Assembly: GCF_000303155.1 (NCBI RefSeq)
Contig: NC_018719.1
Location: 2,294,001 to 2,358,000, forward strand
Length of the DNA stretch: 64,000 nucleotides
Direction of reading: 5' to 3'
Source of the DNA: Candidatus Nitrososphaera gargensis Ga9.2
GTDB lineage: Archaea > Thermoproteota > Nitrososphaeria > Nitrososphaerales > Nitrososphaeraceae
Below the pieces are notes generated by a model. That model was not told the origin of the DNA, made no database searches, and saw only the letters and a program-made list of their open reading frames with translations. Of the stretch, positions 1 through 64,000 are shown one piece after another; position 1 is the stretch's first letter, and each line of letters opens with the position of its first letter. The translations under genes and the position numbers were made by a program.

Positions 1-1479
1 CTAGGAGAAAGGCTTGACCGCGAGCTCCCCTATGTCATAACTCTCATTACCATAATGGCGGCCAGCGGCATAACCCCGTTTGGCAGCTTCTCAAAGCTTG
101 CCCGCTACAGGCTGCTGCCATACATCATGAGAGAGGCGAGAAACATTATCGGCCAAGTGCACATCCTTGGCGAGGACCCACTCACTGCCATGGAGAAAAG
201 GGCCAATGTTTCTGCATCTAGGCAGTATCGCGACTTGCTCATGGGGTATGTTTCAACCGTAAGAAATGGCGGAGACATTGCCAGTTTCTTGCAGAGCAAG
301 ATGAAGTCTATCTTCGAATATGAAGTCGCAGTTGCAAGGCAGTCGGTAGCCAAGATTGGAGGACTTGTAGACGCCTACATGATCATGCAGGTAATCGGGC
401 TCAGCTTGTATGTCGTGCTGGTTGCCATGTCGTCTACATCGTCAGGTGGAGGCGCTGCGCTGCCTGTATCATTACCATCGTCTCCCGTATTCTCATATTT
501 TATAGTCTTTGTAATGTTGCCAGGAATCTCCTTTGCCATACTTTACGTAATGGACAAGGTAGTCTTTACCACATTGGTAGGAGCAAAGGAACTTCTGACA
601 AAGGGCATCTACTTTTCGCTGGCAGCCATTGTTGCATTTGTTGCACTTACAGCAACAGGAGTCTTGCAGAAGGCAATAGATCCGGCCTATGCCTTGCCGA
701 TCTTTCTGATAGCCGCATCTGCATGGCCTGCATACAAAGCCATGAAGATGGAAAAGAACATGAAAGGCATGGAAGCAGACCTTCCAAGCTACCTGAGGGA
801 TGTCGCCGAGTCAAGGAAGGCAGGGCTTTCGCCAGAGAAATGCATTGTCTATGCATCGCAAAGAATGCGGGATTCAGTATTTCAAAGTGTCGTCAAGTCA
901 TTTGCAAACCAGCTTGAATGGGGAGTTCCACTGCGCAAGATCTACGAAAACTTGGCCAGCTCTGTCAAGTCGTTTTCAGCTCTCATACACTTCAGGATAC
1001 TCATAGAAGCTATAGAGAGCGGTGGAGGCTACACGACATCGCTTGAGATACTTGCTCAATCCAGCGAGTCGTCGTATAACATCGATAAAGAAAAAACCAG
1101 CATGCTCAAGCCCTACTTCTTCATAGCATTCATGGTTACCGCGCTAACATCTATTACGACACTCATGGTAGCCCAGACGTTCAACGAAATAAGCGGCAGC
1201 GTTTTGGCACTGGGCGCTACTCCGGCTACGCCGGCCGTAGAGCCCCAGAATAGCGGCGAACTTAGCTCGACCCAGATGCTTGCAATAGGAATCGCTGCTC
1301 AGTCATGGATGTCAGGGTTCCTCATGGGCAAGATATCAAGCGGCTCTTTCGCAACGGGATTCAAGTATGCAGTAATGTTGCTCCTGATATCGCTTCTCGC
1401 TACTGTGGTGACTCAGGAATTCAACCTGAGCCCATCGGCATTCCTAAGTCCTCCCCAGACAAGTCAAACAGGACAATAA
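1..1479 (+). CDS. ArlJ/TadC-type membrane platform protein of archaellum or type IV pilus (5' end outside window)
   Basis: Polytopic membrane protein of the type II/IV secretion F family (ArlJ/FlaJ/TadC), which anchors the assembly ATPase of archaella or pili. The frame is open from base 1 and already encodes family-like sequence before the first ATG at 55, so the start lies upstream of the window. Counting from that ATG, hydrophobic segments lie near residues 112-135, 145-168, 182-206 and 210-228, followed by a cytoplasmic helical domain (about 230-345) and further membrane segments near 350-375, 410-425 and 435-455. This two-domain, multi-pass plan is typical. Whether it serves an archaellum, adhesion pilus or Tad-like pilus cannot be decided without the upstream genes. 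Confidence 0.85.
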   Translation, partial: LGERLDRELPYVITLITIMAASGITPFGSFSKLARYRLLPYIMREARNIIGQVHILGEDPLTAMEKRANVSASRQYRDLLMGYVSTVRNGGDIASFLQSKMKSIFEYEVAVARQSVAKIGGLVDAYMIMQVIGLSLYVVLVAMSSTSSGGGAALPVSLPSSPVFSYFIVFVMLPGISFAILYVMDKVVFTTLVGAKELLTKGIYFSLAAIVAFVALTATGVLQKAIDPAYALPIFLIAASAWPAYKAMKMEKNMKGMEADLPSYLRDVAESRKAGLSPEKCIVYASQRMRDSVFQSVVKSFANQLEWGVPLRKIYENLASSVKSFSALIHFRILIEAIESGGGYTTSLEILAQSSESSYNIDKEKTSMLKPYFFIAFMVTALTSITTLMVAQTFNEISGSVLALGATPATPAVEPQNSGELSSTQMLAIGIAAQSWMSGFLMGKISSGSFATGFKYAVMLLLISLLATVVTQEFNLSPSAFLSPPQTSQTGQ

Positions 1480-1712
1480 TGGTCCTCCATGATAAGGAGG
1501 ATGTCATTTTGAAGGAGACTGCCAGCAAGAAGCAAATTCAAGATAAGTTGCTGTCAGCTCTTTCAATGGCAACTGTGTTGCAGCAAAAGCGACTGAGTAG
1601 CAACACTAGAGGAAAGCCACTAATAATATGCAACGGAGCTGCGGATAGTCTTTCCGTAGCCTATTGGGAATATGTGGTTGTATTGTTTGTAAGTATGCTC
1701 TTTATCCCCTGA
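1479..1712 (+). CDS. Possible small protein overlapping the ArlJ/TadC stop codon
   Basis: An ATG at 1479 overlaps the preceding stop as TAATG and opens a 77-codon frame. A GGAGG at 1496-1500 precedes an alternative TTG start at 1509, giving about 67 residues. The product has a Lys/Gln-rich helical start and a hydrophobic C-terminus (residues 64-76). The 3' end overlaps the convergent winged-helix gene by about 50 bases. I recognise no family. The coupled start favours a gene; the overlap and short length argue against it. Confidence 0.3.
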   Translation: MVLHDKEDVILKETASKKQIQDKLLSALSMATVLQQKRLSSNTRGKPLIICNGAADSLSVAYWEYVVVLFVSMLFIP

Positions 1713-2068
1713 TCGTGGATCAGAGTCTCGATCAATTTCTTTTGCTCCTCTGCAGGAATGCCTTCAGCAATTTCAAGAGAATCAACAGCCTTAATCTTCC
1801 AGTAGTTGTTTAGCGCGTTTTCAATTGTCGCCTGCGCGTCGTACATCACCTTGCCAAGTGTCGTAAGGAAGTATTTGTTGTCCTTCCTTTTTACCAGGCC
1901 GCACTCTACCAGCTTGAACAGCCTCGAATAATACTGCTTGCGGGTTATCTTCATATTGCTCCGTAGGACGTTGCTTGGGCCATTTGTAAGGGCGACGAGC
2001 TTGAACAGCTCAAGTGATGCATCATCTGAAATGGCATCCAGGAGATCAGACATCTTTGCTGGTCCCAT
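1661..2068 (-). CDS. Winged-helix transcriptional regulator
   Basis: 135-residue DNA-binding protein, probably a local transcription regulator. Residues 8-75 form a winged helix: a helix with SLELFKLVAL, a recognition segment ITRKQYYSRLFKLVECGLV, then a basic beta wing and TTLGKVMYD. The tail (80-120) is helical and charged and may dimerise. The DNA-binding half closely resembles that of the larger regulator at 26868-27842 (compare LSRKMYYTRLRQLVDAGLV), so the two are paralogues, this one lacking the sensor domain. No ligand can be inferred. Confidence 0.75.
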   Translation of the reverse strand: MGPAKMSDLLDAISDDASLELFKLVALTNGPSNVLRSNMKITRKQYYSRLFKLVECGLVKRKDNKYFLTTLGKVMYDAQATIENALNNYWKIKAVDSLEIAEGIPAEEQKKLIETLIHDQGIKSILTNNTTTYSQ

Positions 2069-2140
2069 TCTATCTTCTAGTTGAGAGAGCGGTTTTGTTA
2101 TGCGTTAGTGTGTAATTATCATGTACAACATAACATTCTC

Positions 2141-2890
2141 TCAAGTGTTTCTTGCCTTCTTGAAATACTTGTGGATCAGCGATCCGTACTGGAGCGCCTT
2201 CTTGGGTTTTGTCGCCGACTCTTCAGGCACTCCTATTGAAAGAGCTGCTTGACGCAGGATGTGCTTCCTTGTCATATCGTCCGGCCCCTTGATCTTTTGA
2301 CCCACTGGTATTGCCTTTGCAAATTCTATGAACTTGTTGGACAGAAAGGGCTGCCTGACAGCCACGCCAAACTGGCCGGCCACTGTCGCAACCTCTGCCA
2401 TGAGAGTGAATTCGTTGGCAATTTTTTCGTCCATCAACTTCATTATCGCGGCTTCCCCGCCGCTGTAAGCTCTGCGATACCCATCATAGCCGCAGAACAG
2501 CTCGTCGCACCCATTCGCGCTGAGGACTATGTCTAGGCCGTTTTGCTTTGCGAGCTTGCAGATGTAGAAATATGCTATGCAGTTTTCAATGTGGGATGTA
2601 TTTCCGCAATTTATGGTCTGCATGATGCGTCGCAGGTTTTCCTGAAAATCGCGGTAATCGATCTCTAGCGTCCTGCATTCTATGCCCATTTTGGAAGCAA
2701 TGCCTTTTGCAAATCCAATGTCATGGGAGCCGGAAAAGCCGACGGTCACTAGCGTGACTTGCTTGGCGAGGTCCTGACATATTTTGGCAAGAAGTGAGCT
2801 GTCGACTCCTCCTGAGAAAGCTACCGCTATTTTAGCTTCGGGCACGCTTCTCGATACTGCCTCATAAAGGGCCTGCTTCAGGTCAGACAA
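2141..2890 (-). CDS. Asparagine-synthase-like PP-loop ATP pyrophosphatase, no glutaminase domain
   Basis: ATP-dependent amidotransferase/adenylating domain of the asparagine synthase C-terminal family. The PP-loop SGGVDSS lies near residue 28 from the proposed start, and ANGCDELFCGYDGYRR matches the family's GDxADELFGGY segment. The N-terminal glutamine amidotransferase domain of AsnB is absent, so ammonia or another amine donor is probable and the true substrate is unknown. I prefer the TTG at 2890, just ahead of the conserved domain and shortly after a TATA-like element near 2935. The frame stays open to an ATG at 2983, but that extension is not conserved-looking. Confidence 0.7.
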   Translation of the reverse strand: MSDLKQALYEAVSRSVPEAKIAVAFSGGVDSSLLAKICQDLAKQVTLVTVGFSGSHDIGFAKGIASKMGIECRTLEIDYRDFQENLRRIMQTINCGNTSHIENCIAYFYICKLAKQNGLDIVLSANGCDELFCGYDGYRRAYSGGEAAIMKLMDEKIANEFTLMAEVATVAGQFGVAVRQPFLSNKFIEFAKAIPVGQKIKGPDDMTRKHILRQAALSIGVPEESATKPKKALQYGSLIHKYFKKARNT

Positions 2891-3087
2891 CAATACCAAT
2901 ACTACTGCTTGCTTGTTCTCATGTGCCCAGATAAATGCAAATCTCTGCATATGCGAGATGGCCAACAAGCATTTGAAAGACAACTAATTAATTATGACAA
3001 ACCGCCTGAAGCAGAGTGGAAATCATTTGCAAAAGCTGTGCATATAGGGAGCTCCGCTGGAGTTAGCACGCATATATTGTACTACAT

Positions 3088-3115
3088 TTAGGCATTACAC
3101 TTAAGTAGTGCCTAA
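3088..3115 (+). promoter_or_regulatory. Palindromic operator of the vapBC operon
   Basis: A 28-bp inverted repeat, arms TTAGGCAnTAC and GTAnTGCCTAA, sits 15 bases before vapB. A TATA-like element (catatatt) lies at about 3071-3078, so transcription should start inside the palindrome. Ribbon-helix-helix antitoxins normally bind such dyads to repress their own operon; that role is inferred. Confidence 0.65.
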
Positions 3116-3130
3116 CCGTATTACATACAC

Positions 3131-3361
3131 ATGAGCAATACAAGCAACCTCAGCATAAGGATACCCAAGGAGGTAAAAGAACAGATGAAAGATATAGACG
3201 ACGTTGTTGACTGGCCCGATTATATCAGGGCTGCCATTGAGAGTAAGATAAAAGAGACAAAGCGAAAAAAGGCGGCAAGGTCTATGGACGCCATAAGGAG
3301 CAAGACAAGGTACGGCGAGTTTGACTCTGTCAAGTCTATCCGAGAGGACCGGGACGCTTGA
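3131..3361 (+). CDS. vapB: VapB-type ribbon-helix-helix antitoxin
   Basis: 76-residue antitoxin expected to neutralise VapC and repress the operon. Residues 6-45 give the ribbon-helix-helix pattern: LSIRIPKEVKEQMKDI followed by a second helix around DYIRAAIESKIKE. The basic tail (45-76) would wrap the toxin. The stop overlaps the vapC start in TTGA, and a 28-bp palindrome lies directly upstream, both typical of such pairs. Confidence 0.85.
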   Translation: MSNTSNLSIRIPKEVKEQMKDIDDVVDWPDYIRAAIESKIKETKRKKAARSMDAIRSKTRYGEFDSVKSIREDRDA

Positions 3362-3789
3362 CAGGCAATAAGATAGTGATAGATGCAAGCGTGATTGCAA
3401 AGTGGTACAACAACGAAGCCCTTACTGATAAGGCCCTGCTGGTCCTGCAGTCCTTCATCAACGGCAGAATACATCTTTGCGCACCGGAACACCTCCTGTA
3501 CGAAGTGGGAAATTCCATCTGGAAAAACAAGGCTTTGAGCACCGCTGACTGCATGCAGGCAATGAATGACCTGATGGAAATGGATATTGAATTTACAAGA
3601 TTGGATCCTGCGATGGCGTCAAAAGCAATGAAGTTGGCAAGGGATCTCTCTATTTCCTACTATGACGCGCTGTATATTCAGCTATCCATAGACAGACATA
3701 TGACATTGCTGTCAGCAGATGTTAAACTCATTTCCAAAGCAAGAGGGAATTCAAATGCCATGCATCTGAAAGATTGTCAGGAGCAATGA
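3358..3789 (+). CDS. vapC: VapC PIN-domain ribonuclease toxin
   Basis: 143-residue PIN-domain endoribonuclease that cleaves RNA when freed from VapB. Acidic metal-binding residues are in place: Asp in VIDASVIAKWY near residue 8, Glu in EHLLYEVGNS near 45, and the YYDALYIQLS and LLSADVKL aspartates near 98 and 118. Translation starts at TTG, overlapping vapB by four bases. The frame is intact although the genes immediately downstream (cas1, cas2) are ruined. A toxin-antitoxin pair beside a CRISPR locus could act as an addiction module; that is inference. Confidence 0.87.
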   Translation: MTGNKIVIDASVIAKWYNNEALTDKALLVLQSFINGRIHLCAPEHLLYEVGNSIWKNKALSTADCMQAMNDLMEMDIEFTRLDPAMASKAMKLARDLSISYYDALYIQLSIDRHMTLLSADVKLISKARGNSNAMHLKDCQEQ

Positions 3790-3796
3790 TGCCTAC

Positions 3797-4767
3797 CTGC
3801 GCGATTACTATATCTTCAAGAGCGGTAGGCTGCGCAGGAGCGAAAACACAGAAGAATTTGAGAGCATAGAAGGAAAAAGTCGCTGCCAATCAATGACATC
3901 TACTGCATACACCTATTTGGCGAAATCGACCTGAATACAAAACTGATCGTGTTTTTGAACCAGCACGGCATCCCTCTGTACTTCTACAATTATTATGGCT
4001 ATTATTTGGCAGTTTTTACCCAAGGGAAAAATTGCTGTCTGGCTTTCTTATAGTCAAGCAGGTGGAGCACTACCTTGATCCTCAAAAGCGGTTGGCAATA
4101 GCAAAGGAATTTGTTGGCACGGCGATACACAACATACTGGCAAACTTGGAGCACTGCAGGAAGAACAAGAAGGACGTAGCGCAATTCATAGACAAATTAA
4201 AGACGAGTATGCTGCCATTGAAAAAGTCTCAAATATATTCGAACTCATGGGCATCGAGGGAAGGTCACAAGATATCCATTATTCCTCTTTTGGCTAATTT
4301 TTGAGGTCTGGCTTTGAGTTTGAGAAACGGACAAAGATTCCTTCACATAACATGCTCAACAGCCCGATATCGTTTGGGAATTCCTTGATGTATGCTACCG
4401 TTCTGACTGAGATCTATCACATCCAACTGACTTCAACGGAAGCTGTCTGCACCAGCCGGGAGAAAGAAGGTTCTCGCTTGCACTAGACATAAGCGAAGTG
4501 TTCAAGCCGATTATTGTTGACAGAGTGATATTCAGCCTGATAAATAACAGGATCATAAAGGATGAGCACTTTGTAGAAGAGCTTAACTATTGTTATCTCA
4601 ATGAGCAGGGCAGGCTAACCTTCCTGTCTGAATACTAGAAAAAGCTGAATACCACCATCAACAATGCCAGACTGAAACGGAATATAAGCTACCAGTGCCT
4701 TGTAAGAATAGAATGCTTCAAGCATCTACTTGGCGAAAAGAAATACAGAGGGTTGAGGATCAAGTAA
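3797..4767 (+). pseudogene. cas1: cas1 pseudogene (CRISPR integrase), several frameshifts
   Basis: Remains of Cas1, the spacer-acquisition integrase. Translation needs several frame changes. The pieces in order are: DYYIFKSGRLRRSENT (about 3803-3850); [20 protein letters not shown] and a Gln-His-Gly-Ile-Pro stretch (3890-4010); [20 protein letters not shown] and the helical domain (4030-4215); then [15 protein letters not shown] and a C-terminal part ending at 4767. The order and spacing match a full Cas1 of about 320 residues. In-frame stops occur near 4310-4420 and at 4636. No intact start or continuous frame remains, so the protein cannot be made. It lies directly after vapC and before a broken cas2. 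Confidence 0.85.
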
Positions 4768-5033
4768 GTGTATGTGACAATAGTATATGATGTGAAAAAA
4801 TAGAGCAGATTGATGCAGTAAGACGTATACTGAAAAAATGCCTGATATGGGTTCAGAATTCCGTGTTTGAAGGTCAAATAACATTTGGAAAACTCTAAGA
4901 ACTGCGCATTCTTCTTTCCCAGGTAATCGGCAAAGAGCAGGATTCCATAATTGTATTCACAGCAAACAATCCTGCATGGCTTAAAAGGACAGTACGGGAA
5001 AGGGAAAAAGGTACAACTGATAATGTTTTATAG
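4768..5033 (+). pseudogene. cas2: cas2 pseudogene
   Basis: Remains of Cas2, partner of Cas1. A GTG at 4768 directly follows the cas1 stop and begins VYVTIVYDVKK, the first strand with the conserved YDV. A frameshift near 4800 is followed by the Cas2-typical WVQNSVFEGQIT and, after a TAA inside the gene (about 4890-4900), KEQDSIIVF. The whole length (about 88 codons) fits the family. One frameshift plus one nonsense codon make it non-functional. Confidence 0.82.
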
Positions 5034-5092
5034 CCAGCATTGAAGGTTGACCCGAAAAATAGTAATTCGACAAGCATATGAGACATGTCTAG

Positions 5093-5188
5093 GTTTGAAT
5101 CGAACTATTATAGGATTGAAAAGAGGTAATCGGCAAGCGTTTCGTTTGTAGCTTCAAAGTTTGAATCGAACTATTATAGGATTGAAAA
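5093..5188 (+). CRISPR. Minimal CRISPR array: two 30-nt repeats, one 36-nt spacer
   Basis: Identical 30-base repeats lie at 5093-5122 and 5159-5188. They begin GTTTGAATCGAAC and end GGATTGAAAA, the ending seen in archaeal type I-B/I-A repeats. The single spacer is 36 bases (5123-5158). The array follows broken cas1 and cas2 after an AT-rich 60-base leader-sized gap (5034-5092), giving cas1-cas2-leader-repeat order. The base after the first repeat is G and after the second C. The downstream side is cut by a tnpB fragment beginning about 15 bases past repeat 2, so an originally longer array may have been lost. Confidence 0.85.
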
Positions 5189-5202
5189 CATATAGTGCAT
5201 GT

Positions 5203-5686
5203 TCCGCCTATGACTGCACACCATTTGCCAGCTTGCCTTACGACTGTAACCTGTTTGATATTGATGGGTCTTCTGTGTATCCTTATCTCTATGCGGCCCA
5301 GCTTGGCAAGCCACAGAGTATACATTTACCACCTACATCCTGTTCCATCCTAAAGCCTGATTGGTTATAAGTGAATGAGTTACAATCACCTTCTTTCAAC
5401 AATTTGAGATTACCCTTGCCAGCTTCACAACCTCTCTTTTTCAATTCCTCTAGACCATCCACGCGGCTGCAACCGTTGTGCTTATCATCCGAAGCATTTT
5501 GCTATAATAATTTCTGAGTATTGGCTGCTGCTCCTTTAGCTCTGTTAGAGCAAAGTTCATGTCATTTCTGCTGCGAAAGTTATTGAGGATAAAGTAGTTG
5601 TACATAATGCGATTAATTTCTAGAACTTTCACAAGCCTCTGCTCCTGTTCCATAACTGGATAGAGACGGAACTTGTAGTTGAGCAT
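5203..5686 (-). pseudogene. tnpB: Truncated tnpB (IS200/IS605 family), N-terminal half only
   Basis: Remnant of the RNA-guided nuclease/accessory protein TnpB. From 5686 it encodes LNYKFRLYPVMEQEQRLVKV and YSKMLRMISTTVAAAW, the classic N-terminus. After frame changes it continues through EELKKRG-type sequence, YNQSGFRMEQD and finally KLGRIEIRIHR...NIKQVTVVRQAGKWCAVIGG near 5203. The RuvC catalytic core and zinc finger are missing. The break lies about 15 bases from the last CRISPR repeat, so insertion or recombination of this element probably ended the array. Confidence 0.75.
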
Positions 5687-5898
5687 CTAGTTTGTAGAGG
5701 CTGTTAATTAACATGTAAGGCACCTTGGTGAGAGAGAGTGATTATCTGTGTGGAAAACAAAAATCGACCTATCTGTACACAGCATGAAGTTTATTTGGTT
5801 TGTTGCCCTTTGTTTGCTAAGATACCTATCGATAGCTCGCTCAGCTAAATCACGCGTGTTTCCCACTTATCATTTATATAAGCTACAGGTCAAACTCT

Positions 5899-6738
5899 GT
5901 GTCAGACCTAATGACCAATGAAAGGGTCGTTCTCGACAACGACCTGCGGTATATAGAAAGGGGCAGACTGCTCAGGAGCAGATCAGAATTATCCGTTGCA
6001 AAAATGCTGTCGTTTTTAGGTCATGATTACCAGTATGATGCAAGCGTGAAACTTCCCGAGGGCAAGTCCGTAAAGATTGACTTCAAGGCAGGCAGTAAAT
6101 ACATCGAAGTCATAGATTCGGAAGACGATGCTGCCAAGTTCAAGCAAGTGCGCGATCGCCTGCCAGACTTGGACATAATAGCAGTCGGCCATTCAAAGTA
6201 TGCAAGCAAGATAAGCGAGATGGACTCGCTCTTTTTTTATGACAGCACAGAAGACCATCTGCAGACTGGCTCGATCTTTATCGAAGACCCATCGCTTGCC
6301 TTTGACTATGCGCACATTCTGCCACTGGTGGAAAAGTGCTCGGTGCTGCACGGCCACACATCTACCGTGATGGTGGAGATAATCGGCAGCATGAAGAACA
6401 ACTTGGTCATCGATTTTGGGGAGGCAAAGAGGATAATCAAGGAAACGCTCAACGCAATAGATCACAAGTTCTTTATCAACAGGAAATACCTTCAGAAGGA
6501 GGACGACGTGCACTATTATGTGGCATTTGATGGTCCAAAAGGCTACTTTAGCCTGCAGCTGCCAAAATCGACCACGTACATGCTCTCCGGCGAGGCGACG
6601 GTAGAAAACCTGTCCTCTGAGATAATCAGGCTACTTGCGCCCAAGATGCCCCAGAATGTGCAAGCTCTTGGCGTATACATTTACGAGGGAGTCAACAAGG
6701 GCGCCCACATTATTGCCGGAGTAAAGAAAGAGGACTAG
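5899..6738 (+). CDS. queD: QueD/6-pyruvoyl-tetrahydropterin-synthase-like protein with N-terminal nuclease-like domain
   Basis: The C-terminal half (about 135-279) is a QueD/PTPS domain, making the carboxy-tetrahydropterin precursor of 7-deazaguanine bases (archaeosine in archaeal tRNA). Zinc and catalytic residues are present: FDYAH, Cys and HGH in EKCSVLHGH, the Asp-His pair in NAIDHKFF and Glu in VYIYEG. The N-terminal 120 residues are extra. SELSVAKMLSFLGHDYQYD and KIDFKAGSKYIEVID resemble a PD-(D/E)XK nuclease fold with an incomplete active site. Start is GTG 5899 or ATG 5911. queC follows without a gap, indicating an operon. Confidence 0.82.
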   Translation: MSDLMTNERVVLDNDLRYIERGRLLRSRSELSVAKMLSFLGHDYQYDASVKLPEGKSVKIDFKAGSKYIEVIDSEDDAAKFKQVRDRLPDLDIIAVGHSKYASKISEMDSLFFYDSTEDHLQTGSIFIEDPSLAFDYAHILPLVEKCSVLHGHTSTVMVEIIGSMKNNLVIDFGEAKRIIKETLNAIDHKFFINRKYLQKEDDVHYYVAFDGPKGYFSLQLPKSTTYMLSGEATVENLSSEIIRLLAPKMPQNVQALGVYIYEGVNKGAHIIAGVKKED

Positions 6739-7395
6739 ATGGACGATAAGGCTCTGGTAATGCTTTCCGGCGGCCTAGATTCTGCCACATGCCTTTACTG
6801 GGCAAAACGAAAATTTTCTGACGTGTCGGCCATAACGTTCAACTACTTTGGCAGGCTCGAGCAGGAAAAGCGCGCGGCGGTCAGGTTGGCCAAGGGCGCC
6901 GGCGTGACGGAATTGATACAGATAGACCTGCCATTCGTGAAAGAGGCGTCCGACTTTTACAATGGCCGGCTGAAAAAGCAGGATCCAGATGCCCTGTGGT
7001 CGTCATACGTGCCAGCGAGGAACCTCATATTCTATTCGATAGCTGCCCATTATGCAGAATATCTTGGAGCAAAGCGCATGATTGGCGGACACAACCTGCA
7101 CGATGTCAAGTTCTTCAAGGACGCATCCATAGACTATATTGAAAAATTAAACGCGCTTTTCAAGGAAGGATGCCTCCTATGCAACGGCAGGGCATACAAG
7201 ATACTGCTCCCGCTGTCAGAGATGACCAGGAAAGAAATAATCAAGCTCGCCATCAAACTAAAGGTCCCGATAGAGCAGACATGGAGCTGCCACAGGGAAG
7301 GCAGCGTTCATTGCGGCCGGTGCTATGCCTGCAAACAGAGGCTCGATGCCTTCAGTTCTCTTGGCCTCAAGGACCCGGCGTTCAGGCGATCCTGA
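6739..7395 (+). CDS. queC: 7-cyano-7-deazaguanine synthase QueC
   Basis: Converts 7-carboxy-7-deazaguanine to preQ0 with ATP and ammonia, a step toward archaeosine. The PP-loop MLSGGLDSATCLYWAK is at residues 8-23. The C-terminal zinc site is complete (Cys in WSCHREGSVHCGRCYACKQR). Length of 218 residues is usual. It starts right after the queD stop, so the two are cotranscribed and probably coupled. Its end overlaps the convergent kinase gene by 14 bases. Confidence 0.92.
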   Translation: MDDKALVMLSGGLDSATCLYWAKRKFSDVSAITFNYFGRLEQEKRAAVRLAKGAGVTELIQIDLPFVKEASDFYNGRLKKQDPDALWSSYVPARNLIFYSIAAHYAEYLGAKRMIGGHNLHDVKFFKDASIDYIEKLNALFKEGCLLCNGRAYKILLPLSEMTRKEIIKLAIKLKVPIEQTWSCHREGSVHCGRCYACKQRLDAFSSLGLKDPAFRRS

Positions 7396-8479
7396 CCTCG
7401 ACAGCTCTGTCCCTGCTCAGCCGGATGTTGCCAAGATAGATTCTGTCAAAGGAGCCGACATCTGTCTGGACAAATATGCTGTGCGGGGTGATGCCTGTGA
7501 TAATGCCAAACCCGACTATCTGGCCGGCAGAGCCAAGACCGACGAACATCCTCTTCAGGTTCTCTGGCTCTAGCTGTACTATTGGAGGCCGCAGTATCTC
7601 TGACGGCGAAAACAGCCTGTCCATGTATACGAATTTGATGCGCGACAGCTCTACGGCATGCGATCCGCTGCCAACATATCTAAGGAATTGATCCAGCCGG
7701 CGGCTTGCCCGCTCGTATCTTGACTTTGATGCTTGGCCGCTTGGCGTGGCATGCAGAACCTGCCATGGTCCGCCTTGGAACGCGCCCAGCAATTCCGGAT
7801 TATCTCCAATGCACACTATGGCGTCAGGCTGCAGTTCACTTGCAATCATTAGCTTGTATTGGATGCCACCATCACTTGCGTAGCCGTCGGTGTTGACGAT
7901 GCAAGTGTCGCCAAGCGGGCCGACCCTGTCAAGAATGGATCTCAGCTTTTTTGCCACGAAACGGTCAAACCCTGCTGGCGAAGTGCTCCCTACAAATTCG
8001 AACAGGCTGGCATCGACATCTCTCAGATCGGTAACCTGTCGGGGTAGAACCGCAGCCCCGATGCTTGTGGGCGGCGCAAGGTCGCCCTGACCAATGTCGC
8101 CGTCTACAATGCATGGCACAAGCCCGCGATTGAGCATTACGTTTGCAAGGTATACAGAAAGGGTGGACTTGCCTGTGTCAGTTTCTCCGACAAGCATCAC
8201 CGTGGTTTTTTTGTTGCCTACCAAGTCAGTCAGTTCCTGGGTAATGCCTCGCCAGAGCGAGACTCCTGCCTTGGCAGGATCGGCCAGCCACATGCTCCCA
8301 CCGCGGCCAAGCCGCGCGCGCAGCCTGCACCGCCCGCGGGGTTCAAAGGGGAGCGCCTTGCCTGCCCTGACCGTGATCGTCTTGCCTGACACATCACTTC
8401 CAAGTACGTCGCATGCCCCGTCAACTGTTACAGTAGCAGGACCCTTGATCATGCGGACCTTGGCGGCGGTCGTCGACAC
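7382..8479 (-). CDS. Clp1/Grc3/Nol9-family polynucleotide 5'-kinase
   Basis: Phosphorylates 5'-hydroxyl RNA (and possibly DNA) ends, a role linked to RNA processing and repair. The Walker A MLVGETDTGKST is near residue 96-107, and the following DGDIGQGDLAPP is the signature of the Clp1/Grc3 group. The N-terminal (1-85) and C-terminal (about 290-365) beta domains flank the kinase core as in archaeal PNK. Transcribed convergently to queC with a 14-base overlap. Archaeal enzymes of this kind act alone, without eukaryotic cleavage-factor partners. Confidence 0.85.
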   Translation of the reverse strand: MSTTAAKVRMIKGPATVTVDGACDVLGSDVSGKTITVRAGKALPFEPRGRCRLRARLGRGGSMWLADPAKAGVSLWRGITQELTDLVGNKKTTVMLVGETDTGKSTLSVYLANVMLNRGLVPCIVDGDIGQGDLAPPTSIGAAVLPRQVTDLRDVDASLFEFVGSTSPAGFDRFVAKKLRSILDRVGPLGDTCIVNTDGYASDGGIQYKLMIASELQPDAIVCIGDNPELLGAFQGGPWQVLHATPSGQASKSRYERASRRLDQFLRYVGSGSHAVELSRIKFVYMDRLFSPSEILRPPIVQLEPENLKRMFVGLGSAGQIVGFGIITGITPHSIFVQTDVGSFDRIYLGNIRLSRDRAVEVRIA

Positions 8480-8592
8480 TGTGATGTAATATCAATCTCA
8501 TATCACAAATAATTCTTCTGAAGCGCATGGCGAATTAACCGGAAAAACAATGCTAAACGTTTATTTCTCTAGCAATAGACTCTACGTTAAAT

Positions 8593-10935
8593 TTGTCGGC
8601 CTCTGCAGGCTCTGAGCCTCAGCGCCCACCGGCTGAACATCAACATCAGCATCAACTTGTGCGCACCCTGAGCCTCATGGATATCATAATGGTAGGCATC
8701 GCCGGGATGATAGGCGGAGCCATATTCGTGCTTACCGGCCCAGCCATAGGTCTAGCAGGGGACGCCGTGATTATTGCCTTCATACTCAACGCCATAATAA
8801 CGCTCTTTACCGCAATGGCGTACGCCGAACTTGGCTCGGCCATGCCCGAGGCGGGCGGAGGGTACCTGTGGATAAGGGAGGGGCTTCCGCGTCCAAACGC
8901 CTTTATCAGCGGATGGATGGCATGGTTTGCCCACATCATAGCAGGGAGCCTATATGCGGTCGGCTTTGGGGCATTTATGTACTACCTGCTCGGTCCTGAG
9001 GTGGCCGGTGTACTTTCTGAAGAGCCTCTTCTTGGAATCATCCCGTTTGACAAGGTGATAGCCGTCGTTTCCATTGCAGCATTTACATACATCAACATCA
9101 AGGGCACTTCGGAGACAGGCAAGGCCGGCACCATAGTTACGCTTATTCAGCTTGGCACCATTTTCGCCTTGATAGGTGCCGGATTTTGGACGATGTACAA
9201 CAACCCGGACTGGACAACCAATTTTGCAGACTTTATGCCAACTGGCGTGGCCGGCCTTGTCGCTGCCATGGGCCTTACCTTCATCGCATTTGAAGGATAC
9301 GAGATCATAGTCCAGACAGGAGAAGAAGTCAAGAACCCAAAGAAGAACATACCCAGGGCGATATTCATCTCGCTTGCAATCGTGGTTACCTTGTACTGCC
9401 TTGTGGCTTTTGTCTCGATAGGATCCATATTCCCCGAAGGCATCGCGTCGTGGCAGTTCATAGGCGAAAACGGCGAGCTTGGCATCATGAGGGCGGCCGA
9501 GATGTTCCTGCCCTATGGAGTCTTTATAGTGCTTGGCGGCGGCATGGTATCAACCCTGGCCGCGCTGAACGCCACCACGTTTTCCTCAGCTAGGGTGGCC
9601 TTTGCAATGGGCAGGCACTACAACCTGCCGCATAAACTAAGTTCGATTCATCCTGTAAACAGGACGCCGCACGTCGCAATAATAATTTCAGGAGTAATCA
9701 TGGCGTTTGTGGCATACGCGCTTCCGCTTGCCGACATTGCAGTTGCTGCAGGCGTCATCTTTCTCCTCTTGTTTACGCAGGTCAACATTGCAGTGATAAC
9801 CATACGTAGGATATACGGCGACAAGCTGTCGTACGGTTTCAAGACGCCGCTATTCCCGGCGATTCCAATCATTGGAATCTTCCTGAAGCTCGGTCTTGCG
9901 CTGTACCTGCTCGTCACCCAGCCGCTCAGCTGGGGCATAACTGTACTCTGGATCTTGGTAGGCTTTGCGCTCTATCGCATGTATACCTTCAAGAGGGAGA
10001 TACAGCACTACGCTCCGCTGGTGACTTCCGAGGGAGACTTGAAGAGGCAGGACTATAGAATTCTGATCCCTTACACGCCAGAAAACCCTGACAGGCTCAT
10101 CAAGTATGCCATAAGGATAGCCAAGGAGACTGCCGGCGAGGTGAACATCCTGCGTGTGATAACGGTGCCGCACCAGACTCCGCTTTCTGCCGGCGTGGCC
10201 TTTGCCGACGCCGCCAAGAGGTCGTTTGAGCCGCTGGAAAAGATGCTTGATAAGGAGAACATACCAAACCACTATCTAGTCAGGGTCTCCCACGATGCAA
10301 CCGAGGCGATTCTGGCTACAATAGAGGAGCAAAAGATAGACGTGCTTGTCACCGATTTTGAAACGCTCCGGCGCGACAGGAAGCTGCTGACCCTGATGAC
10401 CTGCAAGGTGCTGGCGATAAGGGCAGAGAACGACGCGCTGGAGCTCGAGCCGGAGCATGTGCGCATAGACGCAGATCTAAAGTCACAGGCAATCCCTGCA
10501 GGAGAAAAGAAGAACATGGTAGTGGTCTACGACGGCGGGGAGCATTCAGACGTGGTGCTCAAGGCCACGAGCTGGCTTGAGCACTCGGGGCGCTTCAAAG
10601 TGGGCCTGCTTTCAATCAACAGGGGCGGCGGGGGCGAAAGGAGCAGCGTTACGATGCAGCAGGACTATCTTAGCCAGCTTGGAGTCGAGCTCAAAGAAGT
10701 GCAGCTGACAGAGAGCAGCTCAAAGTCGGCCGATATCATGCTGTCGGCAGCAAGCTCGTTCCAGCCCGACCTTGTGGTGATGGGAGCAACAGTGGGCGGC
10801 TTTTCCGTCTTTAACAATCCTGACTTTCTCGCGCTCTTGGATCAGTTCAACTGCCCCGTGATAATCGCAAGAGGCTTTACGATCCCCGGCGTGCACAGGG
10901 CCAAGTCTCTGCTAATGAGAGCGCTCCGGAAGTAG
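8593..10935 (+). CDS. APC-superfamily amino-acid transporter with C-terminal universal-stress-protein domains
   Basis: 780-residue membrane transporter. Residues about 25-465 hold some 12 membrane segments with APC hallmarks: MIGGAIFVLTGPAIGLAG in helix 1 and the helix 6 region FIAFEGYEIIVQTGEEVKNP. Residues about 475-610 and 635-770 are two cytoplasmic UspA-like domains, which often sense nucleotides or stress and regulate the transporter. Translation begins at TTG 8593 after an AT-rich promoter (a TTTATTT element near 8561). A single-gene unit; the substrate is unknown. The 3' end directly abuts a transposon remnant at 10936. Confidence 0.85.
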   Translation: MSASAGSEPQRPPAEHQHQHQLVRTLSLMDIIMVGIAGMIGGAIFVLTGPAIGLAGDAVIIAFILNAIITLFTAMAYAELGSAMPEAGGGYLWIREGLPRPNAFISGWMAWFAHIIAGSLYAVGFGAFMYYLLGPEVAGVLSEEPLLGIIPFDKVIAVVSIAAFTYINIKGTSETGKAGTIVTLIQLGTIFALIGAGFWTMYNNPDWTTNFADFMPTGVAGLVAAMGLTFIAFEGYEIIVQTGEEVKNPKKNIPRAIFISLAIVVTLYCLVAFVSIGSIFPEGIASWQFIGENGELGIMRAAEMFLPYGVFIVLGGGMVSTLAALNATTFSSARVAFAMGRHYNLPHKLSSIHPVNRTPHVAIIISGVIMAFVAYALPLADIAVAAGVIFLLLFTQVNIAVITIRRIYGDKLSYGFKTPLFPAIPIIGIFLKLGLALYLLVTQPLSWGITVLWILVGFALYRMYTFKREIQHYAPLVTSEGDLKRQDYRILIPYTPENPDRLIKYAIRIAKETAGEVNILRVITVPHQTPLSAGVAFADAAKRSFEPLEKMLDKENIPNHYLVRVSHDATEAILATIEEQKIDVLVTDFETLRRDRKLLTLMTCKVLAIRAENDALELEPEHVRIDADLKSQAIPAGEKKNMVVVYDGGEHSDVVLKATSWLEHSGRFKVGLLSINRGGGGERSSVTMQQDYLSQLGVELKEVQLTESSSKSADIMLSAASSFQPDLVVMGATVGGFSVFNNPDFLALLDQFNCPVIIARGFTIPGVHRAKSLLMRALRK

Positions 10936-11179
10936 GTGAACTACCCACGTTTGAAAACATGGGCTTCTTGCTTCCTCGACTGAAACTTGCTTATCTACTG
11001 TTTGACAAGTAGAGGCTTTGTCTCAGCATAGGTCTAGTCTAGATCCAATTTGAGAATGTTCAATGCTGCATTGTGATCTCTGTCCAAGACCAACTTGCAG
11101 TTTGGACATTCATGCATACGTTCGGATAGGTCTTTTTTGACAATATTTCTGCAGCCAGAGCATTTCTACGATGTCCCAT
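10936..11179 (-). mobile_element. tnpB: 3' end of an IS200/IS605-type tnpB with right-end hairpin (omega-RNA region)
   Basis: On the minus strand, 11179-11034 encodes the last part of TnpB: GTS, an in-frame stop, KCSGCRN (zinc-finger half), ECPNCKLVLDRDHNAALNIL (second zinc half and the RuvC-III Asp), and a stop at 11034. The downstream 100 bases end in a hairpin at 10944-10963 (CCCATGT/ACGTGGG with a G-U pair on the minus strand) and GTAGTTCAC, the typical right end where TnpB guide RNA terminates. The catalytic N-terminal part is absent. It is a different fragment from the one at 5203-5686 and does not join it in simple order. Confidence 0.78.
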
Positions 11180-11220
11180 AATTCTTATTTATCTTTAAGT
11201 ATGGTATATTCATCGGAAGG

Positions 11221-11742
11221 ATGATCAAGTCTGTCACGCTTACTGTGGAAAGGGAGTATCGCGTAGACACTGGGAAAAGCAGGATCAGAATAGATTATGA
11301 CTCTATGAATTCAATTAGCGCAGCCACTGGAGATCTGGTTAAGATTATTGCCACTAGACGCAAGAACTTCATTGCAAGATGCTTGCCTCTATATATCAAG
11401 GATCACAACAGGCAGATTGTCAGGATGGATTCAATCATCAGAGCTAAGCTCGGTGCGGTTATCGGAGATACAGTCAGTGTAAGTAAGGCGGATGTTGAAG
11501 ATAACAGGTACAAAAAGCTAATTCTCGTTCCTCTTCATGGCGCGCCTGCAAATCTCGATGGCAGATATATTGCAAACATACTGGCAAATACCAAAGTACA
11601 TCGAAACGACTTGGTATCTATTCCTCTATTGGGTAGGAAAAAAACTGCCGTATACCGTGTGAAGTCGATACTTCCCGCAAGTTTGTCCGTCATGTTCATT
11701 GATTCTGACCCGATGACAAACATCGAAATATCACAAGCCTGA
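11221..11742 (+). CDS. Standalone Cdc48/VAT N-terminal-domain protein (double-psi barrel), no AAA domain
   Basis: 173 residues resembling the substrate-recruiting N-domain of Cdc48/p97/VAT. VTLTVEREYRVDTGKSRIRI and MDSIIRAKLGAVIGDTVSV match the double-psi barrel: a single-start RIDYDSM segment, then SIIRxxLGxxxGDxVxV. No Walker A/B follows, so it cannot hydrolyse ATP. Residues 105-165 (ANLDGRYIANIL, DLVSIPLL) resemble the second half of the N-domain. It may act as an adaptor or a competitor of Cdc48; this is inference. Single gene between transposon and pseudogene remnants. Confidence 0.7.
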   Translation: MIKSVTLTVEREYRVDTGKSRIRIDYDSMNSISAATGDLVKIIATRRKNFIARCLPLYIKDHNRQIVRMDSIIRAKLGAVIGDTVSVSKADVEDNRYKKLILVPLHGAPANLDGRYIANILANTKVHRNDLVSIPLLGRKKTAVYRVKSILPASLSVMFIDSDPMTNIEISQA

Positions 11743-11799
11743 AGCGGTTGGAGTTAATTCTGCTCAGGCTAGGATTGGTCCTTAGTTTGTAGAGTAGGT

Positions 11800-14700
11800 C
11801 TATTTGTATCCCTTTGTCATATCCAAGATTATTGTCACTGATATAGGTGGGTTAGGCAGACAGTGATAATTTGCCTTCACCGTTATCAAAATCGGTTCAT
11901 GACCGCCTCCATGCTTATACATTGGAACGTTATTTGGTGTCCAAACGAATGTCTTGTAGGTACTGAAACCCCCACCGACGAATTTGTGTTTCGTCCAGCT
12001 CGGATCATCATTATTATTTTGTGAATTACTATACGTTGGAGAGTAAAGCTTCCAGTCAATGGATTCGATGAAATAATTCTTTCCCTTAGTACTATTGAAG
12101 CCGAAAGGTACCTTGAAGGTGACATAAGTCGTCGCGCACTCGAACCTGTTGGTTTGGGTTTGTTGGTTGTTGAAGTAACACCAGTGCCTGTTCACTATTT
12201 TGTTTGTACTTGAACTGCCGCCAGGGGTTCTTGCTACAAAAGCCTTTTTAAACCATATCTTGCCCCCTTGACAGCTCTCACCACTTCCAGTCCTAACCTC
12301 CCAAGTGCAAGTCTTGCGATAAGCTTGAGAGGTTCCACCATACTTTAGATCATAGGGAGCAGAAGAGCCCTCCTTCCATAATGCTCCTGTTGACAAGAGA
12401 CCAGCGGTTTGAACAGTAAGTTCATCAGGAGAAGAGAATACTTGGCCATAAGGTGTCGTTGGCGCCTGCCAGCCTGTGGCATTCTTAATGGTCTCGTATA
12501 TCACATTGTCCATACTGCAATAGATGTGTATGTTCTCATCAGAAGTTATGGTGATGGATGGCAGACTGTGACTGCCAGAGCCCACAGCTGTCTCCGTTCC
12601 GTTGAAGGTTCCGTCAGATTTGAGAATCTTTCCACATGCATAGTACCAGAATTACCGCCTGAAAGATAAGCCACATATGCAGTTCGTGTGCTATTCATCG
12701 TAGCAGCCGAGATTTGCTTTACAGTATTAACGCCCATGTCAGTTCCGCTTGCACTCTGAGCCGAACCCCAATTAGTTCCATCAAAGACTCTGTACTTTAG
12801 GTCTGAACTCTCGTAGAGCGCATACACAAATAGCATTTTACTTCCATTAAGTCCAGTAATCGACATGACAGGTCTTTCAGTACTTACATTATCTATCTGC
12901 GCCAGCGAAACTGCCCAGTTGAGCCCTCCGTCAACAGATCTCATGATCTGATATGAATAGGTGGATGAACCTCCTGATCCATAGCTAAATGCTGCATAGA
13001 TTTTGCCATCAATATCAGTTGCAGCCGCAACTGCAGCGCATGCGCCGCCACTGCCACACGCTGCAGAGTTTGCGAATGTATAACCTAGCAGTATGGGGCT
13101 ACTCCAAGTAATTGTTTCATTAGCTATTTGTCCTCTCAACACGTAGAAATTCATGTTCGAACCGGCAGGGGTCCAGTATAGTAGTACTGCATACTCGTTA
13201 TCCTGATATGTTGTAGCTATTACAGTCCATCTAAAGGTGTCTGAAGCAAGTACGCCTGAACCTGTTGAGACAGCTGTTCCGCTCCAAGTCTTGTCATCGT
13301 CAATCGAATTCCTGTACAAGATGTTGGAACCATCATAATAGAAAGCAAATTTGACCATATCTCCACTTTCGATGATCCGTTTTTCTCTTTGGTAATAATC
13401 AGTTTTTGTAGGAGAATTCTGATTGCTAGTTGTAGTTAGAGTTCCGTATTGAAGTATGGCAAACTTTAGTATGTATGGCACAGAGCTGCCTTCGGTCCAA
13501 AGAGCATAATTCATCTGGTCGATCGAATTCAGTGCCGTAAGTTGGTCAGGTGAGGTGAACGCTGTTCCAAAAGGATTGAATGGTTGTTCCCAGTTCGATC
13601 CGCTTCTCTTTCGAGTATCATAAACTTGCCGTCAGCTAAAGAATAGATATCTAGGTCTCCGTCAGTGAACCCGTTATCTCTAAACATGATGTTAGGAAGC
13701 CTGTTCCGTAATGTACTATCAGCAGTTTCTATAAGCTCAAAATGACCTGTAGCATTGAATCTTGCAACCTTTAATATTCCACCATTAGTACTAGTCACAT
13801 TAGTATACGCTAAGTACGCTGAAAGTGAGCTATCAGTTGCAGCAGATAGGTGCTTAAACGTTGCGCCAGTCAGATCCGTACCAGACAAGGTCTGCTCAGA
13901 ACCCCACGCGGAACCGCCGTATACCCTGTAAAAAATATTTGAGCTGCTTGATGTTGTATAAGCAAACAGCATTTTGCTCGAATTAAGCATGGTTAGTGCC
14001 ATTGCAAATCTATTGGAGCTGATATTATTTACCTGAGGCAGCGAAACAGACCAAGTCAGACCGCCATCGGCTGATCTCATAATTTGGTAAGAGTAAGTTG
14101 TTGAACCTCCTGACAGATACCCAAATGCGGCATATATGTATCCATTCGTATCTGTGGCAACTGCAACGGCAGCACAAGCACCACCGCTGCCACACGTTCC
14201 AGAATTGGAGGAGGTATAGCCCAATAGAATAGGGCTGCTCCAGCTTATATCCGCCCCGTTTGCTGCACCCCTTAGCGCATAGAAGTTCATGTTGCTCCCT
14301 GCAGGCGTCCAGTACAACAAAGAGGCGTAAGTTGTATTAGAGTAAACTGTAGTTATGATTGACCATCTGTACCTATCTGATGCGAGTGCTCCTGATCCTG
14401 TTGATATTGGAGTACTCCAAGTTTTTCCTCCATCATTTGGAGTTCTATACACTATGTTAGACCCATCGTAGTAGAATACGTTCAGCCTACCGCCAATTGT
14501 TACTATCCTCGTTTCTCCTTCGAACGTAGAATTACCAAATGGTGACATACTATTAGTCGCACTACTAACTACTGTTGGATCGATGACAAACAGTTTTCCA
14601 ACAGGTATACTGATAGAAGATTTTGCAGAGTCAACATACACATTGTGACCTGAGGCAATTGCATCCTTCCAATCAAGCTCCAGTCCATCCTCCACTACGT

Positions 14701-15647
14701 TCGTTCCTTCACGATTGAGATTATCGTCTTGGATATCATTAGCTGGTGCAGTACAATCCAACGCAGGGTCTAAAGTTAATGCATCAATATTATCAACAGA
14801 AGCTGGTTGTTCAACAAAAAATCTATCATGTTCTATTTTATCATACTTGCCACCATCAACTCCAAATGAAATTAGGCTACCATTGATGCTAGTTCCTGCA
14901 ATAGTGTACTTGTACTTATCAACATAGCCATTTTCACCTTCCACAACAGTCCAGTAAACGTCATACTGCAATTCTGGTCCAACCACCCTTTGGTCCACGT
15001 GAGTGCTGTTGTACCAAAGTGAGAAAACGTCTTGGGATTCAGGAATGCTTATGGTATAGCTATATCCCCTATTATCTTCAACTTTGGTAGTGCCATCTGT
15101 ATCCCAAGTTATTGTAACTGCAAGCTCTGCAGCGGTTTCTCCATTGAATTTTAAGAGAGGATAGGAGAAAGATCTTACTATCTTCCCATCAGTATGTACA
15201 AGAGGCTCGCCGGATATTGTTACTAGTGCAGTTGCAGCTCCGGGTGATGTATCTGTGGCAGTAATGGTAGCATTTGACGCAACAGCATCTGCAGAGGTAG
15301 TATTTTGTGACGGCAATTGTTGTTGATTTTCAGGAGAGGCAGACTGGCATTCTCAATCGGTGACTCATCTGGAGGTGCAGTAGTGCTGTTTGATATAGCT
15401 TCGGGATTTTCAGTAGGTGTTTGTGAGTCACCACCAGATGAAGCCCCGAAGATGACGTACTATTGGTGTTACCATCATCTTGGTTTTGCTCGTTAGAACT
15501 AGACGAGGTATCTTGTGATTGCGAATTCTGATCAGATGCATTCATACTAATTAAGCTTGAAGGTAGAGAGAATGCTAACAAAGCCATGCATACAAATGCA
15601 AGAATTAACTTCCGATTTATTACACTCGACCTTTCTTCTTTTGCCAT
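11800..15647 (-). pseudogene. Large secreted BNR/sialidase-like beta-propeller protein split over several frames
   Basis: Reading from 15647: a signal peptide (basic start, then KLILAFVCMALLAFSL) and a Ser/Asn/Gln linker; a frame change near 15440; another near 15330; a long frame to 13529; another change near 13560; a frame to about 12600; another change; then a last frame ending at 11800. The sequence continues sensibly across each break. It contains two similar tandem copies of a roughly 230-residue propeller unit (about 13560-14560 and 12600-13520) with BNR-type repeats such as NDGGKTWS and the shared LYWTPAGSNMNF. At least four frameshifts would have to be corrected, so it is probably an inactivated surface or secreted protein of about 1,270 residues. 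Confidence 0.75.
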
Positions 15648-15740
15648 TAGAAGGCTAGCTAGCTACTTTTGCTAATAAGGCTGAGCGTATGGTAGGTATC
15701 ATGCAATATGCAAGAAATCACTAGAAAATTTGTACATTGC

Positions 15741-16070
15741 TCAGACATAGTCTTGCCATTTGATGCGCTTGTATATTGCTAGGCCGGCTTCTGTCAGGCT
15801 AAATTCATCAAAATTATTCGTGGCGACCCAACCAATCTCTATTAGCCATGTAACGTATCTTGTGCAGGTAGAAGAATTTACTGCTGTTTTCATGGCAAGG
15901 CGGGTCTTTTTGATTGGACCATGGAGGTAAATCATGTGTAATAACCTTTTTGCGACATCCCAATCGATGTTGCCGTGGTACAACTTCATACTCTGTGCAT
16001 CAGGAGGGGGTCTGTCTGTGTCTGCATGGGCAGACCTAGCATTAGCAGAATCCTTGTCAATAATTTCCAT
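15741..16070 (-). CDS. Winged-helix protein, likely transcriptional regulator
   Basis: 109 residues. The N-terminal 30 residues are polar and probably disordered. Residues 38-105 form a winged helix: AKRLLHMIYLHGPIKKTRLA, a recognition helix in SSTCTRYVTWLIEIGWV and a wing ending FSLTEAGLAIYKRI. This is a common thaumarchaeal ArsR/MarR-like fold. It lies upstream of, and transcribed toward, the broken propeller gene and may once have controlled it. Target unknown. Confidence 0.65.
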   Translation of the reverse strand: MEIIDKDSANARSAHADTDRPPPDAQSMKLYHGNIDWDVAKRLLHMIYLHGPIKKTRLAMKTAVNSSTCTRYVTWLIEIGWVATNNFDEFSLTEAGLAIYKRIKWQDYV

Positions 16071-16506
16071 ATGGTCGCTGTGTCAACCTCATCGACTGTA
16101 TTTTCCTTAGATGGATATTCGTATATAAAATAGCTTATGTAAGGCACTGCAGCTATTTTCTGATTTAATCAGTAATAGCTTTCTTCTATGGCATAAGCTG
16201 ATCTGGTTTCCTTGAGTCTCTTTTCTAATTCAAATTCTACCATTGCGGAAACGGCGTCCTTTCAGGGCACAGTTAAGTTATCAGGTCTTATCTATTGTTC
16301 ATAATCCAGCATATCTGCAAATTGAACAAAACCGATAAACACCGTTCGACAATGAAGGATATAACTTGAGCTATAATACAATTGATGTTCCCATGCATAT
16401 ACTAGCCAAACCAAATACGAAAGAATCTAAGTCTAAAAATTGAAGAGCAAAATTATGTTTCTCCCCTATTGTCAAAAGGTGCGTATTATCCATACTCTTT
16501 ATCTCG
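16071..16506. other. Intergenic region, no convincing gene
   Basis: AT-rich spacer between two minus-strand genes. On the minus strand, about 16169-16243 encodes a short helical tail-like peptide (MVEFELEKRLKETRSAY...) ending in a stop, without a promoter-like start. It may be a leftover of a degraded gene. No RNA gene or repeat is evident. Confidence 0.4.
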
Positions 16507-17325
16507 CTAAAAGTCTGTTATCTTGACAGCCTTTCTGTGCTCGTGGCGCTCTGCCCTTGCCTTGACCTTCTTCTGGGCGTCTGTCATGTCTTCTCCCCTC
16601 ATCTCCAGCAGCTGCAGCAGGTTGGTCGGCGCGCTGGCGTGGTAGTGGTTGTTAAAGTAGGCATAGACCACAGGGACTCTTTCTTCCATGACCTGCAGTT
16701 TGGTAAGCCATGGGCGCAACTCCTCTTCCGAGTAGGTATAGTCGTACCATATCGACTTGCCCCGACCGTGCCACCGAACGTATGAATGCGTTGTGGCTGT
16801 AACAACTGGCCTTGATAGAAATTCGATCGGCGAGTCTGTCACTGTGTTTGCGACATTGTATTTTTCCAAGAGTTCCCATGTCTCTTTCCTGTTCCACGAC
16901 TCATGCCGGAACTCGACTGTAAAATGAATATCCCTTGGAAGGAGGCTCAGAAACGACTCAAGACTGCCACGTTCCTTGAACGTAAAGTCAGGCGGAAGCT
17001 GTACCAGCAGGCAGCCCAGCTTGCCCACTCTTGCCATCGGTTCCACCAGTTCCACAAAGTCAAGAAACTCTTTTTCTGCTCCTGCCAGCCGCTTGTCATG
17101 AGTTACCGACTTGGGGATCTTGAGTGAGAACTTGAAATCCGGGCCCGTCGCTTTTATCCACCCGGCAACCATCGACTTTGAAGGAGCCCTGTAAAACGAC
17201 GAGTCGACCTCCACGGAATTGAAAATGCGGGAGTAAAAGGGTAGTTTGGCAACCCTGTTGTTTGGGTAGAATGCGCCAACCCACTCTTGGTAGCTCCAGC
17301 CGCATGTGCCTGACAGTATCGTCAA
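16507..17325 (-). CDS. DUF72 (YecE-like) TIM-barrel protein
   Basis: 272 residues of the DUF72 family, a TIM-barrel group of unknown biochemical role. Hallmarks: GTCGWSYQEWVGAFYP at the N-terminus, NSVEVDSSFYRAP, FKFSLKIPKSVTHDKRL, LVQLPPDF, FTVEFRHESW and the C-terminal YAYFNNHYHASAP. Length is normal and the frame intact. It stands alone on the minus strand with an AT-rich upstream region (17330-17460). Confidence 0.88.
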   Translation of the reverse strand: MTILSGTCGWSYQEWVGAFYPNNRVAKLPFYSRIFNSVEVDSSFYRAPSKSMVAGWIKATGPDFKFSLKIPKSVTHDKRLAGAEKEFLDFVELVEPMARVGKLGCLLVQLPPDFTFKERGSLESFLSLLPRDIHFTVEFRHESWNRKETWELLEKYNVANTVTDSPIEFLSRPVVTATTHSYVRWHGRGKSIWYDYTYSEEELRPWLTKLQVMEERVPVVYAYFNNHYHASAPTNLLQLLEMRGEDMTDAQKKVKARAERHEHRKAVKITDF

Positions 17326-17595
17326 TAATACACGATTAGATCAGCAGGATAATAACTAGATCAATCCAGATTCTTTCTTGCTGCGATCGATAAAGTTGCA
17401 CATATTCATAAGAATATTGGAATTTCTATGATATATTCACTATTATATGAATATTGCATAAGGTCATGGTTGTACAATTATGATTACTATAAAATGTGTT
17501 TTAACAATAGTATGACAACGGTACTGCCTACAAGCCTTGTCTAGAAGGAAGAACTGCATTTTATCAAGTCCTATAGCACACGGTGCCGTCAATTG

Positions 17596-17979
17596 ATGCA
17601 TATGTCGTCTTACTTTGAAGGGAGGCAGATCGGATACACTGACGAAAGGGAGGCATGGGCAATGCTGCTCGATGGCATCAGCGCATCGCCGGACCTGCTG
17701 TTGAGCCAAAAGGCCGAGCAACTCTGCATGATAGAGGGCATAAACTACAAGGGGCTTGAGCCCATACAAAGGCTGTTCCTCACTCACTACAGGTGCCCCA
17801 TATGCAAGCTCTTGCCGCTGTACCATCTGAACCTTGCACACCCAAAGAGAGTGCGCTGCAGCAAGTGCGGCAACTTGATACAGTTCACCAGCGCCGGCAA
17901 GTACGGCAGGCTGAGGAAAAAGATCGCCTTTATGCTGTGGATCTCGCTGGAGGGAAAAAGAAGGAATGGTGTATCGTAA
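17596..17979 (+). CDS. Small zinc-ribbon protein, function unknown
   Basis: About 127 residues. A four-cysteine zinc ribbon lies near 67-95 (YRCPICKLLPLY ... RVRCSKCGNLIQF). The N-terminal half is helical and acidic, and the basic C-terminus (YGRLRKKIAF) could bind nucleic acid. Start may be TTG 17593, ATG 17596 or ATG 17602. The next gene starts inside its 3' end, so they are probably translated together. No known family was recognised. Confidence 0.6.
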   Translation: MHMSSYFEGRQIGYTDEREAWAMLLDGISASPDLLLSQKAEQLCMIEGINYKGLEPIQRLFLTHYRCPICKLLPLYHLNLAHPKRVRCSKCGNLIQFTSAGKYGRLRKKIAFMLWISLEGKRRNGVS

Positions 17980-18199
17980 CAGCATAGATGCCTTCCAGCA
18001 GCTGTTGCTGTCGCCAGCCGTGAGCCAGATCTCTGCAAAGTCAGGGCACATGCAAAACGGGATATCTTACTGCGTCGTGCAGGTCTCGTTTGCTAATGGC
18101 GATGAGTATCGCATAGAGGCGTTCGATGAAGAGGCAGACGAGCTGTACAGAGTCGCGAGGGAACAGTCGTCCCTCCTCTGCCTTCACGCCAATGCGTAG
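17966..18199 (+). CDS. Small hypothetical protein overlapping the zinc-ribbon gene
   Basis: 77 residues starting with ATG inside the last codons of the preceding gene (14-base overlap). Central strands VVQVSFANGDEYRIEAFDEEADELY suggest a small alpha/beta fold. It ends 10 bases before the convergent gene at 18210. The overlapping start and protein-like composition support it; no family recognised. Confidence 0.5.
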   Translation: MVYRNSIDAFQQLLLSPAVSQISAKSGHMQNGISYCVVQVSFANGDEYRIEAFDEEADELYRVAREQSSLLCLHANA

Positions 18200-18209
18200 C
18201 TATATAGCT

Positions 18210-18575
18210 CTATTTTCTGATGGGCTTGCGAAGGAACAGCTTGGCCGTTTCTGGAAGCGCCAAGGCGTAATGGATGTGGACGCAGTCCTTGGAATCGCAA
18301 ACGTTGCAGTAAAGGGCTCGGTCCCTCAGGTATATCTCGGCAGTCTTGCTTTTCTTGGCGTCTCTGATGAACAAGATGTTGTGCTCGTAGCCTATCTTGG
18401 ACAGCGAAGGAGCATAAGATTGGAGGAATCTGTCCCTTTCAATGACCTCCATCAACACCATATTGATGTAGTCCTTTGTGTTCCAACGCTTCTTTTCAGC
18501 ATTGGCCTTCATGACATCATATGTTTCCTTAAAGATTTCAACCGTTACCACTTCTTTGCCGCCGCGTTTGACCAT
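18210..18575 (-). CDS. Ribbon-helix-helix-like protein with Cys/His motif
   Basis: 121 residues. Residues 8-48 (VVTVEIFKETYDVMKANAE, then a second helix NTKDYINMVLMEVIER) fit a ribbon-helix-helix DNA-binding domain. The C-terminal half has a CNVCDSKDCVHIHYALA segment, a compact Cys/His cluster that could bind zinc. The upstream 70 bases hold three palindromes around a TATA box, so autoregulation is likely. Probably a small transcription factor; no family named with confidence. Confidence 0.65.
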   Translation of the reverse strand: MVKRGGKEVVTVEIFKETYDVMKANAEKKRWNTKDYINMVLMEVIERDRFLQSYAPSLSKIGYEHNILFIRDAKKSKTAEIYLRDRALYCNVCDSKDCVHIHYALALPETAKLFLRKPIRK

Positions 18576-18585
18576 GTCGCGTAGT

Positions 18586-18646
18586 ACATGTTATGACATG
18601 GGAAATTTATATAGTATATGGCACGTGCCCACATGTTGGAACATGT
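18586..18646 (-). promoter_or_regulatory. Promoter with three palindromes upstream of the RHH-like gene
   Basis: Minus-strand TATA element (TATATAAATTT) at about 18607-18617. Flanking dyads: CATGT-4-ACATG (18587-18600), GGCACGTGCC (18620-18629) and ACATGTT-2-AACATGT (18631-18646). The two CATGT-type dyads share the same half-site and lie 30 bases apart on either side of the TATA box, as for a repressor bound at two sites. Confidence 0.6.
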
Positions 18647-18706
18647 TGCCCTCCCTCCCCCTAAAGTGCCAGCTCTGTTATAATTGGTCGTTCTGAGCTT
18701 CTGGCA

Positions 18707-18895
18707 TTGCCTTGCAAAAATTTATGTGAAAAACTGGCATACCCTTGCTTTCCATCTCCAAGCCCATATGCATTGGGCCTTAGATACTGTACGGAATGCA
18801 CCAAATATTTTGATGTTGAAGGGATACGTTGTCCATGCTGCAATAGACGACTTAGGTACAGAAAAAGTACTAGAAGAGGAGCGCGACAATGTTAG
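18707..18895 (+). CDS. Small zinc-ribbon protein (paralogue of 58690-58920)
   Basis: 62 residues from a TTG start. A C-terminal zinc ribbon has Cys pairs in LRYCTECTKYFDVEGIRCPC and then CNRRLRYRK. It shares the pattern YAxGLxxCxxCxxYxxxxxI with RCPCC and RLR with the protein at 58690-58920, so both belong to one family of tiny thaumarchaeal zinc proteins. It overlaps the next small gene by seven bases. Confidence 0.6.
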   Translation: MPCKNLCEKLAYPCFPSPSPYALGLRYCTECTKYFDVEGIRCPCCNRRLRYRKSTRRGARQC

Positions 18896-19044
18896 AAATT
18901 ATCGACAATTTTGCAGCACTCTTGCTTTTACCAGAGGATATAGCGATAACTTGCGATATGTGTGGCCAAGAAGCATTTATCTTTCAAGAAGAAGGCAACT
19001 TTTGTCTGGAATGTTGGCAGGAAAGAACGGAGCCGCAGATCTAG
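18889..19044 (+). CDS. 51-residue zinc-finger protein overlapping the preceding gene
   Basis: ATG at 18889 overlaps the stop of the previous zinc-ribbon gene (ATGTTAG). The product is acidic and hydrophobic at the start (MLEIIDNFAALLLLPEDIAI), followed by a compact zinc site TCDMCGQEAF ... NFCLECWQER. Two CxxC pairs 14 residues apart and the tight coupling to another zinc-ribbon gene make it credible despite its size. Confidence 0.55.
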   Translation: MLEIIDNFAALLLLPEDIAITCDMCGQEAFIFQEEGNFCLECWQERTEPQI

Positions 19045-19123
19045 AGATCACCTGTCCTACTCCTAAATGGTTATAGATTTACACTCTGTCAGAAGGAATG
19101 TGTGGAGATCAGCACATAACTGC

Positions 19124-19339
19124 CTATTCGGCTTCTTCTGCTTCAGCTACGGAACGTTTGATCTCAACTCGCAAAATAAGGGCAGATCGTCTAATCGACA
19201 AGTAGCGATGATTACTGCTTAAACCGCTGGCATCTGCATTTCCAATTCGTTGATATAATAATATATTCAGTCTTGATAGTACCTGCCTTTCTTCAAAGGA
19301 GGAAGCGCCCTTTGATATACGAGCATGGCAATATAACAC
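19124..19339 (-). CDS. Possible small protein, weak
   Basis: 71 codons from a GTG. The middle and end (RQVLSRLNILLYQRIGN, then LRVEIKRSVAEAEEAE) look mildly protein-like with an acidic tail. No domain, no clear promoter and no overlap coupling. Kept at low confidence. Confidence 0.25.
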   Translation of the reverse strand: MLYCHARISKGASSFEERQVLSRLNILLYQRIGNADASGLSSNHRYLSIRRSALILRVEIKRSVAEAEEAE

Positions 19340-19402
19340 TGTCTACCTGTCTATAGCAGCATTGGCATGGCAGTATATAGGGGGACTCTACTATCAATAA
19401 TG

Positions 19403-19440
19403 AATATCACTAGATATAACCCAGATATCTAGGTGATATT
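19403..19440. repeat. Strong AT-rich inverted repeat (hairpin)
   Basis: Arms AATATCAC-TAGATAT and its complement with one extra base form a stem of about 15 pairs with a 7-8 base loop. It lies in a gene-poor 570-base stretch (19045-19615). It could be a regulator site, an RNA hairpin or a miniature-element end; no second copy was noticed. Confidence 0.55.
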
Positions 19441-19615
19441 TACGGGAACATTTGCATGATATAACCATCTAAGGTGTGTATCATTTTCCTTTAGAAACGA
19501 CAACTTGGAATGCAGTGGTTCCGTTTCTTGATTGCATTCACTCTGCTTTCTTACTTGGTACTGCTGCATCTTTACTGCATAAACTGCATGTATGTCTCCC
19601 CTCTGTCAATTGCGG

Positions 19616-19816
19616 CTATTCCGCCTGCTTTTTCTGCTTTGCCTTTCTGCCAGAGCTGCTGCTTTTTCTGTTTCTCCTGCTGCGTCCGTTCCTTTTATAC
19701 CACATCTTGATTCTACAACCATCAGAGCAATACCTTCTGGTAGACCTCTCTGGCTTGAATTCCTTGCTGCAATACTTACAGTAGTGCTGCCTATCTGTCA
19801 GGTCAGCCATGTGCAT
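19616..19816 (-). CDS. Small basic zinc-finger protein
   Basis: 66 residues. An HYCKYCSKEFKPERSTRRYC segment followed by SDGC forms a four-cysteine zinc finger like those of small MYND/FCS-type domains. The C-terminal third is almost entirely Arg/Lys/Ser/Gln and should bind nucleic acid or be disordered. ATG start, single gene, AT-rich flanks. Confidence 0.6.
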   Translation of the reverse strand: MHMADLTDRQHYCKYCSKEFKPERSTRRYCSDGCRIKMWYKRNGRSRRNRKSSSSGRKAKQKKQAE

Positions 19817-19887
19817 ATGCAGTAGTAGTAGATGCCGCTGTTGTTAACGCTATAAGCAAATCACTTTTTTGGCTCTTTTATCATTTG

Positions 19888-20064
19888 CTAAGGATGATGC
19901 CGATACATAAAGTTCTCTGCCTCATCATACTCCCAATCATTCGGTCGATTAACGACGGGTCTGCATTTGGATGGTTCTTTAAGAATGTGTACATCAAAAG
20001 CTGATTTTGAAACGTACGCTTGTCGTATACCATTGCTACTACCAATATTTTGGTATCTGATCAT
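19888..20064 (-). CDS. 58-residue hypothetical protein
   Basis: Short ATG-started frame with a protein-like composition: a Ser/Lys region followed by NRPNDWEYDEAENFMYRHHP at the C-terminus, rich in aromatic and charged residues. The frame directly upstream (same phase, separated by TAA) also looks coding, so this may be the end of a degraded longer gene. No family recognised. Confidence 0.4.
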   Translation of the reverse strand: MIRYQNIGSSNGIRQAYVSKSAFDVHILKEPSKCRPVVNRPNDWEYDEAENFMYRHHP

Positions 20065-21001
20065 TTAGAGGGATTGGTATAGGCACTGCGAGTCATCACC
20101 TTCTTTTTTTACTACATCTGCATATTTCTTTGCTCCAACACTCTGCTTCTTGTTACTACTACTGCTGTCTCTCTTCCATCTCCTGCCTTATACACACATA
20201 CACTCTGCATTTGTCAAATGAGGCTGAAGCTGGACTACTGCCTGACTGCCAGCTGCATATATTCCTGCCTGCTTTTTGTCTCCTGCTTTAGATCCTGCTT
20301 TTCTAGAATATTCCCTTGTTAGCAGCATACTATTCTGTCCATTATGATCGGAGATGGCAATTCGTCAAAAACGACCACGTATTGCTGCTATGCATGTCTC
20401 AGCCACGACAGAACACGCAGCCGTCCTGCATTATTGTTTCCGCCTCTGTGACCTTCGTATAACTATGCAACTATTTGGAAGTAGGTGGTGGTATGCAACT
20501 GCCAAAATGACATCCCCAAATTATAGGGAATATTGTTTGTTGTTGCCGTTACAAACTTGCCCACAGACTTTATAGCGTTCATATCTGTGACCTGCAGGAA
20601 TTACATTACTACTAATAATCTATCATCGCGAATTTTCTGGTCATTCTTTAGCCCCTATCCCATATTTGCCCTAAGAGTAGTAGTTGATAAGCTACAAGTA
20701 GTTAAAATAATGAGGTACAGCGCTCCTTAGGATCATTATACCTTTGTGGATCGGATCGTGCGTCAATGCCATTTTCTGTGATCTATCACTCTGTGGCCTA
20801 TATGAAATATTATTGCAGGATGGAGGAAGTCTAGGCACGCTGTCGAGTGCACTGCAGTAAGCTTGTTGTTCGTAAATGAGCTTTAATAGAATTACCACGT
20901 AATGACAAAAATCTCGTTGGATCCGCGCGCCAGATTTTGGTGGTATTCTCTCCAAGCTACTTTTATTATAGTGCAATCAAAACACCGGTCAACAGATTAT
21001 A
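20065..21001. other. Gene-poor region, possible decayed minus-strand gene
   Basis: No solid gene. On the minus strand a 46-codon frame at 20188-20328 (starting MLLTREYSRKAG, rich in Ala, Gly, Lys and Gln) ends at TAA. The same phase then continues through Ser/Lys-rich sequence to another TAA just before the 58-residue frame at 20064. Together these may be one gene broken by stop codons. 20330-20990 holds nothing I can support apart from the promoter of the HD gene. Confidence 0.35.
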
Positions 21002-21625
21002 ATGCTGGACAAAATCAAAAAGAGAGTAAAGAAGGCACTCGAGGGGCGCGACCCGGCGCACGACTTCCAGCACATAATGCGTGTCTACAAGAACGCCGAG
21101 ATTATAGGCCGCTGCGAGGGCGCTGACCTGACAATACTGCTTCCAGCGGCTCTCCTTCATGATCTGGTCGTGTATCCTAAGGGAAGCGCCAAGACATCAA
21201 AATCGGCAGACGACAGCGCCGACCTAGCAGAAAAGTGGCTGCAGAGATACGGGTACCCGCATGACAAGATCGACAAGATATGCTACTGCATAAGGACACA
21301 CAGCTACTCAAAGAGGCTCGTCCCTTCAACTCTGGAAGGTAAGATACTGCAGGACGCCGACAGGCTGGACGCGCTTGGCGCGATAGGAATCGCACGGACG
21401 TTCAGTGTTGGCGGGACAGAGAACAGGGCATTCTACAACCCAAGCGATCCGTTCTGGAAAACCAAGAGAGAGCTAAACGACAGGGAGTGGACGCTTGATC
21501 ATTTCCAGACAAAGCTGCTCAAGCTGAAAAAATCGATGCACACAAAGACTGCCCAAGAAATTGCACAGGAGCGGGCCAAGTTCATGGAGCTGTTCATCGG
21601 GCAGATGCAAAAAGAGATCTTCTAG
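21002..21625 (+). CDS. HD-domain phosphohydrolase
   Basis: 207-residue metal-dependent phosphohydrolase of the HD family (YedJ/PF01966-like), expected to act on nucleotides or phosphate esters. Metal ligands: His in DPAHDFQHIMRVYKNA (residues 18-33), HD in AALLHDLVVYP near 53, and Asp in ILQDADRLDALGAIGIART near 116. All are present, so it is probably active. Substrate unknown. The stop overlaps the convergent gene at 21622 by four bases. Confidence 0.88.
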   Translation: MLDKIKKRVKKALEGRDPAHDFQHIMRVYKNAEIIGRCEGADLTILLPAALLHDLVVYPKGSAKTSKSADDSADLAEKWLQRYGYPHDKIDKICYCIRTHSYSKRLVPSTLEGKILQDADRLDALGAIGIARTFSVGGTENRAFYNPSDPFWKTKRELNDREWTLDHFQTKLLKLKKSMHTKTAQEIAQERAKFMELFIGQMQKEIF

Positions 21626-21927
21626 CTGTAGTCGACGTAGTACTTGTAGCGCTTTTCTACGTCCTTGTTCTCGCCGGCAAGCACGTGGGCGATCTCGCCT
21701 TCAAGGCTCTTTCTTGCGTGCTCCCTGAATTGATCCGCCGCCGGTGTCTGAGGAAAGGTGCCAAGCGTGTACTCAAAATGCTTCATGAACTCGACGACCT
21801 TGCTCCGAAACTCTTCTTTTGTAGGGCGCTTGTTGCCCGTTACCTTGAACCACGAAGTTGCGCATGCGGTGGAATATATCTTGGCAAGGTCCTCTACCAG
21901 CCTGTCTATCTCAAAATAGTCTGGCAT
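21622..21927 (-). CDS. Conserved-looking hypothetical protein
   Basis: 101 residues from the ATG at 21927 (the frame extends to 21975, but that part is AT-rich promoter-like sequence with a TATA element). All-helical: IDRLVEDLAKIYSTACATSW, then KEEFRSKVVEFMKHFEYTL and a lysine-rich C-terminus. No motif for catalysis. Convergent with the HD-domain gene, four-base overlap. Confidence 0.6.
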   Translation of the reverse strand: MPDYFEIDRLVEDLAKIYSTACATSWFKVTGNKRPTKEEFRSKVVEFMKHFEYTLGTFPQTPAADQFREHARKSLEGEIAHVLAGENKDVEKRYKYYVDYS

Positions 21928-22065
21928 TATATCAGTAATTATGAATTCACACAATATATAATATAACATATGCAAGAGCGGGCAGTTCCCATATGCTATC
22001 AGGCATAGTTTAGATAGAAATTTTGCGTTTGAAGATAAAAAAGAAAAGGATAGGTGGCGCCGTTA

Positions 22066-22724
22066 CTACGCTGTCGCGTTCTTCTTCATGTCCCATTCTG
22101 CAGTGACCGGATCGCCCAGACTTCCGTCAGCTCTTTGCTGCCTGTATTCCACCTTTATCTTTGCAAAGTTGAAGCTGATGCTTTCCGTGGGTCTGCTGTC
22201 TCCACCTGATCCGCTCTGCTGGTACGAGTCACAATCACGTCCGTCAACGTAATTATGAAGTAGTCCCCTCTTGTCTTCTTGTTGGTCGTGTCTGTAGTGC
22301 CGGAGAATTTGACTTCCCTTATGTGCTCGCCGCTTGCGACTGCTTCAAAGAGCTTGGGCAAAGACTTGTCAAGCGTCTTCATAATATTCAGATCAGAAAA
22401 GGTAGCCTTGCCTGCACCGCCGCCACCGCCTGAACTAGGTGTGACCCGGTGTTGCTCACTCCCCAGCTCCAAGATAGAATGTCGATTTCGTTTTTGTGCT
22501 TGTTGTCTGTCGACTCGCTATTGATTCCATCTATCTTAGGAAGTAGTCGACCTGTGCCGCATCTGCATACTGCAGCGCGAAAATATCTGCCAGAACATCG
22601 CGCTGGTCGTCATCTGTGGACGCTATTTCTGTTGTCGCCTTTCCAAGGCCAGAGACCGCAGCTACCGATCCGAGCAGGATGGCAGCAGCAATAGCCACTA
22701 GCTGGATTGTCTTTTCCTTGTCAT
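22066..22724 (-). pseudogene. Hcp-like (type VI secretion tube/effector family) secreted protein, frameshifted
   Basis: Pieces in order from 22724: a hydrophobic signal segment (KTIQLVAIAAAILLGSVAAV), ADIFALQYAD, then after a frame change KIDGINSESTDNKHKNEIDI and LSWSWGVSNTGS. After another change come SGGGGGAGKATFSDLNIMK and VKFSGTTDTT...FIITLTDVIV, and after a third change GGDSRPTESISFNFAKIKVE to the stop at 22066. This is the Hcp/PF05638 fold order, in a form with a signal peptide. Hcp-like secreted proteins outside type VI systems are known in archaea and bacteria; the role here is unknown. Three frameshifts make it inactive. Confidence 0.7.
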
Positions 22725-22822
22725 GCTTCCCGCGGTAGCGCCGGTATGCAGATAAGATATATGGAGAGAGATTCTAGAACATTCTTGACTGTAAAAAGAA
22801 AAAGGAAGATTTTGGCTTCCCC

Positions 22823-23911
22823 TTAGAACATTCCAAGGAAACGTTTCTTCTTTTCTTCCTGCACCGGCGCCTGGGCGACTTTGGGTACTTCACCAAAGGT
22901 GCTTTCCACGCCTGTGAGAACGACCATCACGCGTGCCTTGCCTTTCATCGCTGGGTCGACTCTTGCTCCCCACACGATTCTGACGTCCTGTGGCAATGAC
23001 CTCGTGACCAGTTCTCCTGCCCTTGTGACCTCTTCGAGAGTAATGTCGTCGCCACCAGTTACGTGCACGAGTGCACCGTGAGCCATAGACATGTCCTTGA
23101 CGTCCAAGAGCTGAGTGTCAAGCGCCATCCTTGTCGCCTGCTCGATCCTGTCAATGCCGTCGTTGAAGCCAACGCCAATTGCGGCCAATCCCCTGCCTTC
23201 CATGATTGCGGTGAGGTCTGCAAAGTCGATGTTGATGAGAGATGCCGTGGTTATGGTTTCTGTCGTTCCCTTGATGAACTGGCCGACCAGCTCGTTGGCA
23301 ACGCCCAGTGCTTGCTGCAGCGGCAGGTTGCCTGCTACTCTCGTCAGCCTGTTGTTGTCAATGGCAACGACTGTGTCGCATGACCTCTGCAGGCTGAGCA
23401 ACGCTTCCTTTGCCATCGAGTACCTAAAACGCTCAACTGCGAACGGCAGCGTGACGACGCCTACAACCAACGCGCCAGTTGCTCTCTTCAGCTCGTCTGC
23501 GAGAATCTGGATTGCGCCTGTACCTGTTCCGCCTCCAAGGCCTGCGCACAGAAAAATGATATTCGACCCCTGCACTTCCCTTGTGATTTCCGACATGCTC
23601 TCACGAGTTGCTTGCATGCCCTTCTCAGGATAGCCTCCACAGCCCCTGCCCTGTGTCAGTTTCGGACCTATCAGGATCCTCCTGTCAGCCTTGCTGATAC
23701 CCAAATGTGCCGCGTCTGTGTTAACAGCAATCAGCTTGCCTCCCGAGATCCCTTTGCTCTTGATCCATGAGACAATGTTGCTGCCTGCGCCCCCTGCCCC
23801 GATTACGCAAACCGTTGGTTTTGCCATTTCCATTGCTGCGCGAATAGTCTCTTGCTCCATTACTGATTCCGGCGTTACGTTGTTTGGAATTAAATGACTC
23901 ATAGAAGCCAT
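22823..23911 (-). CDS. ftsZ: FtsZ-family tubulin-like GTPase
   Basis: 362 residues. GTP-binding motifs are intact: VIGAGGAGSNIVSWIKSKG (residues 36-54), the tubulin signature CAGLGGGTGTGAIQIL near 122, and the T7 loop INIDFADLTAIM near 228. The C-terminus ends with a short basic tail EEKKKRFLGMF, which may tether a partner. Thaumarchaea divide with the Cdv/ESCRT-III system, so the job of their FtsZ is unresolved. Monocistronic, with AT-rich DNA upstream (23912-23990). Confidence 0.92.
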   Translation of the reverse strand: MASMSHLIPNNVTPESVMEQETIRAAMEMAKPTVCVIGAGGAGSNIVSWIKSKGISGGKLIAVNTDAAHLGISKADRRILIGPKLTQGRGCGGYPEKGMQATRESMSEITREVQGSNIIFLCAGLGGGTGTGAIQILADELKRATGALVVGVVTLPFAVERFRYSMAKEALLSLQRSCDTVVAIDNNRLTRVAGNLPLQQALGVANELVGQFIKGTTETITTASLINIDFADLTAIMEGRGLAAIGVGFNDGIDRIEQATRMALDTQLLDVKDMSMAHGALVHVTGGDDITLEEVTRAGELVTRSLPQDVRIVWGARVDPAMKGKARVMVVLTGVESTFGEVPKVAQAPVQEEKKKRFLGMF

Positions 23912-24093
23912 TACAAGTAACTGCGGGTATAAACAGTAGCTAGTAGAAGGAATTAATGACGTCGCTTAAATACTAACAACCAAATTTCCCGTTTTTTGCA
24001 GCCGATTTCTTCTGTACGTATCTGCCGGCTTCTGGCAACTCGTTAAATACGGCACTTTTGCCGACAGGGGATGAACCTGCGGCGCACAGGATC

Positions 24094-24735
24094 TCATTTA
24101 TGCAGCAGTTTGAAGGCCTGGTTACCGATGCCCGTTTTGAAAAAATACGTTATCCACAGCATTGCAAGCGGCTCTAGCAGGCGCGATCCTTCTATCCCGC
24201 CGATGTCGACGGTTTCCCAGCCAAACATGTCAAGGATTTCTGTCACCGACTTTTTGGCGCACTTGTCGTTTCCGCATATGAACATGGTCAGCGGCCCGCC
24301 CGGAAAGTCAAGCCGGAACATCTGCGCGTTGCCCACTATGTTGAACGCCTTGACAACTCAGGCTTCAGGCAGCAGGCGCTGCACAGTTTCGCCTCCAGAA
24401 TCAGTTTAGCCTACGGCCAACCCCGGCGGCACGCCTTTTGAAAAATCAAGTGGGTTGGTAACGTAGATCACAACCTTGCCTGAAAAATTCTTCAGGCCGG
24501 CCATCTGCAATGCGCTCGGAGTCCCTTCTCACAGAATTGCAAGCATGAGGATTTCTCCAAATGAGGCAGCCTCTGCAGAGCTTCCATCAGATGCCCTGCT
24601 GCTGTCGTGCTTGGCCTGCCCATGATGCGACTTTATCCGGCTTGCGCGTCCCTATCTTGATCGTGCGCCCAGTTGCGACAAAACTGTCGGTAAGCTTGAG
24701 CCCCATGTCCCCAGACCCAAGATGCCTACTTTCAT
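24094..24735 (-). pseudogene. F420-dependent NADP reductase (Fno/NpdG-like) pseudogene
   Basis: Remains of the enzyme that exchanges hydride between F420H2 and NADP. From ATG 24735: MKVGILG, then a frameshift inside the nucleotide-binding loop (restored as SGDMGLKL and IKIGTRKPDKVASWAG). The middle has several stops (24360-24560, including the segment KGVPPGLAVG followed by a stop). An intact C-terminal piece runs from VVKAFNIVGNAQMF to KTGIGNQAFKLLHK. Multiple lesions rule out function. It lies between ftsZ and the radical SAM gene. Confidence 0.75.
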
Positions 24736-24786
24736 ATCCTGCTGTTGTATGTATGTGTGTAAAGGCGGCTGCGTCTAAAAAAGTTA

Positions 24787-26514
24787 TTACCAGTAGTTCG
24801 CCTTTATCTTTTCAATGACCCGCTCGTGCTCTGGTCCCTTTCTTCTCGCAAACCTTTCCATGGCCGACAGTGGAACGCCGCCAAGGGTCGAAGCCAGCTG
24901 CGTAAAGAACCAGTTCTTTATCGGGTTGTCGCGCCCTACTTTGCTCATGAATTTCTGGATGCCGTACTTGAAGTTGTGCTGCCAGGTCTTGTACATGACG
25001 CCCAGCTTTGCCGGATCCATTGTGTTGCCAATATCATAAAAGTCCGACTTTTCAAGCAGGCCTATAGGCACAAACGTGAGAGGAGTCGTCGTAAACTTGC
25101 TGTCTGGCTGCTCCATCTCAATCTCGTGGATAAGCCGGATTGTCTCCCAGCTGTCCTCTGGTGTCTCGTCGTTGTCAAGCCCCATGATGAGCGTGAACGC
25201 GGGCACCCAGTAGTTCTCATTGAGCGTCTTGATGCCGTTCTTGACCACCCAGTGCCACTCGTCTGGCCTGTACGGCGAGAGCTTTCTGTCGGCATACTTG
25301 CCGATGAGCCTTATGCTGCCTGTCTCAAAGCCGCACTGGATGCCGATGTGGTTGTTAGGACCGGACTTGATTATCTTTGAGACGTTGGGGATGAGCCTCT
25401 CGTCTGCAATTGCACCGGCAAGTGTCCCATGTGTCGGGTTCGTGTGCTCGATGCCTGTCGCCATGATGCCCTTGAACAGCTCCTCTATCGCCTCCCTGTT
25501 TGGCTGCATGTTCTTTGTTGTCCTTGGGTTGAGGCCGTAGACGAAAATGTCGTCGCTGTGAACCCAAGCGTTCTTCAGGCCACCGTACTTCATGTTCACC
25601 TCGATCTCCTTCTGCACCTTCTCAACAGGGTAATACCTCAGCGGCCTCAGGGTCACGTCGCAGAACTTGCAGCCACGGCCGCAGCCGCGCATGACCTCGA
25701 TCATGCCGTGCATGCTCGGGTTAACGATGTTTGGAATCTCGTCCACCGAGGGTTCGTTCCAGTAGTGGATGAACCTGCCGTGGAGAGTCCTGTCGTTTCT
25801 GACAAACTCTTTAATCTCAACTTTAAACTGGCTCTTTTTGAACGGGTTGGCCGTGTCAAACTCGCCTGCGATGAGCGCGTCAAAGAACGCGCCTGCCGCG
25901 CCGTCGATCTCGGGTCCGATGCCACCGAGTTCGCCCTCTACGATGCCATAGAGGCCATATTCCTCGATCTTGGCTGGGTCATAGTTGTACTGCCACGTGC
26001 CTGAAGCGCCGGCGACGACCTTGGCCTTGCTTCCGGTTCTCGCCTTGGCAGCGTTTATCCTATGGTGTAAGTCGCGATTGTAAAACTCGTCATATGACAT
26101 GTGCTTGCGGCCGTATGTGAACGTCATGGTAACCGGCCCCATGCCAAGCGGATCCATCTCGTACGTCCCGACGACCTCTGTCTCGGGCCCGATGAACTTC
26201 TCGACGTGATCGGGGTGGGCGACGATCACATCCTCGCGGCTATAGCCGTCCCTCAAAAGCGCGGCCTCGACCTTCCTCAGGCCGTAAGGAGCATAATTGG
26301 CATGGCCGTTGGTGTGATCAATGGGGTTGCAGATAAAGTCAAACAGCATCCTCGGGGTCACCTGATTGCCAAGCACATGGTACCAGAATGAGTTGTGGTC
26401 CCTGTTAAAGTCGAGGGCCGGAGCGCACCCAAAGAATGAGGCAAGCGAAATCCCCCTGTAGGGCGACATCAATGTGCGATCTGCAGTAAGAACAACCTTA
26501 GGATACCTTCCCAA
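24787..26514 (-). CDS. Radical SAM protein with B12-binding-like N-terminal region
   Basis: 575-residue radical SAM enzyme. The cluster-binding motif is C278-x3-C282-x2-C285 in MRGCGRGCKFCDV. The N-terminal 200 residues resemble a cobalamin-binding Rossmann region (VVAGASGTWQYN, GIVEGELGG). This class in archaea includes uncharacterised enzymes and the GDGT ring synthases GrsA/GrsB; the size and domain order would allow a lipid role, but I cannot assign it. TATA-like sequence upstream, single gene. The following pseudogene is unrelated. Confidence 0.8.
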   Translation of the reverse strand: MGRYPKVVLTADRTLMSPYRGISLASFFGCAPALDFNRDHNSFWYHVLGNQVTPRMLFDFICNPIDHTNGHANYAPYGLRKVEAALLRDGYSREDVIVAHPDHVEKFIGPETEVVGTYEMDPLGMGPVTMTFTYGRKHMSYDEFYNRDLHHRINAAKARTGSKAKVVAGASGTWQYNYDPAKIEEYGLYGIVEGELGGIGPEIDGAAGAFFDALIAGEFDTANPFKKSQFKVEIKEFVRNDRTLHGRFIHYWNEPSVDEIPNIVNPSMHGMIEVMRGCGRGCKFCDVTLRPLRYYPVEKVQKEIEVNMKYGGLKNAWVHSDDIFVYGLNPRTTKNMQPNREAIEELFKGIMATGIEHTNPTHGTLAGAIADERLIPNVSKIIKSGPNNHIGIQCGFETGSIRLIGKYADRKLSPYRPDEWHWVVKNGIKTLNENYWVPAFTLIMGLDNDETPEDSWETIRLIHEIEMEQPDSKFTTTPLTFVPIGLLEKSDFYDIGNTMDPAKLGVMYKTWQHNFKYGIQKFMSKVGRDNPIKNWFFTQLASTLGGVPLSAMERFARRKGPEHERVIEKIKANYW

Positions 26515-26867
26515 CGCTCTAAATCCCTTTTTAAGAGAAAATGATTACAGATGCATTAAAAGGTTTCCAATATTTTGGGGCGGTTTGTGTTAGGATTTGA
26601 AGAAGCTTGGCTATGCGCGATTGGTTCATTTGCATGCATCCAGAGACCGTTGTTTCAACGAGCTTGCGGCTAATTGACGTACTTTTTCATTTTCTTTATT
26701 TCATGACAATAAAAAACCAATCATTCATTTCTTGGACAGATTTCGCGCTTATCGGCTTTTAAGTTTGCAGATATATTTTGAATCTGCGACTATTGGGTTA
26801 CAAATACTGTTTAATGATAGCACACGCTCATTGGATTGTTATATTTGTATCTACTTTAGGTAAATTT
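26515..26867. other. Divergent promoter region
   Basis: AT-rich spacer between the divergent radical SAM gene and the winged-helix regulator. No gene, RNA or long repeat is visible. The plus-strand frame is open from an ATG at 26778, but the first 30 codons are hydrophobic and unlike the family, so I place the start at TTG 26868. Confidence 0.4.
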
Positions 26868-27842
26868 TTGTCAAAGGTTGCAAATATCCAAAACGTTATA
26901 GAGAACGCTCTCTCATTATTAGTAGCTAATTTGCCATTGGAATTGGACCAGCAGCCAGCAGACAAGGTATCAAAGTTATTTCGGGCCATATCCAAAAAGG
27001 AGAGCCTGAACCTTTTTCTTCTTGCAAAGGATGGCATTGAGGCAGAATCATCCGCGCCACAAAAGGTGGGGCTATCAAGGAAAATGTACTATACAAGGCT
27101 AAGACAGCTTGTTGACGCGGGCCTTGTTAGCAGGTATGGTAACAGATATTCTCATACTGTTCTTGGGAGAATCATTTATCAGGAATATGTGCTGTCGCTC
27201 TTCGAGCGGATCAAGGATACAAAACAGCTGGAAATGATCGAGATCCTAAAGCACGCTGGCAGATTCTCTGACTATGACATCGACAATTTTGTCGCCAAGA
27301 TCATGAACGCCGCAAGTAGCAGCGTTAGCCGTAACGGAACGATCTCTCCACCAAAGATCGAGATTTTCTGGTCTTACGAGGCGTCCGCTTCAAAAATAGC
27401 CCGCTGTGTAGATCTTGCTCGGAACACAATCGTGTTTGCTACTCGATTTTACAATGAAACGCTGATAAACACTATTCTTCTCAAGGCAAAATCCAGAGTT
27501 GATGTAAGGATACTGGCCGATGTGGGCATGGTGACGCATTATCTGGAGATGGAAAAAAAGGGGCTGCAAATGCTAGACAAGAACGCTGCAGAACGGATGA
27601 ACGTCGTAAAAGACCCGTGGTATCCGAGCAGCGTGAATAGACGCGTTACCAGTGTTCCATTCAGCATGATGTTGATAGATGGCAAAGAAGCAGGCGTAGA
27701 ACTTGTGGACTCAAGCAGCCCACAAAAATTCACCGGGGCGCTTTACACAAATGATGAAGGCATATGCAAGCAGCTTATGGATTTTTACGATAAACTATGG
27801 CTTCAAGCCTCCGACAACGTTCCAGAAAAAAGCAGCAGATGA
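26868..27842 (+). CDS. Winged-helix regulator with C-terminal sensor domain (TrmB/PLD-like)
   Basis: About 324 residues. The N-terminal winged helix contains LNLFLLAKDGI, recognition segment LSRKMYYTRLRQLVDAGLV and the wing NRYSHTVLGRIIYQ, close to the small regulator at 1661-2068. After a helical linker comes an alpha/beta sensor-like part (IEIFWSYEASASKIARCVDL, VDVRILADVGMV, FSMMLIDGKEAGVELV) like the effector domain of TrmB-type or phospholipase-D-like regulators. Ligand unknown. Convergent with the UbiA gene. Confidence 0.75.
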   Translation: MSKVANIQNVIENALSLLVANLPLELDQQPADKVSKLFRAISKKESLNLFLLAKDGIEAESSAPQKVGLSRKMYYTRLRQLVDAGLVSRYGNRYSHTVLGRIIYQEYVLSLFERIKDTKQLEMIEILKHAGRFSDYDIDNFVAKIMNAASSSVSRNGTISPPKIEIFWSYEASASKIARCVDLARNTIVFATRFYNETLINTILLKAKSRVDVRILADVGMVTHYLEMEKKGLQMLDKNAAERMNVVKDPWYPSSVNRRVTSVPFSMMLIDGKEAGVELVDSSSPQKFTGALYTNDEGICKQLMDFYDKLWLQASDNVPEKSSR

Positions 27843-27855
27843 CGCGCGGTAGCTA

Positions 27856-28845
27856 CTACAGGAATGACAGCAGAAGCGACAGTTGCAAAGAAACGTGAAG
27901 AATTCTCATCCTGTGTCTAGTCGATCTGATCTGGGAAACCTGATCCAGTTTTTTGCATATGATGAAGAGCAGTGCCAAGGTGGTAAAACATGTAGCAATA
28001 ACAGTCATGAACCCTACCATATTTATGCTGCCGCTATAGAGACAATATAGGATGGTTATTGATGCTATTATCGCTGCCGGCACAGAGAACATCATCGCCA
28101 GAGTTGGAGCCATTCCAATGACGATGGGAAATGTTCTTCTTCCTACGACTCTGTCGCCTCTCAAATCTCCTATGTCGCCAAGAGGGCCCAAGATGAAGAA
28201 AAACGCAAAAAATGAAAGCGAAGCATAGATCACCGGCAGGGAAAAGATACCAGCCTGAATGGCCACCCCACCATAGAGTGAAGATAATCCTGCTCCCATT
28301 GCAGTTAACACAGTCTTGAAAGGAAATTTTTCTTTAAGGTTTAGCTTTGGATGGGAATAGATGATTCCCATTATGGTGCAGGTGGTTACTATGAGGAAGG
28401 CAGGAATGTTTATGAATACTGCTAGCGCCAGTGAGCAAGCATACAGAATGGTCACCAGCTTAACGAGCTCGCCCTTGATATTGCTTCGGGTGATTGATGG
28501 TCTATTTGTCCTATTGATCTTGTCCACCTGTACATCGGTAATATCGTTGTACACATAAGTCGCAAGGGCGCAAAGGTAGCAGGAGGTTGCTGCTAAAAGC
28601 GCAATTAGAGGATCGGGATTTCCATGTGATCCTATAAGTAGTGATATGAGTGATGCCACTGGGAATATGTAAACATTAGAGCGCGCCTTTACATAACCAA
28701 GGAAAAGCTTTGCATAGACGAGCACAAGACCTACAATAGGGTGGAGCTGTCGTCCCAGCGAACAATTATTGTTTAGGTTTGACTTATGGCTTGATCCATG
28801 AACAGGACTTTTCGCCTCTCTTTTTGCCGAAATTGGAAACCACAA
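27856..28845 (-). CDS. UbiA-family prenyltransferase
   Basis: Integral membrane enzyme with about eight or nine helices that transfers a prenyl chain to an acceptor. The first Asp-rich motif is at residues 100-108 (YNDITDVQVDKINRTNRP); the second is near 225 (LGDIGDLRGDRVVGRRT). Candidates are geranylgeranylglyceryl-phosphate geranylgeranyltransferase (tetraether lipid synthesis) or a menaquinone/heme prenyltransferase; the motifs do not decide. The first 35 residues are polar and the true start may be internal. Confidence 0.83.
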   Translation of the reverse strand: MWFPISAKREAKSPVHGSSHKSNLNNNCSLGRQLHPIVGLVLVYAKLFLGYVKARSNVYIFPVASLISLLIGSHGNPDPLIALLAATSCYLCALATYVYNDITDVQVDKINRTNRPSITRSNIKGELVKLVTILYACSLALAVFINIPAFLIVTTCTIMGIIYSHPKLNLKEKFPFKTVLTAMGAGLSSLYGGVAIQAGIFSLPVIYASLSFFAFFFILGPLGDIGDLRGDRVVGRRTFPIVIGMAPTLAMMFSVPAAIIASITILYCLYSGSINMVGFMTVIATCFTTLALLFIICKKLDQVSQIRSTRHRMRILHVSLQLSLLLSFL

Positions 28846-29046
28846 AAAGACTCATGGAATGATGCAAAAGATTCTTTTTAAGAGTAAGTAGTCATATAAA
28901 GAGATATTTCAAATATAGAAGATATATTTTTAAAATCCTTATAAGATTTCAATTAGATAAATTAATATAATATAGAATATATTTGCTGTTATTAAATAAT
29001 AATATAGTAAATTTTTATAGCACTAGGCCAAATCCTGACTAAACTG

Positions 29047-29262
29047 ATGGCAAGGATGCAATATCATTATAATGTTACCCAAGATTTTTTATACCCCAAA
29101 GTGGATATTGATTCCATAATGGAGAAACTAATGATTCACATATGTCAAGAATGTGATAAAATCTTCTTTTTCTCCAATGAAGCAGCAAATCATTTACAAG
29201 AAACAGGTCACACAAGCCTCAAGATCATAGATAATGGTAGCGAGTTAGACGATCTGCAATAG
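29047..29262 (+). CDS. Small C2H2-type zinc-finger protein
   Basis: 71 residues. The C-terminal half has a single finger, HICQECDKIFFFSNEAANHL ending in a His from ETGH: two Cys and two His in C2H2 spacing. Very AT-rich DNA precedes it (28870-29040). Located just before the first MEDS gene, same strand, about 115 bases apart. Confidence 0.6.
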   Translation: MARMQYHYNVTQDFLYPKVDIDSIMEKLMIHICQECDKIFFFSNEAANHLQETGHTSLKIIDNGSELDDLQ

Positions 29263-29378
29263 TAATCTTTGGCCTATAAAACAACCATCATTATGCCTAT
29301 ATCACGGAGATCATATAGACATAATTCCTAAATATAGGAACTTGCCACATATATACCAGAATTTTAGAATTTTTTGTC

Positions 29379-30185
29379 ATGAGCCTCGACTATTCCCTTC
29401 TTGTAATTGATGGCGGCATTTCCCGTAGCGCCGCTGATGATGCTTCAGTGAATCCTGTCCTTTATGATCATATGATTGATTATTTGTCCAAAGGATATGC
29501 TGTTATCTATATCACTTCCAATCAAGCCAAGGCAATCCAGAAAATGAAGGCCAAAACGGGCTTGGATATTGAAGAATATATTGAAAGAAGGGCTCTAATC
29601 TTGATCGATCCAAAACTAGTCTTTTGTCGATCAGGAAATTTAACATCAAGCGCATGTGAGATCCTGAGATCTCTGCGTTCAATCATGCAAAAAACGATAT
29701 CCAAGCACAGCAGAATTGTCATCATATATTCAGTGAACGACTTACCTGTTCATGAAAAATGCGATGATGTCGGAGAGCTCACATATGAGAGACTAATCCC
29801 CAGCAAGATCTGCCATAAAGGCCGTATTGAGATTATATGCTGCTACGATTCAAGATCGTTTGAAAGCCTATCGCTTGGCAAGACAATTTCTGTTCTAGGA
29901 CTCTATAGCTATACGATTCACAGCAACTGGCATTACTGTGAATGGCATCCTGAAATAATTATTGAATTGATAGCCGAAGGATTGAATAGAGCACTTGGGC
30001 AAGGTGCGGCCCAGCTGATATTCACAAGTCTAAAATGGATCTACAGGATTGACGAGGATTCCATAATATCGCAGCCAGAGGTGTTTGAAGAGAAGTTAAG
30101 AAGAGTTCTAGGAGGCAAAGCCGATATAGCCATAAGAGTAATTCTTGACGAGATCAGGAGCAGAGTTGCTTTTTCCGCCGGTTAA
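29379..30185 (+). CDS. MEDS-domain (DcmR-type sensory) protein, copy 1
   Basis: 268 residues. The MEDS domain (PF14417-like; RecA/KaiC-like sensory fold of DcmR) covers about 1-180, with HMIDYLSKGYAVIYITSNQA, the central ALILIDPKLV and the typical EIICCYDSRSFESLSLGK. The C-terminal 90 residues (ALGQGAAQLIFTSLKWIYRI, IISQPEVFEEKLRRVLGGKA) match the second copy at 36168 at the same positions, a conserved helical domain I cannot name. It probably senses a small molecule or redox state. No DNA-binding domain is fused. Confidence 0.75.
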   Translation: MSLDYSLLVIDGGISRSAADDASVNPVLYDHMIDYLSKGYAVIYITSNQAKAIQKMKAKTGLDIEEYIERRALILIDPKLVFCRSGNLTSSACEILRSLRSIMQKTISKHSRIVIIYSVNDLPVHEKCDDVGELTYERLIPSKICHKGRIEIICCYDSRSFESLSLGKTISVLGLYSYTIHSNWHYCEWHPEIIIELIAEGLNRALGQGAAQLIFTSLKWIYRIDEDSIISQPEVFEEKLRRVLGGKADIAIRVILDEIRSRVAFSAG

Positions 30186-30229
30186 CAGAAATTAGAATAG
30201 TAACAATTTGTTCAGGGTGATCTGGGAAA

Positions 30230-31411
30230 CTAGCGGGTGACGCGAGAGTCTCTCTTTTCCATAAAACTCTGCAATGTCTCCTCTTTGCCCAGCTTCTTTT
30301 TCAGTGTGTCGTGTATGTCCCTGACGACGCCAAAGCCGTAGAAGGTCAGGACGGTATAGAGCGAGACCAGCGTCGCCCCGCTTTCGTACGCCTTCCAGGC
30401 ATCTTCGCCGGAGAAGATGCCACCACATGCAATGATTGCAAGATCCGGGAATGCCCTGTGTACATCCTGTACCAGCTTGAGCATATACGGCAATAGCGGC
30501 CTGCCGCTTTCGCCGGCGACTCCCCTTGCAAAATTCTTGGTGATCTTGGCAGTCTTTGTATCGACCGGCCTTGTGTTGCCTAGCGTGACGACCTGCCCGC
30601 CGTTTTCGTAAAATACCTTGATCGACTTGAGCTTGGCTTGTGTTTCTTCGTCTGATGGCGGCAGCCTGGTGTATGGCGATATCTTGGACGCCTTTACCTT
30701 GCCCGGCATATGCGCGTTCATCAGATCGATCATCTTTTTCGTGAATTCGGGCGTCTGCAGCACTTTGTTAAAATCCGTGTTTGGAGACGTCCTGTTTTCT
30801 TCAAAGCCAAAATCAACATAAGGCGCAGTCCTTGTCAGGATTTCCTTGCACGAATCGAGCACCGCGTCTTCGGTATAGGTGTCGGTTATGCCGGAAAAAT
30901 TGAGCAGGATCTTGGCGTTGCCCCTCCGACCCTCGCTGAACTTTTTCAGGTTTCTGAGGGTGTAGTCGAGCCCCTTGTGCGGATATCCTTGCGCGTTTAT
31001 TATCGCCTCTCTTTCATCGTCTACAGCAATCCTGATGGTGCCCTCGCTCTTTGGCCGCTGCGGGTTGCCCGCGCGTGGGTTTTTCAGCACGCTGCCGGGG
31101 TTGAGAAAGCCAAAGACGTACGATGTTGGCTCTAACACGTCGCAGTTCTTGTCAAAGCCGGCCGCAAGGCCAACGGGGCCTTTCAGTTTGTAATTGCCAA
31201 TTTCAACTGCCAGTTGGTCGCCGGGATCAAAATAGGACGCGTTCTGCCGGAACTTGTCCGTCATCTTGAGCAGGCGCTCCTTTGCCTTTTCGTGCACCAC
31301 TTCTGCCTGCGCAAGCTCGTCTGTTGCCTTGTATCGCGAGTAAAGGTACCTGCGATAAAGCCTAAAGATAGAGGGGTCCAAACTTGCCTTGAAGGTATCT
31401 ACAAGTTGCAC
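30230..31411 (-). CDS. pyrD: Dihydroorotate dehydrogenase (class 2-like)
   Basis: 393-residue flavoprotein oxidising dihydroorotate to orotate in pyrimidine synthesis. FMN-barrel landmarks: GPVGLAAGFDKNCDVL, LNPGSVLKNPRAGNPQRP, AIINAQGYPHKGLDY, KASKISPYTRLPPSDEE, VVTLGNTRPVD and the phosphate-binding IIACGGIFSGEDAWKAYESG. The N-terminal extension with FRLYRRYLYSRYKATDEL resembles the membrane-associating helix of class 2 enzymes that pass electrons to quinone. Monocistronic. The length is slightly above average. Confidence 0.85.
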   Translation of the reverse strand: MQLVDTFKASLDPSIFRLYRRYLYSRYKATDELAQAEVVHEKAKERLLKMTDKFRQNASYFDPGDQLAVEIGNYKLKGPVGLAAGFDKNCDVLEPTSYVFGFLNPGSVLKNPRAGNPQRPKSEGTIRIAVDDEREAIINAQGYPHKGLDYTLRNLKKFSEGRRGNAKILLNFSGITDTYTEDAVLDSCKEILTRTAPYVDFGFEENRTSPNTDFNKVLQTPEFTKKMIDLMNAHMPGKVKASKISPYTRLPPSDEETQAKLKSIKVFYENGGQVVTLGNTRPVDTKTAKITKNFARGVAGESGRPLLPYMLKLVQDVHRAFPDLAIIACGGIFSGEDAWKAYESGATLVSLYTVLTFYGFGVVRDIHDTLKKKLGKEETLQSFMEKRDSRVTR

Positions 31412-31449
31412 TGTTGTCTACTGCCGCTATTCCACTTTCCTATATAGGC

Positions 31450-31665
31450 TTAATGCTGGCTGTCCTTGATGAACTGCCAGAGGTTTGCATGTAGGTTATC
31501 AAAGCGGTAGCTGTCTGAAATCTCGTACCTGACCGAGTTGCCGTACTCGTTGGTGACTTCAAGCACCGGCACGTCGCCTTCCGAGTTTATCGTAATGCTC
31601 TTTTTCGCCAGATAAACGGACAGGCCCTCGTTCTTTTTGCCCTTTAGTATTTTCAGCTCTACCAA
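31450..31665 (-). CDS. Small hypothetical beta-rich protein
   Basis: 71 residues with alternating strand pattern: MVELKILKGKKNEGLSVYLA, VLEVTNEYGNSVRYEIS and a helical end NLHANLWQFIKDSQH. Between pyrD and the cupin gene on the same strand, so possibly cotranscribed. No family recognised. Confidence 0.6.
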   Translation of the reverse strand: MVELKILKGKKNEGLSVYLAKKSITINSEGDVPVLEVTNEYGNSVRYEISDSYRFDNLHANLWQFIKDSQH

Positions 31666-31700
31666 GGTAGATTATGTGCCATCATAGAGATATATCAACT

Positions 31701-32075
31701 CTAGGCAGTCGCTACCCGCGTCTTGGCTGGCATCGCTGCCCTGTTGTAGTCATCTTCGATGCGTACAATGTCGTTTTCATCGAACTTGCCGTATGCGATT
31801 TCAAGTATCACGCATTCGCTGTCAAGCGCGCTAACGCGGTGTCTTGCTTGCTTTGGAATAGAAATGGTCTCGCCTTCTTTGAGAACTGTGTTCCTGTCGT
31901 TCAGCTCGACCATTGCGGTGCCCTTGATCACCTTCCAGAACTCGGATCGCTTGTTGTGGTACTGAAGGCTGAGCCGGGAATTTGCATTGACATAGATCAG
32001 CTTGACTGTGCAGGGCTTGTTTTCATGAAACTTTTCAAACCTGCCCCACGGCCTGCTTTCAGAATAAATGTTCAT
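31701..32075 (-). CDS. Cupin, mannose-6-phosphate isomerase type II-like
   Basis: 124-residue single cupin domain related to the C-terminal isomerase part of ManC/type II phosphomannose isomerase. RPWGRFEKF at the start, then SRLSLQYHNKRSEFWKVIKG (metal His and Glu) and IPKQARHRVSAL (second His). It would interconvert mannose-6-phosphate and fructose-6-phosphate for glycan synthesis; a related sugar isomerase role is possible. Confidence 0.82.
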   Translation of the reverse strand: MNIYSESRPWGRFEKFHENKPCTVKLIYVNANSRLSLQYHNKRSEFWKVIKGTAMVELNDRNTVLKEGETISIPKQARHRVSALDSECVILEIAYGKFDENDIVRIEDDYNRAAMPAKTRVATA

Positions 32076-32131
32076 GAAAAGAAATAGCCAAGAAACAATT
32101 TAACGTTTTCCATTCAATATAAATACAGTTC

Positions 32132-32341
32132 ATGCAAAAATTATTCGTGTCCAAGTCGAACAATTGCATCAACAACGAGCACGGATCGTGCAAGGGCATC
32201 ATCAAGGAGGCGGACTTGACCAAGATATGTGTGTGCCCCTGCCATGACAGCATGTACCAGCTTGTCAGAAACACGATCGCAGTTGTGAACCAGAACCAGA
32301 GAAACAACCCCTACCAGTTCACGCACGATAGCTACATCTAG
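32132..32341 (+). CDS. Small Cys/His protein
   Basis: 69 residues. CINNEHGSCKG and KICVCPCHDSMYQLV give a cluster of six cysteines and two histidines that could bind zinc. TATA-like TATAAATA lies at about 32119-32126, so the transcript is almost leaderless. Overlaps the convergent SemiSWEET stop by four bases. Function unknown. Confidence 0.6.
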   Translation: MQKLFVSKSNNCINNEHGSCKGIIKEADLTKICVCPCHDSMYQLVRNTIAVVNQNQRNNPYQFTHDSYI

Positions 32342-32646
32342 GCCACTTTGGCAGGCTTGGCCTTGTAGACAACCTTCATGTAAAGCAGAATTATGTTAAA
32401 CGCTGTGGCGGTGGCGTTTGCCCCGATTATTACAAGATCCTCCTTGAATATGCCATAGACCATCCAGAGCACAGTGCCTGTCGCAAACATGCTCATGAGG
32501 TACCGCGAGACATCCCCCATGCTCTTGGTCCTGTACGCCCGGACTATTTGGGGCAAAAAGCTGGATGTTGTAAGTGCTGCTGCCGCCACGCCTATCATGG
32601 ATATCATCAAGTCTATAGTCACCTGTCCAAGCAGGGGAAAAACCAT
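32338..32646 (-). CDS. SemiSWEET sugar transporter (PQ-loop protein)
   Basis: 102 residues, one three-helix bundle with the PQ motif SSFLPQIVRAYRTKS near residue 29 and the conserved WMVYGIF in helix 2. SemiSWEETs dimerise to move sugars across the membrane. Helices lie at about 9-33, 45-68 and 72-95. Normal length, single gene. Confidence 0.85.
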   Translation of the reverse strand: MVFPLLGQVTIDLMISMIGVAAAALTTSSFLPQIVRAYRTKSMGDVSRYLMSMFATGTVLWMVYGIFKEDLVIIGANATATAFNIILLYMKVVYKAKPAKVA

Positions 32647-32722
32647 TACTATTCTGGCTTTTCTGGGATTGGTATTAAAACTCTGCTATAGTTATTATAA
32701 TCACGCCAGCATAGCATCTGCC

Positions 32723-32884
32723 ATGACCCAGCTGAAAGACTTGGTTGATGGTACGGTCGTGGGCTCTGGCTCGGATTTCATAGTCATACAGAAGGGCAAA
32801 AAGCGGCTTTTACTTGAATCCCCGAACTTTACTATAAAGGAGCTAAAGAGCGCGACGACGCCGTACGGCTCTCACATAGACTAG
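32723..32884 (+). CDS. 53-residue hypothetical beta protein
   Basis: ATG at 32723 follows a TATA-like region (attataatcacg, near 32694-32700). The product is MTQLKDLVDGTVVGSGSDFI followed by a basic strand (KGKKRLLLE) and a short helix. The compact alternating pattern suggests a small SH3/barrel-like fold. It precedes top6B by 80 bases on the same strand and may share its transcript. Confidence 0.55.
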   Translation: MTQLKDLVDGTVVGSGSDFIVIQKGKKRLLLESPNFTIKELKSATTPYGSHID

Positions 32885-32963
32885 CTGGCTTAACTTTTTA
32901 GTACTGAGTCAAAAAATTTATCGTAAAAAGTTAAATTGAGTTAGCGAAATAGTCTCGACGTCT

Positions 32964-35009
32964 TTGAAGCAAAAGGCTACTGTTGAGGTTGCAGCTGCGC
33001 AGCAAAAGCCGCTGACAAAAGGAAAGGTCAGGTACGACAAAAAGGCCGAATCGGAATTCTTTGTCGACAACTCTGCGCTGGCAGGCTTTACCACCGAACG
33101 CATCCTGTACATGGCTGTAAGGGAGCTAATTGAAAATTCGCTTGACTCTTGCGAAACTGGCCACATCCTGCCAAAGATATCGCTGTCGCTCAAGATGAGC
33201 GATCAGGCAAACGATCTGTGGACCATAACCTGCGAAGACAATGGCATTGGGGTGCCTTTAGACAAGGTGCCGGTGGCGGTTTGCTCGTTCCTGACGTCGG
33301 GCAAGTACGTTGAAAAGCAGCAGCGTGGCCTGTTCGGCGTCGGCCTCAAAATGATAGCTGCTTTTTCTACCAAAGACACCATTCATCCACTCAAGGTCTG
33401 GTCAAAATCGCACGAAGAAGGATCAGAGTATTATTTTGAACTGCGAACAGACATCAGCACGAACAAGCCGATCGTCCTTGCCAAAAGGCCAGCCAAGGGC
33501 GAAGAGAGCAGGATCGTCGGGGACTCGGGGTTCAGGGTCGAGGCGGTGCTCCATGCAAAACTTTCCCCGATCACAAGGAATAACATAAAGGCCAAGATCA
33601 ACGAATACATCAGCCAGACGAGCATCGTCAACCCTTATGCTATTATCGAATATGAAACTGACGAGGGCAAGGTCACGTTCGATCGAAGGACCGAAGTGAT
33701 GCCGCAGCCTGCAAAGGAAGTCTTGCCCCACCCAGCGGACATGGACCTCCAGACACTCAAAAAGGCGATAATGAATTTCATGAACAACAAGACCACCCTT
33801 CAAGGGGTGCTTGCAGCCTCGTTCCAAAAGATGTCGAGCGAAAAAGCCAAGGATATCATTGCCAAGGCAGGACTGGAGAACAAGCCGGCAGACAAGTATA
33901 GCGAGAACGAGCTTATCGAGATAGTCAAGGTGTGCAAGCATATGCCCTTCCAGCAGGCAAACACCGATCACCTGAGCCCGATCGGCGAGGAGATCCTGAC
34001 CACCGGCATGACCTCTGAATACACCATAGTCACCACAAAGGAAGTCGTCCCTGCAGCAGAAGGCTCTGGCGCACCCGAGGTCCAAAAGCCGCAGATTACA
34101 GTCAAGGTACTAAAACCGTCGCTTACTGCCTATGCTTCCCGCACATGCGTCATCAACAACCGCCCAACGATAGTGGAATGCGGCATTGCGTATGGTGGCG
34201 ACATTCCGTCGTTCAAGCTATACAGGTTTGCAAACAAGATCCCTCTGCTGTACGACGAGGGCTCTGATGTGGCGAGGGAAGTGGTCTCTGAGGTAGAGAT
34301 AAACAAGATGGGCATCACAAAAAAGGAGGCCAAGGAGCAGTTCGCAAACCCAGAAGTGAAATCTGACAGGGCAGTCGAGCTCTTGCCGCTGCACATATTC
34401 TTCCACATCTGCTCGACCAAGATACCGTACAAGACTGCAGGCAAGGAGAGCATTGCGTCGGAAGGTGAGCTGAAAAAATACATGAAATACTGCCTGTCAG
34501 AGCTGTATCGGAAGGTGAGCGCGCAGATCAGAAAAGAGCTGCGCATGAAGGAGGCCCAGAGCAGGCTGAACCTGTACAAGTATTACATCCCGCTTATAGT
34601 AAGCGCTATTTCTGAATCGATCAAGGTTGATCCTGTCAAGCTTGAGCAGGCGTTCACAGAGCTTGCAGAAAAGCACGTCAGGATCGAGCAGCTGGTCAAT
34701 AATACCCCTAGTAGTACTACTACCGCAGAAAAAGAAGACAAGATCACTACTGAGCGCATCGAAGAAGAGGCGGAAGAAGCAGTGGAGATAGACGGCGAGC
34801 TGATCAAGCCAGACAAGGATCAGATCGCAATCAATACGGCGAGGAAAAAGGGCAAGCTCTCAAAGCCAAAGGCCAGAAAGGAAAAAGTGCCTGAAACTCT
34901 GCAGAAGGATGATGACAAGCAAGCAACTCTTGACACAGTTATTAAAGACAATAACAAGCCGCTAAAAGGAGGAGAAGTAAGGAGGAAGAAAGCAAATGCC
35001 AGCAACTGA
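32964..35009 (+). CDS. top6B: DNA topoisomerase VI subunit B
   Basis: 681-residue ATPase subunit of topoisomerase VI, which relaxes and decatenates DNA. GHKL motifs: RELIENSLDSCETG (N box), CEDNGIGVP and GLFGVGLKMIAAFS. The middle (about 230-400) is the H2TH/transducer region. The C-terminus is Lys/Glu-rich and low-complexity (600-681). Starts at TTG 32964. The end overlaps top6A by 14 bases, the standard order B then A, so subunits are made together. Confidence 0.94.
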   Translation: MKQKATVEVAAAQQKPLTKGKVRYDKKAESEFFVDNSALAGFTTERILYMAVRELIENSLDSCETGHILPKISLSLKMSDQANDLWTITCEDNGIGVPLDKVPVAVCSFLTSGKYVEKQQRGLFGVGLKMIAAFSTKDTIHPLKVWSKSHEEGSEYYFELRTDISTNKPIVLAKRPAKGEESRIVGDSGFRVEAVLHAKLSPITRNNIKAKINEYISQTSIVNPYAIIEYETDEGKVTFDRRTEVMPQPAKEVLPHPADMDLQTLKKAIMNFMNNKTTLQGVLAASFQKMSSEKAKDIIAKAGLENKPADKYSENELIEIVKVCKHMPFQQANTDHLSPIGEEILTTGMTSEYTIVTTKEVVPAAEGSGAPEVQKPQITVKVLKPSLTAYASRTCVINNRPTIVECGIAYGGDIPSFKLYRFANKIPLLYDEGSDVAREVVSEVEINKMGITKKEAKEQFANPEVKSDRAVELLPLHIFFHICSTKIPYKTAGKESIASEGELKKYMKYCLSELYRKVSAQIRKELRMKEAQSRLNLYKYYIPLIVSAISESIKVDPVKLEQAFTELAEKHVRIEQLVNNTPSSTTTAEKEDKITTERIEEEAEEAVEIDGELIKPDKDQIAINTARKKGKLSKPKARKEKVPETLQKDDDKQATLDTVIKDNNKPLKGGEVRRKKANASN

Positions 35010-36102
35010 CAAGCGCCACCAAGAAGTCATCAAAAAGATCAAGACAATAATGAAGGACGTTAGCACTGACCTTATGGTACAAAAGATGATGCCCGTTCTA
35101 AACGTCCCAAAGGTCGGCTATGACAACACCGTGTGGTCTGACGAAAAGAGGATGCTCACGATAGGCGACAAGACAGTCGGCATAAGCCCGGACAGCACTA
35201 AAAAGATTCCCACCTTTACCCAGTATCTCGTGATGGCAAATGCGGTGCGCAAGCTGTTGGACGAAGAAATGGAGAGCACGATCAGGGGTATGTATTACGC
35301 AACCCTGAGCACGGTGGGCGACGAAAAGAACAAGCAAAAGTTCTGGACGGGTCAGGAGGACTCTGACGATGCCATCAAGGCGATCGAACTCTTGACAGGA
35401 GTCCCAAGGGAAGAGTTCTCCGTCACCTCAAAGCCAAAGGGCATGATCTCTGGGCCAATCACGCTCCGGGTAGGGGGCGACGTCATTGACTGCAACCTTG
35501 GCAGCAGGGCCACTTCGCAGCTCATACCGACCAATATACGCGATGTGGAAATAGTGAAGGTCAAGGCTGACTTTGTCATGGTCGTGGAGAAAGATACGGT
35601 GCTCAACAACATCCGCAAATCCGGGTTTATTCAGAAATACAACGCGATCCTAATGACCGGTTCGGGCGAGCCGGACAGGGCGACCAGAATGATGGTCAAG
35701 GCGCTCAATGAGGAGTGGAAAAAGCCCGTAGTCGTGTTTGCAGATGCCGACCCATGGGGCCTTGGCATAGCGCTCCGCTACAAGATCGGCAGTGAATCGC
35801 TCAGCTATGACAGCGACAGGCTCGTGACGCCCGATGCAAAGGTGCTCGGAATGATGTTCTCTGACATTTACGAATACAACATACCAGAGGTCGCAAGGCT
35901 TGCAGCATCAGATGACGACCTTAACCGCGCAAATGACATGAAGAAAAAGCCATGGTTCCAAGACAAGCAATGGCAGAAGGAGCTTGATCTGTTCCTGAAG
36001 AAGAAGGAAAAGTGCGAGCTGGACGCGTTCTTCAAGCACGGCTTCAAGTACCTTGCAGAGGTCTACCTGCCTCGCAAGCTGCGCGAAGCTGGAGTCATAT
36101 AA
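34996..36102 (+). CDS. top6A: DNA topoisomerase VI subunit A (Spo11-like)
   Basis: 368-residue DNA-cleaving subunit. The winged-helix catalytic tyrosine is in STIRGMYYATLSTVGDEKN (near 97-103). The Toprim metal site is VVVFADADPWGLGIALRYKI near 247. Pairs with top6B, whose gene it overlaps. Complete and of normal length. Confidence 0.94.
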   Translation: MPATDKRHQEVIKKIKTIMKDVSTDLMVQKMMPVLNVPKVGYDNTVWSDEKRMLTIGDKTVGISPDSTKKIPTFTQYLVMANAVRKLLDEEMESTIRGMYYATLSTVGDEKNKQKFWTGQEDSDDAIKAIELLTGVPREEFSVTSKPKGMISGPITLRVGGDVIDCNLGSRATSQLIPTNIRDVEIVKVKADFVMVVEKDTVLNNIRKSGFIQKYNAILMTGSGEPDRATRMMVKALNEEWKKPVVVFADADPWGLGIALRYKIGSESLSYDSDRLVTPDAKVLGMMFSDIYEYNIPEVARLAASDDDLNRANDMKKKPWFQDKQWQKELDLFLKKKEKCELDAFFKHGFKYLAEVYLPRKLREAGVI

Positions 36103-36167
36103 TATCATAAAATTACGGTTTTATGTAATTATCTTACAATACAATCTTTTACAAACGTTTATAATTC

Positions 36168-36974
36168 ATGGAAGGTTCGTTGCCTTATGAGCCTCTTATG
36201 GAGCGCATCCACTCTCTTTGCCTCATAGAGGGAAGCGAAGATACTGGTTACCCGGCACTATATGATATCGTCAGTAAGTATGCTTCCCGAAATTATGCAG
36301 TCATTTACGCTGTTGAAAATGATGTGGCCGAGACGGTCAGGCACATGAGCCGGCGCATCGATGTTGAGACGCTTGTTGAATCCGGCGCGCTGACAATAGT
36401 CGACAGAAACGTGATGTACTCGGTAGAAAAGACCAACAACCTTGAAGGTCAGGCTATCTTGGACTCGTGGCACTCTCTGATGCTAAAAGTGAAAAAGAGA
36501 TCGAATTCTGACGGGATCCTTGCGATTGGAAGCGCCGAGACCTTTTTTGAGCACCATGTAGACCCTTGCAAGCTTGTCAACTACGAAACGATAGTAGGCA
36601 AAAAGTTTCACATTCCTCTTGAAGCCATCTGCTGCTACAGCGCAAACGCTTTCTCCAGACTGTCGTTTGGAGATCTGGTCGCAATTTTGAACGCCCACCA
36701 CTCGACCATCCACACAAACAATCGTTACAGAGAATGGCACCCATCCAAGTTCATCGAGCTAGCACGCAGCGGCCTTGATAGGGCGCTTGGGCACGAGCTA
36801 TCCGACCTTATTTTCAAGACAATGAAGCTCTGCTACAGGATAAACGACAGCCACATCATATCCAGACCCCAGATCTTGGAAGACATGCTGGAAAGGATAA
36901 TGGGGAAAAAGGCTGCAGACGCCACTATGAGATACGTAAAGGACGAGGTCAGAAAATCTGTCGCGTTTAGCTAA
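36168..36974 (+). CDS. MEDS-domain (DcmR-type sensory) protein, copy 2
   Basis: 268 residues, same length as the copy at 29379. The MEDS core shows YASRNYAVIYAVENDVAETV, GALTIVDRNVMYS and LEAICCYSANAFSRLSFGDL. The C-terminal helical domain repeats the pattern RALGxxxxxLIF, YRIxxxxIISxP, VAFS. No DNA-binding or output domain, so it presumably relays through a partner. AT-rich promoter at 36103-36165. Convergent with the PRC-like gene four bases away. Confidence 0.75.
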   Translation: MEGSLPYEPLMERIHSLCLIEGSEDTGYPALYDIVSKYASRNYAVIYAVENDVAETVRHMSRRIDVETLVESGALTIVDRNVMYSVEKTNNLEGQAILDSWHSLMLKVKKRSNSDGILAIGSAETFFEHHVDPCKLVNYETIVGKKFHIPLEAICCYSANAFSRLSFGDLVAILNAHHSTIHTNNRYREWHPSKFIELARSGLDRALGHELSDLIFKTMKLCYRINDSHIISRPQILEDMLERIMGKKAADATMRYVKDEVRKSVAFS

Positions 36975-36978
36975 GAGA

Positions 36979-37572
36979 TCATTCGGCCAGAGTTTCTACT
37001 GACTCGCCCGTTGGCAGCGGCGCGTTTCTATCGACGCTGTACTTGAACACGTCAGAGTAGTCCATCCCGAGGATGACGTTTCTTCCAACAGCAATTATCT
37101 TTGACTTGGGGACGTCAAAACGCCAGTCGTAGTGGCCCCAGACTACAATCTTGTCGTCAGTCTCCCTCATCACGTGGCCGACATGCTCTTCGTCCTGCGT
37201 CCTCACGCCCTTGTTAAAGAGCGACTTGGGATACTTGCCTTCGTAGGTCGCAAGGTCGACTGGCTCTGGCAGGTCTATAGAAGGAGCACTGTCTGCCGGC
37301 AGCGGGTCTTTCCTGTCAACCTTGTATTTCCTTACTATTTCATAAAAAGGCAGGTCTATCAGCACGTTGCCTGCCGCAAACCTGATCGTCGATTTTGGGA
37401 TGTCGTATCTGTCATCGCCTCCGCCAAATACCACAATCTTGTCTGAAGTCTCCCTTACAACGTGGCCGACGTGTGGGGAATCCAGCGCCTTTACGCCCTT
37501 GTTGAAATACTTGCCGGACACCATATATAATGCAGAACTCGATTCTATTTTATTAAAATGGTCTATACGCAA
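36979..37572 (-). CDS. Two-repeat PRC-barrel-like protein
   Basis: 197 residues built of two homologous units (about 15-90 and 110-190). Each carries GHVxRETxDKIVVxG, then a YDIPKS/FDVPKS turn, and ends with a hydrophobic IDLPFYEIV or GMDYSDVFK segment. Such small beta barrels bind RNA, tRNA precursors or protein partners in other families; the role here is unknown. Same architecture as 60444-61022. Confidence 0.7.
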   Translation of the reverse strand: MRIDHFNKIESSSALYMVSGKYFNKGVKALDSPHVGHVVRETSDKIVVFGGGDDRYDIPKSTIRFAAGNVLIDLPFYEIVRKYKVDRKDPLPADSAPSIDLPEPVDLATYEGKYPKSLFNKGVRTQDEEHVGHVMRETDDKIVVWGHYDWRFDVPKSKIIAVGRNVILGMDYSDVFKYSVDRNAPLPTGESVETLAE

Positions 37573-37593
37573 TGTTAGTGTAGAATCTTCTAT

Positions 37594-37851
37594 TTAGTAA
37601 GCCCATATAGTGTATTTTTTGCTGCCAAACCTTGACTTTATGACGCTGACAACCTGCCTTGCAGATTCAAGGTACTGGAAGTCGCTGCCATGCTGCACGA
37701 TAAACATGCCAGAAGCGTTCCTATTGACAAATATTTTTTCGTCGCCGGCATTATCATTATTCTTCTTCTCTATCCTTATGCCTTCGTCGACGTCAAGCGC
37801 GGCCAACCTGCCGGCCAGCTCGGCGGCCTTGATCTGGGTACTCCGTGGCAT
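37594..37851 (-). CDS. Small hypothetical protein
   Basis: 85 residues: a helix (IKAAELAGRLAALDVDEGIR), a strand pair around KIFVNRNASGMFIVQHG and a C-terminal helix QVVSVIKSRFGSKK. Looks like a compact alpha/beta protein. Same strand as the PRC-like gene, 22 bases upstream, so possibly cotranscribed. Function unknown. Confidence 0.6.
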   Translation of the reverse strand: MPRSTQIKAAELAGRLAALDVDEGIRIEKKNNDNAGDEKIFVNRNASGMFIVQHGSDFQYLESARQVVSVIKSRFGSKKYTIWAY

Positions 37852-37900
37852 CTGTAGGAGAGATCTATTTCTGCAAATGGCATTTTATCTCTTCTTCTCT

Positions 37901-38524
37901 CTAGTGTTGTTGTTCTTCATTTTTGACCGTCGCCGCCCTCTTGTCCATCAGAGCGAGCGGCTTTGTAGTGGTATTGCAGTTTCGCATGGTCATTTTCTGG
38001 TGAATAGGAAGTGCGAATATTTTTCATCAAGCGGCTTTGTGCTGCCTTTGCCATAAGGCGCGAAAAATAGAGCATACCCTCTCCTTCATATGCACGATCA
38101 ATACCATCTTTGACAGCCACGCTTTTCATGGCAACTTTTGTCGTAAGGGGTTCTTCTTTCAAAAAGACTACATCATATCGGTATCGTGCCGCATCCTTGC
38201 CGAACAGAGGTGGAGCGCCCTCTACCACACTTTTCAGTTGTTCGTGCGTGAGGACGACAAACAACTTGTGAATTGTAATGAAATGTTATCAGACAGGACT
38301 CTTTCAATCTTATTGGTCATCAGTCTTGTCCTGTTCTGTTCATCGGCGGCCCTAAACAGAATATTGCCGCTTTGGATATAGGACGTCACATTTGTAAATC
38401 CTACCTTCTGCTCAAAACACGCTACTAAATCGGTCATCCGGATAATGTTATTCCCGCCCATGTTAATGCCGCGCAGCAGTGCAAGGCACTGATGATATGC
38501 ATCTGCTTTGCTGCTCACGGCCAA
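37901..38524 (-). pseudogene. DUF1697 protein, frameshifted
   Basis: DUF1697 family member in three frames. First frame: LALLRGINMGGNNIIRMTDL and YIQSGNILFRA. A shift near 38260 gives VVLTHEQLKSVVEGAPP and YDVVFLKEEPLTTKVAMKSV. A second shift near 37990 gives the family's ending MTMRNCNTTTKPLALM to the stop at 37901. The full span, about 205 codons, fits an intact family member, so two indels broke the gene. Function of the family is unknown. Confidence 0.78.
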
Positions 38525-38640
38525 TATTGGTCTGGATGTCTTTATATTATGCTCTATGATATGAGCAGAAGAAAGAATGGGATGGTTGTAGCTGTCCCAC
38601 GGGCTTCTGTCTAATATATGGTGTTCGCAGATACGACATT

Positions 38641-39585
38641 TTAAAAGACAAACCGGGTTCCGACACTTGGCGGGATAAATTTTTCAGGCATCCTCTGGAT
38701 TATCGTGTTTACGGCTTTCCATCCGGTACAATGGCAAGGCACAATATAGTCGGGATCAGCACTCTGCAAATCCTTCAAGGTTGGTTCGATTGCTTCCTCC
38801 TGTAGCCGGCCTGATAAGTGGAAGCCGCCGAGGACCGCATGAATCTTTTCGGTACCACCCAGCCTCCGGGCATAGTTTATTGTGTTGATTATTCCTGCAT
38901 GGCCGCAACCGCTGACAACAACCAGCCCCTTTCCTTTAACTTTTGCAATGAGCGCCTGATCATCTTTGACTAATGGGTCATGAACCAAACCTTTTCCCTC
39001 CACTTCTGCATACTGTGGCGGAAAACCTTTCTCATAGCTTGTTTCTCGCGGAATCTGGCCGCTAATAATAAGACGGGGATCTTTTTCATCTGGAAGGCCA
39101 GTCGGTCCTTCGTTTTTATGTATGATTGACCCGTATTCCTTTAGAGCCGCCTCATCTAGGACAGGATTGATCAGGCGGGTCCCGTCTGGAAAAATATCCC
39201 AGCGCCTTAGGAAGGCATCAGGATGTGCATACAGCCTGACAGGTCTTGAAATTCGTTTTAACACGCTTTGAAGTCCTGTAAAATGATCAAAGTGCCCGTG
39301 GCTCAATACAATGGCGTCAATCTTCAAGAGGTCTATTCCAAACAGATCAGAGTTGAAGATGACGCCGTTTTCACTCGTTCCTGTATCAAATAGGTAAGTC
39401 TTCTGCTGCTGAACCGATCCTCCGTCTTCTCCACCATATTGAATTTCTATCAGAGCAGAGAACCCGTGTTCTGCTAGTGGTGCAGGAAGAAATTTTCCAT
39501 CCCTGCCCAATGGCGGCCGATGCGCATGCGGCGAGCTGGCAAGCAACCTGTCAGTAACGTTATCCATTAGAAGAGTAATCGACAT
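38641..39585 (-). CDS. Metallo-beta-lactamase-fold hydrolase
   Basis: About 314 residues from the ATG at 39585 (MSITLLMDN); the frame extends to 39687. The metal site is complete: LSHGHFDHFTGLQSV, then GCGHAGIINTINYARRL, GGFHL and the final PCHCTGW. It resembles the archaeal MJ0301-type group (annotated as 7,8-dihydropterin-6-methyl-aminobenzene phosphate synthase-like), whose true reaction is uncertain. Single gene. Confidence 0.82.
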   Translation of the reverse strand: MSITLLMDNVTDRLLASSPHAHRPPLGRDGKFLPAPLAEHGFSALIEIQYGGEDGGSVQQQKTYLFDTGTSENGVIFNSDLFGIDLLKIDAIVLSHGHFDHFTGLQSVLKRISRPVRLYAHPDAFLRRWDIFPDGTRLINPVLDEAALKEYGSIIHKNEGPTGLPDEKDPRLIISGQIPRETSYEKGFPPQYAEVEGKGLVHDPLVKDDQALIAKVKGKGLVVVSGCGHAGIINTINYARRLGGTEKIHAVLGGFHLSGRLQEEAIEPTLKDLQSADPDYIVPCHCTGWKAVNTIIQRMPEKFIPPSVGTRFVF

Positions 39586-39796
39586 CTTGCTGACAGGGAG
39601 AAGTCGCATGCTATGAGAGAGTGCAAGCTGAGCGAATAAAAGCTTTGATGGCTGCTGCATTATCTGGTTGCATATGTCAGTTTGCAAGCCAGCAGTTATT
39701 GACCGAATCCTATTTTTCTAGCGTAATCCTACTGAACCCGCTTTCTGAAGTGGAACTTTAGCAGAACCCCACAAAATTCTTTAACTACTGCCAAAG

Positions 39797-40510
39797 TTGG
39801 ATGTATGTTTGATTTTATCGCTTGACCATGCCGGCGGTGCAATCAAGATCGACGTTTTGACAAGCAAAAGGGCAAAGAGACTCAGGCTTGTTTCCGGCAT
39901 AAATGGCGTGCAGGCGATCGTCCCGCCGGACTACCGCGTCGAAGAGCTTGAGAGTTTTGTTTCTGCAAAGAGGGACTGGATTATCAAGACATCGAGGTAC
40001 TACATCAGGCTGAAGGAGCGCTGCGGTGGAGGGCACGAGCCGGGCACGATCTATTTCCTTGGAAGCAAGTATCGCTTCCACATTGTAAGGGATAGGCAGC
40101 GGTCGGCAGTCGTCTCTGATGCAATGAAGGTGATAACCTTCCACGTAACGGACAGGCGAAAGTACAAGGAAGAGATGCAGGAATGGTACAAGGAGCAGAC
40201 GGGTAAGATAATATCCGAGCGATTGCCGGCGCTTGCTGCAAGGCTGAACCTGCAGTACAACAAGGTATCGATAAAGAGCCAGAGGTCCAGGTGGGCCAGC
40301 TGCTCAAAAAAGGGCAACCTGAACTTTAACCTGCTCCTGGCAGCGGCCCCGCGTGAAGTCATTGACTACGTCATAATCCACGAGCTCATGCACCTGATAG
40401 AGATGGATCATTCAATCAGGTTCTGGCAGCTGGTAAAAGAAGCAGACCCTGATTACAAAAAGCACAAAGAGTGGCTTACCAGCTATGCGCCAGTAATAAA
40501 GATAGGCTAG
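39797..40510 (+). CDS. YgjP/DUF45-like zinc metallopeptidase
   Basis: 237 residues. The zincin motif HELMHLIEMDHSIRFWQLV (HExxH near 197 with the downstream His) and the preceding SRWASCSKKGNLNFNLLL are the family's hallmarks. The N-terminal half is a beta-rich domain. Translation starts at a TTG. The substrate is not known; relatives sit with restriction systems or in stress loci in other organisms, but none is seen here. Confidence 0.83.
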   Translation: MDVCLILSLDHAGGAIKIDVLTSKRAKRLRLVSGINGVQAIVPPDYRVEELESFVSAKRDWIIKTSRYYIRLKERCGGGHEPGTIYFLGSKYRFHIVRDRQRSAVVSDAMKVITFHVTDRRKYKEEMQEWYKEQTGKIISERLPALAARLNLQYNKVSIKSQRSRWASCSKKGNLNFNLLLAAAPREVIDYVIIHELMHLIEMDHSIRFWQLVKEADPDYKKHKEWLTSYAPVIKIG

Positions 40511-41628
40511 GCTCCCTCTGTTGCTGTTTTTGTCCTGCCAGCCTCTTCCAGATCCACTTCTGTTTCCACCTTGACGCTCCCCGGCTCTGCTGTTGTTGTG
40601 CGCTGCGCCTGTGGCTCTACTGTCCTCTTCCTGTAGCGTGGCGCATCTCTGGCAAGGGTCCGCAGCTCCTCCACCGAGGGCTCGGGCTCCCTCTCAAACT
40701 TTGACCTGACGAGGCCGCTTGGCGCATCTATCCAGAGCTGGCTACCATCGTAGTCGCGGATGTACGCCTTGGGGATGTAATAGATGTGGACATCCGATAC
40801 GCCCTCCCTCACCACGACAAACTCATTTCCGATCCGCTCCACGTAGCCTATCTCCACGTTGTCTGTAGTCCTGACGTGCTGGTGTATCAGCTGGTCCCAT
40901 GGGATGTTGTACGTCGTGCCGGAATAGTCGACAGGGATCTCTGTCGACGGCTCTTTTGCCATCCAAGGCACGCCGTGCAGGAACTGCGGGTAATCGGCCT
41001 CGACTCTGCGCATCCTCTCCTGATAGTCCGCGCTCTGGAACTCTGAAGGCGGCGGAGGGCTGTCGCGCTCGAATCGATCCTTGATCTCATTCTTTGTAAG
41101 CGAAGCGTAAAGGCTGTCGCCGTCAAATCCTTGGATATAGAATTTTGGTATATAGTAGTGCTTTTTGCTCACCAGGCCTTCCTTGACTTCGATGTAGTCG
41201 CTTGAAACGCTCTCGACATCTCCTAGATCTTTCCTGTCGCTTGACTTTACCTTCTTGTCTATTATCTTGTCCCACGGCATCTGGACCATGTTTGCAGGGA
41301 TGCTTGTCGCAAATTCAGGATACTTCTCCATGACGACTGTCCTGCGTTTTGCGTATTCCGGGGTCTCCCATTCTGACGGCTCGGGCGCATTTTCTCTTTC
41401 AAACTTGGACTTTACCTCGTCCCTTGTAAGCGACACCCACAGCTTGTCACCGTCGTACCCGCTCAAGTAGTACTTTGGTATAAAATAGTAATTCTTCGAG
41501 ACCGTTCCTTCCTTTGTCTGGATATAGTCGCGGGTTATGCTCTGCACCTTGCCAAGGTCCTTGTCGTCGCTTGATTTGACCTTCCTGCCTATGGCGCTAT
41601 CCCACGAAATGATATCATGATTACTCAT
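40507..41628 (-). CDS. Three-repeat PRC-barrel-domain protein
   Basis: About 373 residues from ATG 41628. Three PRC-barrel units (about 4-70, 115-185 and 235-305) each begin W(D)xxIxxxVKSSDxKDLGxV or a variant and end with a YYIPKxYxxxYDGxxLW strand and a KFERE helix. The C-terminus is Thr/Glu-rich. PRC barrels often bind RNA or partner proteins. The stop overlaps the convergent peptidase by four bases. Confidence 0.8.
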   Translation of the reverse strand: MSNHDIISWDSAIGRKVKSSDDKDLGKVQSITRDYIQTKEGTVSKNYYFIPKYYLSGYDGDKLWVSLTRDEVKSKFERENAPEPSEWETPEYAKRRTVVMEKYPEFATSIPANMVQMPWDKIIDKKVKSSDRKDLGDVESVSSDYIEVKEGLVSKKHYYIPKFYIQGFDGDSLYASLTKNEIKDRFERDSPPPPSEFQSADYQERMRRVEADYPQFLHGVPWMAKEPSTEIPVDYSGTTYNIPWDQLIHQHVRTTDNVEIGYVERIGNEFVVVREGVSDVHIYYIPKAYIRDYDGSQLWIDAPSGLVRSKFEREPEPSVEELRTLARDAPRYRKRTVEPQAQRTTTAEPGSVKVETEVDLEEAGRTKTATEGA

Positions 41629-41682
41629 TATCCATGACTTTGGCACATGCAATTTATCGGTTGCAGACCAATCTTACATAAC

Positions 41683-42417
41683 TCATATTTTCCTCAGCCG
41701 CGCTGCAGCAATGCCTGCGGCTACGCTCCCTGCCAGAATCAATGATGCAGCAACCGAGAATTCTGGCACGATTGTAGCGGTGAACGAAACCGAGTCTGTA
41801 AGCTCCTCTGCCGTTGTGGTGCCGCCGGCGCTCCAGCCCGGCCGGATGTCCGTTATGTTGATCGTAACAGGGCCGGTGTAGTTGCCTTCAAGGTCGATTC
41901 TCTGTGTCCCCCGGCCGCCGAGCCCCGGCTGATCCATCTTTTTCCATAGCTCCCTACCATCATCTGCTGCATAGATCGCAATGTCATAACTCTCAACTGG
42001 AAGCGTAGTCTCTATCATGCGCGGGTCTGTAAAACCGCTTGCGCCCGGAGTGCTCTGACCAGTCGTGTTGGTCTCTGTCTGTGGAAAGTTCTCTGCGGTT
42101 GGTCGGGGAGAGCTGGCGTTGAGGAATGCTATTTCTATCTGCAGTATGCGCTGGAAAACCGACACAGGGTCCTGCGGCCATCTGATCTCCACAAGGTAAA
42201 TGCCCTTTTCCGAAGTTTGCTCAAGGACAGGCTCATCGCTTCTAGTCGCGTTTAAGAGACTGCCTTCTGTCGCATTACTCTTTAGCGCTCCACGCGGCTC
42301 TGTCAGATTATTATCATCATCCTCTTGCGCAAATGCCGGCTGAACAACAGACAAAACGATTATCAATGCCAATGGCGCGGCCAGCGCGAGGTGCCTTACT
42401 ATTATCACATATACCAT
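41683..42417 (-). CDS. Secreted protein with PEFG-CTERM-like sorting signal
   Basis: 244 residues. Signal peptide at 8-30 (LALAAPLALIIVLSVVQPAF, cleavage after AQ-like site). The ectodomain is Thr/Asn-rich with N-glycosylation sites. The C-terminus reads IVPEFSVAASLILAGSVAAG, then a basic AARLRKI end, fitting the thaumarchaeal PEFG-CTERM signal that archaeosortases process. The body (VYLVEIRWPQDPVSVFQRIL) has no recognised domain. Probably on the cell surface. Confidence 0.72.
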   Translation of the reverse strand: MVYVIIVRHLALAAPLALIIVLSVVQPAFAQEDDDNNLTEPRGALKSNATEGSLLNATRSDEPVLEQTSEKGIYLVEIRWPQDPVSVFQRILQIEIAFLNASSPRPTAENFPQTETNTTGQSTPGASGFTDPRMIETTLPVESYDIAIYAADDGRELWKKMDQPGLGGRGTQRIDLEGNYTGPVTINITDIRPGWSAGGTTTAEELTDSVSFTATIVPEFSVAASLILAGSVAAGIAAARLRKI

Positions 42418-42516
42418 CGCCCAAAATACAATATAAAGAACAGCGATAATTGTTCAATAAGTGCAGTACAAAGTTTATAGAACTGTTGGCTCGGCATTCC
42501 CCATATACAGCAAGAT

Positions 42517-43566
42517 ATGGATATCGAAGAGCGGCTTGCACTTGTAACGCGGGAGCCGACCGAGGAGGTCGTGACAGCAGACGAACTCAGGGCTCTGCTT
42601 GAATCAAAGGCCCACCCAAAGCACTACATCGGCTTGGAAATATCCGGCGTGCTCCACCTTGGCAGCCTGGTGCTGACAGGATTCAAGATAAACGACTTTA
42701 TCAAGGCCGGCATCCACTCGACCGTTTTTCTTGCCGACTGGCACACCTACATCAACGACAAGCTGGGCGGTGACTGGGACAGGATAAAAAAAGTCTCGCA
42801 GTACTATGCAGAGGCATTCAAGTTCTTTTGCCCCGGTGTCAATGTCGTCCTTGGAAGCGACCTTTACAGGCAGACGGACAGCTACTGGGAAGACTTTGTG
42901 CGCTTTAGCAAGCACATGACGCTTGCAAGGACCATGCGATCGCTTACGATCATGGGGAGGAGCGAGGCAGAGAAGAACCTTGACCTATCGCAACTGCTAT
43001 ACCCGCCCATGCAGTCAGTCGACATCAAGGCGCTCGACCTTGACATCGTGCACGCCGGCATGGACCAGCGCAAGATCCACATGCTGGTCCGCGAGATATT
43101 CCCAAAGCTTGGCTGGAAGGTGCCAGTGGTAGTGCACCATCACCTGCTGCCGGGCCTCTCGGAGCCTGTCAGGGCGGGCCTTGACGAGAACGCTGCGGAG
43201 GACGCAAGGATATCGAGCAAGATGAGCAAGAGCAAGCCGGCAAGCGGGATACTCATCCACGACGATGAAAAGACGATCAGGGACAAGATTTCAAAGGCGT
43301 TCTGCCCGGTGGGAGTGGCCGAGGGTAACCCTATCTTGGAGCTGGTGCGCTACATTGTCTTCCATCAGTTTGACGAGTTCGTGATAGAGCGGCCTGCAAA
43401 ATATGGGGGCAATATGACATATACGAGCTACAAGGACGTAGAGCGCGATTTTGTGGCGAAAAAGATACACCCGATGGACCTGAAAAACGCGACTGCGACC
43501 TACGTCAATAAGATAATCGAGCCGGTCTACCGGCACTTTAAGGGAAGAGAGCCGGCTATTATCTGA
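42517..43566 (+). CDS. tyrS: Tyrosyl-tRNA synthetase
   Basis: 349-residue class I synthetase that charges tRNA-Tyr. The HIGH-like motif is ISGVLHLGSLVL near 43; KMSKSKPASG is near 233. The tyrosine-binding pocket region DLDIVHAGMDQRKIHMLVRE and the archaeal compact length fit. ATG start with a TATA-like element upstream (about 42475). The small gene at 43559 overlaps its end convergently. Confidence 0.93.
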   Translation: MDIEERLALVTREPTEEVVTADELRALLESKAHPKHYIGLEISGVLHLGSLVLTGFKINDFIKAGIHSTVFLADWHTYINDKLGGDWDRIKKVSQYYAEAFKFFCPGVNVVLGSDLYRQTDSYWEDFVRFSKHMTLARTMRSLTIMGRSEAEKNLDLSQLLYPPMQSVDIKALDLDIVHAGMDQRKIHMLVREIFPKLGWKVPVVVHHHLLPGLSEPVRAGLDENAAEDARISSKMSKSKPASGILIHDDEKTIRDKISKAFCPVGVAEGNPILELVRYIVFHQFDEFVIERPAKYGGNMTYTSYKDVERDFVAKKIHPMDLKNATATYVNKIIEPVYRHFKGREPAII

Positions 43567-43945
43567 CCAGCTTCCTTGCCTCTTCAATTATTCTTGCCAC
43601 TTCGTTTGCAGGCGTGTCCTTCTCCATTGTGATGTAGTAAAAGTGCTCCTCGCTTGCAATAGTCAGTATCTTGACCTTCTCGTTTTCTGTAAAAGTATAT
43701 TCCGTCTTGCCTATCGACCTTTCAAAGTTCTTGCGGAGCTGGTTCCTTGTAGCCTCGATAAAGTATTCGTTCCTTGCTTCGTCCTGCTTGAGCAGGGGCA
43801 CTACTCCCTTGCGCAGGCCGCCGGCCAGCGTGCGGCCAAACCTGTTCATAATGCCGGCGTAGCGTATGCGCGGCGATATTGCAAGGATGCTGTTGCACTT
43901 TTCCTTGTACTTCCTAGTCTCCGGGTCTGCCTGCGGTCTGGACAT
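43559..43945 (-). CDS. Conserved-looking hypothetical protein
   Basis: 128 residues. ISPRIRYAGIMNRFGRTLAG, KPLL-type VVPLLKQDEARNEYFIEATR and KVKILTIASEEHFYYITMEK suggest an alpha/beta fold of the roadblock-like kind found in thaumarchaea (I recall a DUF6659-type family, unverified). The first 20 residues are polar. Convergent with tyrS, eight-base overlap. Function unknown. Confidence 0.65.
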   Translation of the reverse strand: MSRPQADPETRKYKEKCNSILAISPRIRYAGIMNRFGRTLAGGLRKGVVPLLKQDEARNEYFIEATRNQLRKNFERSIGKTEYTFTENEKVKILTIASEEHFYYITMEKDTPANEVARIIEEARKLVR

Positions 43946-43982
43946 CAGATAATTTTAGAAAGCAGGTAATATATGAACTACC

Positions 43983-44712
43983 TTATACGAGGTTTGGTAT
44001 CGACATGCTGCTCAGCCGCCGCTTCAGGTACACTGATAGCGCGATCGACACCACTGCCAGCATCGCTGCAGTAAGGACTATGATGCTAAAAGCCTGCGTT
44101 GACGGGTACGCCAGTGGCTTGCCGGCCACCACCTCTATCGTCGATTGGTACACATCTGCATGTACACTCCTGCAAGGGCGGGACCTATCGAGCTCCCGAC
44201 AATTCTCAGGAGCGTATTCATCCTAAGCGATATGCGGTAAACTCTGCAGGCGTGGCAAGCAGGGTCACGTTCAGCGCCCCGACGTTTGTGAGGGACAGCC
44301 CGGTTAACAGCACTGCAAGGCCAGCCGCGACTGCCATCCAGCTTCCATGGAACGCAAGCAGGAAGAGGAACCCTGTCGCCGTTACAGAGGTAACTATGAT
44401 TATCGGTTTGATGGAGCCCATCTTGTGCACAATGAATTCCGAGGTGGGCCCAAACACCAAAAGCACTATTGCAAACTGGAGCTGCACATAGCCGGCGGTC
44501 GCCGCGTCTCGCCTCCAAAGCCAAGCGGCACAGGGTTTCGGACAAGCACCGGCACCATCTGGAACACCATGAACATGGAGAACCCGACTACCATGATTAT
44601 CAGGTTGGACGGCGAGCACCTTCCACGCAGAAGCTGGAATCTTTACCGGGCTTGCTGCCTTGTCCTTATCTTCAAATGCTCCAAAATTCTTGGTCCAGTA
44701 GGTAGATTCTAG
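43983..44712 (-). pseudogene. MFS transporter remnant (C-terminal half, frameshifted)
   Basis: Pieces of a major-facilitator permease in at least three frames. SNLIIMVVGFSMFMVFQMVP and LVRNPVPLGFGGDAATAGYV are followed, after a shift, by AIVLLVFGPTSEFIVHKMGS and FLFLLAFHGSWMAVAAGLAV, then ISLRMNTLLRIVGSSIGPAL, and finally a last membrane helix ending at 43983. No N-terminal six-helix half precedes it; the frame breaks off near 44712. Deleted and frameshifted. Confidence 0.75.
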
Positions 44713-44765
44713 TGCACTTGCCTAATTAAAAGCGGGGAAAAGAAAATGGATGGAGAGGAGGGGTT

Positions 44766-45485
44766 TTACTCCTGACCTTCTCCTGTTGTTGTCCCTGTTG
44801 CTTCTTCTGTGTATGGGAAGACCAGCACAAGCACAAATGTCGTATCTGACTTGTCAGGCACCGTTGTTGAGTCTGTGCCATTATTGACAAGCGTCACAGT
44901 TACAGTCTGGGGCGAGGTCCAGTCCTCCTGAATGACGCTGCTTCCTGTTTTTATGTTCTTGAACAATTCCGTGGAACTCTTTGAACTGCCGAGGTCATCA
45001 TGTACACCAGGGTCCTCCATAGCAAAATCGCTGAGCGGATCGCGGCCAGAGTAGTCCAGCCCACCGCCACTGTTTGTTGTTCCAAAGCTATCGTCGCCAT
45101 AGCTGCCACCACTACCATTCATCATCGAATGCATCATTAAAGACATCATGTCTATCTTGCCAGCGAATGCAACTATCGTAACTGGGTCTGATCTTCCAGT
45201 CTCGTTTTCATTTGCAACTGTCACCGAGACCTCATCTTCGCTCTCCACCACCACTCCTGTCACCTTTGCCCCTTCTACCAAGCTTGCTCCAAATACGGCC
45301 AGAAATGACTTGCCAGTGCCATTGCTGTCTGCAGACGTTATTGTATCACCAAGGCCATAGCTGCTGTTGTTGTCTGGATGTGCCATCTGTGCTGATGCGG
45401 GCGAGCTTGCAAGTGGTAGAACCGCCACCGCTGCTACCAACAGAGCTACGATGCTAAAGGTTTGCGCGCTTTTATCAAGCCTCAT
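44766..45485 (-). CDS. Secreted protein of unknown function
   Basis: 239 residues. A signal peptide (FSIVALLVAAVAVLPLASSP, cleavage near AQMAHP) is followed by a polar ectodomain rich in Gly, Ser, Asp and Thr. Two beta-like stretches (VTGVVVESEDEVSVTVANEN; VTVTLVNNGTDSTTVP) suggest small immunoglobulin-like folds. A Met-rich stretch (MMSLMMHSMMNG) is unusual and could bind copper, which these copper-dependent ammonia oxidisers handle extensively; that is only a guess. Confidence 0.65.
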   Translation of the reverse strand: MRLDKSAQTFSIVALLVAAVAVLPLASSPASAQMAHPDNNSSYGLGDTITSADSNGTGKSFLAVFGASLVEGAKVTGVVVESEDEVSVTVANENETGRSDPVTIVAFAGKIDMMSLMMHSMMNGSGGSYGDDSFGTTNSGGGLDYSGRDPLSDFAMEDPGVHDDLGSSKSSTELFKNIKTGSSVIQEDWTSPQTVTVTLVNNGTDSTTVPDKSDTTFVLVLVFPYTEEATGTTTGEGQE

Positions 45486-45595
45486 GCGTGCTCTTGCAAA
45501 ATATGCTATTTAGCAGGTTCCAAAATTATTGACGAAATGAAATAACGTTAAAGACTGACATAAGATTCTGCCTAAAAACAAAAAGAAGAGAGAGA

Positions 45596-46024
45596 CTAGC
45601 GCATTGTCTTTAGTATGATTACGGTGTTGGTATCAGACACGCCCTCTATCTTGCGGATATCATCTATGCACTTGTTTATCTCGGCTATAGATGGAGCCGC
45701 AATTATCGCAGCAATGTCGTACTGGCCTGTTATTTCGTAGACCACTTCGACGCCGCCAAGCTTCATGAGCCTGTTGGACACGGCCGAGGTATCCGCGGTC
45801 GAAGCCACGGAAATCAGCGTTATGGCGCTTGTCTTGTCACTTGCGCCAAGCTCGATCGTAAAGCGCTTGATGACCCCGCTGTCCACCAGATTCTTGACCC
45901 TCCGGCGTACGGCCGATTCTGAAAGCCCTATTTCATTTGCGATCTCGACAAATGCTTTGCGGGAATCTGCCTGCATGATGTGGAGTATCTTCTCATCTGT
46001 CTCATCGATGTTAGCTGATGACAT
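45596..46024 (-). CDS. Lrp/AsnC-family regulator (LysM-like)
   Basis: 142 residues. HTH at 10-60 with NEIGLSESAVRRRVKNLVDS, then a RAM effector-binding domain (70-140, TLISVASTADTSAVSNRL, TGQYDIAAIIAA). Overlaps the 3' end of lysJ by 14 bases, so it ends the lysY-lysZ-lysJ-lrp operon. LysM of Sulfolobus, an Lrp-type protein, controls lysine genes; by analogy this protein may bind the GGTCA modules at 49115 and 51476. Confidence 0.85.
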   Translation of the reverse strand: MSSANIDETDEKILHIMQADSRKAFVEIANEIGLSESAVRRRVKNLVDSGVIKRFTIELGASDKTSAITLISVASTADTSAVSNRLMKLGGVEVVYEITGQYDIAAIIAAPSIAEINKCIDDIRKIEGVSDTNTVIILKTMR

Positions 46025-47195
46025 TCCTTCTCTTTTCCTCGCTAGTTAATACAGCGTCCATTATATCAACTGCGCGGGAAACCGTCGTTTCATCCATTAC
46101 AAGTGGCGGAAGGAGTCTTATAATGTTCCTTCCCGAGTACAACATAAGCAGTCCGTTGCGAATTCCGTCAAAGAGCACATCCTTTACCTCGAAGCGAAGC
46201 TCTACCCCGATCATCATGCCAAGGCCTCTCACCTCGCGGATTATCTTGTGCTTCTCTTTCAGCCGATTCAGGCCCTCTCTCCAGTGCCTGCCCATCTTGG
46301 CGGCGTTTTCAACAAGCTTGTCTTCGGTCAGCGCTTCAAGCGTCGCAGTGCCTGCAGCGCACGCTATCGGGCTCCCGCCAAAGGTTGACGAATGCTCGCC
46401 AAGCTTTGTCGCTTCCATTATCTCCCGCTTTGCCAGTATAAGACCCATCGGTATTCCGCCAGCGATCCCTTTTGCAAGGCACATGATGTCCGGCGTAGTG
46501 TTCCAGTTCTGCCCTGCCCACATCTTGCCTGTCCTGCCAAGGCCTGCCTGGATTTCGTCAAATATCAGGACGAGATTGCGCCTGTTGCAGATCTCTCTTA
46601 TCTTTGGCAGTAGGTCGTCTGGCGGCACAATGATGCCAGTCTCACCCTGTATCGGTTCCAGAATCACAGTTCCGATTGTGTCGTCGATGGCTTCTTCCAG
46701 CTTGCCTGGGTCGCTGTAGGGAACGAACTTGACTCCGTCCAAGAGCGGCATGAATGATTTGCGATACTTTTCATTGTAGGTTACAGAAAGCGCGCCAAAC
46801 GTCTTGCCGTGGTACGCGCCATTCATTGCTATTACGCCATGCTTGCCCGTATATTTGCGAGCAAACTTGAGCGCGCCTTCCACAGATTCGGCGCCACTGT
46901 TTGTAAAGAACATTTTGGTCAATCCTGGCGGCACCACAGTCGACATCTTGTCCATGAACTTTAGCCGAGTGTCATTGTATACAGACATGTGGGCGGTAAT
47001 GAGCATATCTGCCTGCTTTTTGATCGCAGCCACCACTCTGTCGTTGCAGTGGCCGACGAGTGCGACGCCATAGCCTCCCATGCAGTCAATGTATTCCTTG
47101 CCCGCGGTGTCCCACACTCGTGCGCCCTTGCCCCTTGCAAGGTTCACCGGGAACCTCTGGTAAAGTGCTGCCAGGTGCTGATCTTCGCCGTTCAT
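46011..47195 (-). CDS. lysJ: Acetylornithine/LysW-lysine aminotransferase
   Basis: 394-residue class III PLP aminotransferase. It moves an amino group to the LysW-bound semialdehyde, in lysine and/or ornithine synthesis. PLP lysine in CLAKGIAGGIPMGLILAKRE near 255; IFDEIQAGLGRTGKMWAGQ precedes it. Its start overlaps lysZ by four bases and its end overlaps lrp by 14. Whether it serves lysine, arginine or both cannot be read from the sequence. Confidence 0.9.
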   Translation of the reverse strand: MNGEDQHLAALYQRFPVNLARGKGARVWDTAGKEYIDCMGGYGVALVGHCNDRVVAAIKKQADMLITAHMSVYNDTRLKFMDKMSTVVPPGLTKMFFTNSGAESVEGALKFARKYTGKHGVIAMNGAYHGKTFGALSVTYNEKYRKSFMPLLDGVKFVPYSDPGKLEEAIDDTIGTVILEPIQGETGIIVPPDDLLPKIREICNRRNLVLIFDEIQAGLGRTGKMWAGQNWNTTPDIMCLAKGIAGGIPMGLILAKREIMEATKLGEHSSTFGGSPIACAAGTATLEALTEDKLVENAAKMGRHWREGLNRLKEKHKIIREVRGLGMMIGVELRFEVKDVLFDGIRNGLLMLYSGRNIIRLLPPLVMDETTVSRAVDIMDAVLTSEEKRRNVIS

Positions 47196-47995
47196 TTTGG
47201 AGTTATCACCGTGCAGTTATTGTGAGCAATGGCCGAAGAGATGGGGTTTTCAACCTGGCCGGAGGCAATTATCGCTTCCTTGACACCCATCTCAAGCGCC
47301 TCTGTGCAGGCAAGCACTTTCTTTTCCATGCCAAAACCTATCTTGGGCAGAGCCGCCTTTGCCTGCTCCAGAGTCATTGCGGTCACCAGCTTTTCGTTGA
47401 GTATCAGCCCGTTGACGTTTGTGATGAATATCACCTTGTCTGCCTTGACGCCGCCTGCGACGTATGCCGCCGCCCTGTCACCGTCGACATTCAGGAAATC
47501 GTATTCTTCGCTCAGCGCGATTGGCGACACTACCGGCACGAAGCCGTTGTCAACCAAGTTGTGTACCAGCGCCGGGTCGACTGCATTTATCTTGCCTGTA
47601 TAGCCGCCGTCAATCATCATCTTTCTCCCTTTTTCATTTATTATCAGCAACTTTTTCTTGCGCTCGGCTTTCAATATGCCGCCATCAATCCCGGCGATCC
47701 CTACAGCCTTGATGCCTTGGCGCAGGAGCATGCCTGTGATTGCCTTGTTTATCTTGCCTGACATGACCATTGTGTAAATGTCTGCAGTCTCTTTGTCAGT
47801 ATACCTGCTGCGCACTCCGCCTGGCGACACTATGAACTTTTGCTCCTTGCCCAGCTTTGTCGCAGTCGCGGTCACCTCCTTGCCGCCGCCGTGCACAAAG
47901 ACAAGCTTGTCCTTTTCAGTGATTGCCTTGATGTCTGCAAGGGTCGAGGGGTGCAGCCCGTCGACTACGCTTCCGCCTATCTTGATGACTATCAT
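47192..47995 (-). CDS. lysZ: LysW-aminoadipate/glutamate kinase
   Basis: 267-residue amino-acid kinase of the ArgB/LysZ family that phosphorylates the side-chain carboxyl of LysW-linked aminoadipate or glutamate. MIVIKIGGSVVDG at the start and FVHGGGKEVTATATKLG near 33-50 are the phosphate-binding segments. It overlaps lysY and lysJ by four bases each. Confidence 0.91.
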   Translation of the reverse strand: MIVIKIGGSVVDGLHPSTLADIKAITEKDKLVFVHGGGKEVTATATKLGKEQKFIVSPGGVRSRYTDKETADIYTMVMSGKINKAITGMLLRQGIKAVGIAGIDGGILKAERKKKLLIINEKGRKMMIDGGYTGKINAVDPALVHNLVDNGFVPVVSPIALSEEYDFLNVDGDRAAAYVAGGVKADKVIFITNVNGLILNEKLVTAMTLEQAKAALPKIGFGMEKKVLACTEALEMGVKEAIIASGQVENPISSAIAHNNCTVITPK

Positions 47996-49047
47996 ACCGG
48001 TGTCAGCGGAGTGTATTTCAGCCCTTCAGTTTCGTCATAGCCGGACATTACGTTCATGACCTGTATTGCAGAGCCGGCAGCGCCCTTCATGAGGTTGTCA
48101 GAAGCAGAAAGTGCCACTATCCTCTGGTTGTACTCGTCAATGTCAAAGCCCACATCGCAGAAGTTAGAGCCTACCACGAACTTGGGATCAGGGAACTTGT
48201 AAAGTCCCTTCTTGTCGCGGATCAGGCGCACGAATGGTTCGCCCTTGTACGAGTTGCGATACATCTTCCACAGCTCAAGCTCTTCTACCTGCCTCTTCAG
48301 GAACGTATGGTTCGTAGTCAGTATGCCTCTTACGATGTTGACTGCGTGGGGGCTCATGCTCACCTTGATCTGCTTTTTCGCTATCATTGACAGCTCTTGC
48401 TCTATTTCGCCGGTGTGCCTGTGCTTTGCCGGCTTGTACGGCCTGACGACACCATAGCGCATGGCATGGTGGGTGCCGGCGTTGGCCTTCTGGCCTGCGC
48501 CTGACGAGCCAATCTTGCTGTCCACTACGACGTGGTCGGTGTCAATAAGGTTGTTTTCAATCAGCGGCTTGAGCGCAAGGAGCGATGTCACTGCCATGCA
48601 GCCGGGGCACGACACCAGTTGCGCCTTCTTGATCTCTTCGCGGTGGAGCTCTGGCACGCCATAAACAGACTTGCTCAGCATGTCGGGAAAAGGATGCTCC
48701 CAGCCGTACCACCTGACATAGTCCTTTGGGTTCTTTAGCCTAAAATCAGCCGATAGGTCGATTACCTTCATCCCCCTGTCGTAGAGGTCCTTGACTATCT
48801 TGTTTGCCTTGCCGTGCGGCACCGACGTGAACACGAGGTCGCACGAGTTTGCCAGCTTTTCCGTGTCCATCGGCGAGAAGGTAATGTCAATGAATCCCTT
48901 CAAGCTTGGGTGGACGCGGTGCACGTACTCGCCGGCCTTTTGCCGCGACGTGACCATGTTCACCTCCACCTTTGGGTGAGTGACCAGCAGCCGAAGCAGC
49001 TCTCCTCCTACATATCCAGAAGCGCCAACTACTCCAACTTTCATCAT
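47992..49047 (-). CDS. lysY: LysW-aminoadipyl/glutamyl-phosphate reductase
   Basis: 351-residue NADPH-dependent reductase of the ArgC/LysY family. Rossmann loop VGVVGASGYVGGELLRLL at 3-20; catalytic Cys in VSCPGCMAVTSLLALKPL near 147; the His loop near SPHAVNIVRG. It opens the second operon of the cluster. A TATA-like tataaaat (about 49086-49093 on the minus strand) and the GGTCA module lie upstream. Confidence 0.91.
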   Translation of the reverse strand: MMKVGVVGASGYVGGELLRLLVTHPKVEVNMVTSRQKAGEYVHRVHPSLKGFIDITFSPMDTEKLANSCDLVFTSVPHGKANKIVKDLYDRGMKVIDLSADFRLKNPKDYVRWYGWEHPFPDMLSKSVYGVPELHREEIKKAQLVSCPGCMAVTSLLALKPLIENNLIDTDHVVVDSKIGSSGAGQKANAGTHHAMRYGVVRPYKPAKHRHTGEIEQELSMIAKKQIKVSMSPHAVNIVRGILTTNHTFLKRQVEELELWKMYRNSYKGEPFVRLIRDKKGLYKFPDPKFVVGSNFCDVGFDIDEYNQRIVALSASDNLMKGAAGSAIQVMNVMSGYDETEGLKYTPLTPV

Positions 49048-49114
49048 CTAGCAGTTCTTCTCCTTTATTGCAACAAAACTGTGCATTTTATAGAATTTTC
49101 GCCTCAAAAATCCT

Positions 49115-49174
49115 CATTTATATTTTTTGGTCAGATATGACCTAATGCAGGTCAATATTGACCAATTTTGGTCA
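49115..49174 (-). promoter_or_regulatory. 60-bp GGTCA regulatory module, copy upstream of lysY
   Basis: Contains the TATA-like CATTTATATTTTTT at 49115-49128 followed by three dyads: GGTCAGATATGACC (49129-49142), GGTCAATATTGACC (a perfect palindrome, 49150-49163) and GACCAATTTTGGTC (49159-49172). It aligns without gaps with the copy at 51476-51535. It lies between the lysX stop and the lysY start, so it can serve as an operator-promoter for the lysY operon. Confidence 0.8.
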
Positions 49175-50038
49175 TCACTTCTTGGCAAGCTTGACAGCAT
49201 AGTCTATCATTGCACCGGGGATGTCGGTCTTTGATACGCTGGCGGCGCCATGGAACTCGACTGTGTTATTCACTTCGTGAACAATTAGCCCACGCTTTTT
49301 ATCCTCCATCATGTCCACGCCCAAGATGCCGCCGCCGACAGCTTTTGCAGCTTTTATCGCCAGATCCTCAAGCTCTTTTGTTATCGGCGCAAGCTCGGCC
49401 TTACCTCCGCGGGCGACATTTGTGCGAAACTCATTTTCAGCAGAATAGCGGTAGATCGCGGTGACTACCCTGTTGCCCACCACTATGCATCTGATGTCCC
49501 TCGGCGGCCTGTCAATCATTTCTTGGACATAATAGATACGGGCAAGTGGGCTGTCGTCCTCTTCTCTCATTTCCACAATCATGCCGGCGGTCTCTTCGTC
49601 GCGCAGCGGGAATACTCCCCTGCCCCACGAGCCCACGATCGGCTTGAGCACCAGTGGAAAGCCGGCCTTGCGTATTGTTTCAAGCGCGCCTTCGGCGCTG
49701 AACGCAAACTGCGTTCTAGGGGTCGGGATGTTGTTCTCTGCCAGCACGAGCGAAGTTATCAGCTTATTGCCGCAGGTCTCAGCCACTTTGAACTTGTTTA
49801 TTATGTTAAAGCCCAAGTGCTCAAGGCAGGCAGTGAGGTACAGCCCCCGGTAGTGGCTCACGCTCCTCTGCATAATGACGTCGCCGAAGGTAAAATCCTT
49901 CTTTTTGCTGTCCGTGCTTACTGTCACCGTCTTGGCATCCACTATCTGCGCCTTTACACCCTTGCTCTGCGCTTTCTCGTACAGAACCTTCTCTTCAAAG
50001 CGCACCTTATCATAAATAATAGAGAGCTCTACCACCAT
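49175..50038 (-). CDS. lysX: LysW ligase LysX/ArgX (ATP-grasp)
   Basis: 287-residue ATP-grasp enzyme that joins the amino group of aminoadipate or glutamate to the C-terminal residue of LysW. ATP-grasp elements: FPLVLKPIVGSWGRGVFPL near 129-147, the IYYVQEMIDRPPRDIR region near 173 and EVNNTVEFHGAASVSK from 255. Its start overlaps the lysW stop as TAATG. Substrate specificity (lysine or arginine branch) cannot be fixed by eye, though argG in the same operon points to arginine. Confidence 0.9.
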   Translation of the reverse strand: MVVELSIIYDKVRFEEKVLYEKAQSKGVKAQIVDAKTVTVSTDSKKKDFTFGDVIMQRSVSHYRGLYLTACLEHLGFNIINKFKVAETCGNKLITSLVLAENNIPTPRTQFAFSAEGALETIRKAGFPLVLKPIVGSWGRGVFPLRDEETAGMIVEMREEDDSPLARIYYVQEMIDRPPRDIRCIVVGNRVVTAIYRYSAENEFRTNVARGGKAELAPITKELEDLAIKAAKAVGGGILGVDMMEDKKRGLIVHEVNNTVEFHGAASVSKTDIPGAMIDYAVKLAKK

Positions 50039-50217
50039 TATTGTCCCCAGTCTTCGCCTACTGTTTCAGCCGGCTTCAGCTCCACCTTGTCGCCACTCTT
50101 TGAGGCGATCTCGTAGTCGCCGCCGCAGTCGGGGCATGTCACTATTTCCCCTACTACCGCGTCTTCTGGAACGCTGATGTCGGCTCCACATTCTTGGCAT
50201 TCAACTTTTGATTTCAT
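50038..50217 (-). CDS. lysW: LysW amino-group carrier protein, C-terminal Gln
   Basis: 59-residue carrier that holds the growing substrate through its C-terminal residue. Zinc ribbon: Cys in VECQECGADISV and VTCPDCGGDYEI. It ends EDWGQ, followed by TAA. The usual family ending is EDWGE or EDFGE, where the last Glu is the attachment site. Here the last codon is CAA (Gln). Start is ATG 50217; it overlaps argG by four bases and lysX by one. Confidence 0.92.
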   Translation of the reverse strand: MKSKVECQECGADISVPEDAVVGEIVTCPDCGGDYEIASKSGDKVELKPAETVGEDWGQ

Positions 50218-51449
50218 TTTTTTCCTCCTTTTTGTTGTTGTTTCTTGTCTGAAGAAGTTGTTGCATCTGCAGCCACCGAGTTTGCGATGATAGACTGCAG
50301 GCCCCACAGCTCAACGAATCCCTTTGCCAGGCTCTGGTCAAAGGTCGACCCGGCGGCATAAGTCGCCAAGTCATTTTTGTATAGTGAATATTTCGATTCC
50401 CTGCCAACCACCCGGAGAGACCCTTTTTGCATCTTCAGCTTGACTTTTCCGGAAACTCGGACCTGAGTCGCATCTATAAACTTATCCAAGTCATTGCGCA
50501 GTGGATCCTGCCACAGCCCAGAGTATGCAAGCCAGCTCCACTGATCGTCGACCATCCGCTTGAATGCAAGTTCGTGCTTTGTCAGCACCATCTTTTCCAA
50601 ATCTTTATGGGCTTCGATTATCGTGACTGCTGCCGGCGCTTCATAGACCTCCCTTGACTTGATGCCGACTACACGGTCTTCGATGTGATCGACGATTCCA
50701 ACGCCGTGCGCGCCGGCCTTGTCGTTGACGTATTGTATCAGGTCAATGAGGGGCATGCGCTTGCCGTCGGCGGCTACCGGCACGCCCTTCTCAAATTCAA
50801 TCTCGACGTATCCGGCCTTGTCGTTCTGGAAGTTGATGTACTGGAACGCCTCTTCTGGCGGCTCAAAGTCGGCATCCTCTATGTTGCCGCCTTCAACAGC
50901 CCTGCCCCAGAGGTTTAGGTCGATGCTATATTTCTTGGCCTCGGCGCTTATAGGGATGTTCTGTTCCTTTGCAAATTTCATCTCAACGTCGCGGGTCAGG
51001 TTCATGTCCCGGATAGGCGCGATTATCTTTAGTTTTGGATTCAGCGCACGCATCGTAACGTCGAACCTTATCTGGTCGTTGCCCTTGCCTGTGCAGCCAT
51101 GCGCTATGGCAGTCACTCCTTCTCTGTTTGCAACTTCGACTACCTTTGCGGCGATCAGCGGGCGCGCAAGTGCGGTGGCAAGCGGGTACTTGCCCTGGTA
51201 CAGGCCGTTGGCCTTGATGCTTGGAACAACGTAATCATGAGCAAATTCTTCGCGGGCGTCTATGTAGATATGCTTTATTGCCCCTATTGCCTTGGCTTTC
51301 TTTTCGATCTCTTTAAAGTCGTCCTCCTGGCCGCAGTCAACCGTGACTGTTATTACATCAAGCTTGTGCAGAGTCTGTAGATACCTTATGCATACAGAAG
51401 TGTCCAAGCCCCCCGAGTAGGCCAGAACAACCTTGCCGCTATTTCCCAA
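50214..51449 (-). CDS. argG: Argininosuccinate synthase
   Basis: 411-residue enzyme joining citrulline and aspartate in arginine synthesis. PP-loop VVLAYSGGLDTSVCIRYL at 6-23; AIAHGCTGKGNDQIRFDV near 113; YSIDLNLWGRAVEGG near 175. It starts at TTG 51449 soon after a GGTCA module and reads into lysW-lysX. The last residues (KKQQQKGGKK) are a basic Gln/Gly tail. Its place with lysW-lysX suggests that the LysW route makes arginine here. Confidence 0.93.
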   Translation of the reverse strand: MGNSGKVVLAYSGGLDTSVCIRYLQTLHKLDVITVTVDCGQEDDFKEIEKKAKAIGAIKHIYIDAREEFAHDYVVPSIKANGLYQGKYPLATALARPLIAAKVVEVANREGVTAIAHGCTGKGNDQIRFDVTMRALNPKLKIIAPIRDMNLTRDVEMKFAKEQNIPISAEAKKYSIDLNLWGRAVEGGNIEDADFEPPEEAFQYINFQNDKAGYVEIEFEKGVPVAADGKRMPLIDLIQYVNDKAGAHGVGIVDHIEDRVVGIKSREVYEAPAAVTIIEAHKDLEKMVLTKHELAFKRMVDDQWSWLAYSGLWQDPLRNDLDKFIDATQVRVSGKVKLKMQKGSLRVVGRESKYSLYKNDLATYAAGSTFDQSLAKGFVELWGLQSIIANSVAADATTSSDKKQQQKGGKK

Positions 51450-51475
51450 TTACATGCGTTGCGTTTCAAGCACTA

Positions 51476-51535
51476 CATTTATATTTTTTGGTCAGGAATG
51501 ACCTAAATCAGGGTGATAATGACCAATGCTGGTCA
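51476..51535. promoter_or_regulatory. 60-bp GGTCA regulatory module between argG and the ACT-domain gene
   Basis: Same layout as 49115-49174: CATTTATATTTTTT at 51476-51489, then GGTCAGGAATGACC (51490-51503), a weaker GGTGATAATGACC (51512-51524) and GACCAATGCTGGTC (51520-51533). Read on the minus strand the TATA part faces argG; on the plus strand TTTATATTT faces the divergent gene, whose ATG (51526) lies inside the module. It probably gives shared control of both directions. Confidence 0.8.
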
Positions 51536-52218
51536 ACAATGAAAAATCGATAACGAACGCAGTCAAAGAGGTCGTCAACAACGACCTGTCGTTCCAAGAC
51601 TCGCTCCAGCGCGACTACTGCAACATAAGTGCGCTTGCCCGGCTAATCAAGCCACATGTAGACCAGCTGCTTGGCGGTAAGAACACGAGCATCGAGAGCA
51701 TAGTCACCGCGCTCAAGAGGTCAAGGCGCGACTATGACGTGCCGGAAAAGCCGATAGCGTCCATACTGGCGGGCAGCACGATAAGCGTCAGGACCGACGT
51801 AGCCAAGGTCTCGGCCGAAAAGAGCAAAAAGACGATCGAGAAGGTCGCAAAGGCCATGACACAAAACGTTGGCAACTTTATCAGCGTATCAGAGAGCATC
51901 ATGTCGATCACGCTCGTGTTTGATGACGCGCTCCTTGACGAGGTCAAGGCGATGTTCGCCCACGACGACATTCTAGAGATCGAAGACGACCTGGCCGCGA
52001 TCATTGTGCATAGCCCCGAAGAGATAATCAAGACGCCGGGGTGTGCAATTGCGTTCTATAACCAGCTCGCCCGCCGCCATATCAACATCGAAGACACCGT
52101 CAGCTGCTATACTGATACAATCGTTCTTGTCAAGATGGAGCAGGTAGGCAAGGCGTTCAATGCGCTTACTGATCTGATATCAGGCTCTAGAAAGATGCCA
52201 AAAAAGAAGCACAGGTGA
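51526..52218 (+). CDS. ACT-domain protein, possible amino-acid sensor
   Basis: 230 residues. The N-terminal half is helical with an HTH-like segment (DYCNISALARLIKPHVDQLL, then SIESIVTALKRSRRDYDV). The C-terminal half has two ACT-like units (about 130-175 and 180-225, IMSITLVFDDALLDEV; CAIAFYNQLARRHINIEDTV). The layout suits a regulator that senses an amino acid. It is divergent from argG across a shared module, which supports a role in arginine or lysine control. Confidence 0.7.
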   Translation: MLVNNEKSITNAVKEVVNNDLSFQDSLQRDYCNISALARLIKPHVDQLLGGKNTSIESIVTALKRSRRDYDVPEKPIASILAGSTISVRTDVAKVSAEKSKKTIEKVAKAMTQNVGNFISVSESIMSITLVFDDALLDEVKAMFAHDDILEIEDDLAAIIVHSPEEIIKTPGCAIAFYNQLARRHINIEDTVSCYTDTIVLVKMEQVGKAFNALTDLISGSRKMPKKKHR

Positions 52219-52221
52219 TTA

Positions 52222-54666
52222 TTACTGCCTGTCCCCCATCACGGCAACCTGAGCGCGTTTTATGCTGAGCAGCGCAAACAGAGCAGAGACTGCCGCTCCT
52301 GCGTATAATCCAAGCCCGATCAGTAGGTTCCCGCTAAATCCCACGATCATTGCAAGCGTGGCAGCAAGGACCGTCCCTATTATCGAGGCAATAACGTTGA
52401 CACCCCACAGCAAGGTGGTGTTGTCTTCCTTGTTTTTCACAAGCGAAGCCATGCTGATAAGCGACGGGAACTGGAAGCCCATCAGGAGGCCGGCGGGGAA
52501 CAAGAGCGCCACAGTGAGCGCGGCTCTGGCTGTGAGATCCATTGTTATGCTCGAATCTATGATCCCTTGCAAAAAGTAAAAGTTGAACAGGATCATGCCT
52601 GCCAAGATTGGCACCGAAACAAACACCGCCCTATACGGTCTGCCGCCAAACAGTCTGCCGCTCAGGTATGCGCCTATCCCGCTTGACAAAAGGATGGAGA
52701 ACAGTATGACTGTCAGGGCCATTATGGGGGTCCCAAGCAACAATAGGAACTTTTGGATAAAGGTAATCTCTAGAATCATAAAGCCAAGGCCTATAAATAC
52801 CGCAAAGAGGACGTGGGACCCGGACGTGGCATCCATCCTTGCCTTTTTCTTTCTGGCGTTCCACATAAGCAGGACTGATAGCCCGGCAGAGATGCCAAGC
52901 ACGGTCTCAAGCAGGACTATCATCTGCTGCGGCACCGGTTCCCTTGCAAAGTAGAATGGTGAGTCGTCCGTCGGGACCTTGGGGTTTGAGACTTGAGCGA
53001 AATAGTCGTTGTAGCCTTCGCTTGAAAAGAGCTTGTCATATGGAGGTTCTATGTACTCATCAGACAGCATGATAATGTCAGCGCGGCCTTGCTCTGCCTT
53101 TTCCCTTGTCAGGTCGATCTGGGCATCTGTAAATGGCGTTGGCTTGACTACAACCAGAACGGGGTAGTATGTTTGCGCGTCATCGGTCCGCCCAAAGAAA
53201 AGCCCCGGCCTGTCTTCAACTACCATGACATGCTTGCTTACCTCTTCCCTGCTCTTACCTGTCTCCTTCATAAGAGAATCGGCCATAAGCGGCATCAGCC
53301 GCGGCAGCTCAAAATTCCACCTTATCATGACAAGCATGCCATCTTCGTTCAGGTGACGCAGGTACTGCTGGAATGCTTCTGTGGTGTAAAGGTAGTTCTC
53401 GGAAAGCGCGTAGCCGCCCGCAAGTTGCGCAGCCCAGGAATCCACCAGCTTGATCATTATCGCGTCGTATTTCTCTTCTGTCGAGCTGATAAAGCGCCGG
53501 CCATCATCTATGAACAATTGAACGTTGTCGCGCTCGTACGGGCTGCCTGCCGGATCTGCAAACCGCTTTGCAGCAGAGACTATCAGGGGGTTCAGCTCGA
53601 CAACGGTAACTTGCTCCGAGCCGCCCGCCAGCGCCACCAGAATGTCTTCGCCTCCCCCTCCCCCGATGACGAGCGTGCTTTCCACTTTATCTATCTCGTA
53701 TGGCAAGTAGTCCATGTATTTCTGCATCCAGAGGAGATCACTTTGCGAGCCATTCCAGCGAAATATCGGCGTGCCGGCATCCGCATCAATAATGATCGCG
53801 GCAAGCTCTCGGGAGTCTTCTGTCGAATCATAGTTGTTGAGAGTGCTATTCACCTTGGTTTCCCGTGTAACATCGATGCGCGAAAAAGAGTTCCACTCTT
53901 TTGAGAGGTGCTCAAACCTTTCTGGGTTCTTGAGCTGGTAGTACAGTCCCTTGTTGCTGCCAGGACGCACTTCAAACGCGTCAAAGGCCGATGCATTCCC
54001 CGCTATCGGCACCAGCAGAGTCGCCGCAAGGACGATGCCTGCAAGCATCTTGAGCCTATCTGTTATTACTGCGATCCCACTTGGAAGGCCCTTGAGCGCA
54101 AGCGCTCCTGCTATGGCCGACCCTGCAACCATGGGGGCCGTCAGGAGGATCACGTATTCCGCTCCAAACCCCCTCATAAGAGGGTCCAAGAGAAGCGTGG
54201 CTGCCGCGGCACCTACCAAATCTGCAAAGTACAGCTTGCTTATCTTTTGCGGCATTGCGTAAAACACCAGCGCCATTACCGACCCGGCGAAAAAGAATGG
54301 GACAGACGACACCAAGTAAAAGAGGTGTATGTTGGAAGTGCTTGGCGGGATCGCTGATATCAGGAAGACAAACACAGGTACCGAAATGGCGTACGCGACT
54401 GCAAAGTAGATTATCCTAGACGACAGCTGCTCCTTCCTTTCATATATGCTCTTCCACTTGGCGCTGTCCTTTTGGATGTGTATTACAAGCGAGCCTATCC
54501 CGAGGCCAAAGAACGCCACAGAGATCGCCATGAATGCATAGTCATACCAGAGGATGATGGAAAAGACCCTAGTCAGCGCAAGCTCGAACAGTATAGTGCT
54601 GAGGGAGGCAAAAAACAGGACTACAAGCAGAAAGATAAGGAAGGGTTTCAAATAGCCTGTATACAA
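52222..54666 (-). CDS. Membrane-bound spermidine-synthase-like protein
   Basis: 814 residues. Seven or so membrane helices come first (about 8-60, 85-105, 115-140, 150-225). Residues 250-600 are a SpeE-like methyltransferase-fold domain with VIGGGGGED at 333-341 and ELNPLIVSAAKRF near 355. A second set of helices follows (about 620-810). Related membrane-fused SpeE proteins are known in bacteria and archaea without a proven aminopropyl transfer. Monocistronic, promoter region at 54667-54784. Confidence 0.82.
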   Translation of the reverse strand: MYTGYLKPFLIFLLVVLFFASLSTILFELALTRVFSIILWYDYAFMAISVAFFGLGIGSLVIHIQKDSAKWKSIYERKEQLSSRIIYFAVAYAISVPVFVFLISAIPPSTSNIHLFYLVSSVPFFFAGSVMALVFYAMPQKISKLYFADLVGAAAATLLLDPLMRGFGAEYVILLTAPMVAGSAIAGALALKGLPSGIAVITDRLKMLAGIVLAATLLVPIAGNASAFDAFEVRPGSNKGLYYQLKNPERFEHLSKEWNSFSRIDVTRETKVNSTLNNYDSTEDSRELAAIIIDADAGTPIFRWNGSQSDLLWMQKYMDYLPYEIDKVESTLVIGGGGGEDILVALAGGSEQVTVVELNPLIVSAAKRFADPAGSPYERDNVQLFIDDGRRFISSTEEKYDAIMIKLVDSWAAQLAGGYALSENYLYTTEAFQQYLRHLNEDGMLVMIRWNFELPRLMPLMADSLMKETGKSREEVSKHVMVVEDRPGLFFGRTDDAQTYYPVLVVVKPTPFTDAQIDLTREKAEQGRADIIMLSDEYIEPPYDKLFSSEGYNDYFAQVSNPKVPTDDSPFYFAREPVPQQMIVLLETVLGISAGLSVLLMWNARKKKARMDATSGSHVLFAVFIGLGFMILEITFIQKFLLLLGTPIMALTVILFSILLSSGIGAYLSGRLFGGRPYRAVFVSVPILAGMILFNFYFLQGIIDSSITMDLTARAALTVALLFPAGLLMGFQFPSLISMASLVKNKEDNTTLLWGVNVIASIIGTVLAATLAMIVGFSGNLLIGLGLYAGAAVSALFALLSIKRAQVAVMGDRQ

Positions 54667-54784
54667 AAGTCAACATGCTGGATATGCGTTTACGAACATT
54701 TCACATCTAGCTTGGAAGTAGCGAAATCTTCTAGTGCAATATATGTATGCAAAGTTTATTTCGTGCAAGTTGTGAAAAGCTCAT

Positions 54785-55693
54785 GTGTACCGGCGTTATA
54801 CGCTCGAAGAGGTCAAGCGCAAAATAGTCGACATTTTGCAGGGCGCCGGCACGGGCCTGTCCGGCATAGAGCTGGCGGACAGGACAGGCATCAACAGGAT
54901 GACGATCACGAAATACCTTGACATCATGCACGCGATGGGACTTGTGAAAAAGAAAAAGACAGGCAACGTGAACGTATGGTTCCTTGAGACTGGTGTCGCC
55001 GATATTGAGTTTCCCGTGAACTACATCCAAGTGCAGCAAAAGCTGATAAGCGCTGTCATGGCCGGCGAGGAGGAGCAGGCGCGCAGGATACTGCTGAGCG
55101 TGCTTAATTCAGACATTGATCAGGTGAGGGTACTGACTGACGTTATCCTGCCGGCTACAAACACCATAGGTGAGCTATACAGCAGGGGCAGAGTTGACAA
55201 GACCGAGAGGGCGTTCCTGCTCAACCTGATGATGGAGCTGATAGATCTGGTAAAGTTCAATGTCAGGCCGTCTGAGCAAAAGGCAAACGCCAACATGCTT
55301 GCTGTTGCCGGCTCTGACGACAAGGTGCACGTGGCCAAGAGCGCAGCTGTGGCTTTTTCGGTGCTTGGGTGGGACGCGCTTTACATAGGCGATGTAGAGG
55401 AGCAGATCGATCCCTTCTTTGATATCGACTTTCAGCGCTATATTTTGCGTGTTTGGGGCGCTAAGCGCGGCCTGATGCTTGTCTGCATATTTTCGTCCGG
55501 CGAGGGGTCGCTCCGGTTCCTCTCGTCCACAGCCAAGGCAATGAGAGGCAGGCTCAAGGGCGAGCTCCGGGTAGCAGTCCTTGCCACGCCGGAACTGCAG
55601 GCGGTAGCAGAGGAGAACTCTGACCACGTCGCAAAGGATCTCCTGTCACTGGTCCAGTGGGCCGAGCGCGAATACAACAGCGCTGTCAGGTAG
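54785..55693 (+). CDS. HTH regulator with B12-binding-like domain (degenerate site)
   Basis: 302 residues. The N-terminal winged HTH (IELADRTGINRMTITKYLDI) is followed by a four-helix cap (SAVMAGEEEQARRILLSVLN, then TNTIGELYSRGRVDKTERAF) and a Rossmann-like domain (MLAVAGSDDKVHVAKSAAVA, GWDALYIGD). The order matches CarH/LitR-like B12 photoreceptors. The cobalamin motif DxHxxG is not intact (SDDKVHVAKS), so another ligand or no ligand is possible. Start is GTG 54785. Confidence 0.68.
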   Translation: MYRRYTLEEVKRKIVDILQGAGTGLSGIELADRTGINRMTITKYLDIMHAMGLVKKKKTGNVNVWFLETGVADIEFPVNYIQVQQKLISAVMAGEEEQARRILLSVLNSDIDQVRVLTDVILPATNTIGELYSRGRVDKTERAFLLNLMMELIDLVKFNVRPSEQKANANMLAVAGSDDKVHVAKSAAVAFSVLGWDALYIGDVEEQIDPFFDIDFQRYILRVWGAKRGLMLVCIFSSGEGSLRFLSSTAKAMRGRLKGELRVAVLATPELQAVAEENSDHVAKDLLSLVQWAEREYNSAVR

Positions 55694-55708
55694 CAGCAGT
55701 AGTAGTGG

Positions 55709-56167
55709 CTATGCCTGCTGGAGCGGGATCGGGGTTATGGGTGGAGCTCCCGGCACTATCGCCTGCATTATCAGCGTGATTATCACTCCAATGATTGCAA
55801 ACACTATCGTTGCAAGTATTGCTATGGCAAGGGCTCGGATCCAGCCGGTCTCAAAGCCTTTCTTGAACACACCTATCCACGCAATGAATGCAAGGATGAA
55901 TGCTATGATGGCAGGTATCGTCGGGTCGCCAAGCGCAACAGTCAGCACCGCGACGGAAATGAAAAACACTATGGCGTAAACTATAGGGCCCACCGCGGTC
56001 ACAAGCATGGCGCGGGTAAACTTGGCCCTACCCAGTGTGAGGATCTTGGCCGCTATCCACACTGGGATTGTGACGATTATCCATAGTGCGATTAGGCCGA
56101 CAATGACTGCGGCGGCAATTATCGCGATCTCGGCCCCGGTCTGAAGCAAAAGCTGCCCGAGCAACAT
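55709..56167 (-). CDS. Small membrane protein with four to five helices
   Basis: 152 residues, mostly hydrophobic: segments near 12-38, 55-80, 84-102 and 108-135, connected by short basic loops (AKILTLGRAKFTR). The C-terminus is Pro-rich. No known family is evident. Convergent with the B12-like regulator, 15 bases apart; the dodecin gene lies 50 bases upstream on the same strand. Confidence 0.65.
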   Translation of the reverse strand: MLLGQLLLQTGAEIAIIAAAVIVGLIALWIIVTIPVWIAAKILTLGRAKFTRAMLVTAVGPIVYAIVFFISVAVLTVALGDPTIPAIIAFILAFIAWIGVFKKGFETGWIRALAIAILATIVFAIIGVIITLIMQAIVPGAPPITPIPLQQA

Positions 56168-56217
56168 TGTTACACTACATTGCGTTAGGATTTAAGGGCT
56201 GCGAGCTTTTGCTTGTT

Positions 56218-56427
56218 TTAGCGTTCCACTCCAAAGGATATCTTGACAGTGGTCTTGTATCTCACTATATTGCCTGCATTGTCTATGTCGGCAGTCATGT
56301 CCTGAATCTTTATGCCGTGTATCCCGTGCACCGTCTTTTTGGCCTCGTTTATGGCAGTCTGCGCGGCATCCTCCCATCCTTTGCTTGAGACGCCAATAAC
56401 CTCAATGATTTTGGCTACAGATGACAT
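56218..56427 (-). CDS. Dodecin
   Basis: 69-residue flavin-binding/storage protein. AKIIEVIGVSSKGWEDAAQT with the conserved SxxSWEDA-type helix, then AINEAKKTVHGIHGIKIQD, and a final strand KTTVKISFGVER. These form a dodecameric shell that sequesters flavin. Single gene or cotranscribed with the downstream membrane protein. Confidence 0.9.
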   Translation of the reverse strand: MSSVAKIIEVIGVSSKGWEDAAQTAINEAKKTVHGIHGIKIQDMTADIDNAGNIVRYKTTVKISFGVER

Positions 56428-56662
56428 ATATGCACCCTCTGATGCGATTTTTTATTTACGCAGTACCGAAAAAACACATAGAATAATAGTTCAAGTGAAC
56501 ATGCATAGCCAGAAAAGAAGTGGGTGGCAGTTTGCATGCTGCATTATGTAGAGGATATGTCTGAATCTAGTAACCATATTTGAAGTGCTAGAATTAATTG
56601 GAATTCTGTGATCAGAAATCGCACTGCAAACTCCTATAATTGAAGAGAAAAGGTTGACTGGC

Positions 56663-57160
56663 ATGGAACGAAGATACGGTTTCCTCTTTATCGGCGCGGT
56701 ACTGGCAGCAGGCATGATGTTTGCGGTAGTAGTACAGCAGAACGGAGCGTCCGGGCAGGCAGGAGGAGGTGTCGTGCCGCCAAATGCTACGGACGACATG
56801 CGGAGGCAGGAAAACACTACAGAGGCCGGCAACTTTACTATAAGCTAGGAAGGAGGTCTTGGCAACGAAACCACGATTTCAAGCATACCCACGCCAGTTA
56901 ACATGACTCAGCTGAGAACGCATATCGACAACGCCAACAGCGCACTAGAGGAGGACGACACGCAGGCGGCGATGGGACACATCGTCTTAGCCCTGGAAGA
57001 GATTGAAATGATACTGGGAGGCAACGTGACGTGGACAGCCAATGCCACGGACACAGAGACAGCGGCGGCGATGGGCAATGCAACAGCCATGACAGACGAT
57101 ACGGAAATGAATAGCACCGCTAGGGAGAGTGATGATACAGAAACCCAGATGATGCCGTAA
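56663..57160 (+). pseudogene. Secreted small protein gene interrupted by an in-frame amber codon
   Basis: ATG 56663 opens a signal-peptide-like segment (RRYGFLFIGAVLAAGMMFAV) and runs 61 codons to a TAG at 56846-56848. The same frame then continues without another stop for 104 codons to TAA 57160: EGGLGNETTISSIPTPVNMT, then a helical stretch (LEEDDTQAAMGHIVLALEEI) and a Thr/Asp-rich tail. The two halves share acidic, Asn/Thr-rich composition, so one gene was probably cut by a nonsense change. An internal ATG at 56903 could still give an 85-residue fragment. Confidence 0.65.
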
Positions 57161-57258
57161 CAGCACAGCAGTAGAGGCGCCAACAATCATTCTCCTTCTC
57201 CTTTTTTCTTTTCAGCTACAGTTACTTACTTTTTGGGATGTGCCGATAACTTGGAACC

Positions 57259-58230
57259 CTACGCAGTAGCTCCCATTGTTGCCTTTATTCCCTGAGCCAG
57301 CTTCAATTCGGTATCTAGCCCCGGGGCAAACTCTTGCAGGTTTTCGGCGAAGGATGGGATATCTGCTCCCGATGGAAATCCCTCAATTACCTCTAACGTA
57401 CCACCATCATCAAAAGGTGAGTCACCTTTGAATATCTTGCCGATCTCGCTTATCTCACCATTATTTGTAAAAGTCTACATCTGGTTGTGCAAATTCTTTC
57501 TTTCCAAGTCTCTAACCTCAGGCATGCCTGAGGTGTCAATCCTAGGAATAGGCAATGCCTTGCTCCAGCTGACCCCTAGGGATTCAAGCGCCTTTGCAAA
57601 TACCTTTTCATGCGATAGATCCCGTACTATCAGGTAGGACACGGTGGACCTGTATGCTTTGTTGTTGCTCATTTCATACAGCCTGCATTTTTGCAGCCTC
57701 CCCGTGGCTTCAAGCATAAGGTTGTCGCTGTCATACACGTAGCTGGCCGTCCAAGGGTTTCCTGCAGCATTTACAGGTCTTGCGCTTTGCGCCGCAACTA
57801 GAAAATGATGTATGTTTGGTGAATCCAGTGCAACTGACAAGGGCAGGTCATTTGGCTGCTGGCTTGTCGGAGACACGCCTTCAAGCAGCATATTGATGTA
57901 TTGGCAACCTGCTCTATGTGGCCCATCTCTTCTACTGGGCTTTGTTTAAAAAGTCATGGGTTCACGTTCGGATAGCTGTTTGAATGCATGATCATGGATT
58001 TGTGGATTACTACTTTTTACACAAAGCCCTTCTGCTGCCATGCTTCTTAAAAGATCCTGATACGGCTTGGCGTCTCCTCTGAAGTTCATATTTTGAAAAG
58101 AGTATTGCATCATTGTACGCATTTCTCCAAATTGACCACCTAGCCCCTCTTGGAGCGCCTAAGCTGCCCTTGGATCTGGCTTGTCTGCTTGAGGTATCGG
58201 ATGAGGCAACCTATTGACTGATAGAAACAT
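57259..58230 (-). pseudogene. Manganese catalase pseudogene
   Basis: From ATG 58230: MFLSVNRLPHPIPQADKPDP, a TAG codon, then ALQEGLGGQFGEMRTMMQYS and NMNFRGDAKPYQDLLRSMAA. An unrelated stretch of about 100 bases with a frame change comes next. The family sequence resumes with a GHIEQVAN-like segment, then NDLPLSVALDSPNIHHFLVA, RLQKCRLYEMSNNKAYRSTV and KALPIPRIDTSGMPEVRDLE. A TAG after NLHNQM replaces the usual Trp. The C-terminal EGFPSGADIPSFAENLQEFA runs to 57259. Two stops, an insertion and a frameshift destroy this peroxide-degrading enzyme. Confidence 0.85.
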
Positions 58231-58689
58231 TGACTTTAGCAGGGCATCATGCTTCTTAAGCGCTGCAGAACTAGCCACTCCAGAAAGTAAGCAAATCAAC
58301 AGTCAGAATTATTATCTACGTAACAACTCCTCCTATTACATGCATATCTAAAAAATCGGTGCCTGTATAATAGTAGTAGTTAGTGGGCCGTAAGGTTCCC
58401 GCCGTGATATCATGTCAATACAGAGGGTTTTCAGTTCATTGGGCCAACACGTTAGCTATATAGTTTTTGGTCTTAATACGCAGGTTTCCATACTCATAGA
58501 GGTTCTAAAAATTGAACTCACGATGAACTTGCTATCATGCACATAAAGATTTTAGTCTTTCAACAACAAAGGTTGACTATAATCACATCCAGTTTCTTAC
58601 TGTTGAGAAGCAAGTGCCAAAGGTTATTGCAATACAAAGCAAACACAAAGTTATTATCAACGCATTAATCGCTCTACGCGGCGTCTTAT
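58231..58689. other. Intergenic region without a clear gene
   Basis: AT-rich. Nothing convincing on either strand. An 11-base match to the 3' end of the minus-strand tRNA-Ile gene occurs at 58384-58394 (gggccgtaagg), too short to call an attachment site. Confidence 0.35.
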
Positions 58690-58920
58690 TTGGCTTGTAG
58701 GATGCTTTGTAATCGGATTGCAATAAGACGTTCTTTCTCTGATACCGCATATGCGTCGGGCTTGAAGAGATGCAGTGTCTGTAGCGTCTATATCTATTGC
58801 ACTTCAATAAGGTGTCCTTGCTGCAGCGTAAGGCTAAGGACGCACCCCCGTAGCGGAAAATCAAAGGCCATCCTAAGAAGGATAAGGCATCAAAGAGCTT
58901 CGCTGTCCGATAAACAGTAG
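58690..58920 (+). CDS. Small zinc-ribbon protein (paralogue of 18707-18895)
   Basis: 76 residues. The zinc site is YASGLKRCSVCSVYIYCTSI plus RCPCC and SVRLR, matching the arrangement in the protein at 18707. The C-terminus is strongly basic (RSGKSKAILRRIRHQRASL). An opposite-strand open frame covers the same bases but lacks any such motif. Function unknown. Confidence 0.55.
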   Translation: MACRMLCNRIAIRRSFSDTAYASGLKRCSVCSVYIYCTSIRCPCCSVRLRTHPRSGKSKAILRRIRHQRASLSDKQ

Positions 58921-58983
58921 TTTACTCTGCCATACATTGCAAACGTCCCTCTTAATTCCGGGTCAAAGCACGCTTCCGATAGT

Positions 58984-60033
58984 TTGAAAGCAGCAGTATA
59001 CAGGGAACACGATAAGGATCCAAAAAAAGTAGTTAGGATTGAAGATGTCGAAATACCAACACTAAAACCCAATGAGGTTCTAATAAAAGTTGAGGCCTCA
59101 GCATACAATTACAACGACCTATGGGGCATATGGGGCGAGCCAATCAAGATCCCTCTCCCTCACATTTCTGGAAGCGATGTTGCCGGGACAGTAGTTGAAG
59201 TTGGCGAAGACGTTACCAAGATAAATGTTGGGGATAGAGTCGTTTCGCACCCAAATCTTACTTGCAGGGTATGTTATGAGTGCACCTCCGGTCGGGAGTA
59301 CGATTGCAGTTCGCGGCTTGTCTGGGGATTTCAGACAGGTCCTCTGTGGGGAGGCTTTGCGCAGTACACACACCTCCCTGAAGTAAATGTTGTAAAGTTG
59401 CCCGATAATGTTTCATTCAATGATGCGGCCGCGATTTCTATGGTTGGAATGACTGCATGGCACATGCTGGTGACAAGGGCAAAGATAGAACCCGGCCAGA
59501 CTGTATTGATAATGGGAGGGGGAAGCGGGATGGGAATAGCTGGCATACAAATTGCCAAGTTGTTCAATTGCGATGTTATCGCTACTGCAGGCAATAAAGA
59601 AAAAATGGACAAGTGCATCGAGCTTGGAGCCGACCATGTCGTAAATCACCGCGAAGAAGGGTGGCATAAAAAAGTGCGAGAAATCACAAACAAGGAAGGC
59701 GTTGATATAATCTATGAACACATTGGCAAAACCGTATTTCCTCAGGAAGTAGGGTTATTGAAGATGGGTGGCACTCTGGTTTCAACAGGTGCTACAACAG
59801 GCTATGACTCAACAATCGATTTGAGATATCTGTTCTTCAGAGGCATCAACCTTCTTGGAGCCACACAAGGAACAAAGGCTGGGCTGGAGCAGGTAATAGG
59901 ATGGGTCAGCAAGGGCAAGATAAAGCCGGTGATTGATACAATCCTCCCATTCAGCAACATGGTTGAGGGACACATCAAGATGGCAGACTCGCAACTGTTT
60001 GGCAAGATAGTGACGACTCCGCAGAAACTGTGA
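58984..60033 (+). CDS. Zinc-dependent MDR alcohol dehydrogenase
   Basis: 349-residue medium-chain dehydrogenase/reductase. The structural zinc lobe has four Cys (LTCRVCYECTSGREYDC near 91-107). The NAD(P) loop is VLIMGGGSGMGIAGIQIAKL near 170-190. The usual catalytic Cys position holds Asn (SAYNYNDLW), so a reductase/quinone-like activity is possible. It starts at TTG and opens an operon with the carbonic-anhydrase-like gene (19 bases on). Confidence 0.83.
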   Translation: MKAAVYREHDKDPKKVVRIEDVEIPTLKPNEVLIKVEASAYNYNDLWGIWGEPIKIPLPHISGSDVAGTVVEVGEDVTKINVGDRVVSHPNLTCRVCYECTSGREYDCSSRLVWGFQTGPLWGGFAQYTHLPEVNVVKLPDNVSFNDAAAISMVGMTAWHMLVTRAKIEPGQTVLIMGGGSGMGIAGIQIAKLFNCDVIATAGNKEKMDKCIELGADHVVNHREEGWHKKVREITNKEGVDIIYEHIGKTVFPQEVGLLKMGGTLVSTGATTGYDSTIDLRYLFFRGINLLGATQGTKAGLEQVIGWVSKGKIKPVIDTILPFSNMVEGHIKMADSQLFGKIVTTPQKL

Positions 60034-60051
60034 GGTGGTTTAGAAAGCAAA

Positions 60052-60447
60052 ATGAGTTTCAAATTTGGAACAGCGATCAACTGCATTGATGGAAGAACCC
60101 AACAACGTGTAATAGATTACATGGTACAAAACCATGACGTTGACGGCGTTGATATGATTACATTTCCGGGTGCAGATGGAATGTTTTCCAGCCAAGAGCG
60201 TGCAGTGGAAGTAGAGCTTGCCAGAAGAGCCGTTTCAATCTCTGTAGAGAGGCACAACTCTAAGGTGATTGCAGTCGTTGGGCACCACGATTGCGCGGGC
60301 AACCCTGTGGATAAGGAGCGCCACTATATGCACATACGCAGAGCGGTTGAGAAAGTGCAATCCTGGGGGCTGCCTACGCGAATCATTGGGCTGTATGTCA
60401 ACGACGAGTGGCAGATTGAGCAAGTCAGTCAGATTTTACTAACGTGA
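60052..60447 (+). CDS. Carbonic-anhydrase-like protein
   Basis: 131 residues resembling beta-carbonic anhydrases. ATAINCIDGR-type CIDGRTQQR near 11 provides Cys and Asp/Arg, and VVGHHDCAGNP near 80 provides His and Cys of the zinc site. The protein is shorter than classical enzymes. It sits between the alcohol dehydrogenase and a PRC-like gene; the stop overlaps the next start as GTGA. True activity is unproven. Confidence 0.75.
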   Translation: MSFKFGTAINCIDGRTQQRVIDYMVQNHDVDGVDMITFPGADGMFSSQERAVEVELARRAVSISVERHNSKVIAVVGHHDCAGNPVDKERHYMHIRRAVEKVQSWGLPTRIIGLYVNDEWQIEQVSQILLT

Positions 60448-61022
60448 TGAGAGATAATTATATGATGGATAACAAATCCTCCTCCTATTTTTATAGAGAG
60501 GTAATGTCTCTCGATTGTCCTATGATAGGCCATGTCGTCAGGGAGACTGAAGATAGAATAGTTGTGTTTGGTCTGGGTGACGACAGATATGATATTCTAA
60601 AGACAGAGATACAATCTGACAGCAGCGAACGCATAATGATTGGCCTGCCATTGTACGAGATCGCAAGGAGATACAAAAGAAGTAGAAGAGAATCTCTGCC
60701 AAGGTCTAGAAAGGATCTTGAAGATGGCGTATACCAGCTTTCATCTGAAGGCGAAAAGGAACACCAGATAATTCCATCGCTCAGTTACAAGAGTGTCGTT
60801 ACTATGGACAAGGAACATGTAGGGCATATCATTAGTGAAACAAAGAATAAGATAATTGTTTTTGGACATTACATGTACAGGTTTGACATTCCTAAATCAG
60901 AAATACATTCGATAAACACGAAAAACACTGTGATCTTGAGAATGCGCTATGATAACGTATTCAGATATGGGGTTGATAGAAATGCTCAATTGCCTGGCAG
61001 TCAATTTTCAGCGAAGCCTTAG
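60444..61022 (+). CDS. Two-repeat PRC-barrel-like protein (paralogue of 36979-37572)
   Basis: 192 residues from GTG 60444. Two units (about 22-85 and 115-180) carry GHVVRETEDRIVVFGLGDDR and GHIISETKNKIIVFGHYMYR, as in the protein at 36979, and end with VDRNAQLPG like its VDRNAPLP. The linker is Arg/Glu-rich. Last gene of the dehydrogenase operon. Confidence 0.7.
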   Translation: MMRDNYMMDNKSSSYFYREVMSLDCPMIGHVVRETEDRIVVFGLGDDRYDILKTEIQSDSSERIMIGLPLYEIARRYKRSRRESLPRSRKDLEDGVYQLSSEGEKEHQIIPSLSYKSVVTMDKEHVGHIISETKNKIIVFGHYMYRFDIPKSEIHSINTKNTVILRMRYDNVFRYGVDRNAQLPGSQFSAKP

Positions 61023-61053
61023 GGTTGCTGATATCTTGATTAGTTTTCGTGCG

Positions 61054-61596
61054 TCACAGCGCTTCATCAGTATCTACGGAAAACGATAATACAGAATCTG
61101 TAATATCGAATTTCACTTTTTTCAATCCAAAGTCTTCAAAGAGAAAGCGATATTGCTCTGCCAAGTACATGGACCACTTTTTGCCCATTTCATGCTGGAT
61201 AGTGTATGAATGCTTGGAATAATTGGCGTCATGCCTATATGGATAGCCTGCAATCCTTATCCACGTTTCAACTACATCAAGTGCCGATGTTATATTGTAT
61301 TCATTTCTGAGCATTAGCACAAAGTTCTTGGTTTCTTTTTTTGCGATATACTCGGCTATCTTGACAAGCTGCTCCTCTGTGGCAATTTCTAGCAATCTGA
61401 GAATGAGGCCTTTTCTGACTGTGATAAAGCCTGCCTTTGCAGCATTTGAATGCCAGTCAACGTGCTGCCGAAAGATCTGGCTGGCCATTGTGTTCAGGCT
61501 TATTTCTTTCTGTGAGGCCTCTTTGCGCAGCTTCTCAATGAGAGTGGTGTCAAGCCTGAAAGCGATGGTCTCTGTCTTCCGTCTTTCTTCGGACAA
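61054..61596 (-). CDS. Ribbon-helix-helix protein with C-terminal domain
   Basis: 180 residues. The N-terminal RHH is TIAFRLDTTLIEKLRKEASQ followed by a second helix LNTMASQIFRQHVDW. Residues 55-180 form an alpha/beta domain (ITVRKGLILRLLEIATEEQL, IQHEMGKKWSMYLAEQYRFL, VKFDITDSVLSFSV) that I cannot name but have the impression is common in thaumarchaea. Probably a dimeric DNA-binding regulator. Confidence 0.65.
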   Translation of the reverse strand: MSEERRKTETIAFRLDTTLIEKLRKEASQKEISLNTMASQIFRQHVDWHSNAAKAGFITVRKGLILRLLEIATEEQLVKIAEYIAKKETKNFVLMLRNEYNITSALDVVETWIRIAGYPYRHDANYSKHSYTIQHEMGKKWSMYLAEQYRFLFEDFGLKKVKFDITDSVLSFSVDTDEAL

Positions 61597-61713
61597 GCTT
61601 GTCAGATTTCGTCAGCCCTGCAGATAGGGGAAATGACATCAGGATAAAGGTGTTGTGCTATTTACATGAATTTCGGTGACATTGCAAGAAATAAACACAG
61701 GTGCAATCGAGAC

Positions 61714-61860
61714 CTATTGTTGAACCAAGATCTTGCCTGCGCTGCTGTTCCGGTCCTTTAGTCTTTGCTTATGGTAACAATGAAAGCAGACCAGTTTCCC
61801 ATTGACCGTCGTAAATGATAGGTCATTGTAGAACGTCTCGCATTGTGTGCAGAACTTCAT
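61714..61860 (-). CDS. 48-residue zinc-finger protein
   Basis: ATG 61860 overlaps the stop of the upstream Cys-rich gene by four bases. MKFCTQCETFYNDLSFTTVN and KLVCFHCYHKQRL provide two CxxC pairs 18 residues apart. The tail is polar. Translational coupling to a second zinc protein supports it. Confidence 0.55.
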   Translation of the reverse strand: MKFCTQCETFYNDLSFTTVNGKLVCFHCYHKQRLKDRNSSAGKILVQQ

Positions 61861-62069
61861 GCGCATTCACCTCGCTGCCCTTCATGACCATGCACAGAGC
61901 CTTCCATTCTGCCGCGCCCTTCATACATTAGAGAGACGTTCATTCTGCAAAACCTGCAGATTTCGTCTGCTAAAAGGCCGGTTCCGCAGCCGCTGCATAC
62001 TTGCCCGCTGTCGACACATTTTACTATTCCCATACCATTATCAAAATGGCATTTGCTTATTGATTTCAT
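61857..62069 (-). CDS. Small Cys-rich zinc-binding protein
   Basis: 70 residues from ATG 62069 (the frame opens at TTG 62102). Cys-rich core: IVKCVDSGQVCSGCGTGLLA and EICRFCRMNV. The tail contains Gly/His/Glu. It overlaps the next small zinc protein by four bases. Likely a two-gene unit of zinc-ribbon proteins of unknown role. Confidence 0.5.
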   Translation of the reverse strand: MKSISKCHFDNGMGIVKCVDSGQVCSGCGTGLLADEICRFCRMNVSLMYEGRGRMEGSVHGHEGQRGECA

Positions 62070-62161
62070 GTTTGCAGTGCAAACTATTTGCTTATTTGTC
62101 AAGGAGTAATTGCTTGGTCAAAACCAGCATCACGCAATCCATGAAATTGAGTCGAGAAGGT

Positions 62162-62580
62162 GTGACTGTAAGGCGAACTAAACACTCAAGACTAGGGACT
62201 ATCACTGGAACGTAACAGGTCCGCGATTTCATCAGCTTATGAGTTTTTCAAAGTACAATATGGTGAATTGGACGTAATAGTTGACGATATAGCCGAAAGG
62301 GCGGCGCAGCTAGGCAGCAAGGCGATTGCCACTCTTGAAGAGTTCAAGCAATTGAGCGAGATAAAGGAACATCCAAATCAATATCCAGACGCAAATAAAA
62401 TGTTATCAAACCTGTTTGCCGACCATGAAAAATTATCCGCAGCACAAGAGCAATGCTGATACAGTCGATGAAAAGTACAACGACATCGCGACTAATGACT
62501 TTCTAATTGGCTTGGTTGAGCAGCATGAAAAGATGGCATGGATGATAAGGGCTCGGAAGGAAAATAATAGAATACCATAA
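62162..62580 (+). pseudogene. Dps/ferritin-like pseudogene
   Basis: Remains of a DNA-protecting, iron-storing Dps protein in three frames. TLKTRDYHWNVTGPRFHQL (a family landmark for the ferroxidase His, after a TAA) is followed by FFKVQYGELDVIVDDIAERA with the second ligand set. SKAIATLEEFKQLSEIKEHP and LFADHEKLSAAQEQ come next, and after a frameshift near 62460, EKYNDIATNDFLIGLVEQHE to TAA 62580. The N-terminus is lost or degraded. Frameshifts and a stop prevent synthesis. Confidence 0.72.
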
Positions 62581-62652
62581 ATCCTTTTTTCATAACTTTG
62601 GAGCTCCGATGGCTCAATGTCTATTGAAAATTATGTTATAGAAAAATGTTAT

Positions 62653-62725
62653 GGGCCGTAAGGGATTTGAACCCTCGACCTTTCGATTATCAGTCGAACG
62701 CTCCACCAAGCTGAGCTAACGGCCC
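62653..62725 (-). tRNA. tRNA-Ile (GAT)
   Basis: 73 bases, cloverleaf with acceptor GGGCCGT/ACGGCCC, anticodon loop CTGATAA (anticodon GAT) on stem TTCGA/TCGAA, and T arm around GGTTCAAATCC. No intron. CCA is not encoded. Follows the Dps remnant. Confidence 0.9.
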
Positions 62726-62842
62726 GTTCAATCAAAATTGCTAGCGTTATTTAAGTGTCAGCACCGGTACACTTTTAACCCTATTATTCTAGAGTAGTTT
62801 TGATCCAAAATAGGCAAGAAAAAGGTACTTTCTGAATCAGAG

Positions 62843-63118
62843 TTGAAGGAGATGGTCATGCCTCAGGAGGGCGAACTTCTAGGCAGGGTCATAAAACTAG
62901 TCGGAGGTGACAACATTATTGTCAAGTGCACCGACGGCAAGGTGAGAACCTGCAGGATTCGAGGCAAGATAAAGCGTAGGATGTGGATAAGGGACGGTGA
63001 CCTAGTGCTGATAGCTCCGTGGGACTTCAAGTCCGATAGGGCAGACATTATATGGCGCTATATCTCTGCACACGCAGAAAAGATGAAGGCAGATGGCTTG
63101 TTGCAAGGCCTAGATTAG
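62843..63118 (+). CDS. Translation initiation factor aIF1A
   Basis: 91 residues in the safe part; an OB-fold factor that stimulates initiator tRNA binding on the 30S subunit. GELLGRVIKLVGGDNIIVKC, RTCRIRGKIKRRMWIRDGDL and DFKSDRADIIWRY are typical. The frame continues upstream in coding-like sequence GKKKVLSESELKEM preceded by an ATA at 62810, matching the usual MGKxK start. So either TTG 62843 or a rare ATA start is used. Confidence 0.9.
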   Translation: MKEMVMPQEGELLGRVIKLVGGDNIIVKCTDGKVRTCRIRGKIKRRMWIRDGDLVLIAPWDFKSDRADIIWRYISAHAEKMKADGLLQGLD

Positions 63119-63181
63119 TGGTTTTTAATAAATGAGAATACAAATATCAATATAGAGCCTGTCTGCAACCACAATCGCTTG

Positions 63182-63343
63182 GTGAGGATAGCAAAGAGGC
63201 TCGTCCGCTACAACGTGGCAGACGGCAGGGCCTCTGAAAAGGGGATGCAGGGGCGCATGCAGTATTCCTGCGAAAAATGCGGCAAAAAATTTGGCGCATG
63301 GAAGCACCTCCGGCAGCACAAGGTTGAAAGTCATTCTTATTGA
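63182..63343 (+). CDS. 53-residue C2H2 zinc-finger protein
   Basis: GTG-started short gene: the basic start IAKRLVRYNVADG is followed by one classical finger, YSCEKCGKKFGAWKHLRQH plus a His from ESH. Two Cys and two His in canonical spacing. Located between aIF1A and tRNA-Ala. Confidence 0.6.
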   Translation: MRIAKRLVRYNVADGRASEKGMQGRMQYSCEKCGKKFGAWKHLRQHKVESHSY

Positions 63344-63378
63344 ACACTTAAATTATCAAAATCTCGGCTACAGTTCGT

Positions 63379-63480
63379 GGGCCGGTAGTTTAGTCCGGTA
63401 GAATACCTGCCTTGCATGCTGGCTGGCAATGGCAGCAGAGGAGACGTAGGTGGTCGTGGGTTCAAATCCCACCCGGTCCA
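63379..63480 (+). tRNA. tRNA-Ala (TGC) with a 28-base intron
   Basis: Acceptor GGGCCGG pairs with CCGGTCC and contains the G3-U70 pair that marks alanine. Anticodon stem CCTGC (63406-63410) pairs with GTAGG (63446-63450). The anticodon TGC is at 63413-63415. An intron of 28 bases (63417-63444) interrupts after position 37, the canonical archaeal site cut by the splicing endonuclease. T loop GGTTCAAATCC; discriminator A at 63480. Confidence 0.9.
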
Positions 63481-63519
63481 CTACATTTTCAAATACGTAT
63501 CCGTGATATACTGCTCTGC

Positions 63520-64000
63520 TTGGATGATGATAATGCAGGCAAAAGGTGTCAGAAAGAACTGCAGAGCTTGGCTGATCCGGAAAAAGCCGCAGTGTTGCAG
63601 CGGTTTTTCAAGGCAGGACAGGGCCAGTACGGCGAAGGCGACGTTTTCCTTGGAGTCGTTGTGCCCAAGTCAAGAGAGGTAGCCAGGAAGTTCAGCCAGC
63701 TCCCACTGGAAGAGGTAAAGGCGCTGCTCAAGCGTTCATGAGGAGCGGCTCGTCGCGCTCTTGATCCTTGCTCGGAAATATGGCGATAGTAGTGCATCTG
63801 GCAGAGAAAGAAGAAGAGAAAAGATCATCGGGTTCACCTTGAAGCAAGTGAACAACTGGGACCTTGTCGACCTCTCTGCACCGAATGCTCGGGGCGCACC
63901 TGATAGACAAAGATAGGCAGTTGCTGTACAGGCTCGCCAAGTCTGGCAGTGTGTGGGAGAGGAGAATAGCGATCATTTCAACATTTTACTTTATCAGGAA
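63520..64000 (+). pseudogene. AlkD-like DNA alkylation repair protein, frameshifted, leaves the window
   Basis: HEAT-repeat DNA glycosylase relative. From TTG 63520 the first frame gives SLADPEKAAVLQRFFKAGQG and GDVFLGVVVPKSREVARKFS, to a TGA at 63739. The family sequence continues in another frame (HEERLVALLILARKYGDSSA, TLKQVNNWDLVDLSAPN) and then, after a second change near 63890, HLIDKDRQLLYRLAKSGSVW to the window edge. Two frameshifts suggest a dead gene. The 3' end is not visible. Confidence 0.75.

Follow-up and report, generated by a model that had tools for sequence, protein, structure and literature searches.

Two operons in the ammonia-oxidising archaeon Candidatus Nitrososphaera gargensis Ga9.2 are each preceded by a 60-bp block of GGTCA repeats, which raises the question of which protein reads these blocks and which amino acid it answers to. 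The window analysed here is the 64,000-bp stretch from 2,294,001 to 2,358,000 of the single 2,833,868-bp contig NC_018719.1, and coordinates below refer to it. An earlier note on this DNA had described twin blocks that align without gaps, each with a shared TATA stretch followed by three GGTCA-type dyads in the same register. The twin arrangement holds, as 49115-49174 and 51476-51535 agree at 50 of 60 positions in a gapless alignment, against 31 of 60 for the runner-up 60-mer within the window. The common layout is a TATA element followed by GGTCA-N4-TGACC-N7-(GGTCA)-N4-TGACC-N6-GGTCA, in which the dyad (GGTCA-N4-TGACC) measures 14 bp and the dyad-to-dyad spacing is 21 bp. The shared register was likewise found, but block 1 consists of two full dyads and a half-site, one of the dyads being the perfect palindrome already noted (GGTCAATATTGACC, 49150-49163), and the second dyad of block 2, although in the same register, is degenerate (GGGTGATAATGACC, 51511-51524). 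Exact half-sites lie at 49129, 49150 and 49170 (GGTCA) and 49138 and 49159 (TGACC) in block 1, and at 51490 and 51531 (GGTCA) and 51499 and 51520 (TGACC) in block 2, i.e., five and four per 60 bp against a window average of 0.12 per 60 bp. Both blocks begin with CATTTATATTTTTT, which on the minus strand is a TATA element (TATAAAT) preceded by an A-tract; since both operons are on the minus strand, the TATA is the gene-proximal element, with the dyads upstream of it. The blocks precede lysY-lysZ-lysJ-lrp and argG-lysW-lysX, the latter block being shared with a divergent ACT-domain gene, as had been proposed, and they look like promoter-linked operators of these two operons. The features involved are as follows:

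45596-46024, minus strand: Lrp/AsnC-family protein in a LysM-like position (Pfam HTH_AsnC-type and AsnC_trans_reg)
46011-47195, minus strand: lysJ aminotransferase (Pfam)
47192-47995, minus strand: lysZ (Pfam)
47992-49047, minus strand: lysY (Pfam)
49115-49128, minus strand: TATA/BRE region of the lysY promoter, CATTTATATTTTTT, minus strand AAAAAATATAAATG, identical in both blocks
49129-49142: putative operator dyad 1 upstream of lysY, GGTCAGATATGACC, one of seven exact genome sites
49150-49163: putative operator dyad 2 upstream of lysY, palindrome GGTCAATATTGACC, 21 bp from dyad 1
49170-49174, plus strand: third GGTCA half-site, adjoining the lysX stop codon
49175-50038, minus strand: lysX-like ATP-grasp ligase beside argG, presumably argX (Pfam); a second copy lies in a separate lysine operon
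50041-50217, minus strand: lysW carrier protein (Pfam Zn_ribbon_LysW)
50214-51449, minus strand: argG, argininosuccinate synthase, TTG start (Pfam)
51476-51489, minus strand: TATA/BRE region of the argG promoter; such an A/T stretch directly adjoins a GGTCA-like half-site at 66 of 79 ACT loci
51490-51503: putative operator dyad 1 between argG and the ACT gene, GGTCAGGAATGACC
51511-51524: degenerate putative operator dyad 2 in the argG-ACT gap, GGGTGATAATGACC, 21 bp from dyad 1
51526-52218, plus strand: ACT gene, 230 aa, proposed regulator (Pfam ACT_7), with a helical N-terminal domain and two ACT domains
51531-51535, plus strand: last GGTCA half-site of block 2, within the first ACT codons; 60 of 79 loci have GG[TC]CA where the ACT gene begins

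By pattern-based scans, which used no weight matrix and may thus have missed weak single sites elsewhere, the twin blocks are the sole two places of this kind in the 2.83-Mb genome. A pattern of four half-sites with up to three mismatches matched these two blocks only (reversed control, 0), and the TATA element with the first dyad, again with at most three mismatches, retrieved exactly the argG and lysY promoters in each of seven genomes (control, 0). Exact GGTCA-N4-TGACC occurs seven times genome-wide, three of these within the twin blocks. The other four sites were discarded as extra regulon members, being located inside genes or in a convergent spacer. A "terminator" called at 49150 is merely the dyad palindrome, and a sigma-70 promoter scan is uninformative for an archaeon.

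The lys/arg locus was retrieved from about 40 genomes of the order (Nitrososphaerales). Half-sites upstream of argG are conserved, nearly always, wherever the ACT gene is kept: the argG-ACT gap of these genomes has half-sites adjoining the argG TATA, and the argG-side block persists in nearly all relatives with a divergent ACT gene, as far as Bathyarchaeota. The earlier note had taken absence of the block from close relatives as telling against its reading, and such absence was found, but it goes with absence of the ACT gene. The block is missing in all 15 examined genomes without this gene, which come from various genera of the family to which the window belongs and from a further family that looks like Nitrosopumilaceae (f9). 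Exact half-sites upstream of argG averaged 2.8 in 23 genomes with the ACT gene vs 0.13 in the 15 without, in a comparison whose rank test ignores relatedness. On a four-protein concatenated tree, the ACT gene changes three times and the operator follows in 2.7 of 3 independent pairs, with 0 in the opposite direction, although three independent changes are too few for significance alone. As the block is absent where the ACT gene is absent and Lrp is unchanged there, the module tracks the ACT gene and not Lrp.

A profile scan extended this picture to 80 named ACT loci from Nitrososphaera, Nitrosocaldus, Nitrosothermus, Gagatemarchaeum, other Thaumarchaeota and Bathyarchaeota, and in all 80 the ACT gene is divergent from argG. 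The intervening gap contains an exact half-site in 73 of 79 loci, with GGCCA-like variants in several others, and in 66 a GGTCA-like half-site directly adjoins the TATA or T-tract. Some families (Nitrosocaldus, Nitrosothermus) have a weak first dyad. The second block, upstream of lysY, was detected only in the Nitrososphaera group and closely related genera (G022, G110), in which at least 100 bp separate lysX from lysY, and the lysY TATA/BRE region is kept in the Nitrososphaera-type genomes with the ACT gene that were examined. No second block was seen in the other families with the ACT gene, in which lysX-lysY spacing is mostly tight.

Several neighbouring features were observed along the way. 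In one Nitrososphaera genome (G101, locus L063), an insertion of about 7 kb (5577-12733) separates lysX from lysY, and both blocks remain at their own promoters. The ACT gene of the window is adjoined by an 814-aa membrane protein (52222-54666) that looks spermidine-synthase-like, a possible polyamine/arginine link. Further on lies a regulator-like gene (54785-55693, MYRRYTLEEVKRKI...), apparent relatives of which begin just upstream of argG in three genomes without the ACT gene (L069, L090, L091), an arrangement consistent with clean loss of ACT.

Pfam ACT_7 is present in 21 of 21 members of the ACT protein family, and an AlphaFold2 model based on 47 orthologues (mean pLDDT 89) places five helices in the N-terminal domain (residues 9-18, 21-29, 34-48, 56-69 and 74-82), followed by two ACT domains. 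The ACT pair (residues 85-223) has the fold of the aspartokinase regulatory domain, with a TM-score by target of about 0.7. Residues Q24, Y31, N33, R39, K64 and R65 of the N-terminal domain are invariant, and judged by eye on the model, helix 56-69 resembles a recognition helix. Searches of Pfam, NCBIfam, PDB sequences and Foldseek returned no match to the N-terminal domain, DNA-binding or otherwise, nor did hhalign match its profile to the Lrp HTH. The protein has no Pfam or NCBIfam match to the ArgR family, and its C-terminal fold is that of aspartokinase ACT domains instead.

Additional, independent evidence comes from a paralogous ACT subfamily (profile E-values 1e-11 to 1e-24). Its genes are divergent neighbours of hsp20 and cdc48 in many ammonia oxidisers, and elsewhere they occur close to thermosome genes or hflX. 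The corresponding gap carries GTAAT-N4-ATTAC dyads beside the hsp20 TATA, found at gap 4 in 9 of 20 sequences vs 2.7 in shuffles; the excess extends beyond gap 4, in part since a longer dyad is counted at more than one gap. The predicted recognition helix reads ESIVTALKR in the GGTCA branch and NTIVVAIKR in the GTAAT branch. Half-site and helix thus differ in step while the 5-N4-5 geometry stays constant, as expected of a DNA-binding regulator family. The hsp20-cdc48 paralogues with a conserved GTAAT-N4-ATTAC by the hsp20 TATA (L196, L197, L198, L205, L206 and L211-L240) are candidate heat-shock or proteostasis regulators. Five further paralogues (L199, L201, L202, L204 and L208) have GTAAT-N4-ATTAC-like dyads upstream and an NTIVVA-type helix, and among these, thermosome genes lie near L199 and L208, and HflX near L201.

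In further Thermoproteota, ACT relatives adjoin carA-carB (L249-L259), argG (L264, L266, L268) or a transporter, which is a Lys/Arg/Orn-type ABC transporter for L263, L271 and L272. Five of the loci with a carAB neighbour (L252, L254, L255, L256, L259) display a TATA or T-tract that leads into GGTCA, after which the ACT start itself is marked by a GTGAC...GGTCA pair. GTTAC-type repeats were seen by the distant relatives L264 (beside argG), L267 (beside another transporter-like gene) and L272, and the L272 repeat (GTTACAAATGTAAC) is again 5-N4-5. With argG, carAB and a basic-amino-acid transporter as neighbours, the shared theme is arginine, not lysine. The earlier note's "complete arginine/lysine regulon" is accordingly overstated, as the separate lysine operon at about 1.13 Mb (homocitrate-synthase-like gene, lysW2, lysX2 and a lysK-like gene) has no block, and this lysine-only operon was accordingly rejected as a target. 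Lysine would therefore be affected only via the shared lysYZJ enzymes.

We give a probability of about 0.8 to the ACT protein being the reader of both blocks; it had been proposed as a candidate regulator together with Lrp, and it is the best candidate. We infer that the protein binds DNA as a dimer, with its N-terminal helical domain (residues 9-82, predicted recognition helix 56-69) contacting the GGTCA-N4-TGACC dyads. Because the dyads are 21 bp apart, or two helical turns, two dimers could share one DNA face, on which they would sit side by side, abutting the TFB/TBP site of argG and lysY and covering the ACT gene start. The aspartokinase-like double ACT domain would sense an end-product amino acid, with arginine as the most likely ligand. 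At high arginine, the bound dimers would block the pre-initiation complex at argG-lysW-argX, at lysY-lysZ-lysJ-lrp and at the ACT gene, the latter amounting to self-regulation, and we lean towards this repression rather than activation as the mode of control.

The sign of regulation could also be the opposite, and a serious, if less probable, alternative is that the arginine-free dimer sits by the BRE and recruits TBP/TFB to argG and lysY, as Ptr2 and LysM do, with the same site repressing the ACT gene. A site just upstream of the BRE also suits an activator (PMC2995911), and the half-site abutting the argG TATA/BRE in 66 of 79 loci is near the position used by Ptr2, LysM and Ss-LrpB (PMC2995911), while the last half-site covers the ACT start. 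However, this site is so near the BRE that it could exclude TFB just as well, and in the paralogues the dyad sits downstream of the hsp20 TATA, an arrangement that would favour repression in this family.

Other readings attribute the blocks to a different protein. The Lrp/AsnC protein ending the lysY operon, also named as a candidate by the earlier note, might read them in response to lysine or arginine, like LysM of Sulfolobus: it is a genuine AsnC-type protein at a LysM-like place, and archaeal activators of the Lrp family work from clustered dyads in helical phase immediately upstream of the BRE (PMC2995911). Yet in the genomes without the ACT gene that had the lrp region on the retrieved stretch, lrp still follows lysJ and encodes the same LSESA(V/I)RRR helix (or MSESAVRRR), and no genome without the ACT gene has the module, while GGTCA remains by the ACT gene beside carAB in other Thermoproteota. 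Hence the operator does not persist wherever the Lrp orthologue persists, its recognition helix being essentially identical, and we rejected Lrp as the block reader, a role that now appears very improbable. It is also unlikely that the role of the ACT protein is restricted to sensing the amino acid and that a third DNA-binding protein, lost along with it, recognises the blocks. The lack of a recognised DNA-binding relative for the N-terminal domain would fit such a division of labour, but each of the two ACT subfamilies is accompanied, next to its own gene, by a distinct dyad of similar geometry, and one N-terminal helix changes to match; at this locus, with the window's own proteins as probes, no third gene besides the lys/arg enzymes was seen to follow ACT.

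Returning to the ACT protein as reader, we would, with some hesitation, go further and favour the view that these proteins are transcription factors of an old family that spans the Thermoproteota and whose DNA-binding domain is absent from current fold and family libraries. An arginine branch (argG, carAB, the LysW arginine branch and amino-acid transport) would act via GGTCA-type sites and a proteostasis branch (hsp20, cdc48, thermosome) via GTAAT-N4-ATTAC, with operator letters that follow the helix and a 5-N4-5 geometry that stays. A literature search, partial for subscription journals, in which an earlier description may exist, returned no paper on this regulator. To our knowledge, the control of arginine synthesis in archaea outside Sulfolobus is largely uncharacterised, and very few regulators have been assigned in ammonia-oxidising archaea. 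Here, regulator, operator and regulon are predicted together; if correct, this would represent a new regulator family whose DNA-binding domain is as yet undescribed, and would provide a function for many proteins annotated only as "ACT domain" or by weak aspartate kinase matches.

Among the closest known systems is LysM, the Lrp-family regulator of lysWXJK in Sulfolobus. The two have in common the pathway, the placing of dyads immediately upstream of an archaeal promoter, an amino-acid effector (inferred here) and an Lrp gene in the operon, whereas here the blocks are most likely read by an ACT-domain protein whose N-terminus is unrelated, and the targets are the argG and lysY operons rather than a lysine-only operon. 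At its promoters, ArgR binds pairs of palindromes spaced by about two helical turns, and ArgR/AhrC resembles the present system in this pairing and in having arginine genes, carAB and transport as neighbours or targets, but here there is no ArgR fold or family match, the sensor is an ACT domain and the operator sequence is different. BCARR of Lactobacillus helveticus is reported as an amino-acid-responsive transcription regulator associated with ACT/CBS-type sensor domains, but has N-terminal CBS domains, is bacterial and responds to branched-chain amino acids (PMC3795697). Finally, the regulatory domain of aspartate kinase has the same double ACT fold as residues 85-223 and binds amino acids in solved structures, whereas in the N. 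gargensis protein this fold comes with no kinase domain and is instead fused to a helical, putative DNA-binding domain.

Follow-up and report, generated by a model that had tools for sequence, protein, structure and literature searches.

Recurrent glutamine in place of the terminal glutamate of the carrier protein LysW in Nitrososphaera gargensis and related archaea

The carrier protein LysW of Candidatus Nitrososphaera gargensis Ga9.2 ends in glutamine at the position where experimentally studied LysW proteins have glutamate. The glutamine is no artefact: it is conserved, it recurs, and it comes with otherwise unaltered machinery. The gene, LysW1, lies on the minus strand at 50038–50217 of the window (the whole 64,000-nucleotide stretch of DNA that was analysed) and encodes an ArgW-type carrier of 59 amino acids. 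Its final sense codon is CAA (the complement of 50041–50043), its stop codon is TAA (the complement of 50038–50040), and the translated C-terminus reads GEDWGQ: minus-strand translation thus bears out an earlier note on this DNA, which had claimed an EDWGQ end and a last CAA codon and given no strand.

LysW1 and its gene cluster

LysW1 shares with known LysW/ArgW carriers (NF041070, PF21344; 3vpb, 3wwl, 5k2m) its length, the EDWG of its tail and a zinc ribbon of the form CxxC...CxxC, whose knuckles, CQEC and CPDC, hold the four cysteines of the translation. It matches PF21344 and scores 96.3 bits against NF041070 (NCBIfam; cut-off 75), which places it within that family; against the older equivalog TIGR01206 it scores 40.5 bits, under the cut-off of 53.2. 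The gene overlaps argG upstream (ATGA) and argX downstream (TAATG) and, as is the case for known carriers, adjoins a LysX/ArgX ligase with the motif GSWGR inside an arginine/lysine cluster. The earlier note had called the rest of LysW normal in zinc ribbon, length and overlaps, and so it proved. The difference lies in the end itself: the solved chains 3vpb_E, 3wwl_A and 5k2m_E (three distinct sequences) finish in Glu, whereas the last encoded residue of LysW1 is Gln, so that the encoded C-terminal Glu which acts as substrate acceptor is missing. In haloarchaeal ArgW, the mutant E54A is described as requiring arginine (PMC10433800). LysW1 is filed here as a variant that is predicted to work like LysW and to carry cargo.

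The adjoining ArgX/LysX ATP-grasp ligase (49175–50038, minus strand) scores 309 bits against TIGR02144 (cut-off 275.6), has GSWGR at residues 136–140 and also matches the RimK-like ATP-grasp families TIGR00768 and PF08443. Beyond it on the same strand lie the LysY/ArgC reductase (47992–49047; TIGR01850), which is the sole match over the family cut-off in this genome (G000), and two genes which we take, from their place in the conserved cluster and from general knowledge of the families, to encode the LysZ/ArgB kinase (47192–47995) and the LysJ/ArgD aminotransferase (46011–47195). At the end of the cluster, in a conserved position, is a gene that from its sequence we presume to encode an Lrp/AsnC-type regulator (45596–46024, minus strand); the conserved upstream neighbour of LysW1 is, again presumably and from its sequence, ArgG (50214–51449, minus strand).

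A palindrome, TTTTTTGGTCAGGAATGACCTAA, is present upstream of argG (51484–51506, plus strand), with an exact copy between argX and lysY (49123–49145, plus strand): there are two matches in the window where 0.00 are expected. The sequence TTTTTTGGTCAGNNATGACCTAA occurs exactly these two times, and further GGTCA/TGACC half sites follow. The palindromes are candidate operators of the cluster, perhaps for the Lrp-type regulator at its end.

The glutamine end in the genus and across the phylum

The gene was searched for in 18 genomes of the genus and read in 16, among them that of the window; every one of the 16 has the Gln end (G005 and G006, with one weaker LysW match each, were left out of the reading). 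The window's genome contains exactly two LysW genes, and the second (L032) also ends in EDWGQ, with the codon CAG; it adjoins a homocitrate synthase-type gene, LysX and LysK. The earlier note had named, as the outcome that would overturn it, a strain standing as sole exception among close relatives that all end in Glu: the genus presents the reverse.

A pattern scan covered 398 genomes of the phylum and looked for E[DE]WGQ or E[DE]WGE followed by a stop codon (the last triplet also admits TGG, and a few matches are non-stop). The Gln pattern was found in 90 genomes and the Glu pattern in 249. From the former, G366, G225, G118 and G128 were set aside as chance matches, together with a second match in G018, because they had no stop codon, read EEWGQ or stood without a LysW reading frame; 86 remain by hand count. 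These comprise 62 of the 63 genomes of family f9, all six of f1 and all four of f2, along with eight from f25, four from f30 and one each from f48 and f51. No Gln match was found in the 86 genomes with Glu matches (hand count) that belong to f18 (26), f20 (20), f35 (19), f27 (11) and f45 (10). Genus g83 is mixed, with Gln in G224 and G248 and Glu in G160, G200 and G254. What had been presented as a trait of one gene is instead a Glu/Gln switch at a single position, one that recurs among many Nitrososphaeria and, elsewhere in the phylum, in a few more families.

A set of 194 distinct LysW genes was drawn from 240 records after 15 loci, L190, L192 and L193 among them, had been removed by hand as non-LysW. 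In this set 94 end in EDWGE, 93 in EDWGQ and seven in EDYGE: Glu is the last residue in 101 and Gln in 93, and no third end residue was found. Of the two tails that the earlier note had given as usual, EDWGE is indeed common, but none of the 194 genes has EDFGE; EDYGE does occur. When 80 hand-picked genomes without EDWGQ or EDWGE were searched, seven true LysW genes were obtained, all ending in EDYGE, and the remainder gave no match or other zinc ribbons. The three removed loci named above, all from family f41, have LysW-like zinc-ribbon frames with a glutamate tail that ends in Trp (EEEEEEEW, EGEEEEEW) and may be carriers that have diverged, or proteins of another kind. In a thin bacterial comparison of plasmid loci, with four read of 21 matches, those from Deinococcus (L212) and Streptomyces (L215) end in EDWGE, and a LysW tail was not found in the other two (L213, L214).

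The counts from the genus (16 of 16), from the distinct genes and from family f9 rule out a sequencing error or a decayed gene, and we regard either as next to impossible. Decay is further ruled out by the intact reading frame, the zinc ribbon and the gene overlaps, and the option of one wrong base, which the earlier note had entertained, is excluded since the genus consistently has Gln, and other families have it as well.

LysW genes are found in two settings. The first carrier, the kind to which LysW1 belongs, comes after argG (or argH) and ahead of argX-lysY-lysZ-lysJ; the second comes after a homocitrate synthase-type gene and ahead of lysX-lysK. In 51 loci with both carriers, some of them possibly from one organism, the ends of the first and second are Glu/Gln in 40, Gln/Glu in five, Glu/Glu in four and Gln/Gln in two. 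Genus g2 has a single LysW match per genome (nine of nine genomes), Gln-ended in all three that were read and of the second type in both genomes whose surroundings were read. At two loci of this genus (L035, L048) there is no first carrier gene between argG and argX, so that a single Gln-ended carrier seems to serve both ligases, argX and lysX. Other departures are scattered: in Cenarchaeum (L118) a Gln-ended carrier occupies the argG setting, where relatives have Glu; in G178 both carriers (L180, L181) are Gln-ended where relatives have Glu, and no ArgX adjoins the carrier on contig L181; and in family f48 (L040 and L177) a LysW-LysX pair stands apart from the other pathway genes, with Gln in one genome and Glu in the other.

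Placed on the tree of the neighbouring LysX (173 rows), the terminal letter shows at least 14 Glu/Gln interchanges; with 12 long-branch rows removed (161 rows) there are 11, compared to 54 with shuffled labels. Mapped onto the LysX tree, nearby silent sites gave 16 changes (third base of the last codon), 22 (third base of Gly58, as purine or pyrimidine) and, for another, 26, and the residues at −2 to −5 before the end (the E-D-W-G tail) gave 0, 1, 0 and 0. The exchange of Glu and Gln is nearly as free as silent change, and yet no third residue is accepted. Free exchange confined to these two residues is expected if Gln reliably becomes Glu, or if the side chain need only fit in either shape.

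The ligase and other machinery

GSWGR is kept in all 86 ligases that adjoin Glu carriers and in 86 of the 87 that adjoin Gln carriers (172 of 173 in total); the motif is described as recognising EDWGE (PMC10433800). Among 647 ligase states none tracks the Glu/Gln switch, in a comparison of low power where fewer than six differing pairs cannot reach significance; the strongest state, V85, follows the switch in approximately 3.5 of 10 independent pairs. Glu and Gln carriers do not differ in gene order, and among known cluster genes within 4.2 kb none accompanies Gln carriers only. A protein of about 400 amino acids upstream of the second carrier was considered as a deamidase and rejected, because it proved to be an HMGL protein of the homocitrate synthase type.

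Exactly one LysK and one LysY exceed the family cut-offs in each of 23 genomes, whether Glu-only, mixed or Gln-only. ArgJ is absent from all 23 and DapB is over its cut-off in one, a Glu genome: judging by this gene content, arginine and lysine synthesis in these genomes probably depends on LysW. The three g2 genomes in which LysW was read have a Gln-ended carrier only, and neither ArgJ nor DapB. With a single LysY and a single LysK per genome, both enzymes must serve Glu and Gln carriers alike in Nitrosopumilus-type genomes, and service to both in the same cell argues for a common chemical form.

LysK shows no subfamily that goes with Gln: on a tree of 92 rows there are seven changes and no single clade (row L221 is to be disregarded, since it is an incorrectly chosen frame whose branch measures 8.66). 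Residues H68, D92, E122, E123, E146 and H337 of LysK are near-invariant, and we take them to be M20-type residues with the role that this implies.

Deamidation and competing readings

On balance we think it probable, if only just, that LysW is made as a Gln-ended pro-carrier, the C-terminal Gln of which would be hydrolysed to Glu after translation and before loading. Thereafter the protein would be loaded, processed and recycled as ordinary LysW, with its cargo on the gamma-carboxyl. One slow deamidation per new carrier molecule would be enough, because the carrier is regenerated every cycle. The earlier note had offered deamidation or a different chemistry: the former is the best fit, as we infer it, and the latter stands as a rival. 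In favour of deamidation, 40 of the 51 two-carrier loci have Glu first and Gln second, with a single LysY and LysK per genome. Counting against it, 62 of 63 Nitrosopumilus-type genomes keep a Gln copy, a very stable pattern which suggests that Gln in the second carrier is selected for there and not simply tolerated.

The main rival, unlikely in our view, is that LysX activates the alpha-carboxylate of the C-terminal Gln and forms an ordinary peptide bond, with the Gln side chain sitting in the usual place of the alpha-carboxylate and LysK acting as a plain carboxypeptidase. LysX is in the RimK-like ATP-grasp family, which has members that extend alpha-carboxyls at C-termini, and loading of this kind would need no deamidase and would account for the long, stable retention of Gln. 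However, there have been at least 11–14 Glu/Gln interchanges with GSWGR kept and no ligase residue tracking them, and the single LysY and LysK would need to take both linkages in one cell.

To return to deamidation, we know of no deamidase for LysW, and we are aware of no report that LysK deamidates LysW-Gln. LysK ([LysW]-lysine hydrolase, an M20 zinc peptidase), which adjoins the second Gln carrier, hydrolyses the gamma-glutamyl amide of LysW: it cuts LysW-gamma-Glu-NH-Lys/Orn, and LysW-Gln would offer it the same bond, with ammonia leaving. LysK would be the most economical candidate for the deamidating enzyme, a tentative conjecture to which we give a minor share of the total probability. 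Against it, no signal in the sequences points to LysK in particular, since those from families with Gln fall into more than one clade; and if any LysK could deamidate, then Gln would be expected everywhere, yet it is missing from all 86 genomes of the five families listed above, and whole families that have LysK show no Gln.

A similar maturation is described for mycobacteria: where Pup is encoded with Gln, Dop converts Pup-Gln to Glu and also cuts Pup isopeptides (PMC5358908). In this system, too, a small carrier has its C-terminal Gln turned to Glu before an ATP-dependent ligase uses the gamma-carboxyl, and one enzyme, Dop, removes both amide and conjugate (PMC5358908); the parallel with LysK is a chemical argument only. 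Folds and enzymes are unrelated, LysW having a zinc-ribbon fold and a ligase of the ATP-grasp type, and Pup tags proteins for degradation whereas LysW carries biosynthetic intermediates: we claim the likeness as an analogy and nothing further. The same source describes PafA as cutting Pup isopeptides while being unable to deamidate Pup-Gln (PMC5358908), which counts against LysK, since an isopeptidase need not be a deamidase.

Deamidation might instead fall to a dedicated, unlinked LysW deamidase that is not LysK and is present only in Gln-using lineages, a sub-case that we consider improbable. In its favour, only some families have Gln, which looks as though they alone possessed an enabling factor, and LysK sequences have no matching split; but the search of known cluster genes within 4.2 kb gave no candidate, and the coexistence of Gln and Glu-only genomes within genus g83 means that the factor would persist in Glu-only species too. 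The confinement of Gln bears also on mis-translation, by which Glu leaking in at CAA/CAG would give a little LysW-Glu, enough since the carrier is recycled. The carrier does act catalytically, and in archaea Gln-tRNA is obtained from Glu-tRNA(Gln) through amidation, a two-step route that is general there. Mis-translation should, however, permit Gln in every archaeal family, contrary to the five families without it, and would cost flux in genomes with a Gln carrier only: we hold it to be very improbable.

A bolder extension of deamidation, speculative and in our judgement rather unlikely, is that LysW is zymogen-like: an inactive Gln form would be primed by LysK in a convergent, Pup/Dop-like step of arginine/lysine synthesis in ammonia-oxidising archaea, and where one cell has both Glu and Gln carriers, the difference in priming would keep its arginine and lysine branches apart.

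No report of a Gln-ended LysW was found in the openly licensed literature searched, where EDWGQ goes unmentioned (mention elsewhere is possible), and the protein is apparently an undescribed variant of a known carrier. A metabolic model of a marine ammonia-oxidising relative is described as assuming ordinary LysW steps (PMC6038301). LysW is considered to need its last Glu as the point of attachment, and a widespread archaeal group has Gln there, repeatedly and reversibly. Cells with such a carrier probably convert the Gln first or use a different chemistry: with Gln in place of the attachment Glu and the rest of the machinery unchanged, the prediction is of a maturation step or a linkage that would be new to the way in which ammonia-oxidising archaea synthesise arginine and lysine.
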